Shown here piece after piece: positions 1-64,000 of a stretch of 64,000 nucleotides of DNA. Under the pieces are notes generated by a model. The model was not told the origin of the DNA. It made no database searches and saw only the letters and a list, made by a program, of their open reading frames with translations. The first letter of the stretch is position 1; the number at the start of each line of letters is the position of its first letter. The stretch is from NCBI RefSeq assembly GCF_023343835.1, contig NC_064435.1, forward strand, positions 41,068,603 through 41,132,602, read 5' to 3'. A program made the position numbers and the translations under genes. The DNA is from Lagopus muta (Eukaryota; Chordata; Aves; Galliformes; Phasianidae).

Positions 1-253
1 TTTTTTTCCTGGGTGTCACTCGTCTCCTTACCTTGATTGAAGGTTTGATTAGAATATCTGACTCCATCTGGACCAATCCATGATGTGTTCAGTGAACATC
101 CGTATTCTGAAATCTCCCTCTTGAATTGGTACATGCTTAAATGTTAAAAACAAACAAAAATTATTAAATGAGTAAATATAAATTATCTCAGTACCTGCAT
201 AGAATGCATCTTTTAGGTATAAATTCTACACAGACAGCCTACTTTACCCTATA

Positions 254-600
254 TCATAGAATCATAGCATAGAATCCTAGAATGGCTTGGATTGAAAAGG
301 ACCACAACGATCATCTAGTTTCAACCCCTCTGCTATATGCAGGGTTGCCAACCACCAGACCAGGCTGCCCAGAGCCACATCCAGCCTGGCCTTGAATACC
401 TCCAGGGATGAGGCATCCACAACCTCCTTGGGCAACCTGTTGCAGTATGATACCATCCTCTGAGTGAAAAACTTCCTCCTAATATCTAACCTAAACCTGT
501 CTCAGTTTAAACTGTCTGAGTTTAAAACCATTCCCCTTTGTCCTATCACTATCCACTCTTGTAAACAGCTGTTCCCCTTCCTGTTTTTATGCCCCATCCA
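254..600 (-). mobile_element. CR1 LINE 3' fragment
   Basis: On the minus strand this matches the 3' end of a CR1 retrotransposon. The plus strand opens with repeated ATCATAGAAT-like units, the reverse complement of the CR1 3' terminus. Recognisable CR1 phrases follow, equivalent to the conserved stretch around AGGCTGCCCAGAG and CCTCCAGGGATG. It is 5'-truncated, as is usual for CR1, and has no coding capacity. The upstream boundary near 600 is approximate. Confidence 0.9.
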
Positions 601-2668
601 AATATTAGAATGCCAATGTCCCCAATTAAGTTTATTAAATAATAAATCTTGTTTACTGGATCTGTTCATGATTCATTGCATTGAACTAAATAACTTGGTT
701 AATTTTTGATCATATTCCTCTGCACAAACTTTCTGTTGTAAAAATAAAATAAAATTACAAAACCAGGAATTACATTGCACTGAGTAAAATTGGGAAAACA
801 AACAAACAAAAAAAGACTGATTAAAATGCCCACCCTGGCCTTAATCTTCTCATGCCATTGTGACTCTGCCAAACTGGATTGGTAGATCAGAAATCTGGCA
901 CTCCTGATGAACAGTTATTTCCACGGGCAAGCACAGCACCCCAAGCTCACAATCACATCTACAGTTGGACGACAGAGACAGAGAGATCAGGAGGAATACA
1001 AGGTTCCCACAACTTAAAAGATATTTGCCCAGCACATTCTCAACCCTTTCCTTTCCAAGTCCTGGCACTACTTATTTCAACACTGGAAAACTTGCAGCTC
1101 GGATCACTGGTTATCACATGCCCATGACCAGCCTTTCATACAGCCCTGCTGTTCCTTGACACTTTCTCAATCTCTGTCATCTTGAGCAATTGTCCCCTCC
1201 CAGACAGATACAGACTTCCTTCTCCTAGTCTGGGAAGTATCCAGCATGTTTTAGACATCACCACAGCCCAAACAGTAACAACATGAACTCTGTTCCTGGA
1301 ACAAAGAGCTGGAGAAGCATGGTATTTAACCCACCTGATCCCTGCTCAGAACTAGAAGGCAAACTTAAAATGTAGCCAGCATCTAGCAAAAGGAAATATT
1401 TTCCAGACCCTGGATTGGCAACCAAAGCAACACAAGATACTTCTCCAGTACTGTGTTTGCTTTTTACGTTAATCCAACCTTCAAAGAATACATTCCAAAT
1501 TTGTGATGGTCAATAAAGAAAACAAAAGCAAAAAACTTATTTACTCCATCCTGCTTGAGAAATCAGATGACTGTGTAACCCACTTATAGCAAACCTCAAG
1601 TTCTATGCAAATTATGCCTTTTCTACCGGTACAAGAGTGCAAATGAAAACAAGCAATCTCAGAGCTAATTTGATGCTTGCAGCAATGCCAAAATGGCAGA
1701 GAGAGAAATGACAGAAGAATGCTTTTTACAATTAAAGCACATGGCTGAGCAGGAAGAATAAGGCACAGAGAACAGAGATGCAGAACTTGTTTATGCACAG
1801 GCTTCTGTCCCTCTGACTCTGTTTGAAATCAGACATTTAGCAGAGACAGGTTTATCCCTGGTGCAGATGGGAAGACAGCATTGGCACACTGTGTGGGCTC
1901 TGCCAAGACCTGCTACTGGAAGAAGCCCTTTGCTCCTTTACCTCCTCCTGTCTCCTTACGACCTCCTGTTCCACCTGTTTTCACCTAGCAATATCAAGGG
2001 CTGCAGGAAGTGCTATGAAACTCTTTTGAAAGCACCGTTCCAACACAAATTCATGAGGATAAGCTATGATAGAAGGAAACACGGTCAATACTGGCACAAA
2101 CACTTCAGTCCCATCTGGACTTTCAGCTGTTGCACTGTTATGGTTTAAAACCAGCAAGCAATCAAAAAAAACCAAACTACCATGTACTTCACTTGAAGAG
2201 ACAGATCAGTACAAAAGACAAAAACAAGCCTCTTTTTTTAAAATTATTGCTACATGGTTCTTATTGGATCTTTTAAGATGGCCAGCGTGCCTATTACTTA
2301 CCTGTTGGATATTCAAAGGTAAATGATTAAATATCCCATTTTAATTTAAGACAAATCTAATTGATCCTGACTAAAATCTCAGGATTGCAATGATAATTCT
2401 CATTTTAAATTTCTAAGACTTGGAGAAAACAAACAAGATTCTTTTCCATGCTTGGTCTTGTACCTTATTACAGACTCACTGCAAGTGTTACCACTACCTT
2501 CAGCATATGCATGACTTTGCAAAGTCAACTACAATTTGGTGCTTTGTACCCTTCAGATCTATTCATTTTCTACTCTTTAAAACTCACAGCCACACCAAAT
2601 GGAAAATTGACACTGAGACAGTTTAGCCTCTAGGTTGGATTAATCTGACTATTTTTGATTCAGAGGCA

Positions 2669-2687
2669 GACACACACACACACACCC

Positions 2688-2729
<42 letters not shown>
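2669..2729. repeat. (CA)n followed by 41-base A tract
   Basis: A short CA dinucleotide run (2669-2684) leads into four C and then 41 uninterrupted A (2689-2729). The A run is the longest homopolymer in the window. It could be a microsatellite expansion or a retroposed tail, but no retroposed body was recognised beside it. Confidence 0.95.
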
Positions 2730-2731
<2 letters not shown>

Positions 2732-4214
2732 ATGAAATGTTTGTGGTTTCAAAAGCTTTTCTGTTAGAGCAAAAATAGTTTTGTTTTTAAAAATAACATT
2801 TTGGAAGTATTTAGTTCTTAAAATAAAAAAGGATGTCAGGGTGAGGAAAAGTCTTTTCCTGCAGCAATCCAAAAAAAACCATAGTCACTAAGTTACGTAC
2901 AAGTAGGTGATTTCTTTATAAATAACTTGTAAATATATACTACAGCTGACAACGCTAAACAAGGAATTGCAAGTCAAGAGATAATCAAGAATTGTAGCAG
3001 AGATGGAGAGGTATGGCTGCTTTTTGTGTACTTAAATAAGCTGTTCAGAGACCAGTCACCAGTGGTGAGTTATTTAACACTCACCATTCATATTATGCAA
3101 TATGTAGCATACTGCCTGCTTGGAAGGAGGACATGTAAAGCTCCATGCTGCCAGTGACCATTTGCAATAACTGTGAAATCCAACTTCATTTGATACGTAT
3201 TTCTTAAGAAAGATACCTACCCTGCAAATCCTTTATCAAGCTTAAGGATCTCTTCAACTATTCACTTATTCTCCATTTATTAAAATAGAGTTTGTAATTT
3301 TAAATACCCTTCTTATAGTTTGTGCTGTACTGGCATGCATCTCTGATGCATTTGTCACCTTCCATGCTCTTATACAGATGACTGATCAAGGATCAAATCA
3401 TGTCCCACAGGCAACAGCAGATGGCTGAAGATGAGAATAATCACTGTTTTTCTCAGTTCCAGCTTTCCAGTCAATGCACACTATAGGCGTGTGTACTTTG
3501 AGGTAAGACTCACACATCTTTTAAAGCAAAAGTCATATTCTAAATTGGAAATTTGCTCGGGTGATGCATATAGTCACATTTCAGGCCTTTTCCATGTTTT
3601 ATCTTTTTATTGGTTTTAAATTTCTCTTATTTCTTTAATTTGACATGACAGAAAACGTTTCTTGCTAGAAAAGTCTGTGTGATTAAATCTCAGTGATTAA
3701 TAGATTAAGCATGATTCTTATCTCTGGATGAATTCCTTACAAACAATCAGTTTTGATGCACCTCTGAATTTCTCCATCCCAAATCTTTGTAAAAACCGAG
3801 AGAAATTGTGATTATTTACACATTAATTGAAAATTCAATTACATATTCATTTATATATTAATTGCAATTTGTTGTAAGAGTTCCTGGTGACTCTCTCCAC
3901 TTACATTTCTGAGCTGTTTCTCAGCTGATAGTTTCCAGCATTCATGACAGGAGTGCAGGGAAAGAAATACGGCAAATATACTGTTACAGTCGTAGTACAT
4001 ACCTGCAGGTATTATAAAAAGTAAACAAATTATCATGAGGTGTAGGAACAGAGAAAAACAGAAAGAAAATTGTCTAAAAATCACTAATGCCCACAGTTAC
4101 CAAAGTTATCCTTTAGATCTTACCCACATAACCCAGAATATCAGCATTTACCCATAAACAACTAGCAAGGCCCAGGTTCACCCATCTAGCTTCAGACACA
4201 AACTCCATTAAAGC

Positions 4215-4530
4215 ACAGAATCATTAAGACTTGAAAAGACCTCTAAGGTCACCTTGTCCAACCATCAGCCCATCCCCACTGTGCCCACTAACCACATCCC
4301 TCAGTGCTACATCTACATGGTTTGTGAACACCTCCAGGCACGGTGACTGCACCTGGGCAGCCTGTTCCATTGCAAACTGTGAATTAGTTTCCACCTCTGT
4401 AACCATCCAAAAGCCACAGCCAACTCCAGAGCTGGATGTTAGGCCTGTGCCCAGCCTCCCTGCCACACACCACAACTGCTGATGGAGATGTGTCCATGCA
4501 AGGTGTTGGGATCTAAGTGCCTCTCATTAA
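4215..4530 (-). mobile_element. CR1 LINE 3' fragment (older)
   Basis: The plus strand begins ACAGAATCATTAAGACTTGAAAAGACC and continues with the phrases CCTCTAAGGTCACC and GTCCAACCATCAGCCC, which are the reverse complement of a CR1 3' end. Divergence is higher than in the fragment at 254-600, so it is probably an older insertion. The far boundary is uncertain. Confidence 0.8.
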
Positions 4531-5329
4531 GGGCCTCATATTTGGGTTGGTACTTAAAATTATGCTGAGTGTTTAAAACAATCCATCGCCTCCATTTAAA
4601 TTACTTCCTGATTTTTGCAAAATAATAGTCCTTGGTAAGTATGAATAAAGAGTGTACATGACAGGACTCTGTTTTGGTCATATTTATTTTTAATTTCCAA
4701 TTCAAAAATAATGTTAGGTTCTTAGTTTAGATTAATTTACCTTTCGAAGCAGATGAAGATACTCCCCACCAAGACTGAGAAAAATTAAGTAGGCGTGTAG
4801 AGAGAAATTACTGGAATGCATGGTCATACGAATAACTTTTCCAAGCACAAGGTTTCACACACTGTGGACTGCTATAAAACAGCTCATGTAGCATGTTTAG
4901 AGAAGGCCTTAAACTGAGATTCAACCACATGCAATTGCGACCATTTGTCAGAGAATTGTATCTCCAAGATTATCAACTTTTGGGCAGTGTTGGTGGGCAG
5001 ATAAGTGAAACTGGAAGCAGTTCAGTCTTCATGAAGCTTAGGCCAGGCTTTATATCCGAGAATGTAACACTGGGACAGTTTAAACCGAGCTCAAATTTTT
5101 GCCCAAGCCCCAAACTCAAACGGCAGGTAGGACAGCTAGAGCAGAGCCAGAGGCTGGAGATTTAAAGCAGTAGCCTATCTTCACAGCTAAACAGAAAAAA
5201 AAGTATCCTCTGAAATAATCTTTAAAAGTTTTGACAGCTTAATACATATGTATATATCCCGATATTGTTCACCTTGCCCATGGAAGCACTAAGCTTTTTG
5301 GAACAGAAGCATTAGTCAATGAGATATTT

Positions 5330-5351
5330 AAAAAAAAAAAAAAAAAAAAAA
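5330..5351. repeat. 22-base A tract
   Basis: A simple A homopolymer with a short A-rich extension (AGGAAAAAAAAG-like). There is no adjacent recognisable retroposon. Confidence 0.9.
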
Positions 5352-8064
5352 GGAAAAAAAAGAAAGATAACTCTGCCAGATTCTTGGCAAAGCTTTATCT
5401 ATACTGCAATTTCCTCACAGAGAGTAAGGTGATGAATTGAAGAGAAGAAAACGCAGGCCAAGGCACAGAAGGGCACTTAGGAAGACAGCTCTGCCTAATC
5501 TATGGGCTGAAGATTAGATATTCAATTCCAGTCAAAGGAATGGTACTCCGGGTTATGTTGTGGGTGTGGAAGATACCATGGTGGGTCCTCGCCAAGTTTA
5601 AATGCAGACTGGTTTATACAAGATTATTTTTGGTTAAAGTCACTGTGACACAGTTTCTTTCAGTTGCCCAGTTATGTGAGTTTATGAAAAGAAAAATAAA
5701 AATTAAATTAAAAAAATAAAAATAGGAACTGTACTGTTCTTTCTCAGATCAAACAATTTCTTTCTTGCTGATTTTTTTGCCAAGTTATAACAAAATAAGG
5801 ACTGTGACCTGAGCGGGATCTCCTAGAGCCAGTAAGAAGGAAAACAGTGTGAATAAGAGTTCATGTCATAAAATCAGTGCAAGAAAAGCAGCATGTTTGT
5901 GTTTTGTTTTTGTTTGTTAATGAAAAGAAAGACAAAATATATAAACGGCAAAGCTTTTGTAAGCAAGGTAGCCCACAAAACATATACTGTTCTTGCAGTT
6001 TCAGCTGTGATCTGGCAAGGTGGTCACTCACCACTCCATTAGCTTTTGGAGTCAGTGAGGAGCCACTCCTAAGCAGTGTGAAATAGGCGTTTTTTTTCTG
6101 TCTGGCACTAAATCTTTGCTAACTGATGTTAAGTTTAATCCTGCAGTATCTTCAAACAAACAGAATCTTGCTGGCTTCCATTGTTGCAAGTTTCTTAGTT
6201 TTTTTTTTTTCTTGTCTTGTTTTTCATTGTTGTTCCAACAAGTAATAAGGAACTGTATGATTTTTTGCATGTAAGTAGCTTATGCAAGGCTTTTGTAATG
6301 TGTTATGAGAAAGCCAAACCTTTCCCAATAGTAGGGAAAGTGGCTGTCCAACAGAGTTCTATCTCCAAATTGTTAAAATATTAATTTCTGTAAATCTCAC
6401 CTTTCACAGCTTCATTTACACAGGACTAACAGGATTCTCACAAGGGACTCTACTCCTCATTCTGCTGACTGAAATCTCACTGCTCAGGGATTTTTATCAG
6501 TGTTTATCACTGCAGTGCTCAACAGCAGAAAGTCCTGACTCCACCAAAAGACATGGAAGCAAATTAGAACAGATGGAGGCTGGGCAGAGGAAGGGTGCTC
6601 ACTAAAGCAATAAAAGTCATTTTCCCTACCCATTTTATCCATTCCTTCAAACATGGTAGCAAAAAACTTCACCTGATCTTCACCTCGGCAACATACTGTA
6701 CAAACACAGCTCCAAGCTGAAAAGCTGCATCCTGCCACTAAGAGGAGCTAAAATCCAGTTATCATCGATGATATGGCCATGCTCCAGTGCTGGGAACTGA
6801 CAGCAGACCCCTCCTCCTCTGTTCTTCCTCCTAAAGAAGTCCAGGTTTCCTCTCTCTTGTGCCAGCAGAAAAGAAGGAATCAGACTGCACAGCACACAAA
6901 GTTTTCAAGGACTAAATGAAATGCACACTTTTTGACCTGACAGAGAGGAAAAAATAGCGCAACCTGTAGGAAATTTACACACCTGTGTACCAATATGTGG
7001 AGAAAATGAATTGCTGTAACTTGCAGAGAGAGACTTGACCACATGCCTCAACCTTTGGTTATTCTCACTTCAAGCTCTAAAAGCTTCCCTCCTAGTATTT
7101 AAAATACTGTTTTCTACCAGTGTCATTCAGGTGGCTAATGCAAGCTGACTGCATTGCCTGAAGCTTATGTCTTACCACAGACTCAGAGTAGAGACTGCTT
7201 AAGTCATGTCTGGGCTGATGGGAGAGAGCATCAATATGGCCCTCCCACTGATCTACAGCTGAATACCCATCTCACCAGGAGAGTGGGAAATACAAGTCTG
7301 CTTATAAAAAAACAAGTGCACATAAAACTTATTGGTACGTTTCCTAAGAGAGGGTAGAAGAAAGGATATTCAGTGTGCACCAATATTCCCAAAGAAAGGC
7401 CATCTCAACACTTTAAAAGGTTGGAAACTCTTCAAAAAACTTACTTAAAAATGAAGAAGGGAAAATTATGACAAAGAGGTATTCACTAGAGAAACTTACA
7501 GAGTGACCCAACTGAGTAATTCACTGGGTGTGTAGTAGAAAAGCTCTGAAGGATTCTCCATGTTTAATAATTTACTTACATTGTAATCAAACCATCAAGT
7601 TGAAAATGATGAAAATATCCAAAATATGGAAACCTTTTATCTATACGCTTTTTGTTCTAATGACACCCCACAGGATAAAGTCAAAGTCTATAGGTAAAAT
7701 GACACCATCATGTCTTATCGCAGTATCTGAGACTCTGAGCCAACCTCCATCAGTAACATCTAGGGATAACTGACCCCAGATACACAACTAGGTCCAGAAA
7801 GCTGTCTCTATCTATCCACAACTTTCAAACCTAGCAGGAGAGCATGAGGGCAACATACTTCAAGTATTAAGGGGGGAAGAAAATGTTTCTTCTTTCTTCA
7901 CTACCTATACATCCTCTGGAAACTCATCTGTTTCCTCTACACCATTGTACATTAGGTCAAGCACCAGCAGGTCAGATTCACTTTTCCATTCAGTCAACTT
8001 ATGACCTGCCCTAATTAGCCACTGTAAACATTATATGATCAAGAGAAACATATTATTTACTTAC

Positions 8065-8259
8065 CAGAATAAGCAGAGTTTCCAGCAGCTTGCTTGTTTT
8101 GCTAAGGGATGATTTTGGAATTGAATTAAAGAACTGCATACGTAACTTATTAATTTTTATATTAAGGGAAACAAAGAGAGCTCCCAGAAGACCTCCAAGC
8201 ATTCCAAGTAGGATGGCTGGAATGAAGGCCAAGACATGCACGTCCAGCAAATTCTTAAC
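8065..8259 (-). CDS. CLC-type chloride transporter, coding exon 7 (residues 323-387)
   Basis: This exon adds 65 codons of the ClC-6/7-like protein. It opens after a good acceptor (pyrimidine-rich, ending ACTCAG) with VKNLLDVHVLAF and ends with TLLIL directly before GTAAGT. The segment PAILLGMLGGLLGALFVSLN is a hydrophobic helix matching the known ClC-6/7 stretch of the type GVIGGLLGATFNCLN. It is followed by a basic cytosolic turn (INKLRMQFF) and the start of the next helix after KTSKLLE. In the CLC fold this corresponds roughly to helix I, the I-J linker and the start of J. Both borders are phase 0 and the frame runs on from the previous exon. No confident following exon was found, so the protein read here stops at residue 387. 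ClC-6 and ClC-7 are about 800-870 residues long, so less than half is present. Confidence 0.88.
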
Positions 8260-8779
8260 CTGAGTTGAAGGAAAGAGAAAACGTGTTCTGAGCATCCTGC
8301 CAGTGACATGAAATACTGCACCCTCTCCCACAAAACTTGACACCACAAAATAATTTCTACACACAGAAAATAAATCTTTCCTTATGTTTTAGGGATGCAG
8401 CTAGTTAATTTAAGGCCAGTCTCACACGAGGCAGTGTACTGCTCTTACACACCTCACAGCAGTGGAGGCAGCAAGTAGACACTATCATTGTCACAGATAG
8501 ATCCATTAGCCAGTTATTTTCATTCCTGAATGACTGTAAAGGAGTTGAGCATGTAATGCAGTAAGTTAAGGAAAGAAGTATTCTCTTAGGCCCATCTTTC
8601 CCTGGGGAATAGTAATGAATCTAGCAGAAAATTCTGTGATGTGCTGCAGTTACCAGAAACACTCAGCACCTCAGGTTGCTCCAAATAATGACGCCCTGGT
8701 CTGAGTGGTGCAGTTTGAAAAATTTTGCTGGACCAGAGCTTTGTTCACAGTATCTATATCTACCTCATAATTTTGAAAA

Positions 8780-9424
8780 GATGACCTGGGTCAGGGCAAT
8801 CCCAAGCACAGATACAGGTTGGGCTAGAGCAGCCCCAAGGAGAAGGATTTCAGAGTGTCAGTTGATAAAAGATTCAACATGAGCTGGCAATGTGCATTTA
8901 CAGCCCAGAAAGCCAACTGTATTCTGCATTGGATCAAGAGAAGCATGACCAGCATATGGAGGGAGGTGATTCTGCCCCTCTACTCTGCTCTCATGAGACC
9001 ACACTTGGAATACTGCATCCAGTTCTGGAGCCCCCCAAACCAGAAGGACATGGAGCTGTTGGTGCAGGTCCAGAGGAGGGCCACAAAGATTATAAGAGGG
9101 CTGGAGCACCTCCCCTATGAGGGCAGGTTGCAAGAGGCTCTTCTGCTTGTAGAAGAGAAGACTCCAAGGAGATCTTATAGCAGCCTTCCAGTGCCTGGAA
9201 GGGGCCTACAGGAAAACTGTGGAGAGACTTTCTATAAGGGCACATAGCAACAGGATGAGAGGAAATGGTTTTAAACTGGAAGAGGGTAGATTTAGACTAG
9301 ATATCAGGAAGAAATTATTTACTTCAGGCTGGATGGACTGGAGGGAGGTGTTCCTGCCTATAGCAGGGGCTGGAATTCAATGATCTTAAAGGTCCCTTCC
9401 AACCAAAACCATTCTATGATTCAT
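8780..9424 (+). mobile_element. CR1 LINE fragment with 3' end
   Basis: Plus-strand CR1 piece covering the end of ORF2 and the 3' UTR. Translation around 8855-9130 gives fragments typical of the CR1 reverse transcriptase C-terminal region, such as [18 protein letters not shown]. The element ends with CCATTCTATGATTC, the CR1 3' terminal motif. Frame breaks and 5' truncation make it non-functional. It is inserted in the sense opposite to the host gene. Confidence 0.92.
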
Positions 9425-11308
9425 TGTCAACCTCAATTCAACCATGTAAATTGAGTGCATTTTTAAACGCTAAGTACAATTGAAAATTGATGCTGATCTG
9501 GAACAACTTACAGAAAAACAGATCACAAATGTAGGATATAATCTGGCAGCTGGAATAGGAATTGAATTTTCTGCTTGATTCCACAACAGGCAACAAGAAT
9601 TACAGCAGTATCATGCTTTAATGTTATCTCCCAGTCAACAGAAAGAGGTCAATAGATTGATGGATATCTATTAAAAGCTGTGAGGATATTATTTCCTTAG
9701 CCCAGGCCTATGGTGATTTTTTATGGTAGCCCAGATACATGGTGATTTTTTTTTTTTTTTTCAAGATTAGAATCTGCACAGAGTAAGAGATCATGAAATA
9801 TTCAAGAAGCTAACTGGCAGAGTGAAATAGGGGCACACATGAAGGAATGGCTTCAAAACTGGACTAGGATAATACTTGGCATAGTTGATAAGAGAAACTG
9901 ACATCCTTCCTTGAATTGCTTGAAGAAGCCCATTGGACCTCCTGCTCAAATTATTGTTTCTTCCTCTTTTTATTCTTTTTCCTTAATCTTATTCTCAGAC
10001 CTCTTCCAGGAAACAGTGAAAATTTTAACAAGTCTATCAGAAGGCTGAGCTAAGCGCTGATGGTATCATCTGAGAAGAAGAGCACCAGAGCTGAAATCCA
10101 GTCAGGCCTGAAGAGCTGATCTATGGGTGCTGCAGACTGAGAGACATGGTCTGGTCTAAGCAAGGCAGAATCCCAGCTTTCACTCCCAGATGCTAGGAGC
10201 TCAACACCTGGAGATGCACTCAGAGGAAGTCAGGAGTGGCTATAGGTTTATTTTGCCTTTTCACTCCGGCTACAACAATTGTATATGAACATATTGTACA
10301 TACAAACCAAACCTTCAGTGATATTATTTTTACCATCAGCTGCATCAAAATCCATCCTTTTCCAAGGGATTTAAGAGATCTAATGCTTAAGGTATTGAAA
10401 TTCAGAAAGGAATAGCTCAATTGGAAGTAGTGGCAGGGTATAATGTTCTTGTCATAGTGTCAGTCACAGGCTTTGGCCATTCATCAGGAAAAATCTGTTA
10501 GCTACAGAACAGACTTCACCTTTACAAAACATCCCGTGGCCTACATAAAAATGAAGTGAAGCTTCCTGAAAATCTCAAGCTCTGGAGTACAATAAATTCT
10601 TGTAACCTTATCTTAAGTTGAAGGAAACTAAAGAAAACAAACAGTTTTCTGAGAAACAAAACCCCCAGGCTTTCAACTTAGAGTTTATCCACTGTAAACT
10701 CTGTTAGTTAATGCCACGAAACATAAAAGAAGCAAAATTTCCCCTGAGCCCAGGGTTCAGTGAAATGAAAATATTTCTAGTTATCTCTACCAACTTGAGA
10801 GCCAAAAACTATTCAACCCTGACAAAAGCCACACTGATAGTAAGTTAGCTTTTCCTGTTAAAGACACTAAAGGAAGATTGGAGACAGAATCCAGCACACT
10901 TTTTTGAAAATGTCTTGAAAGGAGTGTTGAAAGAGCCATGTTTATTGTAAAATAGCCACCAAAGTAAATCTACTCTCCTCTGTATGTGCAGCTGTCCATT
11001 ACACAATCCTTTGGCTTCAGCAATAAAACTGTCTTCAGCAGGGCTGAGCTCTTCCCTATTCATTTAGCCTCACCTTTCTGCCACAGATTTATGTCATCTT
11101 GGTTGTGTCACTGCAGCTGTTCATGGGACATGTTCACTGTCCACAAAAAGGATTTGAGTTGAAAACCACTATCTTCTCCCATTACCCCAGCTGAAGTTGT
11201 GGTAAAGCAAATAGACCTCAAATACTTTTGCATAGCATGCACATATAAAAAAAAGTTGCCTGTTTTCCAAATCATGATATGCCTACAACGTGGAAAATCT
11301 CTTTTTTC

Positions 11309-11335
11309 TTTTTTTTTTTTTTTTTTTTTTTTTTT
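11309..11335. repeat. 27-base T tract
   Basis: Homopolymer of T within CLC intron 6. In minus (transcript) orientation it is an A tract. Confidence 0.9.
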
Positions 11336-12062
11336 GCATTGATAGAGAAATACAAATCAGAAGAAATACAGAGACCAATTAAAATGATCAGGGAATTACC
11401 TTAGGAGAAAAGTTACTTAGTAGCAGAAAGTGGACTGGGGTTCATGAGACCAGGGTTTTATTTTTATCCCTCTAATTGACTTTCAAGTCACATCATAATA
11501 CAAAGAGTATTCAGACAAGGAGTGAAGATCTTGATTCTCACACGCCACCACTGAATCAACTTGCAATGAAGGTGAGTGAAAGACATAATAAAAGCAACTG
11601 TTTTTAAGTGGACACAAGGTAAAATTGAAAGCATAAGGTTGTGTCATGCTGGAAGGAATAAAGGCTGAAGGTCACCTCTGTTGTGCAAACAGGAATAAAC
11701 AGAGATTATGTTTTTAAATGTTTAATCTGTAAGCACAAAAGAACAGGGCCACAGTAGGGCAATGTCTGCAGCAACAAAGGAGAGCTCAAGCCAGCCACAG
11801 AAGAAGTCATTGAACATCTTTGTACTACAACGTAAAATGCACTTTTCTATTTAAGTAGGGACTGCAAAACAGCTGTCTTGTATCCAAGTGATTCCCAGAC
11901 ATAAAGCACAAAGGGTCCTGTGTCCACTGATCTGATAATTATACATACACTATTCTTCTTCCTTTTCAGTCCCAATTTCCTGCTACTCCCCCAAGAATAA
12001 TGTTGAGAGAAACAAACCTAAAACCCAGCATCTCATTCCTTCCACATCCACGCAGTACGTAC

Positions 12063-12306
12063 CCAAAACAGAATTCTTTTTTCTGCTTCAAAAAATCCAA
12101 AGTGACCTCTGAAAACAAACCCATAGAGCGATGAGGACAGCAAATCTGTGGTGAAGGTAGCTGTCAAGCAGCAAAAGAAGGTTTGCCAGGCCAGCCTGAT
12201 GTCCCAGAAGGAAGATACCTCCTCCAGAGTGAACAAGAGCCCGCCGATGGGGGCACGAAATACTGAAGCTATCCCTGCTCCCGCACCGGCTGTAATGAAG
12301 CTGCGC
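12063..12306 (-). CDS. CLC-type chloride transporter, coding exon 6 (completes 241, residues 242-322)
   Basis: The best-conserved exon of the gene. After acceptor TTGTTGCAG the frame reads [20 protein letters not shown] and then [20 protein letters not shown]. This aligns with the ClC-6/7 segment KRDFVSAGAAAG...APIGG..LFSLEEGSSFW. The G262-G263 turn and the paired glutamates E269-E270 are retained; in CLC exchangers one glutamate of this pair is the intracellular proton glutamate. R258 stands where most ClC-6/7 proteins have glycine (FGAPIGG becomes FRAPIGG). The exon continues through a membrane helix rich in F, T and L and ends KRILFW before donor GTACGT. It has 244 bases: one base completing the codon split from exon 5, then 81 codons. 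Confidence 0.95.
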
Positions 12307-12903
12307 CTGCAACAAGTAGTAGAGGCAACACCTGGATAACTGAAAAAAAACACCAAACAACCAAAACAAACAAGGAAAAAAAAACCAAAAACCAACCCTC
12401 CAAAATCACAGTTTCAATTCAAATATGAGTTTTATAGAACTGAATTTAAAGACCTGACGGTTAATTTTGGGGTTATTATGACACCTTTATTTACTTATTT
12501 ATTTATGACACTAGGTGCTGAATTCAGATCTAGTCTCTAGACTCATTCTCATGAGTCAAGTTCCTGGGGCTACTTGGCAGATTAGCAGTACACTGATTTC
12601 AATACTGGGGCTTGTGGAGAACACATGAGAATCCAGTAGCAACAGTGACCAAAGGACCCATACTGTATTAAAGTATTACATAATCATACTCTGAACTCTT
12701 AGGGCTTTTAGTCAGCAGGAAAGGGGAAATGACACTTCATTATTCACAGACTTCCTTCATACCATATCAATTTTTCTCTTTCCTGATCTTCAGCCTTGAA
12801 AAAATCCTAAATCCTAGAATATCACACGAGAAACGCACTTCAGCATCTTGCCATCATGGATTGTTGCTGAACAGTGTAATTAATGCAAGGCAGATATAAC
12901 ATT

Positions 12904-13190
12904 TCACACAGTGCAGCCAACAGGAGCAGGGAGGTGACCATCCCTCTGGTGAGGCTGCACCCCAAGCACTGTGTTCAGTTTTGGGTCTGTCACTACAAGA
13001 CACAGAGAGGCCCTGGCATGTGCCCAGAAAAGGGCTATGATGCTGTGAGGGGTCTGGAGCACAAGTCTGAGGGGGAGCGGCTGAGGAAGCTGGGATTGTT
13101 CAGTCTGAAGAAGAGGAGGCTCAGGGGAGATGTTATTGCTCTTTACAACCTCCCTGAAAGGAGGTTGTAGTGAGGTGGGGGTCAGCAGTA
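12904..13190 (+). mobile_element. CR1 LINE internal fragment
   Basis: The plus strand carries diverged CR1 ORF2/3' sequence, with phrases such as GTGACCATCCCTCTGGTGAG, AGGGGTCTGGAGCACAAG and GAGGCTCAGGGGAGA. The usual 3' terminal repeat is missing, so both ends are truncated. It is embedded in CLC intron 5. Confidence 0.8.
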
Positions 13191-14290
13191 GCATGCAGAA
13201 CAGTGGGAAGGATACAGAAAGAGGAAATAAGAGCGTGAAAGAATTTTACCTTGGAAAAATGTATTTAAGTGCAGCCTTTGCAATGGACACTGTGCTGATA
13301 CTGACACACATAACAGTGCTCACCAGCTTATAAAACTTGCATCTTCTGAATGTGCTCCCTGAGACTCTCAGGGATGATTTGCAGAAACGTGTACTCAGTA
13401 CTAGCTAGGATTAACAATTACACAAAAATACTTCAGTATTTTGAGTATTAAAAATCATAATTCCTCAGGTATAAATGTATGTTCCGTATATATCCAACCG
13501 GTCTTCTGAAAATACGAACCCTACATTAGGTGGCCCTTTTGACTTTTCCAGCGTATCCACAAATTTTGTAAGCACAAAGATGGGAGGCAATAAGGGTAAT
13601 GGACAGAAAAGAGAGAAAAAAAAAAAAAAAAAAAGGGAAAAAAAATATAAAAGGAAAAGATTAGAAAGTTCACGTGTTGAAGTCCTTACAAGGACCCTGT
13701 CCTCCAAGGACTGAGGAGGAGTCCACCAGCAAAGCTACATCGGCAATTTCACATCTGGTATTTTACAACTAACAGGGTTGTACACCGTTAGTACACAGAT
13801 TTTTCACTTGCATGTTTTATCTGCACAGGAATATTATTTTCACCAGTGAAGAACTCAAAATGTACTGCAGTAAATGCTAGGGGAAATTTGCTTGGACATC
13901 TCCCACTTTCTGTTCCAGTTATTTACACATGCTGTGCATCACCCCAGCAGTGACAATTAATAATGAAATCAGACCCCTTGTACAGATCTCTTACAGCTGC
14001 CTGCTGGATGGAAGCCTTAGGATTCTTCCACAACTCCTGCTGGTTGAATTACTGCTTTGCCTGTGGCGGCACTGGGAGAGGCACCAAGCCTATGTAATAA
14101 CTCCAAAAGACAACAGGGAGCTGGAGTTTTTCATCCTGATCTTTGTAAACGGAGTGAGGTCTTGCTCAGACCAAAATCTCTTTCTGTTTTTAAGAAATAA
14201 TCATTTTGTAAAAAAGACTACAACACACCATGTCTTTCTGAGGATAGTTCCTGTCTGCAAGGAACTAAAGCAGGAACTAAAACTTAAAAT

Positions 14291-14725
14291 CACAGAATCA
14301 TATAAACTGAGTTGGAAGGGGCCTTTAAAGGCCATCTAGCCCAACTCCCCTGCAATGAACGAGAACACCTACAACTACATCAGGCTGTTCTGATTTATTT
14401 AAATGATTGACCTTGAATCACAGAATGGCCAGGGTTGGAAGGGACCTTAAGGATCATGAATCTCCAAACCCAGTTCCACATGCAGGACCACCAGTCTCCC
14501 CATTTAATACTAGACCAGGCTGCCCAGGGCCCCATCCAATTAAGTGATCAAAGAATGGCTTGGGTTGAAAAGGACCACAATGATCAACCCCCAATCACCA
14601 GACCAGGCTGCCCAGGGCCTCATCCAGCCTGGCCTTGAATGCCTCCAGAGATGGGGCATCCACAACCTTCTTGGACAACCTGTTCAGTGCATTACCACCC
14701 TCTGTGTGAAAAAACTTCCTCCTAG
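14291..14725 (-). mobile_element. Cluster of three CR1 3' ends
   Basis: Three CR1 3' termini follow one another in the same (minus) orientation, beginning near 14291, 14416 and 14552. Each plus-strand start resembles CACAGAATCATAT or CAGAATGGC followed by GTTGGAAGGGACC-type sequence. The third is the longest and includes ACCAGACCAGGCTGCCCAGG. The arrangement suggests repeated insertion into, or next to, an existing CR1. Confidence 0.85.
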
Positions 14726-15502
14726 ATGATAAAGGCAAAGGGAATCCCATTCTTCCCTCCTACATTTTTTTATTTATTTGCAAGCAGCATATAGTTCACA
14801 GTTACCATTCATTTGATTTTTTCCTATCGTTACTTCATTTCCCTCAGGAAATTAAGACATGAGTCTTTCTTTTTTTCCTTGCTCTAGAAAAGTCAGCATT
14901 GCTTGAGTCTTTGTACTTGTGTATTTTATACAAATACACAATAAATACCGACTAGAAGACGTAAGCAGGTTTGTAATTTCTTTTTCTGGGAACTAATCTC
15001 AGTAATTTCAGTAGAGCTGTTCACAAGAGAGAGCTTACCAGAGTTACCTTGCAGATATATACAGGCAGAGAAGAGGCAGATAAAAAAAGCAAGTGACACA
15101 ACCCTTTACTTTTTTTAAATGAAGAAAGGAAGCTAAGGGCCCTCTGTGCACATTGTGGAATCCCCATCATTTCCTCTCCACTGAGCTGAGACTCTTAGTT
15201 TGGGGACAAAGCTCATAGCTGAAAATCTCACGTTTCTTAAACTCTTCCCTTTACAGCCAAGAGGGCAATGGAAAAAGGTCTTCAGTATTAATGCATTCTT
15301 TTCCACAAGCCTATGATAGAACCATTTGTGAAGGATTAAATTTATTAAGTATGGTGAGTTTTCTTCCACTACAAAGTGACAAACAGCAGGAAGACCAAAA
15401 GACCAGGAATGGAGATGCTGTTCCACTGCATGAGATGCAAGGTACCCTTGAAGCACTTAGGGTTTGGGGGAGTCACCAGTCTGTGCCCTGCCCATCACTT
15501 AC

Positions 15503-15595
15503 TTGTCAGCTGAATTCCGAAACCTGGTGAAGAAGGGAAGGTGGATGCCAAGTGTGTCTGACTGCAGCTGGCTCAGGCCACAACCCAGGATAGCC
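15503..15595 (-). CDS. CLC-type chloride transporter, coding exon 5 (completes 210, residues 211-240)
   Basis: A short 93-base exon found by following reading phase. After acceptor CTGCTTTTAG one base completes G210, and the frame continues AILGCGLSQLQSDTLGIHLP, then FFTRFRNSADK. This fits the ClC-6/7 segment of the form SVVGAGLPQFQS...FPYFRSDRDKRDF, the end of helix F and the loop before helix G. The exon ends GAC AA followed by GTAAGT. The split lysine codon is completed by exon 6, so the joint reads SADKRSFITAG. Phase on both sides and the correct order between neighbours make the call strong despite its size. Confidence 0.9.
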
Positions 15596-17210
15596 CTAAA
15601 AGCAGTGATGTATAATTGAGAGCACTCTTCATTAAACTGTTCATAAATCAGTTTCAGCTCAAGGTAGGGGAGGACAGAGCCTCAGTCAGTGTACAGCAGC
15701 AAAGCTAGATTGGCTTCAACAGATTTAAACAAGAAAAAACTTGAACACATCTTTTAAATATGCAAAATCCTGTTGACAAAAAGCAGGAGGCTCTTAAAGG
15801 TTTTCAAATTCTTAAATGAGAGACTTAAATGGCTTTTTTTGCAAGGAGTATTGTGATGATTGATCGTGAAATGCCTTTTGAAGAACTGCATGTTAGTGTC
15901 TGCCCAAGTGTGGTGACCCATCAGACTATAGCCCCGTTGTTTCAATCATCTGCCCCCAGGTTAATGACCACAGCAGGCAAAACAGCTCTGCTTCTGACAG
16001 AAGATGCATAATGATTTAAATTATTACAATATGTTCCCAGGCAGCACGTCAAACTACATTTAAATGGGGGGGAAAAAAAACCAACAAAAATCCCTTAGCG
16101 AAATGAAAAATCCATTCACTGTATAATCTTGGAAGACTTCTCTACACGACTTAAACTAGTGGTCTTAAGGAGTCTCTCAGAGGCTTTTAGCAACTTGTGT
16201 GTTTATGTTTAATAAAAATGGTAGAGGGTTCCAATTAAATTAAGTTAAATTAGCTCTTAGTTCCTGTGTTTTGAAAAGGCATCACATTAATACCACACTG
16301 AATTTCTTCATGGAAATGTGATTCCATTCTTTGGCTCAGGCATCACTGTTACCAACCTAGCACAGAGGAAAAACATCACAGCTGCAGTCTCTGAGCTCCT
16401 AGAGACAGAGGTCTGAAGGCAAAGAAAACAAAAGAAATCTGAAGGTAATCGCTGCCTGAAAGGTTTGCGGCTCCTCTGACCAAGCATGCTCTCCTATTTT
16501 TGAAAATCTGAGTCATCCCCAAGGGTGCTACACCTCCATTCAGATAAATAATAAATAAATAAAAGCCCACAGAGTAGCAGGTCAGGTCAGCAAAGAGAAC
16601 AAACCTCAAGGATGAATGCTTTCCAAGCCAAAAAGGATCAGAAGTAAAACAGTGAACTAGCCAACAAGTGATCTACAACATGTTAGCAGAGACCAATTTC
16701 ACCAACTCTACTCAAGGTATGGTTTAATAATAGTAATGAAGTGTAGCAGGAGTCACTTCAAATAGATGGCCTTGCACAATCTCAGCTCTTGTGCAAGTGG
16801 ATGCAAAAACATGGCCCATTTTGCGTGCAGCCACCTGAACCTGCCTTTATTTTTGCACTGACCTTGCACAGCTAAAAGCAATTACAGTAGATGCAAAGCA
16901 GCCAACATTGCTCCAGGCCAATAGCAGTTTTGCCAATTCAGTCTCCCCTGCTTTCTCAGCACATTGTAAGCTACCTCATCAGTTGTCCAGATAGCTACTT
17001 ACTGAACCACGCTCAGAGTCATACAGAGAAATCCAGCCAATGTTTAAAACACACCGCATGGTTTGAACAGATGTGCTAGTGAAAAGGAGGGGACAATACA
17101 ACACCTCTGGTACTAATGCAGTGAGGGAGTTTTGAAGCCAATGTTGCCACCAAGCAAGACATTGCAAAGCCATCTCACAGTCTGATAGCTTTAACTTCGG
17201 CATTTCTTAC
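15596..17210 (-). other. CLC intron 4
   Basis: A 1.6 kb intron with consensus ends. It contains no repeat that I recognise and no extra exon; open frames here look like chance. Confidence 0.85.
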
Positions 17211-17386
17211 CCCAAATGGACCATGGGACCTTCCAGACCACAGAAGAGTCCAGAGGCTACAGCCAGCACACAGGAGACAAAGGTCCCTAGGAAGGTTTTG
17301 ATGTTAAATAGATGTTGAATAGAAGTGCCATTCAAATATCCAATGATTTCAGGCAAGCCAGATGGTGAACCAGATGGGCAAAAGAA
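17211..17386 (-). CDS. CLC-type chloride transporter, coding exon 4 (residues 152-209 plus part of 210)
   Basis: The exon opens after acceptor CCCTTTGCAG with FFCPSGSPSGLPEIIGYLNG and closes with GLFCGLEGPMVHL before donor GTAAGA. It carries two signature elements of CLC proteins. The first anion-filter motif, normally GSGIP, reads PSGLP here (residues 159-163); the serine that coordinates chloride in CLC structures is kept as S160. The second motif, normally GKEGP or GREGP, reads GLEGP (201-205), keeping the gating glutamate as E203 but replacing the basic residue by leucine. Between them IIGYLNGTSIQ matches the YLNG loop of ClC-6/7. The exon is 176 bases, phase 0 in and two bases over at the end. 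Confidence 0.94.
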
Positions 17387-18487
17387 CTGCAAAGGGAAAA
17401 AATAATTAGCAGAGTTTGTGCTCGTATCCTTCCATACACATCTATGAATGCAGTCCAGGTCTCATCTTGCTAATGAACAAGATTTGCCAGAGTTAACAGT
17501 GCATGCAAATATAATCTCTGGCAACACAGAAATGTGTGTTCTCAGCAGTTGCCACGCGTGGAGAAGGGAGAGAAGATGACTGCAGAGGGCCCACCTCTGC
17601 TCTGAGCCCTACAGTCAAGGCCCTGTATCCGGCACACAGGTTCATAGAATGGCCAGGGTTAAAATAGTCCGCAGTTATCACCTCGTTTTAACCCCCCTAC
17701 TATGTTCAGGGTTGCCAACCACTAGACCATGCTGCTCAGAGCCACATCCAGCCTGGCCTTGAATGCCCCCAGGGATGGGGCATCTGCAGCCTCCTTGGGC
17801 ATACCAGAGGGAAACCTTCCTTGGGTTACCACAGGGGCAGGTGGCTGTGAGCCTGCAGTGTTTGCTCAGTCAGCACGGCTGTACTTAACTAAATTGGTCA
17901 GTTACCACCTGTGCCACAGCAAAATCCCCTTTCCTCATGCAGTCAGACTTCTGGGAAGTTCAGTAAAACATTCATTTTTTCTGTCACCTGCGCTGTTAAT
18001 AGCTTCTCTGTAATTAAACTGAGCACAGCAGAGCGGTAAATGGCAGCAAGGCTCAATGCTCTACCCTTACAGTCTTGTAAAAGCACTGATCTGCACTGCA
18101 AGCGATACCCACACAGTGCAGCTAAAAGATCAGACTAAAACCAACAGTAGTTTTCATACGGCCCGATGGCCTTTGGCTCAGGCCCCTTCCAAACACCAGA
18201 TTCTCACATATTCCAAGAGTTGCCACTCGTATTTGTTTTACAGACACCACACACCAAGTGCAAATTGCATGGCTGCCACCATGGATCTCACCCCAGACAG
18301 TTCTACACAACTTACGAGCAGCAGAATTTAGCCTTAGGCTGAAGGCCAAAAACAGCCTCCCCAGTTGGGTTGTAAGAGAGATTTTACATAAATATATACA
18401 AAATACTTAATTAAACAATATTTGGAAGAACGTGAGATTTGGGTTACTGCAGCACTGCGGGCTCTTTGCACAAAAGACAGCACTCAC
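17387..18487 (-). other. CLC intron 3
   Basis: A 1.1 kb intron containing a minus-strand CR1 fragment (17641-17815). No other feature was recognised. Confidence 0.85.
17641..17815 (-). mobile_element. CR1 LINE 3' fragment
   Basis: The plus strand starts TTCATAGAATGGCCAGGGTT and continues with AGGGTTGCCAACCACTAGACC and CCAGCCTGGCCTTGAATGCC, the reverse complement of a CR1 3' end. It is only about 175 bases long and is inserted in CLC intron 3 in the same orientation as the gene. Confidence 0.9.
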
Positions 18488-18568
18488 CAGCACCAAGCTT
18501 GAGGACACGAGGACCATGGCCAGCCCAGGACCCAGCACACACACCCACACCAGGTGGAAGTTGCCATC
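18488..18568 (-). CDS. CLC-type chloride transporter, coding exon 3 (residues 125-151)
   Basis: An 81-base exon, phase 0 on both sides. It reads DGNFHLVWVCVLGPGLAMVL followed by VSSSLVL, a hydrophobic helix matching the ClC-6/7 segment before the first filter motif (of the type LALSLLELLGFNLTFVFLAS). The donor CTG|GTGAGT is strong. The acceptor ACTGGGCAG has a weak pyrimidine tract, which is the least certain point of the exon. With exon 4 the joint reads SLVLFFCPSG, one residue longer than the usual ClC-6 spacing. It is too short to appear as a long open frame and was found from phase and position. Confidence 0.85.
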
Positions 18569-20432
18569 CTGCCCAGTTTACAAAGAGATGGTTACTTCAG
18601 CACCTGTGTACTGGCTATACACCCTGTTTTGTAATCATCTGCAGATAGAATGTGCAGGGGAAAAAAAACAACAAAGTAAAAGTAGTGCAGTTTCTTTATA
18701 AGGACTGACACAACAGTAAGCTAAAGGCCAACGTGCCAAGTCGTGATTTTGTTCTGGGCTATTTTGTCCATCTCTGCAAACGCTGTAAGGGATGCATTGT
18801 TACTTAGCAAGGCCCTTTTGGGAACAAGAGGAAAGGGACTTTAAGAATATGCACAAGAAATCACTAAATGGAGCCCTCAGGAGATGTGCTCTTGAATTGA
18901 GGCTCCAAGGTCATTACCTTCATGAATTTGCAGCTCTTATGAATAAACAGAGTACTTCTAAGGAAACTCTTCTTGTTCCATTTTAACAAAAGAAACATCT
19001 CTTATACCATGCCTCCTCACATTTAAAATTGCCTGTCAGTCTCCGTGGGTTTTTGGTTTATTTGTTTGTGCTTGGGCTGACTGCAGCCATACTGTTTCCA
19101 CTGCTCCACAGCTCCCACATGCTTTGTCTCTTTCCACAGCACTGGGTTGAGATTCACTGTGTGTGCAGGTGAAACACAAACTTGCATTTCAGAGTTTGCA
19201 ATATTACAGCAGGTAGCCGCAGGCTTTCCGTCAACATCTCATACCAATGCTTTTGATAGCCTATAATGCAGCACAGCCAAAACAGGAAAGCACAGTGATG
19301 AGCCTTGCTCATCTGCAGCTGAAGGAGGTGAGTGGGAAAGTTAAACATTTGTGCTGCTTTCAAAGCCTGGGAGAACTTACCTGCTGTCCTCTATGTTAGT
19401 TTAATACAATACAACAGAAGTTATGATACAACTGGCCAGCACTGTGTGTTGTGGTTGTGCCCTGGAGTTAGACTGTGCTATAAATTTAGTTATACCTCAG
19501 CGCACATATACACACACAAGTATGTATATAAGTACACATACTCATATGCATGTATATATGTGTATTCATCCATTGTTCAATATATTTTATAAACATATAA
19601 TTAGTTTGTATATGAAATATATGGGGAAGTAGGATTTCAAGAGCATTGCATATGCTTTCCTCATATAAAACTTAAACCTGCCCATTTATTGGATATTCCC
19701 TTAGATATATTCAGCCTCCATCTCATCCACAGGAAAAGTTTTCACTTGCATTTCTGACAAGAAATTGAGACTTGTCTTTCAGCAACTGGCGGCATGATCT
19801 TGATTGTCCATTATCCTAATTTCACAGAATGGATTAGAAGGCACCTCTGGAGATCAGCTAGTCCAGACAGAGACTCAAAGTAGGTTCAGCCCTAAATCCA
19901 ATTAGTCAGGGCTATGTGCAGTCAGATTTCAAGTCTCCAAGGATGGAGAATCCACGGTTTCTCTCAACAATGTTTTCCCAGGGCTTGATCACAAAATAAT
20001 GAAAAAAGCTTTTGCTTATGTTCAAATTCCCTGTATTTCATTTTCCTCCTTCAGTTTGCTTAGTATTCTTAATGCACCTGACCGAGGAAGCTGATAGCTG
20101 AATGCCATACTTACAAAGTGTCTTAAGCGAAACCTAATCCCTTCTCTTTGGCATACATGACATGACAATACATGACATAGCACATGCTCCTTCCTTGTCG
20201 CAAGGAAGACCACAAGACTATAAAAACTACCTTCATCAATCTTCTAAGAAAGCCACCAGATATTAAACTGCAATTGAAGGTCAGCTGGAGAAAAGGAACA
20301 TGTCCACACAAAGAACCACAGGATATCTGACATCTACACCCATCTAGACAGGCAGAACCTCTAGTCAGTTAAATCTTCATGTGGTTTTTCCAACAAATGA
20401 GTACAGAGGAGGTCGATCTTTCTTTTGCTTAC
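18569..20432 (-). other. CLC intron 2
   Basis: A 1.9 kb intron. It holds an old CR1 fragment (19823-20015) and a purine/pyrimidine-alternating tract near 19500-19620 (ACACAC/TATATA mixtures). No exon was recognised. Confidence 0.8.
19823..20015 (-). mobile_element. Old CR1 LINE 3' fragment
   Basis: The plus strand has TCACAGAATGGATTAGAAGG followed by the CR1-like phrases GATCAGCTAGTCCAG and CAAGGATGGAGAATCCACG. It is clearly more diverged than the other copies, so boundaries are approximate. Confidence 0.7.
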
Positions 20433-20562
20433 CTTCAGGTAACTTTCCACCAGGTCCCATTTCAATTTGAAGAGAGAATCAACTATCTGATGAGTCAAAA
20501 ACCCCAGCATCCCCACTGCTGTTCCAATTAGCCCCATCAGCAGCCATCGATCCCACTCTTTT
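20433..20562 (-). CDS. CLC-type chloride transporter, coding exon 2 (completes 81, residues 82-124)
   Basis: After acceptor TTCTAG one base completes G81, then the frame reads KEWDRWLLMGLIGTAVGMLG and FLTHQIVDSLFKLKWDLVES, ending YLK before GTAAGC. This is the first membrane helix of the CLC fold and the following amphipathic stretch. It aligns with the ClC-6 segment KWMVVFAIGVCTGLVGLFVDF...LKFGVVQ. The length is 130 bases (1 + 43 codons), leaving phase 0. Spacing and order relative to the N-terminal exon match ClC-6/7, where this helix directly follows the ESLDY region. Confidence 0.93.
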
Positions 20563-21421
20563 CTAGAAGCAGAACACAGTTATTTCTCAGCCTTCCACAA
20601 AAGACCATTTGCTGCACTTCTCATACTTGTGTATACAAGTTCCACTTTCAGGATCTTCTGATTATTAATCATGAGTGCATGAGCAAGAGGCTGTTTCTCC
20701 CACCGTGTATCACAAAAGCCCATGCTCACAGTACACTAACTTCAGGTGAAAGACATTTGGATAACAAGCATCATTGATTTTTCTTTGCTTGCTTTTGTGT
20801 ATAAGCTGCAATGCAATCTGCCTTCCAGATGCTGATTGTCTGATGCCATCTCAAAACTCTTTTATGAATATCAATAATTAAGCATTCAGTAGTGCAGTCA
20901 GAGTTTACTTAAAATAAATTACTGTTGTCTTCTTCTGCAATTAATGCAATGACACAGCTTTTATTATGCAAATATACATGAATTTTTATTTCTAGTTTGC
21001 ATCTTTTGTATCAGATATCTCTAATTATGTACTGACAATAACTCTTGTTAGTTTAGTCATTTAGAACTAAAGCCACCCAATTTAGATTCAAATGCCATAT
21101 TTCTTGCATACTACACTAAGAGACAGCAAATTTCAAGAAAAGTCTCAGTAAGAGAACATTCCACAAACCTCTGCAAAGTCTCTTAAAATTGTATACAGTG
21201 AGTTGTAACTTCTTTTCCTTATATTCAATAATTTGTCAAGAGAAAAGGGATAAACACTCAAAAAACAATTTTAAACAAAGGTTGCTTGCCACTTGCCCCC
21301 CTCCTTTCTATCAAAATGTTTTCCACATAATGTTTTCCTTCTGCTAGGAGGCACCTCCCTGAGTTGGCCAAATTTCCTAAAGTTTAGAGGCTATAAAATA
21401 ATATATATAAAATAAATTTAC
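20563..21421 (-). other. CLC intron 1 (between coding exons)
   Basis: An intron of 859 bases with consensus ends, AT-rich, without recognisable repeats. Confidence 0.85.
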
Positions 21422-21663
21422 CCGTATGTTTTCTCTTGTAGCCACTTCTTATAAACTCCACTGTGTGAAGGCAAATAATCCAAACTTTCATGGGGCACTG
21501 GCTGTTCTCTCTCTTCACAGTCATAATAGGCTAAATTACTTCTGTTGATGCCACATTGCCCCCTAAAATCCTGAGGATGAATCAGATCAGGGCCATGATC
21601 TTCTGCCATCAACATTCCCTCTTCGCCATCATCCATGTGTCTTGTATAGGAAAAAAGTGACAT
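21422..21663 (-). CDS. CLC-type chloride transporter, coding exon 1 (residues 1-80, ClC-6/7 subfamily)
   Basis: N-terminal exon of a CLC protein in the ClC-6/ClC-7 class. These are endosomal or lysosomal Cl-/H+ exchangers in known members. The start is the ATG at 21661-21663, with G at -3. The frame gives an acidic cytosolic tail (HMDDGEEGMLMAEDHG), then HESLDYLPSHSGVYKKWLQE, ending TYG across the donor GTAAAT. HESLDY matches the conserved YESLDYD of ClC-6 and ClC-7, which places the gene in that branch rather than with ClC-1/2/K or ClC-3/4/5. With the six later exons this makes 387 codons without a stop. The protein is clearly diverged from ClC-6 and ClC-7 in its functional motifs, so I give no symbol. 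It may be a separate vertebrate paralogue; that is inference. Confidence 0.9.
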
Positions 21664-21728
21664 GACGTGTCTTCCAAAACCTTTTAGATGTCGAGAATGA
21701 TGTGAGCCAACTATCAGCTACCTTGAGA
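21664..21728 (-). other. Probable 5' UTR part of CLC exon
   Basis: A very good acceptor (GGGGTTTTTCTTTCAG) ends at 21729, so the exon holding the start codon probably begins at 21728 with a 65-base 5' UTR. The reading frame upstream of the ATG has no stop within these bases, but no upstream ATG in that frame was seen. Confidence 0.5.
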
Positions 21729-22127
21729 CTGAAAGAAAAACCCCATGAGGATGGGGTGGCTGTGACACAGAGATGGACTTGTTTGTGTTTGGGGTTGGTT
21801 TGCTGTGGCTATGCACAGGCCCAGCACCTTCAACACAACGAGAACCTGTCCGAGCTGGAGCTCACTGGTGAAGGAGTCACTCACAGCAGAGAGACCTTAA
21901 AGCAGTCCACAGTAACAAGACTATTGCACCTGTTCCTCATGGAATGTTCACATGACAGTGATAGGGCTTTAATTGTTTTAAAGATATGATCACATGCGGT
22001 GCTTCGAGCTGTCTGGAGATCTTGACCCAATATATAATCGCATAATAAAAAAAAATTTAAAAGCCCTATATTGCTGTATCATTCACACTAAAAAAATAGG
22101 ATGAAAACAAATTAAAAAATTGCCTAC

Positions 22128-22425
22128 CTGACTTGCTGCAATTTGGGTCTTGTACATCAGGAAGTTTGCAGGTTGGCAGTTGAAAGCAGAAGACTTGTTG
22201 CAGGTCGCATATTTACTGTAAATAGAAACCTGTTACATGCTGCAATGTTTGCCACCTCCACAGTGTGTTTTTGGTTACAGGGAGAGGAGAGCAGACGGCT
22301 GCTGCTGCTCCCCAGTTGCTGGCACATGGGTCAGTTTGGAAAGGTCTCATCTGAAGTAGTGATGAAACATAAATAGCTCCTGGTTGTCAGTTAGTGACTA
22401 GGAAGTGGTGAGAGCTCTTCATCAC
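22128..22425 (-). other. Probable non-coding first exon of the CLC gene
   Basis: In minus orientation this ends with the strong donor AGTCAG|GTAGGC at 22128/22127, which would join the acceptor at 21728/21729 across a 399-base intron. Its 5' end is set at about 25-30 bases below a TATA-like element and is therefore approximate. It has no long open frame; a two-codon ATG-GCG-TGA lies near its start. Confidence 0.42.
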
Positions 22426-22450
22426 GCCATTTACTTCTGAGATACGGGCA

Positions 22451-22486
22451 CTTATATGACGTCACTTTCTAGTCACTTTCTGTTGG
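22451..22486 (-). promoter_or_regulatory. CRE-TATA promoter candidate for the CLC gene
   Basis: Read on the minus strand, a perfect palindromic cAMP-response element TGACGTCA (22457-22464) is followed immediately by TATAAG (22451-22456). Just upstream is a near-perfect tandem repeat of AGAAAGTGAC (AGAAAGTGACT then AGAAAGTGACG). Direction, distance to the candidate first exon and lack of another gene nearby point to this gene. CREs abutting TATA boxes are known from CREB/CREM-controlled promoters; binding here is inferred. Confidence 0.5.
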
Positions 22487-25400
22487 ATCAAGCAGGTATA
22501 TGTGTATTATACAAATCAGGTGATCAATCCTGATCTCTGCAGCAGTTCCTCAGTTGTGCTGACAGATTTCACAGGCATGCTCTCGTGCATTCAAATTTTA
22601 AAAAACAAAACAGACTTAAGAATGGGTTTTCAAATATCAGCCCCGAGTTTTTTCCCCGCTCTCTAGTTCACTTAAATCCACCAGTACACTTGCTTCTTCA
22701 AAGGACATTTCATGAACTCCAGAGAAGCAGTGCACAAATGAACAGTGTCCAGAAACCAGCACAGATGTGAGCCTGCAGGAAAGCAAAGCATGTCTGTGTC
22801 CCAGTGACACCTCCATAGAAGACAGCTGTGGCCTTGCAAAATGCACACAGACATTCATTGGACATTCATTTATTGTTTCCACAAAGAAACTTGAAGACAT
22901 ATTCCTCCTGGATACAGAAAAATAGTTGTTTTCAGAACACTTAGAGGAAGGCAGCAACTATAGATTATCAGTGGGGCTGTAAAAGCATTCTGTACCAGAA
23001 ATTCCTGTGCTAGAAATACTTACTGCCTAAAGACCCCATCAGAATTGGACCCCAAACCTATGTGTTTTGGCTGTCACTGTGTGCACAGGGGAGCACAGTT
23101 AACACATCAACGCTGAACATGAGCTTTCATCTTTCCTGTGCAAGGTACACTGGAGGGCTTATTATCAGCCCTGACAAGTGTGCATAAAGATTGCACTGCT
23201 TTCTACCTCCAGCGCTCATCTGCAAACATCACCCAAGGATATCCCTGCTTAACCAAGAGCTTCAATGGCTCAGATTTTAGCCTGGCTGCAGTACAGCCTG
23301 ATGTACTGATGAAGTACATTTCTCAGTGCTGGAAGACAAAATTCCAAAACACGAGAGCAGAAAACCCAGGCTGTGCCCACTGCTCAGGTTTTCCACTCAT
23401 TGCCACTGCTCTCTGAACAGCATTAGCAATACAGCATGAATGTAATACCTCCCAGAATTCTACCACTTGTCTTTAAATAGCACAGACATCAAACAAATCC
23501 CAGCTATTACACAAAAAGCAGCTACACTACAACTCACAGCAAAAACCACACTAAAACACTCTGGCTTAGGAAGAAGCAACCCCTTATCTGTGTATCTGGG
23601 TAACTACACAGTGTAATTTCCACTGAGTAGAAGCAAGCGTATGAAAACTGAGCAAACATTTCATCAGCCCTCAGTTTTCTGCAGCATAGAATCAAGCATT
23701 TCTGAATGGCATATTTCAATTACAAGAATTCCTTCACTCTCTTGTTTCTTTGTCTTCAGCTACAGGCTCATTCAAGCAGGGGATGTGATTTCTGCATCTG
23801 TCAAGCAAAGGGGTGCATGTGTTTGTAGGCATCTGATTTAATACTGATTATTACACAAATACTACAGAATCATCAAATCATAAATACAGTAAAATATTAG
23901 AGATAAATAATTAACATTGTTAGACTGAATAGCACAAAAATTCCTAACAGATAAAATGTGTTTTTGAAATGCCAGGAAGAAATAGTTGCTGCTTCAAGGA
24001 ACACAAGCAGTTTCGATTTTATTATTATTGTTATTTTAGCAGATTGAAAACAGAAATGAGAAGTTTCCAAAGCAGTGTTGTGTTTTAAGCATCCCACTCT
24101 AAAAATCATAACCATGACACTGCTAACCAAGGTGACAAAGGCTTTAAACACTCAATGCTTAATTTGAATGACAACTCAAGGAAGCAAACACTTATCGTAG
24201 TCATTGAATGGCAATATTAAAACCATCGCTAACCAGAAACATGAGGACTATATATTTTGAATTCACATTATTTCAGTACTTCAAGTTACAGCACTTAAGG
24301 AGCGAAAACATCGCACTCAGCAGAACTTTGCTCTAAATGCAATGATACTTGATGCTGATTGTAAGGACACAGTTTGAAATACTGTCAGATAAGACTGCAA
24401 CAAATCCATCGTTACAGGTTAATTCTACCATAAGAGATCATACATTTTATTTGTGAATCTTCATACAGAAAAAATTACATGAGACAGAAGTCTGAGAAGA
24501 TGCAAAATAAGATGACTGTGATCACCTCCATGAATCCTGAAATGGCAATGCTGTGGCAAGGTGTTATTTTCAAGATTTATCACCAGTGGAAGGTCCCATA
24601 GCTCCAAGTGCCCCACAGCACCCAGATGATCTGGAATCACGTATTTTCTTGAAGCTTCCATCCAGCAAACAACAAACATGAAGAAACAGTAGGCCAGAAT
24701 AGGTGGGAATCAGGGTTACCAGCAATTCATCCAATATTTTGGCAAATGCAACAAGGATTTAACACAGACTTTTCCTCTTTAATAGTACTGACTGAATTAA
24801 TCACACATATACGTTTCACCTTAGGAGCACTGATCACCAATCACTCTGATTAACCTAGAATCTCAGTATCACGACTTCCATGCTCTTGTTTACAGTTCTC
24901 TACTATGGCAAGTTTTGCATACCAAAACCTAAAAGGAACAGAGCCATCTGGTTAATTGTGCACTATCTCAACATCACCCATGACGTTACCCATTCATGTC
25001 ATTTAGCACTAGTATAAATAATAGAAAGCTTTTAATATTTATCACTATTTCAAAATGGTAAACAGAAAAACATCAAGCTACTTGAATGTGGGAATGCTAC
25101 TTGAGTGCTGGTATACAACACTCATGGAATGGAATTTACTGTACATCCTTACAACTGTTCATCAATTGAGCAGAAGGTACGGATCAATTTAGTGGAAAAA
25201 CAACAGCAACAAAGCATTGCAGACAGCATTAACACCCAGGTAACATAGAAATCTGCTGTTTTAAACACTGAATGGAGCACTCAGTCCTATGGAAGCTGTT
25301 GTCAGATAGTGAAACCTGTTCTTCTGTACTTTTAAAGTTATTTTTAAGGCCACTGTAAGAGCACAATACACTGTTTCAGGGAATAACTCCAGTGCCAAAG

Positions 25401-28157
25401 CGGGTCTTCTGAAGAAAAAAAAATGTTACAGCAAACCATACAGAATTAGCTCAACACCTCCTTTCCCAGCAAGAACCACTCCAGGGGCACAACAGCTGCA
25501 TTTCCAGAAAGCAGAGGCCAGAATAAAAGCAAGCAGTAGTCAGACACCCTGCCTGTGCCACAGGACCCCTACCAGGCAAGCTGCTCCACCATCCTCCTGC
25601 ATCAAAACATAGGGGAAGAGAACTGTAATAGGTGTTAAACCCTGAATTATGGCCCCACAAACTACTACGTAGGAAATACGTCCCCACAAACTCACCATAT
25701 ATTTAAAAGTAACCATGCAATACAAACAATTGCCTAAATGTTTATTATTATGGTTGATCAAATCAGAAGACATGCTGGCAATTTCCTTTAGGTATCCACT
25801 GTACAATAGCATTTTGGAGGAGCGTGGATGACGCATTTATTCCACAGTAGCTCTGCCTTGCCAGCTATCAAGTATTCTCAAGATGCTTTTGGAAAGATCC
25901 GTGCCATCAAGGAGCACACCTTGCCACCTTCATGTACTTCACTACAGATGGGTAAGGCACGTTATTACTAATGTGGATGTTTCCATAGGATTGCTCGTTA
26001 TATCTTAAGGTTAAAAACAAGAAACCACCTTTTGTTTTACTCCTCTATGTCACAGTGAACTCGCCCCTCCCTTGAAAAAGCAGCACACAAGAACTTCAGC
26101 AGTTTCAGAGCAATGTTTTAAAAGCTGGTTCAGGACCACTAGCAAATGAAGAATTTTCACATGCACTTTGAAGAACAGTTGCTGTATTTAGATTCTGAGC
26201 TTTGTTCCTCACACAACTGGCTGAAAATGGTGCTCTACTTCGCAAGACATGCAAATGCAGTTTTGAGGGGAAAAAAAAGTCAGACATTTGCTAACAACAG
26301 CACGTACAGATCCTGCCCAATGAACATCACACAAATTAAGGAGAGGAAATTTGAAATGCTGGCACGGAAATTAAGTTATCAAAAAGAAACACAACATGAT
26401 AAAACAAATTGCAGGGCAAATGCTGATCAGACACAGATATTTGCAAAACAATGCAACCCTTCCAGAGAAGAGTAAGCAGCTGTGCACTAAAATCTTCCAC
26501 AAGTAATAGAACAGCTTAGGGAAGGCTTTCAACTTCTTGCAGTAGTCAAAAACATTGTAACATTCCATAAGGAGCTGCATACAGTCTTGTACCACTGTGA
26601 GCAAAAGGGAAATCCAAGACACATAAGACCACTCCAGGAGTATGTTTCAGTCACCTCACACCCTGGTGTCAGAGTTCAGGTCAGCTCTTGCCACCATTGT
26701 TTTTTCCTATGCAAAGTGTGTCTGCTTAGAGTTGGATACGCAGATTAGTACAGATACAAACCGATCAAGTACAGACAAGGGTGAAAACTTGATGATGCAG
26801 GATGATCTTGTATCAGATATGACCAAGTGATCAACCAGACCATTTTTCATGCTGCCAATAAGACAGTTTCTTAAACCACGTAAATAGTCTGAGCATTTCT
26901 CACTCTCTTGAGTTTATGCTGCAATTTTCCCCAAAATTCACATCTCAGAACTGCATGAATCCATTATTGTAACTGATTATAGATACCAATGTCAGTGTAA
27001 GAAAAGAGGATTTAATGGCATCAAAGTCATTCAAATGAAAATCAAGTAGGAAAACATTGCAGTGCACTTCAACCAAACCACCAAACTGTCACAAATGACA
27101 CGTCATATAAATACAGACAAGAGGTAGCTGGCAGCTATAGTTCCACTAATTCTAGAAGTGCCAAATCTGTAAAAAATAAAAAGTATTAAAAAAATTAAAT
27201 TTCTCAATTGAAAGCAAAGAACGTCTAGTTTATTGCTTTTAGAGGTTCTTTACATGTGAGACTGGCAAAGGCATATCAAACAAAGTTACCTGGCTGTTGA
27301 TGGCTTTTGATTAAATTCACTTTTTTGAAAGAATAAAACCTTGAATGCAAATAGTCAGCTTATTCCCACTGTTAAATGTTCTCACCACAATAAACAAACA
27401 CTTACATTTTCCAAGAGGGATCTCATTTCCAACAGGACACTGCTAGCTTACTTTCTTATGAGAAATCAGTAACAGAACCCAAACCAACGATCTCAGCAGA
27501 AAAAAAAAAAAAATATTGAAAACACAGACCAACATTTTTAAGAGGCAACAGGCATTCTAAGTAGAAGGACAGTGAGAAACACAATACATGAAAAGCAGAT
27601 GGAGATATGATGATCTGTGGTACGTGTGGGTTTTTTATTAAAGCTTCCAGAAGATTGTTTTTGTGTGTGTTTGAGAAGTAGCAAAGGTGGGACAAGAAAA
27701 AAAGGAAAGAAACATAAAAGAAAGAAAGATGCAAGAATGCATGAATCGAGGTAATAACTGCCAAAGCACGACAGAGACCTGAGAGACTTCAGAAGTGCGG
27801 TCTGAAAACTGCTCAGAGGTCAAGTAAGTCACTTGAAAGTTGTGCTCATTTCTCAAAAGATTCTGGAGGGGAGGCGTAGGGGGATCTGATAGATGAGATA
27901 TTTGCTTTTGGTTTGAGGAGGGGAGGCTGTTTGGTTTTTTGTTTTTCTTTACATGCACAGTGCAAGTTTGTATAAAGAAGTGGCAGCAGAGATGACAGAC
28001 GTTACTCTGCAGCAAAAGAAATACCTTGACCTCTAAAGTAAACTAAGCATACAAAATGTAAGAATAGAAGGTGCATGTAAAACCAGCAGCAATATTATGT
28101 TTGGCTTTCCACTACTTCTGCAAGTTACTGTACATATAATACATCACTGTTATAGAA
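22487..28157. other. Intergenic spacer between CLC promoter and UBE2V2 3' end
   Basis: About 5.7 kb of AT-rich sequence between the CLC promoter candidate and the proposed UBE2V2 poly(A) site. I see no CR1 copy, no RNA gene and no recognisable coding exon on either strand. Several TTTATT motifs (reverse complement of AATAAA), for example near 24450 and 27230, could serve as more distal UBE2V2 poly(A) signals, so part may belong to a longer 3' UTR. Confidence 0.6.
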
Positions 28158-28191
28158 ATGGCACAGCCTCAGACACTTTCCACATTTTATT
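28158..28191 (-). terminator. UBE2V2: UBE2V2 poly(A) signal candidate
   Basis: On the minus strand AATAAA (28186-28191) is followed within about 10-30 bases by G/T-rich sequence (TGTGGAAAGTGTCTGAGG), the usual layout of a cleavage and polyadenylation site. It would give a 3' UTR of about 0.7 kb. Other AATAAA motifs further downstream are possible alternatives. Confidence 0.45.
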
Positions 28192-28892
28192 TACATTTTA
28201 AGACTAACTTTAATCTCAATCACATATCCATACATTTCCTTTGTTTCACTAAAACTTAAATGCATGGTTTATTAGAACAAAGACTGTAAACAAATATTTG
28301 CCATGTCCAATACATGTAACACACAGGAGCTGCTTAACAGAAATTAATCCCCCCATTTTATAAATACAGGTATCAAAACAATCCTGAACATACTTTGTGA
28401 CACTACTAGTAGTCGGTACCCACACCCTTGCAAAATTAAACAAGATGAGCAACGGTATTCACTGTACCTGCTACTTTAAAACAAATTTTAACTGCAGCTC
28501 TTTTACTAAGCAAGATGGATAAAGCATGCCATTTATATTTTGCCTTCTCAAGAGATTATTTTCAGAAACATATATTATTCCACAGCAATCTGACACTTCC
28601 TGTCATGCTTTCATCTTGTAAAACCTGAATTCCAATTTTAGGCTATTCCAGGCTTATGCTTAAATGACAGTGCCTTGGTAAGAGAAAAAAATAATTGTGC
28701 TGCCTTTTTCTCCCAGTGCCTGAAAACATATTGGGCATACATATATTATATATATTCTTACAAATGTCCAGGTCATGTATACCAGCTGAAATTCTTTTAA
28801 TGTGTGGGTGTTTGCATTGTGAGATTTAATCAAGACATTAACATGAGTAGAAGGTTGTTGTTTTAAGACAGAAGTTTGAGAATCAGCTAAAA
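28192..28892 (-). other. UBE2V2: UBE2V2 3' UTR (proposed)
   Basis: Non-coding sequence directly after the UBE2V2 stop codon, up to the proposed poly(A) signal. AT-rich, no repeats recognised. The extent depends on which poly(A) signal is used. Confidence 0.55.
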
Positions 28893-29039
28893 TTAATTGT
28901 TGTAAGTTTGTCCTTCTGGAGGTTGTGGAAGCTTCATATTTTCTTTGGACATCATTAGACGTCTTAGCTCTTGAAGTACAACTTTAATGCTATAAGAATT
29001 TTGCCATTTTGCTAACACTGGTATGCTCCGTGCATCCAC
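28893..29039 (-). CDS. UBE2V2: UBE2V2 coding exon 4 (residues 97-144, C-terminus)
   Basis: Last coding exon, 48 codons plus TAA. It follows acceptor TCTCTTTGCAG and reads [40 protein letters not shown] and PEGQTYNN. This is the C-terminal part of the ubiquitin-conjugating-enzyme-variant (UEV) domain. The ending QTYNN and the VDARSIPVL segment identify UBE2V2 (MMS2) rather than its paralogue UBE2V1, which has VDPRAISVL and QCYSN. As in all UEV proteins, the E2 active-site cysteine is absent. UBE2V2 pairs with UBC13 (UBE2N) to build K63-linked ubiquitin chains in DNA damage tolerance. Confidence 0.98.
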
Positions 29040-30639
29040 CTGCAAAGAGAAGAGAAAGTTGTAAGTTATAATGAAATAATAATTTAAAAAAACCTATGTA
29101 TGAATTACTGCTATTGACCTAATGCTCCTAAGAAAGAGTCAAAACATTCTCTGACAATTTCTCTGTGGCATAAAGTCCCCACTTTATGAACTGTGTTCAT
29201 AACACAGTTTTTAGGAAAATAAACATACATTTGCACAGATACAGATTCTGCAATAAAACCCATGCAGGTGGATCCCTCCACCTGTGCTGATATTAACATC
29301 AGTGAGAACAAAAAGGATGGGGTGAGTGGAGAAGAAGTCAGCAAACAGTTCACTGCTAAACTGGAACCATACCTCACAAAATTCAGTTCTACCAATTTGT
29401 TTCAAATGACTCAAAAAAATCACCTTCATTAAGTATATATTAAATACATACACTTGGGTTTTTAAAGAGCTGAGGAAAACACTGACACACAAGTGTTTGC
29501 AAATACCTCTCTTAAGGAATACTTGTTTCAAGTATCAGTTTGTGATTATTCCATACTGATATTATGTGGTGCTTCTGATATACCAAGTATCAGTACATAT
29601 GCTAAGAAATGGCCTGAATTACTTGATTCATGATGTTGAGCCATTTATTAGTTCTTCACATTGTTCTTGCAGTAAATCATTTAATGGAGCTGTGAAGATT
29701 ACTTACATGTGGACTTTCCCTATTCATTTATTAAACCTGTGAGATAACTTACACAATCACAACACAGAGAGGTTTCAATAGGCAAGCACAAGTCAACAAA
29801 TGAAAATCAGCCTGTTTTGGCAGCAGGTATGTCCTGTCCACTCAGGCTGCACAGAGCATCCTAAGAAGATCTTAGGGAGCCCAAAGCTGTGGATGGCAAA
29901 GGAGACCCAAGGGCAAGAATAGGCAACTGCACAATCCTGAGTTCCATTGCCACAGTAATGCAGGTAGGCCATGAGGCTATAAAAGTGCTGAAAAGTCACC
30001 GATTTATAATTTAGGCTGTATAAAGCATCATGAAGCTTCTTTTCTCCTTCTCATTAGAACAAAAAGCAAAAAACAAAAAAACTTCACTGTCCTTAGAAAG
30101 AATTCTAGCAGAAGCATTTTCTTTCTAGATTGTTGAGGCTATTTTCAGAACACCAGAAGATGAGGCTAAACCTTTTGGTAAGAGGAAACTGATGCCAAAG
30201 CTTAACAGCATGCTGGTGTAGGTAGCAATAAGAACTCAAGAAAATTCTCCCTCTCACTAGGCACTTTTTCCCCGTAGCAGTGCTACTGTGTATCAGCATT
30301 TCAGATGAGCCGTGAAATGTTTGTAGGCCTTCTTTGTGATGCGAAGTGATAGAGGGCAGGATCCTTGATCCGATTCACAGCTCAGCACTTCTCTTTGTAC
30401 AAAGAACGTTCTGCCTAGAGTCTGAGCTCCTTATATAGCCAGCACCGCTGCAAAAGACCTCACATCATCAAACCACAGTATAAAAGGCAGTAAAATTAAT
30501 ACATAATTTATAAATGTTTGTAATAATTAAGAAAGGAGATCAAAAGGAAAGTTATCTTATGCATCAAGGTCATGGCAGTTTGAAGTAACCAGTAAGTGTA
30601 TGAGTTTACACAGAAAAGTTTTCAAAGTAACACTATAGT

Positions 30640-30810
30640 CCTAGAATCCTAGGAAGGCTTGGGTTGGAAGAGACCTTAAAGATCACCTAGTTTTAACCCC
30701 AACATGGGTTAAAACTACATCACCCTAAGATCACCCTAAAACTAGGCGATCTTTAACCCTAACCCCTGACACGGGCAGGGCTGCTACCCACTAAATCACC
30801 AGTCAGACCA
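30640..30810 (-). mobile_element. CR1 LINE 3' fragment, rearranged
   Basis: The plus strand opens CCTAGAATCCTAGGAAGGCT then TTGGAAGAGACCTTAAAG, a CR1 3' end in reverse complement. The middle is abnormal: a 17-base arm at 30678-30694 recurs inverted at 30738-30754, and short tandem units lie between them. The element resumes with CACGGGCAGGGCTGCTACCC-like sequence. Confidence 0.8.
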
Positions 30811-33800
30811 TCATGGTAGTTCCTGCACTCTTCTTCTGACACAAGTATTTGGTTTAGTGTGGTAGATAAAAGCAGCAAAACCTCAGTAACAGATGAAATG
30901 ACTGCCAGATCATATGTTCACTTTGCATTTTGTTGCAGGTGATTAAGAAGTCCTTTTTCCCTACACATGTATACACACTTATCACTTGCTAATACTTCTC
31001 TGCAGCTTACCTACTATCCTCTTCTATTCAGAGAAATACAACAAAATATGAGTACTCCCCGACTGCTCTGGTCTGTGCCCTTTGACAGACGTGTAATTTA
31101 AACAACTTCCATGTTGGCCTGAAATACAACACCCTCAGTAGCTGAGGAGAAATCACATCAATAATCTCCCTGAAAACCAGTCATCTCCCCAAGAAAAACT
31201 ACGGAAAAGAAGTAAAGGTAAATGAGGCCAAGGACCAGACAACAGCTGGAACAGAAATGCAGGAAAAATGCACACATTGGAGGCTCGTGGTAATTATGCA
31301 GTAATCAACAACTGGTGGCTTTAGAAGACAACCAGTAAGCCAATGTGAGTAAGAAGAGAAAGGCAGGTTTAGCTTTCAGTAGGTTTGAAAGAGAAAACTT
31401 AGTATCTGTTCAGATAAGGACCAAGTTAGCAAAAAGTAGATGGAAAGGCAGTTGTTCTGGGACTCCTCCGGTGAACATCTGCCTTCAGCCTTGCAGTTCT
31501 GCTCCCAAACTATCTTCCTTTTCCTTGATTCTCCACAACTTCACCTTTATAGTCTATCTCAAGTTTGCACTCAGCCTCAGTTGCAGCACTTAGTGATCAG
31601 TCATCACTGATGTTTAAGCAATGCAGTTCTACATACTAGCTGTGCTGGAATACGAGAAGGGATCACTCCGAAGTAAGCTTCTTCAGCTTTTCTTTTTGGC
31701 TGGGAATTTGTAATAGTAGCTCACAGACTGTAAACTCTGTCGTAAAGTTATGAATGCTTTCTGAGTAAAGACTGCTGCAACATAACATTTTGTTGCTGTT
31801 TATCTCAAGGCTCTTTTTGCAAGTCACCGACTTACTGATGACATTTTACAGCAGTGAAGATTTTGGTTCAGGAATTGCACTGCAGAATGTATTTCCCATT
31901 TAGACAGTGTGCAGTAAATTCACTTTATGAAGAACAATGCTAAGATATTTGGAAGGCTGACACAAACTATGTAACATTCAAATCACACAAGAGCATCTAA
32001 GTAATATTGAAGGATGCATCTGTTATATATAAGAGGAAGAAGTTTCTGGATGGCATAAAAGCTAATAGGGCTGAAAACTGCAATCTGAGGACTATTTTTT
32101 TTCTGGGGTACACAACTGTAAACATAACTTTAAAAAAAAGGAGAAATTATGTACGTTATTTCACTAAATTACTGGAATCAAACCAAATAATTTTCTAAAA
32201 TGTTGCCAAGTATTGGGTATTTATAATTTTCTCAGTAACTTTCGGAGAACTTAAAGCAGAAGCAAACTGCTTAGTTTACAATAAACACACTCAAAGCAGT
32301 AACTGGACAGCATTTGACGGAATTATAGTTGACAGAGGCCCAAGTGAATTTATAAGTAACAAGGATTTCCAGCTGTAAGTTTTTGTGATGCAAATCCTGC
32401 AAGACAGGCTGCTAAAAAAAACTCTCACAGGCTCAAAAATTAGACATCTCCAAAAGACCATGTGAAAATAAATAGCATGCCAGAACACAACCTGCATTTC
32501 ATCAATACAGGATACAAAATTAAAAACAAAAACAAAAACACTCCACAGCATTAAGAACAATAATTTAAATACAGTTGTACAACAATGACCATTAGCACAG
32601 AAAAGCATTTTGTCCAGCCATAAGTACTCAGACTAGCTTTTCTGAAATTAGTACCCCAGTCCTGTGTGCAAACTCAGTAGCTCCACAGGCAAACTGAAAA
32701 GCAGAAAACCACATGCTAAAGCTTGCAAATAAGAAATGCAATTTCCAAGGGTGATTCAATGAACCTAAGTTAGGCCTTCTTATACAAAATACTCTTAAAG
32801 CAGCCCTCTCCTTTCCTACAATGTCTCTGAAGTTATGCTGCTGATAGAAAATTCACTCACAAGCAAAAGTTCCTTCCCAAAACAATCCAACTGGAAGTCA
32901 AAATATTCCAACTGTCAGTAAGAATAAACTCAACACGCATAACTGCACTTTAACGGAAAACATAGAAGCAGTTTAAAACTAGCTTTCTTACACTAACATC
33001 AACTCCAGTACACATCCATCACTCCCCTCCACCTTTCACACTTAACTCAAAAGGAATTATTATCCTTGAAGCTCATGCTGGGGACTCTACCTCGAGCAAT
33101 TACTGGCATAATTATTTTGTATACTTTAACACTGCCAAAAATGTTTTGAGTATTACTATAATATTGCCATGGCAACACTTCTGGTGCTGTTTATCTTGGG
33201 TTTCTATTCTGCAAGTCATCAATATTTTTCATGACATCTACAAGCAACGTGATCAAAAGACGGCCATGAGTGAACAAAGAGGCTGCAGAAATATAGACAG
33301 CAGAGCTTCTTTGAAGACAAAACACTGTCATCTTCAATCATTCAAAGTATGCAGCAAACCACTTATGATCTATTATATGAAAGAATCAGTGAGAGAGCAG
33401 CTTCAGAGAAACAAGGAAATAAAATAGGAAGCAGAAACATGAACTGTTCCAAAGAAGCTGGAGCACGTTTTAGAAGAAAAAGAATCTGAGCTTATGGCTC
33501 AGGCAACAGAATAATACTTTCATCCATTAAACATACATACATTTATTTTGCTTTCCAGTATTTTGCAGCAAGCTGGAACATACATGCACAGAACTACTGC
33601 AAAGAGACCTCTATTATGATCAGAATTGCTTTAGAATTTCTAAATAACACCTGGTTCTGAAAAAAAAAAAAAACACCAAACTTTCACTAATGTTTAAAAA
33701 GAAGCTTTAATGAAAAGCTAAACAGCTTTTAGAGTATGCATATACTATCATCCATACTCACACTATAAACAAAAGTTTTTACTTAAACCCCTATTTTTGA

Positions 33801-33887
33801 AACGCATGCTTAGAAGATTGAAAATGAAAACCAAGATTTGTCTAGTTTTTTTGAATTTGGAACTAACAAAATATAAAGTTATCCTAC

Positions 33888-34085
33888 TCTTAGGAAGAGA
33901 CCTTTGGGTCCACCTGACTCAACCCCAGCCCAGAGCAAAGTGCCCAGGTGGCATATGAAAATCTCCAAGGAGGAGACCACAAAGCCTCTGGGTTTTGTGT
34001 CTGTGCCAGTCTATCACTCACACAGTGAAATATCCCCTCATGTTTAGATAGAATGGCTTCTTATTCTTACCCTTTCCACTAGAAA
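33888..34085 (-). mobile_element. Old CR1 LINE 3' fragment
   Basis: Plus-strand phrases AGGAAGAGACCTTTGGGTCC, AGAGCAAAGTGCCCAGG and GAAATATCCCCTCATG resemble a diverged CR1 3' region in reverse complement. The terminal repeat is lost, so boundaries are approximate. Confidence 0.6.
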
Positions 34086-35774
34086 AGAATCTGTTCAGCA
34101 CAAGTGAACTGCCTCTATATCTCGTACACTCTTTGTGTACAACTTCTCCAGAAACGTGACATTTCTATCCACACAGAATACACCACAGATAAGTGGCTTA
34201 ACCAAAAATGAAAAACTAGGTTGGAGCAAAGCCAAACTCAGCTCTCCGTCAGAATTCCAGTTCTGTGCTCTCAACTGCAAAACGTGCCTCCACTTTAGGA
34301 GGTCTGGCACAATTTTAGTGAGAACAACGGCAAAACAAGTTAAAAACACAAGAAATCAAGACAAAGGGTACATCAAAAAAATCACTTAGTGAGTTTTAAA
34401 TCCGTTAGTGCTGCGAACGGTTTATGTTAAAAGTACAACCTATTCCTACTGAAATCCACGAAACACGTACAGTTAAGCATCTGCACAGCAAATCCTTCAT
34501 AATGTATTCTATCTGCTAGAACCACTGGGGGTAAGAATGAACTTTTGCTGCAAGCTTACAAATGAATTAGAATCAGATTTTCCTATAGTAACGACTGAAT
34601 TTTATCAGTGCTTTTAAAACCACCCGTCAAACTTCCGGTCCCAATATTCAGCCCCTTTCTCATCAGGCTGAGGGAGTCCAGACTTCTCCAAACACAAGCT
34701 CCAAGCAGATGGGCTCAGTAAACACAAGCTTTTAGGCTCTGCAGGCCTGAAATTTCGCTTCTGGAAACCAGCAGCTATATTCTCAGGCATGCACAGATGA
34801 ATTAATGACAACATACTTCTTCACTGATTCAGAACAATACATGTTACAAGGGGGACATATGAAAATAGTATTATAAACATACCAAAAGCTCTACTGCATT
34901 CCAGATTGGCAGCTTTGGCTGGTCACAACCTCTTAATAAATACAAATACTGAGATTATAAGCTACAGCTGGAATAAAGAGCAACAGCTGGTTTGTAGACA
35001 GCAATTTTAGTAAGATCTTCAGATAGAGTTGGGTTGTTGACTATGCAGGAAGAAATTTCAAATCCCCTTTGAACTATTGCTGAGGTGTTAGTTCACTGGC
35101 TTTGGATGATCAGTATACTTTTAAGACTCACCACAGCTCAAACACACTGCTAAGAATGTAATTCACTGCAAATGGATCTTTAATATGAAAGTGGTTACTA
35201 CCTATATTAAAAGACCTTAAGACTGAAGCTTAAAAATAATCTCAGATCTGAATAAATCCACTATAAAGAAAATAGGCATTTAAACACATCAGTTCATCCA
35301 CAATACGATTCAGGCAGAAACATTTCCATTTGTAATTAATGGAAATATCAGATAAAGTTTGGATACTAAAACAAACTTTACTAACTAAACAAAAAATGGT
35401 CTTTAGTACAGCATTCCTGTTAGGACAGAATCTAATGTCATTTTTGTAAGATCAATCCATGGAAAATATATGGCTTAAACATTTTTTTTCCAGTGCAAAA
35501 TTAAAACCTTTGATTTTATTTCAGAGAAACAAGAGTTTCAGTATTATAAATAATGCCTCTCTCACTAACAAGCCACTGAGAGCCACTAAAATACTGTAAA
35601 CACCTTAAGATTTAAATGTGTGCAATAGGCAACCAAAATTTCATTTAAACCAAGTACTTCATACTGTACAATTTAAATAGGAAAACTCCTTCCAACATGC
35701 AAAATCCTCATCTGGGATATAAATAGTTTATAGTACAGATTAACAATATTGTTGGTCTTACCATTTCAACTTAC

Positions 35775-35900
35775 CATTCCATTGGAATTATTTATTCCAT
35801 TCATATTAATTTTAGTTACAAATCTAACTGTAGGAGGTGCTTCTGGATATTTAGGTCCACACTCTACTTTCAGACTGTATATTCTGTTTTCATAGTTTGT
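35775..35900 (-). CDS. UBE2V2: UBE2V2 coding exon 3 (residues 55-96)
   Basis: Exactly 42 codons, phase 0 on both sides, between acceptor TGCTTTCTAG and donor ATG|GTAAGT. It reads [20 protein letters not shown], then [20 protein letters not shown], then GM. This is the central beta-sheet of the UEV fold with the conserved [10 protein letters not shown] turn. [15 protein letters not shown] distinguishes UBE2V2 from UBE2V1 ([15 protein letters not shown]). Compared with human, the end reads NNSNGM instead of NNSSGM, and APPT instead of APPS, both minor. The position matching the E2 catalytic cysteine is not cysteine, as expected for a UEV. Confidence 0.98.
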
Positions 35901-38900
35901 CTAGAAAGCAAAAAGACAGACTAATGCATCTTACTGAAAGCTGAATATTCAGAAAATAACAGAAAGCAAAGGCAAGAGGAATAAAGACAAAGAAATACAA
36001 AATAATTAAATTTATTATGATTATGTACTCCTTGATAGTATTGGATTAGTAACTGATATCCCACTGTTTTGGTTACGTTGGTTAGCTGATGAGTTTCTAT
36101 AAATTATACTACTTATTGACAGTACCATACAAAAGATTTTAACAGAATAATTTTATTTTAATTCACATTTACTCCATTTGCATTGCCAAAGCACTTTTAG
36201 CACAGCAGGGAGCTAAGGGAAGAAAATAATCTTTAGAGAAAACAAAAAGGGAACAGGGAAAGATAAAGGTGAGAATAACCAAACAAAAAAGAAGATGAAA
36301 AATAAAAATACATATTCTAGAAGTAAGTAGCACTCCAGAAAATTTCCAAGACTCCCATTGCTGAGAATTTTTAAGCAAGTAAACATTTCAGAGAGGAATG
36401 AAATCAAGAAATGGCCCTTTAAAGATTGGTTTACCAAAGCATTTATTAATTTCAGGCAGTGCAATTAGGTGACAGCACCTTTGCAGAAGACACCTCTCCA
36501 AAACGACTGTGGAAGAGTTCATTAACAGTTCATTCTTATTTGTTTCTAAGTATATCTTGAGAAAATCCAATCAAAAATAAACACAATTCAAACTTTTTTT
36601 TTCTTGTCAAGTAGGACATGCATGATAAAAAGCATCAGCATCTCCACTGGTCACTGATGCACAAGTGTCTGCACTCCAAAAAGAATATAAACCCAGCTCC
36701 TACACAACGCCTACTGCTAATATGAACCTGCAGCAAAAAGATGCTGCCAAACTTTCAAAAAGTACCATCTGCAGGCTGTTCTGCATCAGCCAGCTGTCAC
36801 TCACTCCAAGTAGAAGAATCGACTTCAATGTCAAATTGTCAAAAGTTCACTTGGTGTCCAAGTAAATGGCAGCCACTGAAGGATCCTAACCATTTCCTGT
36901 AATTTCAAGAAGCTACAGATAAACCAACAACTGGGTCAGAAAGAAACAAAAGGAAGCAGGATACCTTTCTACAAAAAAAAATAAAAATAAATTAAAAAAA
37001 AAGATTTTCTACTGTTATTAGCCACTACAAGCAGGAAGCCCAAAAAACTAATCTTGTCCTGCTACAGATAATATATGTGCTACCACGTTTCAGAGAAGAA
37101 TGCTGTCAGTTGTAGAAACAGGCCAAAATGCACAACCATTACTCACAACTCTGAAAATTCCTGAGAATGGCACTCATTCACATTCCCTCATTCCAATCCA
37201 GGCAGCTTTTCAATTTTGCTATGCTTTTCCAATTGATGCTTAACTGTAAGTTAAAGGTCCATGACCAGCTCCCCCAAGAGTCTCAAAAGCATTTTTCCAT
37301 GGTCAGAAAAATGTTTCCTTTCATTCAAAACAAATTTCTCCTCCCCTTTCCTTGTTGGTTCACCTTGCAAATCAAGTAAGAAAACATTGATAAGCAATTC
37401 CTTGCACAGCTCCAGAGACTGGTATATGAAGAACTTCATGCTGTGGGAAGTATTAGCAACTTTCCCTGTGCTCAGCCAAGCTGCACAGTCTCTACCTAAC
37501 TCAACCAATTCCAAAAACACCCATCTTCTACAAACACCAAAACTGGATGTGCAGCTCTTTTCATTGAGGTACCATCCTGGTTTGAGAGCTGGTGGCTTTT
37601 ACTATCCGCGGTCTCCACATACTGAAATTCTTTCTACTCTAAGCAAGACTGCAAGTCTCTAACATGGTTCAGAATATTACTTGCTTGCACTCTTTTACAT
37701 AGAAAGTCAGAAAGAAAGAAAAATAAACAATATAATTTGACTAGAATGTAAACTGCATCTCAGAGGTTTGTTCTGTTTTTAGTAAAATCCTTTAGCCTCC
37801 TACATAATAATCACTTCCTTCAAAGGTGCATTAAGAATCTGCTTTAGGTGAAACCAGAAATCAGCCAGACAGTTCTGGAAACTATAACAAATTTTCTTCT
37901 GAACAGATTTGAATACTGTGACTCCACAGAACCTAGTATCCAGGCATACCCGTGTTACATTTGTATTTTAAATTGGTCCTGTCTCAAACATATCCAAGTC
38001 TCAGGAGCTCCATACAATTACGCAGATATTCTAAACAGACTGCTGCATGCTACAGCTAATTGACTTCCAAAAGGAGCTTGAATTACACTGAATGTAACTC
38101 TGGAACTCATTATCTTCACTGAGGTCAAATTCTGATCTCAGTTCTTGTCTTGGATAAGTCAATAAGCCCTCCAGCACCAAAGGAGGCACAAGACAGTATA
38201 CTCGTGTTAGCAGTGAAAGATGTGCTAACTTAGAGCTACTGGAAGTAAACTCATTTAAAGTCCTGAACGGTGATCCTTTGTATCATATTAACTCATTAGC
38301 AAGCTTGCACAAAAGTTACATGTTAGGTGAAGATGTGTCCACTCATACCAGATAAGGCTGATACTCACATCAGGGATGATTACATCTCTTGCAGGCTTTC
38401 AGAACAGATGATATTTCATAGAAATTAAAAGGTCAGAAGGATTTGATTTTTTTTCCTATTATTATTTATAAACTTTATCCTATTAGAAGTAACTAACAAC
38501 TGCTTGTTCTTTAGCACCGATTCAAGAAGACTGCATAAATTGTAATACTAAAAGACTATCTGATAAATCTTTGCTACAGAACTAAAACTGCTAGGCACAT
38601 ACTTAAACCTTGGAAAGAAATTTACCCTGTTTACTGCATTGTCACTGTACATTTATGGGCAGTAATGATGGAAATACTGACTAAGTATATTTCTAACTCA
38701 GTAGAAAGTGTAAAAACACAACTGGCTTAAACAGTTGCAGAAACATGTACTAGACTGGAGGCTGGACTGAAAACACTAACATGCCAGAAAATGATGACTT
38801 CTAATGTGAATATACAGTATTTCAACTACAACTACAACCTTCAATGAATTTTACACCACCTTTCAACTAATTCCCTTACAATGTAGGGAGTAACCTTTTC

Positions 38901-38946
38901 CAGTTGGCATTTTGTAGTGCTTGCAACATTTTATTGTCACGCTTAC
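35901..38946 (-). other. UBE2V2: UBE2V2 intron 2
   Basis: A 3.0 kb intron with consensus ends. No repeat family, RNA gene or further exon was recognised. Confidence 0.9.
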
Positions 38947-39092
38947 CCTCGGTGGCCCAATAATCATGCCTGTCCACCTGGTGAGTGTCATATCTTCATC
39001 ATCTTCAAGGCCCCAGCTTACTGTACCATCACCTACTCCCTTCTGCCCTTCTTCAAGTTCTTCCAACAAGCGAAAATTACGAGGTACTTTAA
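38947..39092 (-). CDS. UBE2V2: UBE2V2 coding exon 2 (completes residue 6, residues 7-54)
   Basis: The exon opens after acceptor TTTTTTCTGTAG. Two bases complete a valine codon begun in exon 1, then the frame reads [40 protein letters not shown] and GMIIGPPR before GTAAGC. This is the N-terminal helix and first strands of the UEV domain. It is essentially identical to human UBE2V2 and UBE2V1, so it does not by itself separate the two; exons 3 and 4 do. The acceptor lies three bases nearer the lysine codon than the human protein would require, so one glycine present in human (STGVKV) is missing and the joint reads STVKV. Confidence 0.96.
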
Positions 39093-40134
39093 CTACAGAA
39101 AAAATGGAAGAATGTAGTTAATACTGGTCACATCAACAAAAAGATAAACAACTTCATTGCTTCTATATGGCATGCACTGGCAATGAGTGAACGTATTTTC
39201 AAAGCATAAGGAACATTTCCTGTCTGAATTTAGTTAGCACTCAAGTTATTCTGAAGCAAGTAAACACTTCTCCAGAAGCCATGTTAGCAAGACAAACTAT
39301 GTAAGAGAAAATAAGAGATTTCTGCTCTGTTTGCTTTGGCTTAATTCAGATTCTCCTATTTCTCTAGCACAGTACTGTTTAAAGCCAAAGCGTTTCAAAA
39401 TCAATTAATTGAAATCAGGTTCTACTCAAGTGCAATTCTAATTAAATCAATATTGCAAATTCTTCGCAAAAATAATTAAAGAGTGCAACACTTAACACAA
39501 TGACATTAAAATATGTAAACTGTAAAAGAAAGACTGAAACATTTTCAAATTATTTGATTTGATTAAAAAAATAATAATCAATGAAACAGATACTTAAACA
39601 GATACTAAAAAAACTACAAATCAAGTCCCATTTAACCCAGGGATTATTATTCCCAACTAACAGAGGAAAAAAAATAAGCAGCATAAAAACACTGATTAAG
39701 TTGCTGAAGAGAGTTAATGATGTATTCACAACAGAAAATAAAAATGTACTGTCTCTACAGAAAGCCAAGTAATATTCACTTAGCTGAACTATAATTACTG
39801 GATTTATGATGATATGTGGGGACAGACAGATATTGATAGATATTAAACAAGTGGAATTGCTTTATATCTCAAAGTAATATTATATTTCAGTATGACAGTA
39901 GGGAACAAGGAATGTTAATGCTTGCACATGCCCTCACAGTATACTTTCGTTTTCAAATGCACAGTGATGAGATTGCAATTATTACAACTTCAGTTTTCTT
40001 TCAGTAAGTACTATTAACTATATTTTTACCTACAGCTGATAGATTTCCTAAAAGCTACTTTAGCTATAGTGTTTCCAATGTTTTTTGTTTGTTTGTTTGT
40101 TTTCCCATCTGTTTCGTACCTGTTTTTCACTAGG

Positions 40135-41000
40135 GAACCTGTTTTGCAACCAAGAGGGACCTCAACAAACTCAAAAGGCAGCCCATGTGAACCTGATGAG
40201 GTTCAACACAGCAAAGTGCAAGGTTTTGCACTTCGGTTGGAGGAATCCCAGGCATCCATACAGACCAAAAGGAGAGATCTTTGAGAGCAGCCCTGCAGAG
40301 AAGGACCTGAGGGTCCTGACGGATGAAAAACTGAACATGAGCCAGCAATGTGCTCTTGTGGCTCAGAAGGCCAATGGCGTCCTGGGCTCCATCAGAAGAG
40401 GGATGGCCTGCAGGGACAAGGAGGTGATTGTCCCTCTCTACTCTGCCCTCATGAGGTCCCATCTGGAGTACTGTGTCCAGGTCTGAGGCCCCCAATACAG
40501 GAAAGATGAGGAGCTGTTGAAGAGGGTCCAGAGGAGGGTCACAAAGATGATCAGAGGGCTGGAGCACCTCCTCTACAAAGACAGGCTGAGGGAGCTGGGC
40601 TTTTCAACTTGGAGAAGAGAAGGCCATGAGGTGACTTCATTGCAACCTTCCAGTATTTAAAAGGGGATTATAAACAGGAGGAGAATCAACTTTTTACAAG
40701 GGTATACAGTCACAAGACAAGGGGAAATGGTTTTAAGTTGAAGAAAGGAAGGTTTAGATTGCATGTCAGGGGGAAGTTCTTTACTATGAGTGGTGAGGTG
40801 CTGGAACAGGCTGCCCAGAGAGGCTCTGGATGCCCCGTCCCTGGAGGTATTCAAGGCCAGGTTGGGCCCAGATGGATGGGGCCCAGAGCAGCCTGGCACC
40901 ACACCTGGAGGTTGGTGGGCCTGCCTGTGACAGGGGGATTGGGACTTGGAAGGGATCCCAAGGATCAAGAACTCAAGGCATTCTATGATTTCACTGGAAA
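40135..41000 (+). mobile_element. CR1 LINE, about 0.87 kb with intact 3' end
   Basis: The longest CR1 copy in the window. It carries the C-terminal part of the reverse-transcriptase ORF (fragments such as [19 protein letters not shown] and [18 protein letters not shown]) and the 3' UTR, ending GGCATTCTATGATTTC. A stop after the HLEYCVQV segment and a 5' truncation make it inactive. It lies antisense to UBE2V2 in intron 1. Confidence 0.95.
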
Positions 41001-42041
41001 AAATAAGGTCCATTATAGAACTAACATAAGAACTGAGTGTACACAAAGTTCTTAACAAGAATTATATACTATATAGCTTGAAAAAGATGAAGGTGAAAGA
41101 AAACTGGTTTTCATATGTTTGTCACTGAGATTCCAGGTTTGACACTACCCTACTCTGCATTGCCAATGGTCTGTCCAAAGAATTAAGGCCAAAATGTATA
41201 ATATGTTATTTAATTAATACCGACATGGAACAGCACAGACAAGCATATCCTTCAGCAACTATCTAAATAGCTTCCCTTGCATAAATATGGTTGCCTTTAA
41301 ATTGCGTTCAGAAAATGTTCTAAATATTTTTCATCAAAACAGGCCAGCAAGCATCTCCTAAAAGTTACACAAATACCCAATTTCTCCAAATTCTCAGGAA
41401 AAGGCAAAAGGTATAGAACAAGGACAGCGTAAGGAAATTAAGTCGCTCATGTACAGCCTCACCTTCCTTCTGTCTTTGATATTACTGCTTCTGTAAGCTA
41501 CATAATTAGCTATTTTAGGTTGTTAACTGAGCATAAAATTATACATTTTGGTTAGTTTCCTGAAGGCTTGACAAAATGATCCAGCTCACAATGATCTCAG
41601 TTAAGCAGCAGCAAACATTCAGATGTAGAACTACACTTCAATGGAGCTCAGCTACTCTGGAAACTTATTTTCCCAGGTAAGACTGCACATACAATTACCT
41701 GAAAGTACTAGCACTATAGGAATCAAGGAGCAGATAATTTCTCTGTTCTTCAGTAGAGATCCTTTCAAAAAGCTTCTCTGAAATTCATATGTTCATTCTT
41801 CTGGTCCCATCTTGACCTGACAAACTTACAGTAGATCGATGTTTTGCAGCATGTGACTTCCATGGCCAGGCTGGAAGAGTCTCTGAGTAACCTGATCTAT
41901 CCGCAGGTGTTGCTGTTCATTTGCATGAAAAGTTTTTGATGGGCACATGGAGCCTTATGAAGCAAAGCCTAGTGCCTCACACGTTCTTTTCCCAAATAAA
42001 ATTGTGTACTTGATTTATCTTACACTTCTCCAATCTTTATC

Positions 42042-42400
42042 ATAGAATGGCCTGGGTTGAAAAGGACCACAATGACCACCTCATTTCAACCCCCTGCTGT
42101 GTGCAGGGTCACCAACCACCAGACCAGGCTGCCCAGAGCCACATCCAGCCTGGCCTTGAATGCCTCCAGGGATGGGGCATCCACAACCTCCTTGGGCAGC
42201 CTGTTCCAGTGCGTCACCACCCTCTGGGTGAAAAACTTCCTCCTAACATCTAACCTAAACCTCCCCTGTCTCATTTTAAAACCATTCCCCCTTGTCCTAT
42301 CACCATCCACCCTCGTAAGCAGCCGTTCCCCTTTATCATTATGCTTCTTACAATCATTATCATATGCTTCTCCAGTGCCTTAAATCCATTTCTCAGAAGC
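42042..42400 (-). mobile_element. CR1 LINE 3' fragment
   Basis: The plus strand opens CATAGAATGGCCTGGGTTGA and contains the complete CR1 3' block (ACCAGACCAGGCTGCCCAGA, TCCAGGGATGGGGCATCCAC, CACCCTCTGGGTGAAAAACT) in reverse complement. It is little diverged, so it is probably one of the younger copies here. Confidence 0.93.
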
Positions 42401-43791
42401 CCCGCCCTGATCACAAAACTCCTGAGTTGCAGATTATCTCTGGAAGAAGAGCATATAATCAACCAAATGGGCCTTAATATTTTTTCTGCTCACCTGCTGT
42501 TGCCTTCCCATGCAGCTGAGCTCAGCTGCTCACTGCCAGTAGAGGTCCCCCCTCCCACTCTTGCACTGATTGGACTCCTCAATTAGCTGCACTGGCACAC
42601 TCATTTAGCAAAAAGCTATTCTTCCTGTAATAAAACCAAATCCACCCAGTTAATCAACTGAATTGACTCAGGAAGGAAAATAACAGGTGCCTTCCTTTGC
42701 AAAGCCATGGGTGCAGGGATAAGCAGACTGGCAAACTGAGCTTCACGTACAAGACCACAGGAAATGACAGATTTCTAGAAAATAAAGCCTTGGGACTGTC
42801 GTGTTTACTGCATCTTTTTTCACTCAGTCGTCTGTGCTCACTGGTTCTCCCTTCTACCCACAGGGAGTGACAGGCTCCCCGCACCAACCTCCTAGCACCA
42901 TCAGTGCTACAAGCAGAGAGCAAACACTGCCCTGCAGTTAAATAAGCGTCAAAATGTCTACTGGGAAAATGTACAAAAAAAACCATTACCACCTACTGAG
43001 ATTCCAACTCATTTAAAAACCACCTAGAAAAAGATGTTACAAGTTAATTGAAACTAGAGCAAAAATTTGCTTCCTTTCAGAATGTTATTCAGTTCTACAA
43101 CATCTGGGTTGGAGATACAAGAAATGATTTTTTACATGAAATATTGGGTTTGTTTTTAGTAAGAACACTTCTATATTTAAGGTACCTGATTCACATCCAC
43201 ACACAAATTTTATTCCTCTATTTCATTTTGTTCATAGGAAGTACAGAAAATCATTTTCTTATGCAATCCTGTATTTAAGAATCGGAAAACAACCCCTTGC
43301 CCATATTTCCAAAGAAATGCTCTGATTCATCAATTGATACTGGAGTGGCAGAGCTGGGCAGCAACCCAATCATGAATGTTTGATGGCTAGGGGCAGCACA
43401 GCTATTTGTATGTGAAAATACAGCTCGATTCATCACGATTACAAATAAAACAAAAGCAACCTTCCCCGCCTGCTTTTCAGTTCATCTTCAAAGCTTAACT
43501 CGCTGCAGATTTTACTGACAAGTACATCCTGACCCTCCAACACTGTACGCATGAACTGTCAAGCTGCATTTAACGAGTTTTCACAGAGCTGAAGGAAACA
43601 CTTCACTTAAAAACAAACAAAACACAAACACACACACACAATAACACTCATGGTCATACGTACCAATAGTTTAATCATGAAACTAGACTACAGTAGCTGA
43701 TGCCTATTGGAAATTTGTGGAACTAACAATGAAGTTAAATACCTTTGAACAATGAAAAAAGAACAAAACAGAACTAGTAAAGACAAAGATA

Positions 43792-44306
43792 GCCACAAAG
43801 TAATGCCTCCTATTTTATGATTTTGGCAATATAAAAGTAGAGGTTGAACCTTCCTGCCAATATCCCATTACATATTGTTGCTGTGTGACAGATGGCAGCA
43901 GAGGAGTAGTCTGACAGAGTGGAGTCTGACGGAAATGCGTACAGAGCACAAGTATGGAACTGAATTCCTCCATGAGGAAAAAATGGCACCCACTGACACT
44001 CGTCAACACTTGCTGAATGTTTGTGGAGACCAAACAGTGGATGTTGGCACAGTGATATGGTGGGTGGTGCATTTCAGCAGTGGTGACAACGATGTGAAAG
44101 ACAAGCCATGTTCCAGGCAGTCATGGAGATTTTTATGAGCGTGGCATGCAGGCTCTTATTTATCAAGAGTGAAAATGCACAGCTAATGCTGGTGACCACG
44201 ATGAAAAATAGTGTTTTGTAGCTGAGAATTTGCTTTGTCAAACAGTGTTATTGTGCACTTTGCATGTGTTGTAGTTTGCATGGAAATAGGAGAAATTACT
44301 TTTGGA
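43792..44306 (+). mobile_element. Internally deleted mariner (Galluhop-like) element
   Basis: About 515 bases bounded by imperfect inverted repeats: 5' CACAAAGTAATGCCTCCTAT, and at the 3' end GGAAATAGGAGAAATTACTT. A TA lies at 43790-43791, as expected for mariner target sites. Inside, the plus strand encodes an N-terminal transposase remnant (43875-44138) with the string YGTEFLHEEKMAPTDTRQHL, then NVCGDQTVDVGTV. This resembles the helix-turn-helix region of mariner transposases, where paired lines such as VHPDTVRRWV are expected. Full mariners are about 1.3 kb, so most of the catalytic region is gone. It is non-autonomous. Confidence 0.85.
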
Positions 44307-45931
44307 GAGACTTGCGTAAATATTAAGGAAAGTCTACTTCCATACATGAGTTACTTTTGTAATTGGTGGAACAGAACAAATTAAAACAAAAAACAAACAA
44401 AAAAAACACCTTGCATTTATGCTCTAACCAAAAGCTACACAATCTGGAAAAAAAAAAGAAGTCAGAAAAAAGGAATCCTCAGCACCCTTTAGCAGGACCA
44501 GTAACATTTACTGCTGCAATAAAAGAGGAAAGGCTGGAAAAACATGTTGCTGCTGCTGTATCAAGACACAATTTCACAGCTGCTAATGCCAGATCACCTA
44601 CTGGTATAGATTAATAAGCATTAAAAAAGACACAAAACTGCACTTCAGTCAAGTTTGACAGCACAGACTGGTTACGTTAAATCATATTTTTTAATAACTC
44701 ATGCTGACAGACTCCTTTCGTGGTCATATAAATCAGTTTAAATGTAAGTGGGCTGTGTTGATACAACCGTGTCCATAGAAACATATTTTTAATTGCTTTA
44801 AAAATGCATTTAAACTGCTTTAATTGAACATTTTGTTTTAAAACCGTGAAATATGAAATCCTTCAGCGCTTCCTGTGAAATTTCAATTATACTGCTTAAT
44901 TTCTTGGATACTTACAAGAATAAGTATGTTCTGGATGTCACTGAGCAGCTGTCTGTTATTTGTCTCTATCTGCAGCTGAAGGTAAATTATGCATCTCTAC
45001 TGTTTCACACCAAAGAGAAGTGATTTTAAAAAGTGAAGACAACACACTCTAGATTAAGGAACTAACTTAACAAAACAGAATGCACAAAACTGAAAAATAA
45101 ATCCCAGAATATGCAATTGCACCTGGGAGCGCAAACCCCCTGCACGTCTCTTGGGACCAGCCGCACAACAGACAGGAAGGTGACAATGTGCACTCCCCTC
45201 TTCTCCTTGGCCCCTACGGAGTGGAACCATGAGCTTAATTTTTCATAGCCTGGCACAGAGCCTTATGTGTGAGACTGTCTATTATACTGAAAATCAGTAA
45301 TTATACCTTAGCACAGCCAGGATTCTGTTCGGGATGTTATTCTATTCGATTGATGCAGCCACATCAGGAAAACTGCAGCATCAACAGTTTTGAATGTATG
45401 GGATATCTGCAGCCCACTGACTTCCAGCTAACAAAAACTACAGAACATGTAGAACTTAGTAATAAAAAAAAAAAAAAAATCCCAAACAAAAAAACCCACT
45501 CAAATTCCATTTAACAGCTTCGGGCCAGCAAAAAAATAGCTATCTGACATCCCAGGAGACAAGACAAGTGTCAGCTTTGCAAATCTTAACCTGTATTATA
45601 ATTTCCCCTGAGGCACAGAGAAAAAATAAAAAACTATGAAGAGAAACACAGAGAAAACAACAGGCACCTTTCATGTACCTTTCAACCTGAGTGATTCATA
45701 AGAAGTCTTACTCAGAAGGGAACACAGATGAAAGCTGAAATATCGTACTGACAAAAAGTTAAGCTAAAAAGAATTGCAACAACCAAACCCCTAGGCAGGC
45801 CCTGAAATGGGTGTTGTACAAATAAGAAGAGAGAGGAAAGAAGCCTGTGTGTATGTAAAGTGCTAACCTTCTACTCTGGCTGCAAAGCACAGCCTTGTGC
45901 AAATAAATTTTGTAGGACATACACTTATCTG

Positions 45932-45970
45932 AAAAAAAAAAAAACCACACACACACACACACACACACAT
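45932..45970. repeat. A tract plus (CA)n microsatellite
   Basis: Thirteen A (45932-45944) followed by a CA dinucleotide run to 45970. A simple, potentially polymorphic microsatellite in UBE2V2 intron 1. Confidence 0.95.
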
Positions 45971-47741
45971 TAAAAAAACCAACATGACCTATACTTTTGT
46001 TTGCCTGTTATCACATCACACTCTTGTGCTAAGTTAAATATTCAGTGAATAATAAAAAAAAAAAAGGTTGACTTGCTACTGGCATCTAATATCAAGAAGT
46101 ATTTCCAAGCGTAAGTTAATTACATTGTAATTATTATCAGAAGTCAATCACAGTAATCTTGCTCCAAAACCCAAAAGTATAAGATGCATATTGATTAAGG
46201 TAGGCATTGCTACCACTCTCAGTGGAACACAGCAATTCCATAATGAACTTTTTCTTTTTTTAATTAGGAATACAACTACACACGTAACAGAAGCTCTGAT
46301 TCCAACAGCCAGGTGATGAACATGATTATTGCTCAAAGCAAACATCCAAGCTCGATGAAAAGCAGTGTTTTGCTTTCCAGTAGCTATGAAAGCCTCCAAT
46401 TGCTGCTCTGGAACTCTGTCTGGGAACCAGCACAACCAACTCAAAATCCCATATACCAACACTGTACATAAAGAGGCATTTACCATATGCTATTTTTCTC
46501 TATTTTCCTTTAGCTTGTACATCTCCAACAACATTCATGCAACAGAACATTCTGCATTAACAGTTCTGAGTTTAAATGGTGAAATGAAAGCATTCAGCAA
46601 TGGACGATATAAACTGATCAGGATGGTACATAAGCTACTAAGTCATTCTTGCACGTATGGATGAAACATCCATACAATGCAAGTATATTTTCCACAACGA
46701 GGATCCAGCCATCACTGATTTTATCAAATAAAAGCAAACAGCTGCCTTTGTGTCAATAACAATGGCATGATAAAAGGAATGATTGAAGTCACATAGCATA
46801 AACAACAGCAACAACAAAAATCAACGGAAAACAGAGAGCTATTAAGCACTCTGTGCTTCCAAAATGAGTCACAGGCAACCCCTCAAAACAGCAGCAATCC
46901 TGACTGTTTCTTCTCCACCTTGCTGAAGTCTCAAGGATGCACTGTAACAGACCAATTTATCAGCATCTCATCACCATTGTCTGCAAGGGGCTAAGCTATA
47001 AATGACAGGCACTCCAATCTGCCAGCTCATCAAGACTAACACAGCTAAGATTACCTGTGGAAAGCATTTAGAAACACAGACTTAAAGAAACAAACAAGAA
47101 AGTTTGACTTTAGAAATCAAAACGAAGAGAAATGTAGCAGGTAAACTTGTACTGCTTTTGTATTACAAAGATGTACACTGACATGTATAGAGCAAATGGC
47201 CACCTATTTGATGTTGTTTAGGAATGCTTTTCCTAAGTTAGAGCCAGTCACATTACAATGTTAAACAATAGAAAAGGGCCATCTTACAAGCATCAGCAAC
47301 AGAAATTGCCCATACCCAGCACAACTGATACATGAACAATCCATTTTCTTAACAGGACAAATTAAAGTCATACAAAAATACAATGATGCATTCCACCCCA
47401 TAAGAACTCTGTAGCTGGTTAACTTCTTTTGCCTTTTATAATAATTAAAATCTGTAAAAACTTGAAAACATTTAGGCTGGGAAATTTCAAGGAGGAGGTA
47501 CAAAAGGAACTCACTGAAATTGCTCAGAGAAGCAAGCTCTAGTACTCATTTCATCAATTGTTTTGCTTTGTTTTTCCTCCTATGAAAACACTTCACTTAG
47601 CAAACATTTCCCAGAAGAAGCCAATAAACAAAGCAGAGAGAAAGCTATAAACCATCTCAAAACCTATGCTTTGGATAAAGCTATCTAAAGCAATATTTAC
47701 CTTAAGAATTACATTGGTAGTGCTTTTTATTTATTTATTTC

Positions 47742-48112
47742 AATGGAGAAGAGAAAGCTCGGAGGTGACTTGAGAGCAGCCTTTCAGTATCTAAAGAGGC
47801 ACGACAGGAAAGAAGGGGACAGACTCTTTAGCAGGGTCTGTAGTGGCAGAAATGGCTTCAAAGCTCAAAGAGGGAAGATTTGGGTTAGATACAAGGAAAA
47901 ACCTTTTACAGTGAGGGTGGTGAGGCACCAGCACAGGTTGCCCAGAGTTGTGGTGGATGCCCTATCCCTGGAGGCTTTCAAAGCAAGGCTGAACCAGGCC
48001 CTGGGCAACCTGAGGTAGCTGCAGATGTTTCTCTTCACTGCAGGGGAGTTGGACTAGATGGCCTTCAAAGGCCCCTTCCAACTCTAAGAATCCTATGATT
48101 CTATTCTATGAA
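47742..48112 (+). mobile_element. CR1 LINE 3' fragment
   Basis: Plus-strand CR1 3' region with phrases GGAGGTGACTTGAGAGCAGC, GATGCCCTATCCCTGGAGGC and GGGAGTTGGACTAGATGG, ending CCTATGATTCTATTCTATG, a well-preserved 3' terminal repeat. Confidence 0.95.
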
Positions 48113-50620
48113 ATTTTACATTGCTGGTGTCTTAACAGACACAAACTAAAGTTGCACAAGAATTTCTTTTTTTCACAAAGCTATAGTGATTCTCTGGGAA
48201 GTTAGCAGTAAGAAGGCAGGTAATGAGAAATCATGTTTGTACAACAGAAGCCTCAGCCGTTTATTGCAACAAAGCACTCATATCTGGGCCATGGGCAAAA
48301 GGGTCTAGAAGGACACAGGGGTATTTATGTCTTTCATGTGATGCACAGACCCTGGTGTTTAGAAATAGTCATTTCACTGATGATAGATGTATAAAAGCAG
48401 TATTTTCCCCTTTCAGTTCCATAACATTAAGATTATTATCTCCTAACAGTAATGATAAAAAATGATAAATTCTAAACAGAACCAAGTAGGTATGTTCATC
48501 TATTTGTGTTTTTTTGTTTTGGTAGTGATTCTAGTTGGACTGTGTTAAAATTGGCATTGAACACCATTGAACTCCAGCTCATGCTTTGGCATCAGTTGCA
48601 AGACGCAGCAAAACAGGTCTTCAAAGTAAAACAGAACTTACTTTATACTTGCTTGTTATGGGGCAGGCAGACTACTAAGAGAGAGAAGGTAACTCAGAAG
48701 TACAGCCATTCGCTCCCACTTCCAAGGCTGAGCCCACCTCGCATCTGTCAGAATCCAACCTCTTATTTACCTTTTACATGCATTATCCCAGCTGCACTCA
48801 AAAATCCAGAATATAGTATACACCAAGAACAGTGATGGACAGCCTCACAAGAAAGGAGAGGTGGTAACATGAGTTCACTTTACCAGGACCCAGTTCATAT
48901 TCCATTAAAAAAGCAGTAGGAAGTGTATTTAGACATCAGAAAAATCATAACAAAGCTTTCAATATACGAACATTAATGAAGTTTACTTAACATGGGAGTT
49001 GAGAGGGAAGGAAATAAGTTTCACATTAGTTTTTGGGACTTCATAAACATATCTGATTAACCACAAATCTTGATGCTGGAATAAGAAATCTCAGCACATT
49101 GAACTACAGAAGCAGCATCATTTATTCAGTATGTTTCAGTTGCTACTGGTTTCACAGTAAGAATGATGAGGCCTTGGACCTGACTTCTCCGGCATAGTGA
49201 GCATTGCAAATGTGTAAATATGTAACAAAAAGTCTGTACAATTTTAGGTTTTCTTGATTATGGTTTGAAGTGTGAGAAATCACTAGCAGAACACACATCT
49301 CCATTACCAATGCATCTTCACCTCCGGTGTCCTCTCCTCTTAGCCTGCCTCTCAGGTAACCAGAAGTGAGCTATCTACTCCTGATAATTTTGAATTCTAC
49401 TGATTCTGTTCAATAATTCACCTGATAACTTACTCAAAGCAGCTTCAAGGTCAGGACTCTAACTGTGACGGTCACCATCCACCAGGAAAATATTACCTGT
49501 TTAGTTTTTATTGACTTCTACAGTTCTTTACTCCTCCCAGCCACCCCCTCCTCCTTACTCACCTTTCTCAGAAGAGCTGCAGGCAAGAGAGAGGCAAGGC
49601 AGCCATCAGCTGCCTGATTCATCACAGAAGCTTCACCTCTGACCAGCATCTGGTGAGAAGTCATTTCTCAGTAATCCCAGTAAGTTTTCCCATTCTGCAC
49701 TATTTCACTTTATCAGGGTTCACTCCTCAATGAAACCTCTATTCCCCATTTCCTTGGGGTCTAACTTCAGAATGAACTTCAGTGTCCTGATCATTTTACA
49801 AAGCAACCATACCCTGAATTTCTTAAAAGTTGTGCAAGGCTAAGAGTGATCACACATACATCAGCAAGCAGGAACACACAAATAGGTAAGGCTAGATACG
49901 CTCACACTCAGAATATGGTCCAGATTTGGGAGAAATTCTAATACAACTCAACTTTGTTAGCACGGTTGTAGCAACCACTAAGAGCTTGTTTCAGCCTATC
50001 TTTGCATTTTTATACAGCTATGACCACCATGAATACAGTTGCTGGCATGCAATTGCTAATACTGTCCACAAAAATGCACTGATGAAGAGGATTGTTCCAC
50101 TTCACATACCTTTACTTTCAGACTACAGAACTGGGCACAAACAAGCTCTTTGGTGCATAAATAAATAACCCCAAACCTCGAGATCTCATACCACAGGTTT
50201 TAACTGATTAAAATATCTCAAAAAAAAAGTTATTACAACAATAGAAAATTAGAATACACTTGACTAGATTGCAGTCCTACATAGAAACTGATGTAAACTG
50301 CTTAACAGGCATCTATTTTACAAATTTGCATCAACATCAGTGGTATGTACCTATCAATTTAGAAGATACCTAAACGCAACTTTCTGTGCTAAAACACACC
50401 ACTGTGAACTCAGAGCTTTGTTGCATCCAACACTGCATGTCCACTTGTGCCTAACTGTAACAAAAGCACACCAGAATGAAACAGTTACGTTACTGCAGGA
50501 GCTCACCTATTGCCACAGTCAGGTGCGTTTTGGACAAAGGTGGAAAACCATAGGTCACTTAGGATTTAAAAATTAACTCTGGAGAGGCAACTACAGAGTG
50601 AAATGCAATGATTCAATTAT

Positions 50621-50692
50621 CATAGAATGGCCTGAGTTGAAAAGGACCATAATGATCATCTAGTTTCAATCCCCCTGCTATGTGCAGGGTCC
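50621..50692 (-). mobile_element. Short CR1 3' end
   Basis: Only about 70 bases: ATAGAATGGCCTGAGTTGAA followed by AGGACCATAATGATCATC and CCCTGCTATGTGCAGGGTC, in reverse complement. It is abruptly joined to non-CR1 sequence, indicating strong 5' truncation. Confidence 0.9.
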
Positions 50693-51899
50693 CACAGGTT
50701 TTAGCGTGTGATGTGGTAAGATTATGAAAAATGAGACACTGTGATGCTGATCAAATTAAAGATTTTATTGCTATTCCAATTTTGTACCAAACAACCCATG
50801 ACAGGAGGCTAGAAAAGAGCGTTTAAAACAATACCCATCACTTTAAAACCCACCAGCAATATTAATTCCTGATTATTTAGTCTGCGGAATGAAGATTTTA
50901 TCAAAGAAATGTTCCCCATTTCTCTCTTCAGAAGTTATAAATAATAAATAAGTTAATTAAAAAACACCCCTGCTTAGTACAAGTAAGCTCACTATTCAAA
51001 ATGTTAAGCTATATAAAGGTACAAAAGACTAAATTAGAATTACAACAGCAAAGAGGCTCATTTTTTCAAACTTTCATCTTAAAGCTAAGCTTACGTCGGC
51101 AGAGGGGAAAAAGGATTTCAAATACATACTTTTACAGCTATCTCTTCAAGGAAAGATGGCATAAAAATCGTTGCAGACTAGAAGAACCCAGCAGAGGCCA
51201 AAATCTCTTACCATGAAATGACTTTCACAGGGTCTGCTTTAATAGCAGGAATACAATGTGTGACCCAGATAACAAGAGCAGCAGCAAGGATTTAGTTTAG
51301 CAAAGCTGTAAAGCTGGCTAAAACGGGTTATAAGTCATTGATTAGCAAACACTTTTCCTAAGACTTGCATAAAGGTCCTTTGCAACATGACTCAGCACTC
51401 AGAGCACACAACATAAAGATCTTTTATCTATGGAAAACAGTCTGATTGGGGATTATTTTGTCAGTTGTACACCTAAGGACAGAATCAGGAAACGTTCCAT
51501 TCACCATGTATTTAGTAGTGAGAACTGTCACCAAATCCTTATTTTAACTTTGTGATAATCGTGTTTCAGTCTGCTATTTTCTACACTCCAGGTTTCAAAG
51601 GTTCAAATCACTTTATATTTTCATGACAATATGTTCAATTTCAGGGAGAAAATACATACACTTTTTACCTTGAAAAAAAGTTGTAAGTAAGATGAGTAAC
51701 ACTGGACACTTCACTAAACTATAGTGATGGCCTGAATAAAGCACACTGTTTTTACATGAACTGCAGAAAATGCTTATTATTTACTCAAGCACATTTCAAA
51801 TTCACTTAGCTATCCAGTTATGAACAGATGCAATGAAAGGAGGTGACTTTTTTTTAAGCAGTTACTGAGCCTAAGTGTTAGAAGCTATTTTCCTGACTT

Positions 51900-51916
51900 C
51901 CCCCCCCCCCCCCCCC
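51900..51916. repeat. 17-base C homopolymer
   Basis: An uninterrupted C run, giving G17 on the minus strand, which is the sense strand of UBE2V2 intron 1. Capable in principle of G-quadruplex or i-motif formation. Confidence 0.95.
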
Positions 51917-54900
51917 AATTCAGTTGAAGCTACTGATTCTTCTGAAATAAAGGATTAATGTAGAGCTCTGAGGTCTCAGGTTTCCACTGAAGGTTCCATT
52001 TGTTTCCAAACGCTAACTACAAGCGATCTTCAGTCACGTACCTGAGGCACCAGACCTACTTGAAAAGGTTGTAAAGTGAAAGCTCATCTAATTCAGAACC
52101 AGCCTGACAGCTTGACAATCTCAAGCTTTTGTAGCGATGTACTGATTTTATTCAAAATATTGTTCGCATTACATCTCATTAGTGCCTTCCAAATGTCAAA
52201 CAAAGAAAAACATTCTTTTGGGCAAAGCAGCATATAGCAAAACCCTTCTGAGTGCAGCTTAAAACAGCTATGAATGCCTCCTCTAGCAGCATCTTGTCTT
52301 TACACAACCCATGCTGAGGTTCCCACCAGCTAGCTGAGACAGCAAGGCAACAAAACCTAAGCGACATGAGAGCTGAAGGTGATTTGCTACTTGAGATCAA
52401 GTTTTGGTTAGGATGAAGTAAAGCTATTGTCTAGGAAAACACACGCAAGAGTAGCTGGAGAAACAGGAGGAAGAGTCTGTCAACAGTTGAACAGTTTCAC
52501 AGCACGTACTTCTGTTGCTTTAGGAAAAATCTTCAGAAAGGCAAAACACACAAAGTAATGAATGTGTATATGTACCTCAACTCCACTGATTACTCATGAG
52601 GTTTGGCAATTCTGTTCCCACACATTAGAAGCCTTCTCATGTGAGAAGCCTGAAATTTATAATCTAACCAATCTGTCTCCAAATACTGAAAGACAGCTAT
52701 TCCATTCCTGAAATGGTGTGGCTTGTCTTTTCATCCAGGCTAGTATTATCTAGGATTGTATGCAACAATTTAAGTAGTGGGCTTCCATACTAAGCTTGGT
52801 AACACCCTTGAATTTCAAACAAATTCTTAAATAAGTGGCCTGCTTTAAGGAAGGTGCTTAGCCACTGAGCGTATTCTTACATAGCCACTGTGGATGTATG
52901 TCGGAGCTTACATTTAAAGACCAAACTGCAAAATACCAGCAACAAAGAGAGGAATATGGTAAGGGCAAAGTTCTGAGAAGATACCAAATGTCATGCCTAT
53001 GTACGTCACAGTCAGAAAGTACTGATGGTCTATATATAGTTCAGAAGCCGTTTGTAAGCAAGATACTTTTCAATCCAGCTGAAGCACATGCAAATTAATT
53101 TGAGGCTTGCCACATCGCTTTAAAGCAGGCAGAACAATTCCAGTTTCCTTGTGCATAGGACAGGATGGAAAAACGCCCCACACAGAGAGTGCTGCCACAC
53201 AGAACACAGCATTCTATTCCTTTTGTTTTCTCTGATTACTTACAGCTTCAAGAGTTCTCTGCTTTATACAACTACATGGAAAATGCAAGAACATTTATGA
53301 GGACTGTAAAATTCTGAACTGCTATTAAGTGGCTTCTTGAATAAATCCAGGGTAAGTGATTAATAATGTCACAGAGGTATAATACAGAAAGGAAAGAGGA
53401 GTAATAAAGCCTTGAAGGTGAAACACATTAGGAGAACTATTTCTCCCATAAGGAAGAGGAAGGAAATGGGTATCCAAATAGTTCAAAGGAAAGTAGAAAC
53501 CCAGCCAGGTCAAGTTTAATACACAAGTTTTCTAGATACAAAGCTTAAATTGTACCATTTATGAAAAAAAAAAAAAAAAAGAATCTTCAAAACATTACTT
53601 CAATGTCCCACTAATGAATAAATTAATTTATTATTCCTTTAAAGGGTTCATAATATCTAGCAGTCTCCAAACAAGGTATGATAGTTCACTGATGGCCATC
53701 CTGCTAAGCACAGAACAGGCAGACATTAGCTTGATCTTGACGAGAGAAGAGTTGTAAAAAATATAAAGGAAAGCGCTGAGAAATTACCCCACATTATGGA
53801 ATCATTTTAATGGAAGATTTTTAGGGAAAATAGCTTTACAAACGGAACAAAAACACCACACACAAACCACCCAATCACCAATAAATCTATTGCCAGTCCT
53901 TGCCTTACAGCCTGGAGAGTCAGACCATTTCCAGCCCTTCATTTTCAGCATCAGGTTCCTTACAGCTGCACTCACATACACGTAGACTTGCTTTAACCAG
54001 ATCCAAAAGTTCAGACAGAAGTAAACACCAAACTTAAGAAAACAAGGCACTGACATTGAGCATGGTGTCATTTCTAATCAGAATCAATCATATACATTCA
54101 GAAAGAAAAATTAGCCTCACACAGGTAACACCAGTCACACAAAGTAGCCAATTCACCTTTAAAGATGAGACTATTAAGTGAGTACAAATGAGAAGTGTGG
54201 ATTTTATAGAAACAACATTTCTTCAGGATCTAGCAGTGCTTTTCTGAAGCCATTTAGCACACTTTGCAAAGAGGTTGTTTGTGCCTACATGTAAGAAAAA
54301 AATTGCAAACCTCACCTATAATTTCTGACCATAGATCAGCTGATTCTATGTATGTATATTTTTAACCTAAGACAGATTTCAGCAAACCAAAGGGAGTTTT
54401 CACTGACTTAGTCTTATTCTGATACAAGCTACTTTATATCCTCGGTCTAATAGCAAGGAGATGGAAGACTTCAGCAATCCAGTTTTAGACACTGCAGTCT
54501 TGATATTGTCTTGAAGTGCAAAAATTAACTCCTGAATTAACGCCTTCAAATTATGTTGCTGATCAGTTCCTTCTTCTAGAGCTGCATATGAGATTTTAAA
54601 TGGCAAGCTTTGCTGAATTATTTTTTTTAACCCGAAGCTATGTTCAGTCACATCTTGTGCTCTACGTTTTCAAAACATCACAAAATGAATCTTCAGCTAA
54701 ACCACTTGGAATTGGTACATCACATCAACAACAGTTGTTCTTGATTTTGAAAAATAAAAAGTAAATTGATTTGTTCTTCCCCTTTTCCCCAGCAGTACCC
54801 ACACAAACACCTCAGGTCCAGCTACAAGCTGCAGCTGTCATACTGCGGGATTAATCAAAATTATCTGAGGAATGTCAGCCACTGAGACATTAAATATTTA

Positions 54901-57149
54901 CTTGCAAAGTTAGTTAACATAGATGATTTCTAAAAGGAAGTAAGCACTGTATAGCTGCGAAATGTCTAACACACATTTTCTTCAGCACACACTAAAGAAA
55001 AGCTATTTTCAAATTAGATTGTTTGTTCTTAAAAGGCATTTTTATTTTTTAAATGATTGTTCAAAGAATTAGCAATCTCATTAAAGGAATTTCTGGAATA
55101 AAACCGAGACAGTTGACCTTAGTAAGTTTTGTTGGTTTTCCTTGGTGTTACAATTTCATTACTGGATTTCACGCAACCAAAACACTCATTTTTCTGAAAT
55201 AAATAAGGATGAAGCTGAACATTACAGCAAGAGCAGATGAAATTCACACAGGTAGAGATAAATCTCATGTTTATACCAAATCACTCCCTCCTTTGTTCCG
55301 TAAATGAGCTTAACGTAGCTTCATGCTAAGAGTTGGCCTGTGTGAAATCTTAAAATTTCTACCTACTATATGGAAAGCACCACAACAGCAAAAAAAATCC
55401 TATCTCCAATCTGTGCATATGCAAATGCAAAGCCAAAAGCATTTTCCCCACTGCAATCAGCATTTTCCTCCAGAAGCTATGACTAAATATTCCTAGCAGT
55501 TCTGTTAAAGAGGGTTTGCTTCGTTGTACTAAAATGACTTTGTTGTTTGGGACAGACGCATGTACAATTCTGTACATTTTCCACTTTTTGGGAACTTTAC
55601 GTGTGGCTGTATATCTGAGACAAAAACTACTGCACTATTCAGTTGCACTATACAAAGTATATGGAAGCTTCTAAGATATCACATGTAAGACTATAAAGGA
55701 CATTTATAACCGTAAAACCATGGAAATTTTGTGTAAAAATTATTGCTTTTTATGTAGTCAAATACACTGCAGGAAAAAAACAGCTTTTTTTGATATACAA
55801 ATTTTTAGTAGCAGATACTCTACAATAGCCAGACTGCACATACTGATATGCAAAATGCCAATACTCAAAGCACAAGCCCTAAAACAGTTTTGTTTCCTGT
55901 GCATACCAGGAAATCCCATTTCAGAGACTAGACACAAGCAGAAGTCTTTGGAAGTTATTTCATAGTAAAATGATTAATAAATTTTTTTTGAAGTTTGACA
56001 TCAGGTATTATGCTAATTCAGATTAAAAAAATAAAATGCAGTAATCCATAGCTGACTAAATACTGATCTCTAATATATCTATTCCAGCTCAGCCTAACAT
56101 AGGCAATAATATTTCTTTTTTGGACTGTCTTTTGGACTTGCAAGAGCTGCTCTACGTCCAATTTGTTGTAATCTTTCCAAATTGGACTCTGTGCATCCCA
56201 CATCTCCAAAGTCACATTACCAAGTATAGAGAATGTTCTCCTACCATAAAAAACACTCTCCTTGCAGAATCAACAGTAAGGTACCAAAATAAGACTTTTT
56301 TTTTTTTTTTTTTTTAATCCCTGCTTTATTAGTCTCAATCCTTTGATGAGCCAGTGGTTTGGGAACAGAAATGAATCAACCTGGCCAATATGCACCCTAG
56401 AGTGAGCACTGAGGTCAATTTATTCCTCTGTTCTGAGCTCTGTCAATCCCATTTACGTCTTATAAGCTCTTAGGAGTGAGAAAAGAGTGAAAGAGGCCCT
56501 GTAACTCTCAGCTTTTTATAGTAGAAAAAGGCTTTATTTTTCAAGGCCTACATGAAACAAAATTGGGATAGTATACCTATGCTTCTTAAATTTTTCCATT
56601 CATGACTTGAAGAAATATTCTTGTCTACTAATTTATCACCTGCTACCATGACATTTCACTCAACAGATTCTATACTGATTACTGATACAGGATTCATTCT
56701 CTCATGCTTCCAAGTCACACCTCACAGCTCTTTGCCTTTCCATTTGCCCACATGACAAACTAGCTGCTCACTGGAAGAGAACAAGATGCTTCACTCCTTA
56801 TCCCCAGCACACTGCAGTCAGCAATCAACTGCAGTACTTTTCCTCCAATGCACAACACAGGCCGGACCTCTGTCCCCTTGCAAAAAGAGCAAAAAGACAC
56901 CACCTTCACTTTGGAAGGATGCTATATCACAATTGCTGTACACAGCAGATGGTGCAACAGTACAGATCCTTGCTACAAGCCTTTATTCTGCAGCATTTTT
57001 TTAATTAATTAATTAATTTTTTTTACCAGGGCTGGCAACATCCCCTCCATTCTCTACACGCACACACATCCACCCCTTCCTGCCTCTTAGCACAGTCTTC
57101 TCCACCCCACCACACCGATTCCCAGAAACGCGGTACTTTCTCTCCCCAC

Positions 57150-57640
57150 TGACGCCCCAGGTCAGGTTCTCACGGCGGCGTCGCAGCCCTACAGACGGGA
57201 GTGACCGTCCCCGGGGCCGAGCCCAGCCCGGCGGTGCTGCCGCTTCCCTTTCTCCCCATCGGAAGATACCTCCACCCCACCCCGCTCCACTCTCTCCCGT
57301 CACTGACAGCTCGCCCCGTCCCCGAAAAAGGAGATCTGTCCGGCCCTCATAGGGAGTACCCACCCCCGGGCACAACACCCAGCTCCCCGCAGCAGCCCCA
57401 GGCCCGCCGAGCCCCCTCACAGACCTGTGGAGCCAGCCATCTTGTCCAAACCCCCCCGCGCCGGGCCGGGCCTGCACGCCACACGCGTCACTTCCGCCAG
57501 ACGCACTACGTCACTTCCTGCACGGCGACCGGCCGCTCCGAGGGGCGGGCAGGAGAGCGGGCAAATATAGGGGGGGGCGGGGTGAGAGGTGTGGCGGTGC
57601 AGAGAGGAGGTCCCTGAGAAGGAGCTGGGCTGCAGCGTTT
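57150..57640 (-). promoter_or_regulatory. UBE2V2: UBE2V2 CpG-island promoter
   Basis: The only strongly GC- and CpG-rich stretch in the window, spanning the UBE2V2 start codon. Two copies of CGTCACTTCC (57486-57495 and 57509-57518) read on the minus strand as GGAAGTGACG, a composite of an ETS core and a CRE half-site. Further up are GC boxes (GGGGGGGCGGGG near 57570-57583) next to a TATA/CArG-like CCTATATTTG. The layout suits a housekeeping gene. Factor names are inferred from motif form. Confidence 0.8.
57425..57440 (-). CDS. UBE2V2: UBE2V2 coding exon 1 (start codon, residues 1-5)
   Basis: The ATG at 57438-57440 (context AAGATGG, with A at -3 and G at +4) begins ATG-GCT-GGC-TCC-ACA-G, encoding MAGST, and ends at donor ACAG|GTCTGT. 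Joined to exon 2 this gives MAGSTVKVPRNF, close to human MAVSTGVKVPRNF. The alternative donor eight bases on (GTGAGG) has a better consensus but would bring TAA into frame, so the weaker donor must be used for the conserved protein. The four coding exons total 435 bases, 144 codons plus stop. A very short first coding exon in a CpG-rich region is typical for this gene. Confidence 0.9.
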
Positions 57641-57698
57641 TCGGTGCTTACGGTGACAGAATTAGAAGTGAGATTTCAAAAGACAGCCAACAGTATGA

Positions 57699-57743
57699 AC
57701 ACACACACAAAGTCGCAATAGTTAAAGATTTTACTCCTTTATT
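57699..57743 (-). terminator. Poly(A) signal of an upstream minus-strand transcript
   Basis: On the minus strand AATAAA (57738-57743) is followed about 30 bases later by a pure GT run, GTGTGTGTGTG (57699-57709). This is a textbook cleavage signal with downstream element. It lies only about 260 bases upstream of the UBE2V2 start codon, so it should belong to another minus-strand gene ending just before the UBE2V2 promoter. Confidence 0.5.
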
Positions 57744-58361
57744 ATAGCATCACTAGAAAATACCATGGCCTGGAATGGAAGAAAATACAATGTGAACTGT
57801 CCTTCTCCTTGTTTTTCTGATCAAGACTCAGCCCGTTTGTTTTTCTGAAGGATTTACTTTTTCAGGTGATCCTATGCTAACAGTCAGTACGTGATGCCAA
57901 TGGGGACAGCAAGCCTACCAATCCCAAGCAACTTGCTCTCTGTAACTCTGGAAGCACACACAGGACTCCACTGTCCATCTATACCTGCTGACTTGATGTA
58001 GGGCACGTGGTTACTGGCAACAAATAATTTCAATGCTTATTGCAACTGCAGGAAATAAAGAAAAAACAGGTCGCAGGAGGAAGAAATGGCATGTTTGCCA
58101 GCAGAGAAATGCACCCTTATGCTGAGTGACTCATTTCACTCTTTGAATGTTGACCTAAGTTTATTGGGATAAAATGTATTATTTTATTTTTGCAGCATTA
58201 AATTTAAAAAAAAAAAAAAAAGCCTGATAACTAGAAGAACTGAACAAATTCAAATGTATATGAAGTTCCTTTTTTTCCCCAAGCTATCGAGCATTTACAG
58301 ATAGCAGTGAAGTCACTTATCCTCAAAAAAAAAGAGCTCCTTTTTGAAATACAACTTCAAC

Positions 58362-58522
58362 TCATGCAGGATGGATGCCCCATTCTTGGAGACATTCAAG
58401 ATCAGACTGAACTAACCTTAGCAACCTGATCTACCTGCAGATATCTCTGTTCATTGCAGGGGAGTTGTACTAGATGGCCTTTAAAGGTCCCTTCCAACTC
58501 AAATGATTCTATGATTCTATGC
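58362..58522 (+). mobile_element. CR1 LINE 3' fragment
   Basis: Plus-strand CR1 3' end: GATGGATGCCCCATTCTTGG, then GCAGGGGAGTTGTACTAGAT and GGTCCCTTCCAACTC, closing with ATGATTCTATGATTCTATG. Short, but with a complete terminal repeat. Confidence 0.95.
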
Positions 58523-58654
58523 TTAGAACTTGATTGATGGCTAATAGTAACCATTAGAACAAAAGCCTTTTATAAACTTCATGGTCAAACACCACATAAC
58601 GTATCTTATAAGAAAACTTAGACGTGGGTGCTCAACTCAGAAAATTAATTACTG

Positions 58655-58735
58655 TTAATTAATTACATATATAAATATAAGTATATATATATATATTTAT
58701 ATATATATATAAATATTATAAATATAATTAATTAA
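58655..58735. repeat. AT-rich palindrome / microsatellite
   Basis: Nearly pure A/T with alternating TA runs. It is roughly symmetric, with TTAATTAATTA on the left and AATTAATTAA on the right around a TATATATATA core. It could extrude as a cruciform or simply be a microsatellite. Confidence 0.85.
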
Positions 58736-60639
58736 CTACAATCATGTTGTAAAATGAACTTATTTATACCGTGTATATTTTTGCATGTAGCTTCTGCAGT
58801 CAGCTCTCTTGCTCTAAAAATATTCTCCAGAATTGCAGAGTAATGGTCCTTCAGGCTCCATCCCACCCCAGGGATGACTGCTTAAGTAATATTTGGAACA
58901 AGATCTTGGGAGAAGACAAATAAAGAATAATATTTCCCCTTTTCTCAGTCTGCAGCAATCACAGACATATGATAACTGTATCTTAGAACAAGTCTACTGC
59001 AAACATTATTTTTAACTGAATGAATGATTAACTTGTATAACTTTAAGTGACATATTATAGAGGACATAAATCTGTATGAATGGCAATAAAAACACAAATC
59101 AAACAAAGCTCAATTCCCTCATTTCTTTACACAGAATATATAAATAAAACTGCTGAAGCAGAAAGTGCAAATACTCCCACGAGTAGTGTTTTGGGGAGCT
59201 AGGACCCTTAACCTTCTCTATCCAACCTGCTCTTCTAAAGACAATGTATCTAAAAAGTAAAGACATAGAACACCACATGGGCTAAGAAAAAGCTGTTACT
59301 TATAGTCATATTGCAGCGCTTTTAAAGCTCTAACAAACACCAGTGCTCCATTATAGGGATCTGTACATAAATATAATGAGCAGTAATTAATCTGGAGAAC
59401 TTACAGTTGGATGCCACCATTCTACAAGTGACTGCAGACTGCACCTGCCTCACTGAGTTTTCTCATTTCATTGTTGCACAAGTTGTGTCTGATTAGCAGA
59501 GAAGAGCAACATTACTCATCCTTAAAGGCAGAGGAAGCATCAGGCATTACACAGTCATGGGAACACAGCAAACTCGGAACCAATAATAATCATACAGAAA
59601 ACTACTACAGTATCTTATTCCAAGCAAATGTATGTGTAAATCATTACCTGACCTCAGAATGGACTCCTGAAGATCATAACTCTTTTCTCTCCACTGAACC
59701 TCATTTGAACCACAATGATCTAGCAGTTTTAAAGTTACAATGCGTCTTTTCACTCCACCATGTAGAGAATATAAGACAAATAAGCAAATTCTGTTTCTAT
59801 TCCATCCATCGAGAGGTTATGTTCTTTCTTGTCTCCTGAACATCCATGCAGCACAGTATTTGCCCCTTCCTTAGATTGAAACCCAATTCATAATTTCGTT
59901 TCCTTATTTTCATTCATTTCAGTATGCGTCCTTCCAAGATTCTGATTGCACAGATTGTCTATATTTACAGGAAAGTTTTCCTGTGGTTCCTCACGCTGCC
60001 TCAAGCTTGGAGTACAAGCAGTGAAATAGCTGAATCAGTGAGTCAGAAAATCACATCAGAATTATAAATATCTCAAAATGACATAAGATGTACAGCACAG
60101 TTTTACAGAGAAAATTTCCATGATATTGCACAGATGTGAAGCTTCAAAAGGAAAGAACATAATCTTGCAAAGAGAAACAACATATGGAAGACTGTAGCTC
60201 ATTCTTTCTAATGAATAGCTTAAGCTTACACAACAACAAGAAAAAAGAGTATTCCTCACAACACAAACACCAGCTTTGTTTCATACACTAAACTGTAATA
60301 TAAAAAATAAATTTAATAATTCAGTCATCAAATACATAATGAAATCATGAATCAAAGTTATCAAGGTACATTAAAAATCCCTAATTTATTTTTCTCTGTA
60401 ATTTGTTCATGTTGTTTACCACTGTATTAAAATGTCAGTTTTGTTATTTCATATAAGGATTATATTTCCCCTCATATACAAAAGAAAGCCACACCATTAG
60501 GAATAGCAAAAAAACAAAATACTGAAAGCAAAATATGAACAGTTTGCAGTTCACCCAACTTTTTCACATTTATTCTTTTTCGTATAATGGCACAAATGGG
60601 AAACATTTTCACTGCTTATTTCACAATGAATAAAGGGTG

Positions 60640-60643
60640 AAAA
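60640..60643 (-). terminator. Pol III terminator of tRNA-Ala
   Basis: A TTTT run on the minus strand, seven bases after the last tRNA base; an earlier TTT is too short to count. This is the expected RNA polymerase III stop. Confidence 0.75.
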
Positions 60644-60650
60644 CAAACGC

Positions 60651-60723
60651 TGGAGAATGCGGGCATCGATCCCGCTACCTCTCGCATGCTAAGCGAGCGC
60701 TCTACCATTTGAGCTAATTCCCC
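60651..60723 (-). tRNA. tRNA-Ala (anticodon AGC)
   Basis: Seventy-three bases on the minus strand fold as a full cloverleaf. The acceptor stem GGGGAAT pairs with ATTCTCC and includes the G3-U70 wobble pair that marks alanine tRNAs; the discriminator is A. The D arm contains TAGCTCAAATGGTAGAGC (internal A box), the anticodon loop reads CTTAGCATG with AGC, and the T arm GCGGGATCGATGCCCGC gives the B box. No intron and no encoded CCA, as expected for a eukaryotic gene. A T4 terminator follows. The sequence is intact and looks functional. Confidence 0.97.
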
Positions 60724-63700
60724 ACCTGAAAAAAAAATTCTGAACTAGACTTACATACTGTACAGTTACTGATAACTGCTATATAACCACTTTTGATTAT
60801 AAATTCATTGTTTCTTGCTGAGTCATTCCTTCTACTTATGAACAACCAACTGCAACACACAGCTGGAATCATGTGATACGTCATTCAGCATGTATACTGC
60901 CAGAATAATTCATCTCTTTTGTAACACAAGCCTTTGTTATTCAGCTGTTTTCATATATGATGGTCTCCAAAAGAGCAACCATTGCAAAAGAAATCAAATG
61001 CATTATTAAAAAACAACAGCAATAACAAACTTTATTGAAAAAATGTTCCAAATTCAACAAGGAAGCCCAAGGTCTTTCCAGTTTTCAAGGCATACACATG
61101 AAAAGCCTGGTCCAGAAAATGTTTAATGAGTGATAAATACTATATGCCTGATGGTTTATATGTACATATTTATTTTTAACTCACAAAGTAAAGAAAAATA
61201 AGGGAGCAGACTGAAGGATGGTATTTTCATATTCCCAGAGCTCCTTTTGCTAACAGGCTGTCACAGTTTACAAAATAAATCCACATTTTCAACAGAGAGA
61301 AAAAATGTGGTTTTGCCCTACTCTTGACACCTTCCTTTCCCCTCCTCCAGAATCCTTTTGGAAGGTCTGGCTTCTCTGGAGTAACATGGTCAAATGAAAC
61401 TAAACTCTTAATAATTCTCATTTACTATTCATTACTGTTTCAAAAGCACATTATTACTATACACCTCCTTATTTTTTGCAATAGCAGAAATCTCCTGAGT
61501 ATCTTTTTGAAAGTTACGCTCGTTTCTGTACATAAAATGGTGCACTCAACAATAGAATTGAGACTACATTTCTCTGCAGGGTGAGAAAAATTCATAAACA
61601 TTCCCTTATTTGGCGTGGTAGTGTACATTTGCACACTTGCCCTATGTATTGTTGCACGTACGTCTAAATTACATAGCACATAATCACCACAAGATGATAT
61701 CCTGCTGCTTGAACTTACACTGTTCCACTTGCAGAGGAAAGAAGATTGCTCTTGTGCTGTGTTAGCATTACAGTGAGCAATGACTTTTTGCAAAGTTGAG
61801 ACATGTTTCTCACTTCATAAGAATATGACAACAGAACAGAAGGTGTTGCTCATCTGCCAAGTTTAAGGCTAAGAGAAAATGCAATCAGAGTGTGAATGGA
61901 AGTCAGGTTGCCACCTAGCTGGTTTGTATCTGGCCTAGCTGGTTTTCATGTTGTCCTACTGGCTGCTGATGATGCTGAAAGGGCTGGTTTATGTACATTG
62001 CACTCACATGATGGGTGGCTTGGAGCTACCATTCTTATGTACTTAGCTATTTCTGGAGCTGGATTTTTTTTACAAGTGGCAACACAAAGCAGGAATAATT
62101 GAACCTACTCTCCTTAAGCAGTACAGCAGTACTGACTTGATGCTTGTAAAGCTGTAATGTTGATTTCCAATGGATTTCCTAGTTCTGCCTACCATAAGAA
62201 ACTAAGAATAATGATATTTAGTAAACATGTACTAAGTTGTCAGCCTCTAACATCATGAGCAGTGTGAGTGAGAGCAGGAATTAGAAATGAGGCTGTTGCG
62301 AATTTACAGCTGTTTGTAAATATAAGCTGTATTAGTCCATCCAGAGTTTAATATAGGCTTTGGGGAGTGAATGCTTGTGTGTCATTCTTTGAAAGTTTGT
62401 AGAATGCTTTAGGATTAAAACTAGCATGAAAGGGATGCTCTTCTGAAGAGGTAGATTTGCCTTGTAAATAACTAATTTTTCTATGGCAGCTGCTACAGCA
62501 TGCACAGAAGATTCTCAACGTTTTCTGCACTCAGAACGCTGGGGGGAAACATAATAGCTTTCTGTATCTCAAAAAGTCCTGTTTCCTTCTGAAAGTTAAT
62601 TAAAATAATTAATCAACTACTGTGAAAACAAAGCTTGAGCAGGCCCTTAGAAGGCCTTATTAACTGCACAAAATAGTCAAATCAGACTGCAGTGAAAAAA
62701 GCAGAGAATTTGGATAGTTAAGAGGAAAGCTACGCAATACATCTATATTTTTCACCTGGGTAAGCTTTTCACTGGTAGCTGCAACTGTGATATCAAGTCA
62801 CAGTTTGGAGTTTGGAGGCAAGGCATGTGTTTTTTATGTGACTTCATTTATTCAGCCTGGAGCATCTGGGCCTAGGAGTACCCGCTTATTTGATCATCTG
62901 CGGGAATTTAGAATGAGGTAACTAACCAACAATAACTATCCCAGGGTAAATAGAGGTCAATCATTTTTAGCAGTGATGACAAAGAGCATGCTTAGACCAG
63001 GCATTCCTGAGTTACTTCCTGGCTGGGTAGTGCGATTCTATGGTAAAGGAGAAAAGCAAAGCTTTTATCTTTATCTTTTGAAAAGATAAATCTTTGCTCG
63101 TAGAAAGTTGTTTAGAGATGGTTACTATCAATTCAAACACTGCTATAATCTTAATTGGCTGGTAAACAGCTCAAAGCCTGCACTAATCTTGTTTAAGTTC
63201 TGTTATTAATGGTAAGGTCTCAGAACATTAAAGTTTCTTCAGAACCTTTTCTTCGTTTGAGAAGTGTTGAAGTATCTGTAATTTTATTAACAAAATTTTG
63301 CAATGGGAGCACTCCTGACTGCAGAAAGTCGTTAGCTGTTGAGAGAACCTTCTCAGCCTTTGCTTGAAGAAAATTTTGAAAGATTCCAATTTTTTTCCTC
63401 CACTTTGTTTTGGGAAATACATTTAGTGATTTGCTAAATGGGAAGGAAAATAGCAGGAAAATATACAAACCCAAGTATTTTAGGGTTGTGCAATGAGGAA
63501 CGTGGTTGTAAGGTAACAACAGCATCTGCCTTAAACACAGAGCAACGCATATTGCTTTAAATTACATTTTCCAGCCTCCAGCCTGAATGCCACGCCTAAG
63601 AAATGCATGGATATTACCCCAGTTATGAATCTATATACTGAAAAAGGTATTTTTGTTTATTTAAATGCAAATACACTGGCAGGCAAGGCTGTGCTTTTGA

Positions 63701-63780
63701 AGATTCACCTACTGCCCTAATGAGAAGACCAACGGTATGTGCAATGCCAGACCTCTCCTCCCAGCTGTTTCATCATGTCA
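60724..63780. other. Intergenic or intronic spacer, nothing identified
   Basis: AT-rich sequence upstream of the tRNA (minus sense). No CR1 copy was recognised. A 117-codon open frame on the minus strand (61440-61793) and another of 101 codons (63220-63525) have no recognisable motif; either could be chance or part of the unrecognised minus-strand unit. Confidence 0.5.
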
Positions 63781-64000
63781 CCTGAAGGGGGGGAAGGGGA
63801 AAAAAAAAGAAAGAAGTAATTGGGATATGGGAGGGAAGCTGATGGGGGAGCCGGCGCTGCCATAGAAGATTCCAGCATTGGGCGGAGCTCTGTTCCTCCA
63901 TGAGAGTGGGAGGAGGAGAGTCCTTGGAGCTGCTGTGGACTGGTTGGTGTCAGCCTGGGAGGCCCTCGAAGGAGAGCAGGTGGAGGTTTTTTTCTGCGGT
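63781..64000 (+). promoter_or_regulatory. GC-richer right edge, possible promoter or first exon
   Basis: Base composition rises at the window edge. A GC box (TTGGGCGGAGC near 63878) precedes an ATG at about 63900, whose plus-strand frame stays open to the end of the window and includes a possible donor GAGCAG|GTGGAG. This could be the start of a plus-strand gene, but only 100 bases of frame are visible and CpG density is modest. Confidence 0.2.

Follow-up and report, generated by a model that had tools for sequence, protein, structure and literature searches.

A third CLC gene of the ClC-6/ClC-7 type, apparently intact, with altered filter and pore residues in Lagopus muta

Does a 64,000-nucleotide stretch of Lagopus muta DNA (the window; NC_064435.1, positions 41,068,603 to 41,132,602) hold a CLC gene distinct from CLCN6 and CLCN7, and what would its unusual anion filter mean for transport? 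An initial annotation, made from the letters alone, had described seven in-frame exons with the filter motif PSGLP in place of GSGIP. The gene is more complete and more altered than that partial view of it: it is best read as a protein-coding gene, apparently intact, whose product joins ClC-6 and ClC-7 as a third CLC of their type, and it is located between SNAI2 and UBE2V2-MCM4.

The seven exons first reported were recovered on the minus strand between 21663 and 8065 of the window, at the positions listed below for exons 1 to 7, and join to 387 residues with exon borders set at frame-keeping GT-AG sites. This count comprises 378 residues from the model ATG at 21636 and nine codons from an upstream ATG at 21663, either of which may be the coding start. 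PSGLP lies exactly at the reported residues 159-163, counting from ATG 21663; the residue numbers used below (G150P, Ser151, Thr177 and so on) count from ATG 21636. Of the proposed range 8065..22464, the right end (22464) falls in no coding exon found. Beyond the seven reported exons, the window holds another two (4002-3905 and 135-32), and a further five were located to its left, extending about 51 kb further, the last being a CBS2 exon that ends in a stop. The exons in the window are as follows.

Exon 1, 21422..21636, minus strand: acidic N-terminus (MDDGEEGMLM...) and HESLDY; second in-frame ATG at 21663; open frame, GT donor.
Exon 2, 20433..20562, minus strand: first membrane helix, EWDRWLLMGLIGTAVGMLGF; AG/GT borders, frame kept; weak tblastn match to CLC-7 (E 0.34).
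Exon 3, 18488..18568, minus strand: next helix, HLVWVCVLGPGLAMVLVSSSLVL; AG/GT borders, frame kept.
Exon 4, 17211..17386, minus strand: PSGLP, Thr for the K131-equivalent Lys, and GLEGP; assigned by Pfam (E 1.1e-6), codons and alignment.
Exon 4 codons, minus strand: PSGLP from 17365; Thr (ACC) at 17284; GLEGP from 17239.
Exon 5, 15503..15595, minus strand: helix following the gating glutamate; AG/GT borders, frame kept.
Exon 6, 12063..12306, minus strand: proton-glutamate helix; Pfam E 5.0e-15; phmmer to CLC-6 E 1.5e-15.
Exon 7, 8065..8259, minus strand: helix AILLGMLGGLLGALF; AG/GT borders, frame kept; overlapping Pfam match, E 5.2e-4.
Exon 8, 3905..4002, minus strand: CTTTVTVYLPYFFPC, helix leading into the lumenal loop; AG/GT borders, frame kept.
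Exon 9, 32..135, minus strand: lumenal loop; top candidate of a phase- and motif-constrained exon search; frame kept, acceptor rather weak.

Exon 9 contains the sequons NTS and NQT, aligning with the NETYN motif of CLC-6. An earlier candidate for this exon, at about 735-690 of the window, was dropped because it had no donor and no fitting phase; 135-32 fits the phase, the splice sites and the NxTYN pattern. As a whole, 14 exons were recovered, 13 of which share one frame of 675 codons without stop or frameshift, and the CBS2 exon stands separate. The exon or exons linking CBS1 to CBS2 were not found by tblastn, two exon enumerations or spliced alignment with CLC-7, CLC-6 and AtCLCa as guides, and none is claimed because each guide's spliced alignment gave a different, low-scoring answer; a weak candidate lies at C3:41033191-41033140. 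A direct splice from exon 13 to the final exon would break the frame. The intact frames and splice sites of the initial annotation are thus upheld for the recovered exons, in which no lesion was seen, and 'intact' applies to these only. A search for a second, alternative filter exon by minus-strand tblastn within C3:41008604-41132602 gave one match, and a whole-genome search scoring the best candidates only gave one copy among the four matches listed.

Membership in the CLC family is clear from the spliced protein, which matches Pfam Voltage_CLC (PF00654) with 246.4 bits (E 5.9e-73, cut-off 24.8) over profile positions 2-345 of 346; a single exon alone reaches E 5.0e-15, far above chance. The CBS2 exon matches PF00571 (27 bits, cut-off 24), and the CBS1 region aligns to CLC-6 without a Pfam match of its own. 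Residues of the exchanger type are present, namely the gating glutamate E194 in GLEGP and the glutamate pair E260/E261. ClC-6 (CLCN6; PDB 8jpj, 8jpr) resembles the new protein in its membrane domain, the ESLDY on its N-terminal side, the sequons in a long lumenal loop and CBS1, but has GSGIP, the pore Lys, a Lys preceding the gating Glu and GLFVP. ClC-7 (CLCN7; PDB 7bxu, 7jm6) has the same domain order, but GSGIP, GKEGP, GVFIP and the pore Lys.

Typical copies of CLCN6 and CLCN7 (the product of the latter partners with OSTM1) are present in the same genome, each on another contig, and orthology to either is therefore not favoured as the simplest reading. The new protein is identical to its own CLC-6 at 217/575 positions (38%) and to its own CLC-7 at 183/517 (35%), while CLC-6 and CLC-7 agree at 269/528. 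In a seven-row tree, which contains one row of the new gene, few others and some long branches, it branches off outside the clade formed by CLC-6 and CLC-7 (support 95/95), and a grouping inside either orthologue clade did not appear. With the CLC-3 outgroup included, a clade with CLC-6 is rejected at p 0.031 and one with CLC-7 at p 0.029 (p 0.009 and 0.005 under plain LG+G4); with CLC-3 dropped, neither is rejected (p 0.097 and 0.068). None of its 12 introns lies at a position exactly common to CLC-6 or CLC-7, which have four in common with each other. Three lie within 3 columns of same-phase CLC-6 introns, as much as 3.9% of random placements reach, and these near matches lean toward CLC-6 ancestry or old introns that have slid. 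Taken as sequence comparisons, these results support the initial proposal that the gene is a CLC paralogue distinct from both ClC-6 and ClC-7. The lineage would most likely have branched off before the ClC-6/ClC-7 split and later been lost toward mammals. A younger origin would be compatible with any functional reading: CLCN6 might have been duplicated in sauropsids, or in birds alone, and the copy have evolved so fast that its long branch simulates age. This origin could draw on the nearly matching introns, on the top bit score among PDB entries being to CLC-6 (307, versus 277 for CLC-7 and 258 for AtCLCa), and on the result without CLC-3; we consider it rather improbable, given that no exact intron is common to CLC-6 although CLC-6 and CLC-7 still have four, that the clade is rejected with the outgroup in place, and that the gene and CLCN6 are on different contigs.

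Several residues of the chloride pathway that normally do not vary are replaced. In the alignment, GSGIP has become PSGLP, GKEGP has become GLEGP (K193L, the basic residue preceding the gating glutamate) and GxFxP has become GVVIP, and the Lys aligned with ClC-ec1 K131 is Thr177. Of the 86 columns that do not vary among six other CLC rows, drawn from four families, 68 are kept (0.79), within the range of 0.735-0.88 found by the same kind of test on other CLC rows; those changed are G150P, I153L, K157I, K177T, K193L, F499V and twelve others. S151, E194, E260/E261 and Y592 of SLYSS are among the residues kept, and the reported retention of the filter serine and replacement of the first glycine by proline are confirmed by the alignment. 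That glycine is present in 6/6 compared rows and 50/50 bacterial frames, and the K131-equivalent Lys in the same 6/6 and 50/50 as well as in two of three further loci of the same genome, the third not showing the exon; the bacterial set comprised 51 loci with one dropped, 36/51 from Mycobacterium or Mycolicibacterium and hence not independent. The altered anion filter of the initial annotation is thus real, and PSGLP is its lesser part: judged from the alignment, the losses of the pore lysine, the GKEGP base and the GxFxP Phe weigh more.

The GSGIP motif, which the new gene lacks, is no condition of CLC membership, since the plant 2NO3-/H+ exchanger AtCLCa (PDB 8iab, 7xa9) departs from it too. 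AtCLCa also has FR(A/S)P, as does the new gene, where the animal rows compared have FGAP, and a clade of the two is not rejected (p 0.28). It differs in having GPGIP, with Pro at the Ser position, and in keeping the lysines and GLFLP; the nitrate-type Pro is absent from the new gene. The pore lysine (K131 in ClC-ec1) has been called universally conserved among CLC channels and transporters. ClC-ec1 K131 contacts A104 and G106, K131A binds chloride weakly, and K131A and K131M turn over at 110-130 per s instead of 2300, a slowing of about 20-fold, with coupling kept at about 3:1 (PMC12873427). These mutants lack the same buried Lys and exchange slowly and in a largely coupled manner, but each carries a single laboratory-made change in a bacterial protein whose filter is otherwise normal.

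Expression, compartment, transport rate and selectivity of the new protein are what we infer from such comparisons. The protein keeps the CLC membrane domain, the two coupling glutamates, the Ser and Tyr of the filter and the CBS-type ends, and would most likely be an endosomal or lysosomal anion/proton exchanger. Because the buried Lys, which reinforces chloride binding at the central site, is Thr and its inner-gate contact, the first Gly of GSGIP, is Pro, anion binding would be weakened and turnover slowed, with coupling largely kept, as in ClC-ec1 K131A/M. The reading we favour, as somewhat probable, is thus a CLC paralogue of old origin that still functions, exchanging Cl- for H+ slowly in endolysosomal membranes and binding anions weakly.

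The three charge-removing changes (K157I, K177T, K193L) could also abolish anion transport altogether. The protein might then be made without useful anion transport, pairing with ClC-6/ClC-7 in dimers, regulating them, or sensing pH or nucleotides via its CBS domains, and the loss of the pore Lys, the base beside the gating Glu, a third Lys, and the Gly and Phe of two filter motifs in an otherwise kept fold would agree with this. Such a role seems unlikely, though to be reckoned with, in view of the retained coupling glutamates, filter Ser and Tyr, which a non-transporter could dispense with, and of the exchange remaining in ClC-ec1 K131A/M (PMC12873427). A change of selectivity, by which protons would be exchanged for a non-chloride anion or several anions tolerated, is suggested by the departure of PSGLP and GVVIP from GSGIP and GxFxP. 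In plant CLCs, anion specificity is determined by the second residue of the motif, Ser there going with chloride (PMC8839641); in the new gene this residue is still Ser (Ser151), while AtCLCa has Pro, and the change of selectivity is accordingly improbable. Recent silencing, leaving a young pseudogene with an open frame and meaningless residue changes, could draw on the unfound CBS linker exon and the changes at otherwise fixed sites, and keeping the frame was itself a criterion for choosing exon borders. However, 675 codons over 13 exons are free of stops and frameshifts, retention of invariant columns is within the range of other CLCs, and under assumed neutral decay (rates from general knowledge) the probability of an untouched 2025-base frame is 0.06 after 5 My and 0.004 after 10 My. 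A dead gene is not preferred because no lesion was found in the recovered exons, and we regard it as very improbable.

To our knowledge, the human gene set shows no such extra member of the ClC-6/7 branch. A published survey in zebra finch and chicken, the one list of bird chloride channel genes that turned up, does not include this gene and reported no novel CLCN paralogue, and a search of open-licence papers found none on such a gene among the matches listed. More tentatively, and with less confidence than in the slow exchanger favoured above, the gene may represent a whole CLC subfamily that is ancient in vertebrates, was lost in mammals and escaped the surveys of bird channels. In it, pore Lys and inner-gate contact would have changed jointly, making the protein naturally slow, chloride-insensitive or non-transporting, and the protein would have a role of its own in the endolysosomes of birds. 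If true, a natural open-frame gene that lacks the pore Lys, with the contacting GSGIP Gly changed too, would be a natural experiment on the requirements of CLC exchange, and the vertebrate ClC-6/7 branch would gain a member, for whose role the lysosome and bone biology of birds would be the obvious place to look.

The ClC-6/7-like gene lies on the minus strand, and its coding sequence confirms and extends the initial annotation, whose seven exons are present in one open frame (exons 1-7) and make up about half of the gene. The reported 387 residues are reached exactly from an in-frame ATG at 21663, nine codons upstream of the ATG at 21636 from which residues are numbered here; PSGLP, replacing GSGIP, occupies residues 159-163 counted from ATG 21663. 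The span had been drawn to 22464, and no coding exon was found between 21663 and 22464. Exon borders were set at GT-AG sites chosen to preserve the frame, giving the following structure (window positions; negative values lie left of the window):

21636-21422, minus: exon 1, GT donor, open frame
20562-20433, minus: exon 2, GT-AG borders, frame kept
18568-18488, minus: exon 3, GT-AG borders, frame kept
17386-17211, minus: exon 4, GT-AG borders, frame kept
15595-15503, minus: exon 5, GT-AG borders, frame kept
12306-12063, minus: exon 6, GT-AG borders, frame kept
8259-8065, minus: exon 7, GT-AG borders, frame kept
4002-3905, minus: exon 8, in the window
135-32, minus: exon 9, last inside the window
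-482 to -653, minus: exon 10, left of the window
-2238 to -2409, minus: exon 11, left of the window
-18949 to -19115, minus: exon 12, left of the window
-34650 to -34829, minus: exon 13, CBS1
-50976 to -51206, minus: last exon, CBS2 domain and stop

Exons 1-13 encode 675 residues, and Pfam Voltage_CLC is matched by the spliced protein at 246.4 bits; the last exon by itself matches Pfam CBS at 27 bits. Exon 13 leaves two bases over whereas the last exon reads in frame 0, which requires one or more exons between them. Neither tblastn nor exon enumeration nor spliced alignment turned up a convincing candidate for this CBS1-CBS2 linker. The 16-kb interval C3:41017620-41033772 (L014-L016) should hold the linker exon(s); none of its frames closely resembles the CLC-6, CLC-7 or AtCLCa linker. 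The missing linker may or may not mark a lesion of the gene. The 675 codons of exons 1-13 contain no stops or frameshifts, with borders chosen to keep frame. A neutrally evolving sequence of this kind would escape any lesion with a probability of 0.06 over 5 My and 0.004 over 10 My, given a rate in birds of 1.9e-9 per site and year and indels one-tenth as frequent as substitutions. These probabilities speak against an old pseudogene, but not against a very young one.

In the 1.03 Gb genome searched, C18 carries a typical CLCN7 and C24 a typical CLCN6. Pfam CLC matches mark six further places: C1 has two, C7, C12 and C16 have one each, and C24 has one besides CLCN6; those on C16, C7 and C1:123.95 Mb are CLC-3/4/5-type sequence. 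The new protein is identical to the CLC-6 of the same genome at 217 of 575 aligned positions and to its CLC-7 at 183 of 517, compared with 269 of 528 between CLC-6 and CLC-7 themselves. Among solved structures, it matches CLC-6 with 307 bits, CLC-7 with 277, AtCLCa with 258 and CLC-3 with 171. The typical CLCN6 and CLCN7 elsewhere, the tree and the introns support the earlier suggestion of a paralogue separate from ClC-6 and ClC-7, pointing to a third CLC of CLC-6/7 type. The bird CLCN6 (L011) reads VGKEGP and human CLC-6 (PDB 8jpj, 8jpr) VEKEGP, the residue before Lys thus being glycine in the bird and different in the human rows.

The phylogeny comprised seven rows: the new gene, own and human CLC-6, own and human CLC-7, AtCLCa and human CLC-3. 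The new gene falls outside a CLC-6 + CLC-7 group (support 95/95; 99/97 under LG+G4). The likeliest reading is that its lineage is older than the CLC-6/CLC-7 split, the main rival being a fast-evolving CLC-6 duplicate. Constraining the new gene to CLC-6 is rejected (p 0.031; 0.009 under LG+G4), as is constraining it to CLC-7 (p 0.029; 0.005 under LG+G4). The long branches are those of the new gene, AtCLCa and CLC-3, and with CLC-3 removed, CLC-6 + CLC-7 support is 83/83 and neither the CLC-6 constraint (p 0.097), in favour of a duplicate, nor the CLC-7 constraint (p 0.068) is rejected any longer. A clade of the new gene with AtCLCa is likewise not rejected (p 0.28). The introns bear on both sides. 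Three lie within three columns of same-phase CLC-6 introns, as in 3.9% of random placements, which is consistent with a duplicate, whereas none of the 12 exactly matches CLC-6 or CLC-7, against four exact positions common to own CLC-6 and CLC-7. One intron lies similarly near a CLC-7 intron, as in 54% of random placements, in a test of 16 of the 20 CLC-7 introns; the exact comparison with CLC-7 starts after the first intron, since the CLC-7 locus begins inside the gene.

The window is C3:41068603-41132602, and the neighbouring genes are as follows:

C3:40733946-40735216: SNAI2
C3 about 41017396-41090265, minus: new CLC gene
C3 about 41097498-41107710, minus: UBE2V2, probable first exon near 41126000
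Window 28896-29048, 35769-35900 and 38914-39108, minus: exons of UBE2V2; probable first exon near 57400-57650
C3:41141464-41152142 (L017-L018): MCM4, just right of the window

UBE2V2 is on the same strand as the new gene, with its presumed first exon in a G+C-rich stretch, and its two later exons are 93% and 96% identical to the human protein. CR1-type 3'-like frames, presumably of retroelements, occur at window 9000-9420, 40600-41060, 42000-42380 and 47690-48095, within introns and between genes. Human 8q11 has the same order SNAI2, UBE2V2, MCM4 and is not known to hold a CLC gene. In chicken these three genes are on the second chromosome, whereas the contig here measures 94.6 Mb, a hint of a galliform with that chromosome split. 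If the proposed age is right, mammals would have lost the new gene.

A survey of ion channels in zebra finch, also covering chicken, lists CLCN1-7 and CLCNK in its Table 1, reports finding no novel paralogue, and counts nine of ten mammalian CLCN genes in both birds, which we take to be the eight of the table plus BSND; the new gene is absent from its list (PMC6679542). Among the open-licence PMC papers listed for a CLCN7-like, CLCN6-like, mammal-lost or bird-specific CLC, none deals with this gene, and the locus may well already be in automatic annotation under a '-like' name.

In an alignment of the new gene with the six other tree rows (four families), 86 columns are identical in all six, and the new gene retains 68. 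With the new gene left out and other groups as focal, CLC-6 retains 88/100, CLC-7 86/100, AtCLCa 86/117 and CLC-3 86/115; the total retention is ordinary, but the position of the 18 changes is unusual. These include G150P and I153L (PSGLP), K157I, K177T (codon ACC at window 17284), K193L (GLEGP for GKEGP), F499V (GVVIP for GxFxP) and M552L; a small number of the rest fall in loops of unsure alignment. S151, the gating glutamate E194, the pair E260/E261 and tyrosine Y592 of SLYSS are retained. PSGLP together with K177T, K193L and F499V, at columns fixed in six rows, bears out the altered anion filter of the initial annotation.

The pore lysine change is more telling than PSGLP. The K177 column aligns with ClC-ec1 K131, and G106 is the first glycine of GSGIP in the same numbering. 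The K177 column holds Lys in all six compared rows, in L001 and L002, two of three further loci of the same genome (the exon did not show in the third, L003), and in 50/50 bacterial CLC frames (51 loci, one dropped for want of a frame with the filter motifs), which are not independent, as Mycobacterium and Mycolicibacterium account for 36 of the 51 loci. This column was in neither the filter nor the search pattern, whereas the Arg in 50/50 at the ec1 147 position, where K193L falls, follows from the construction of the filter and is no evidence. K131 is described as universally conserved across CLC channels and transporters, with hydrogen-bond contacts to the inner-gate loop residues A104 and G106 (PMC12873427, 2026). 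The positions of the PSGLP proline and the lost lysine are thus contact partners in ClC-ec1, and both have changed. In the same study, ClC-ec1 K131A binds chloride weakly, chloride turnover per second falls from 2300 in wild type to 110 (K131A) and 130 (K131M), and stoichiometry is 3.0 and 3.4, respectively, vs 2.0. In simulations, the arginine 147 side chain moves after E148 protonation (PMC8625536).

As both coupling glutamates, the central serine and the tyrosine are retained, the protein is most simply read as a putative anion/proton exchanger. The strongest functional rival is a non-transporting partner of ClC-6/7, which need not have kept these residues. For an exchanger, the lost lysine and the inner-gate proline would be expected to weaken anion binding and slow the turnover while leaving most of the coupling in place. 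A serine as second residue of the GSGIP motif is associated with chloride rather than nitrate (PMC8839641), and Ser151 would accordingly favour chloride. Kinship with ClC-6/7 is a guide to compartment and, together with the acidic, leucine-bearing N-terminus, suggests that the protein may act in an endolysosomal-type compartment.
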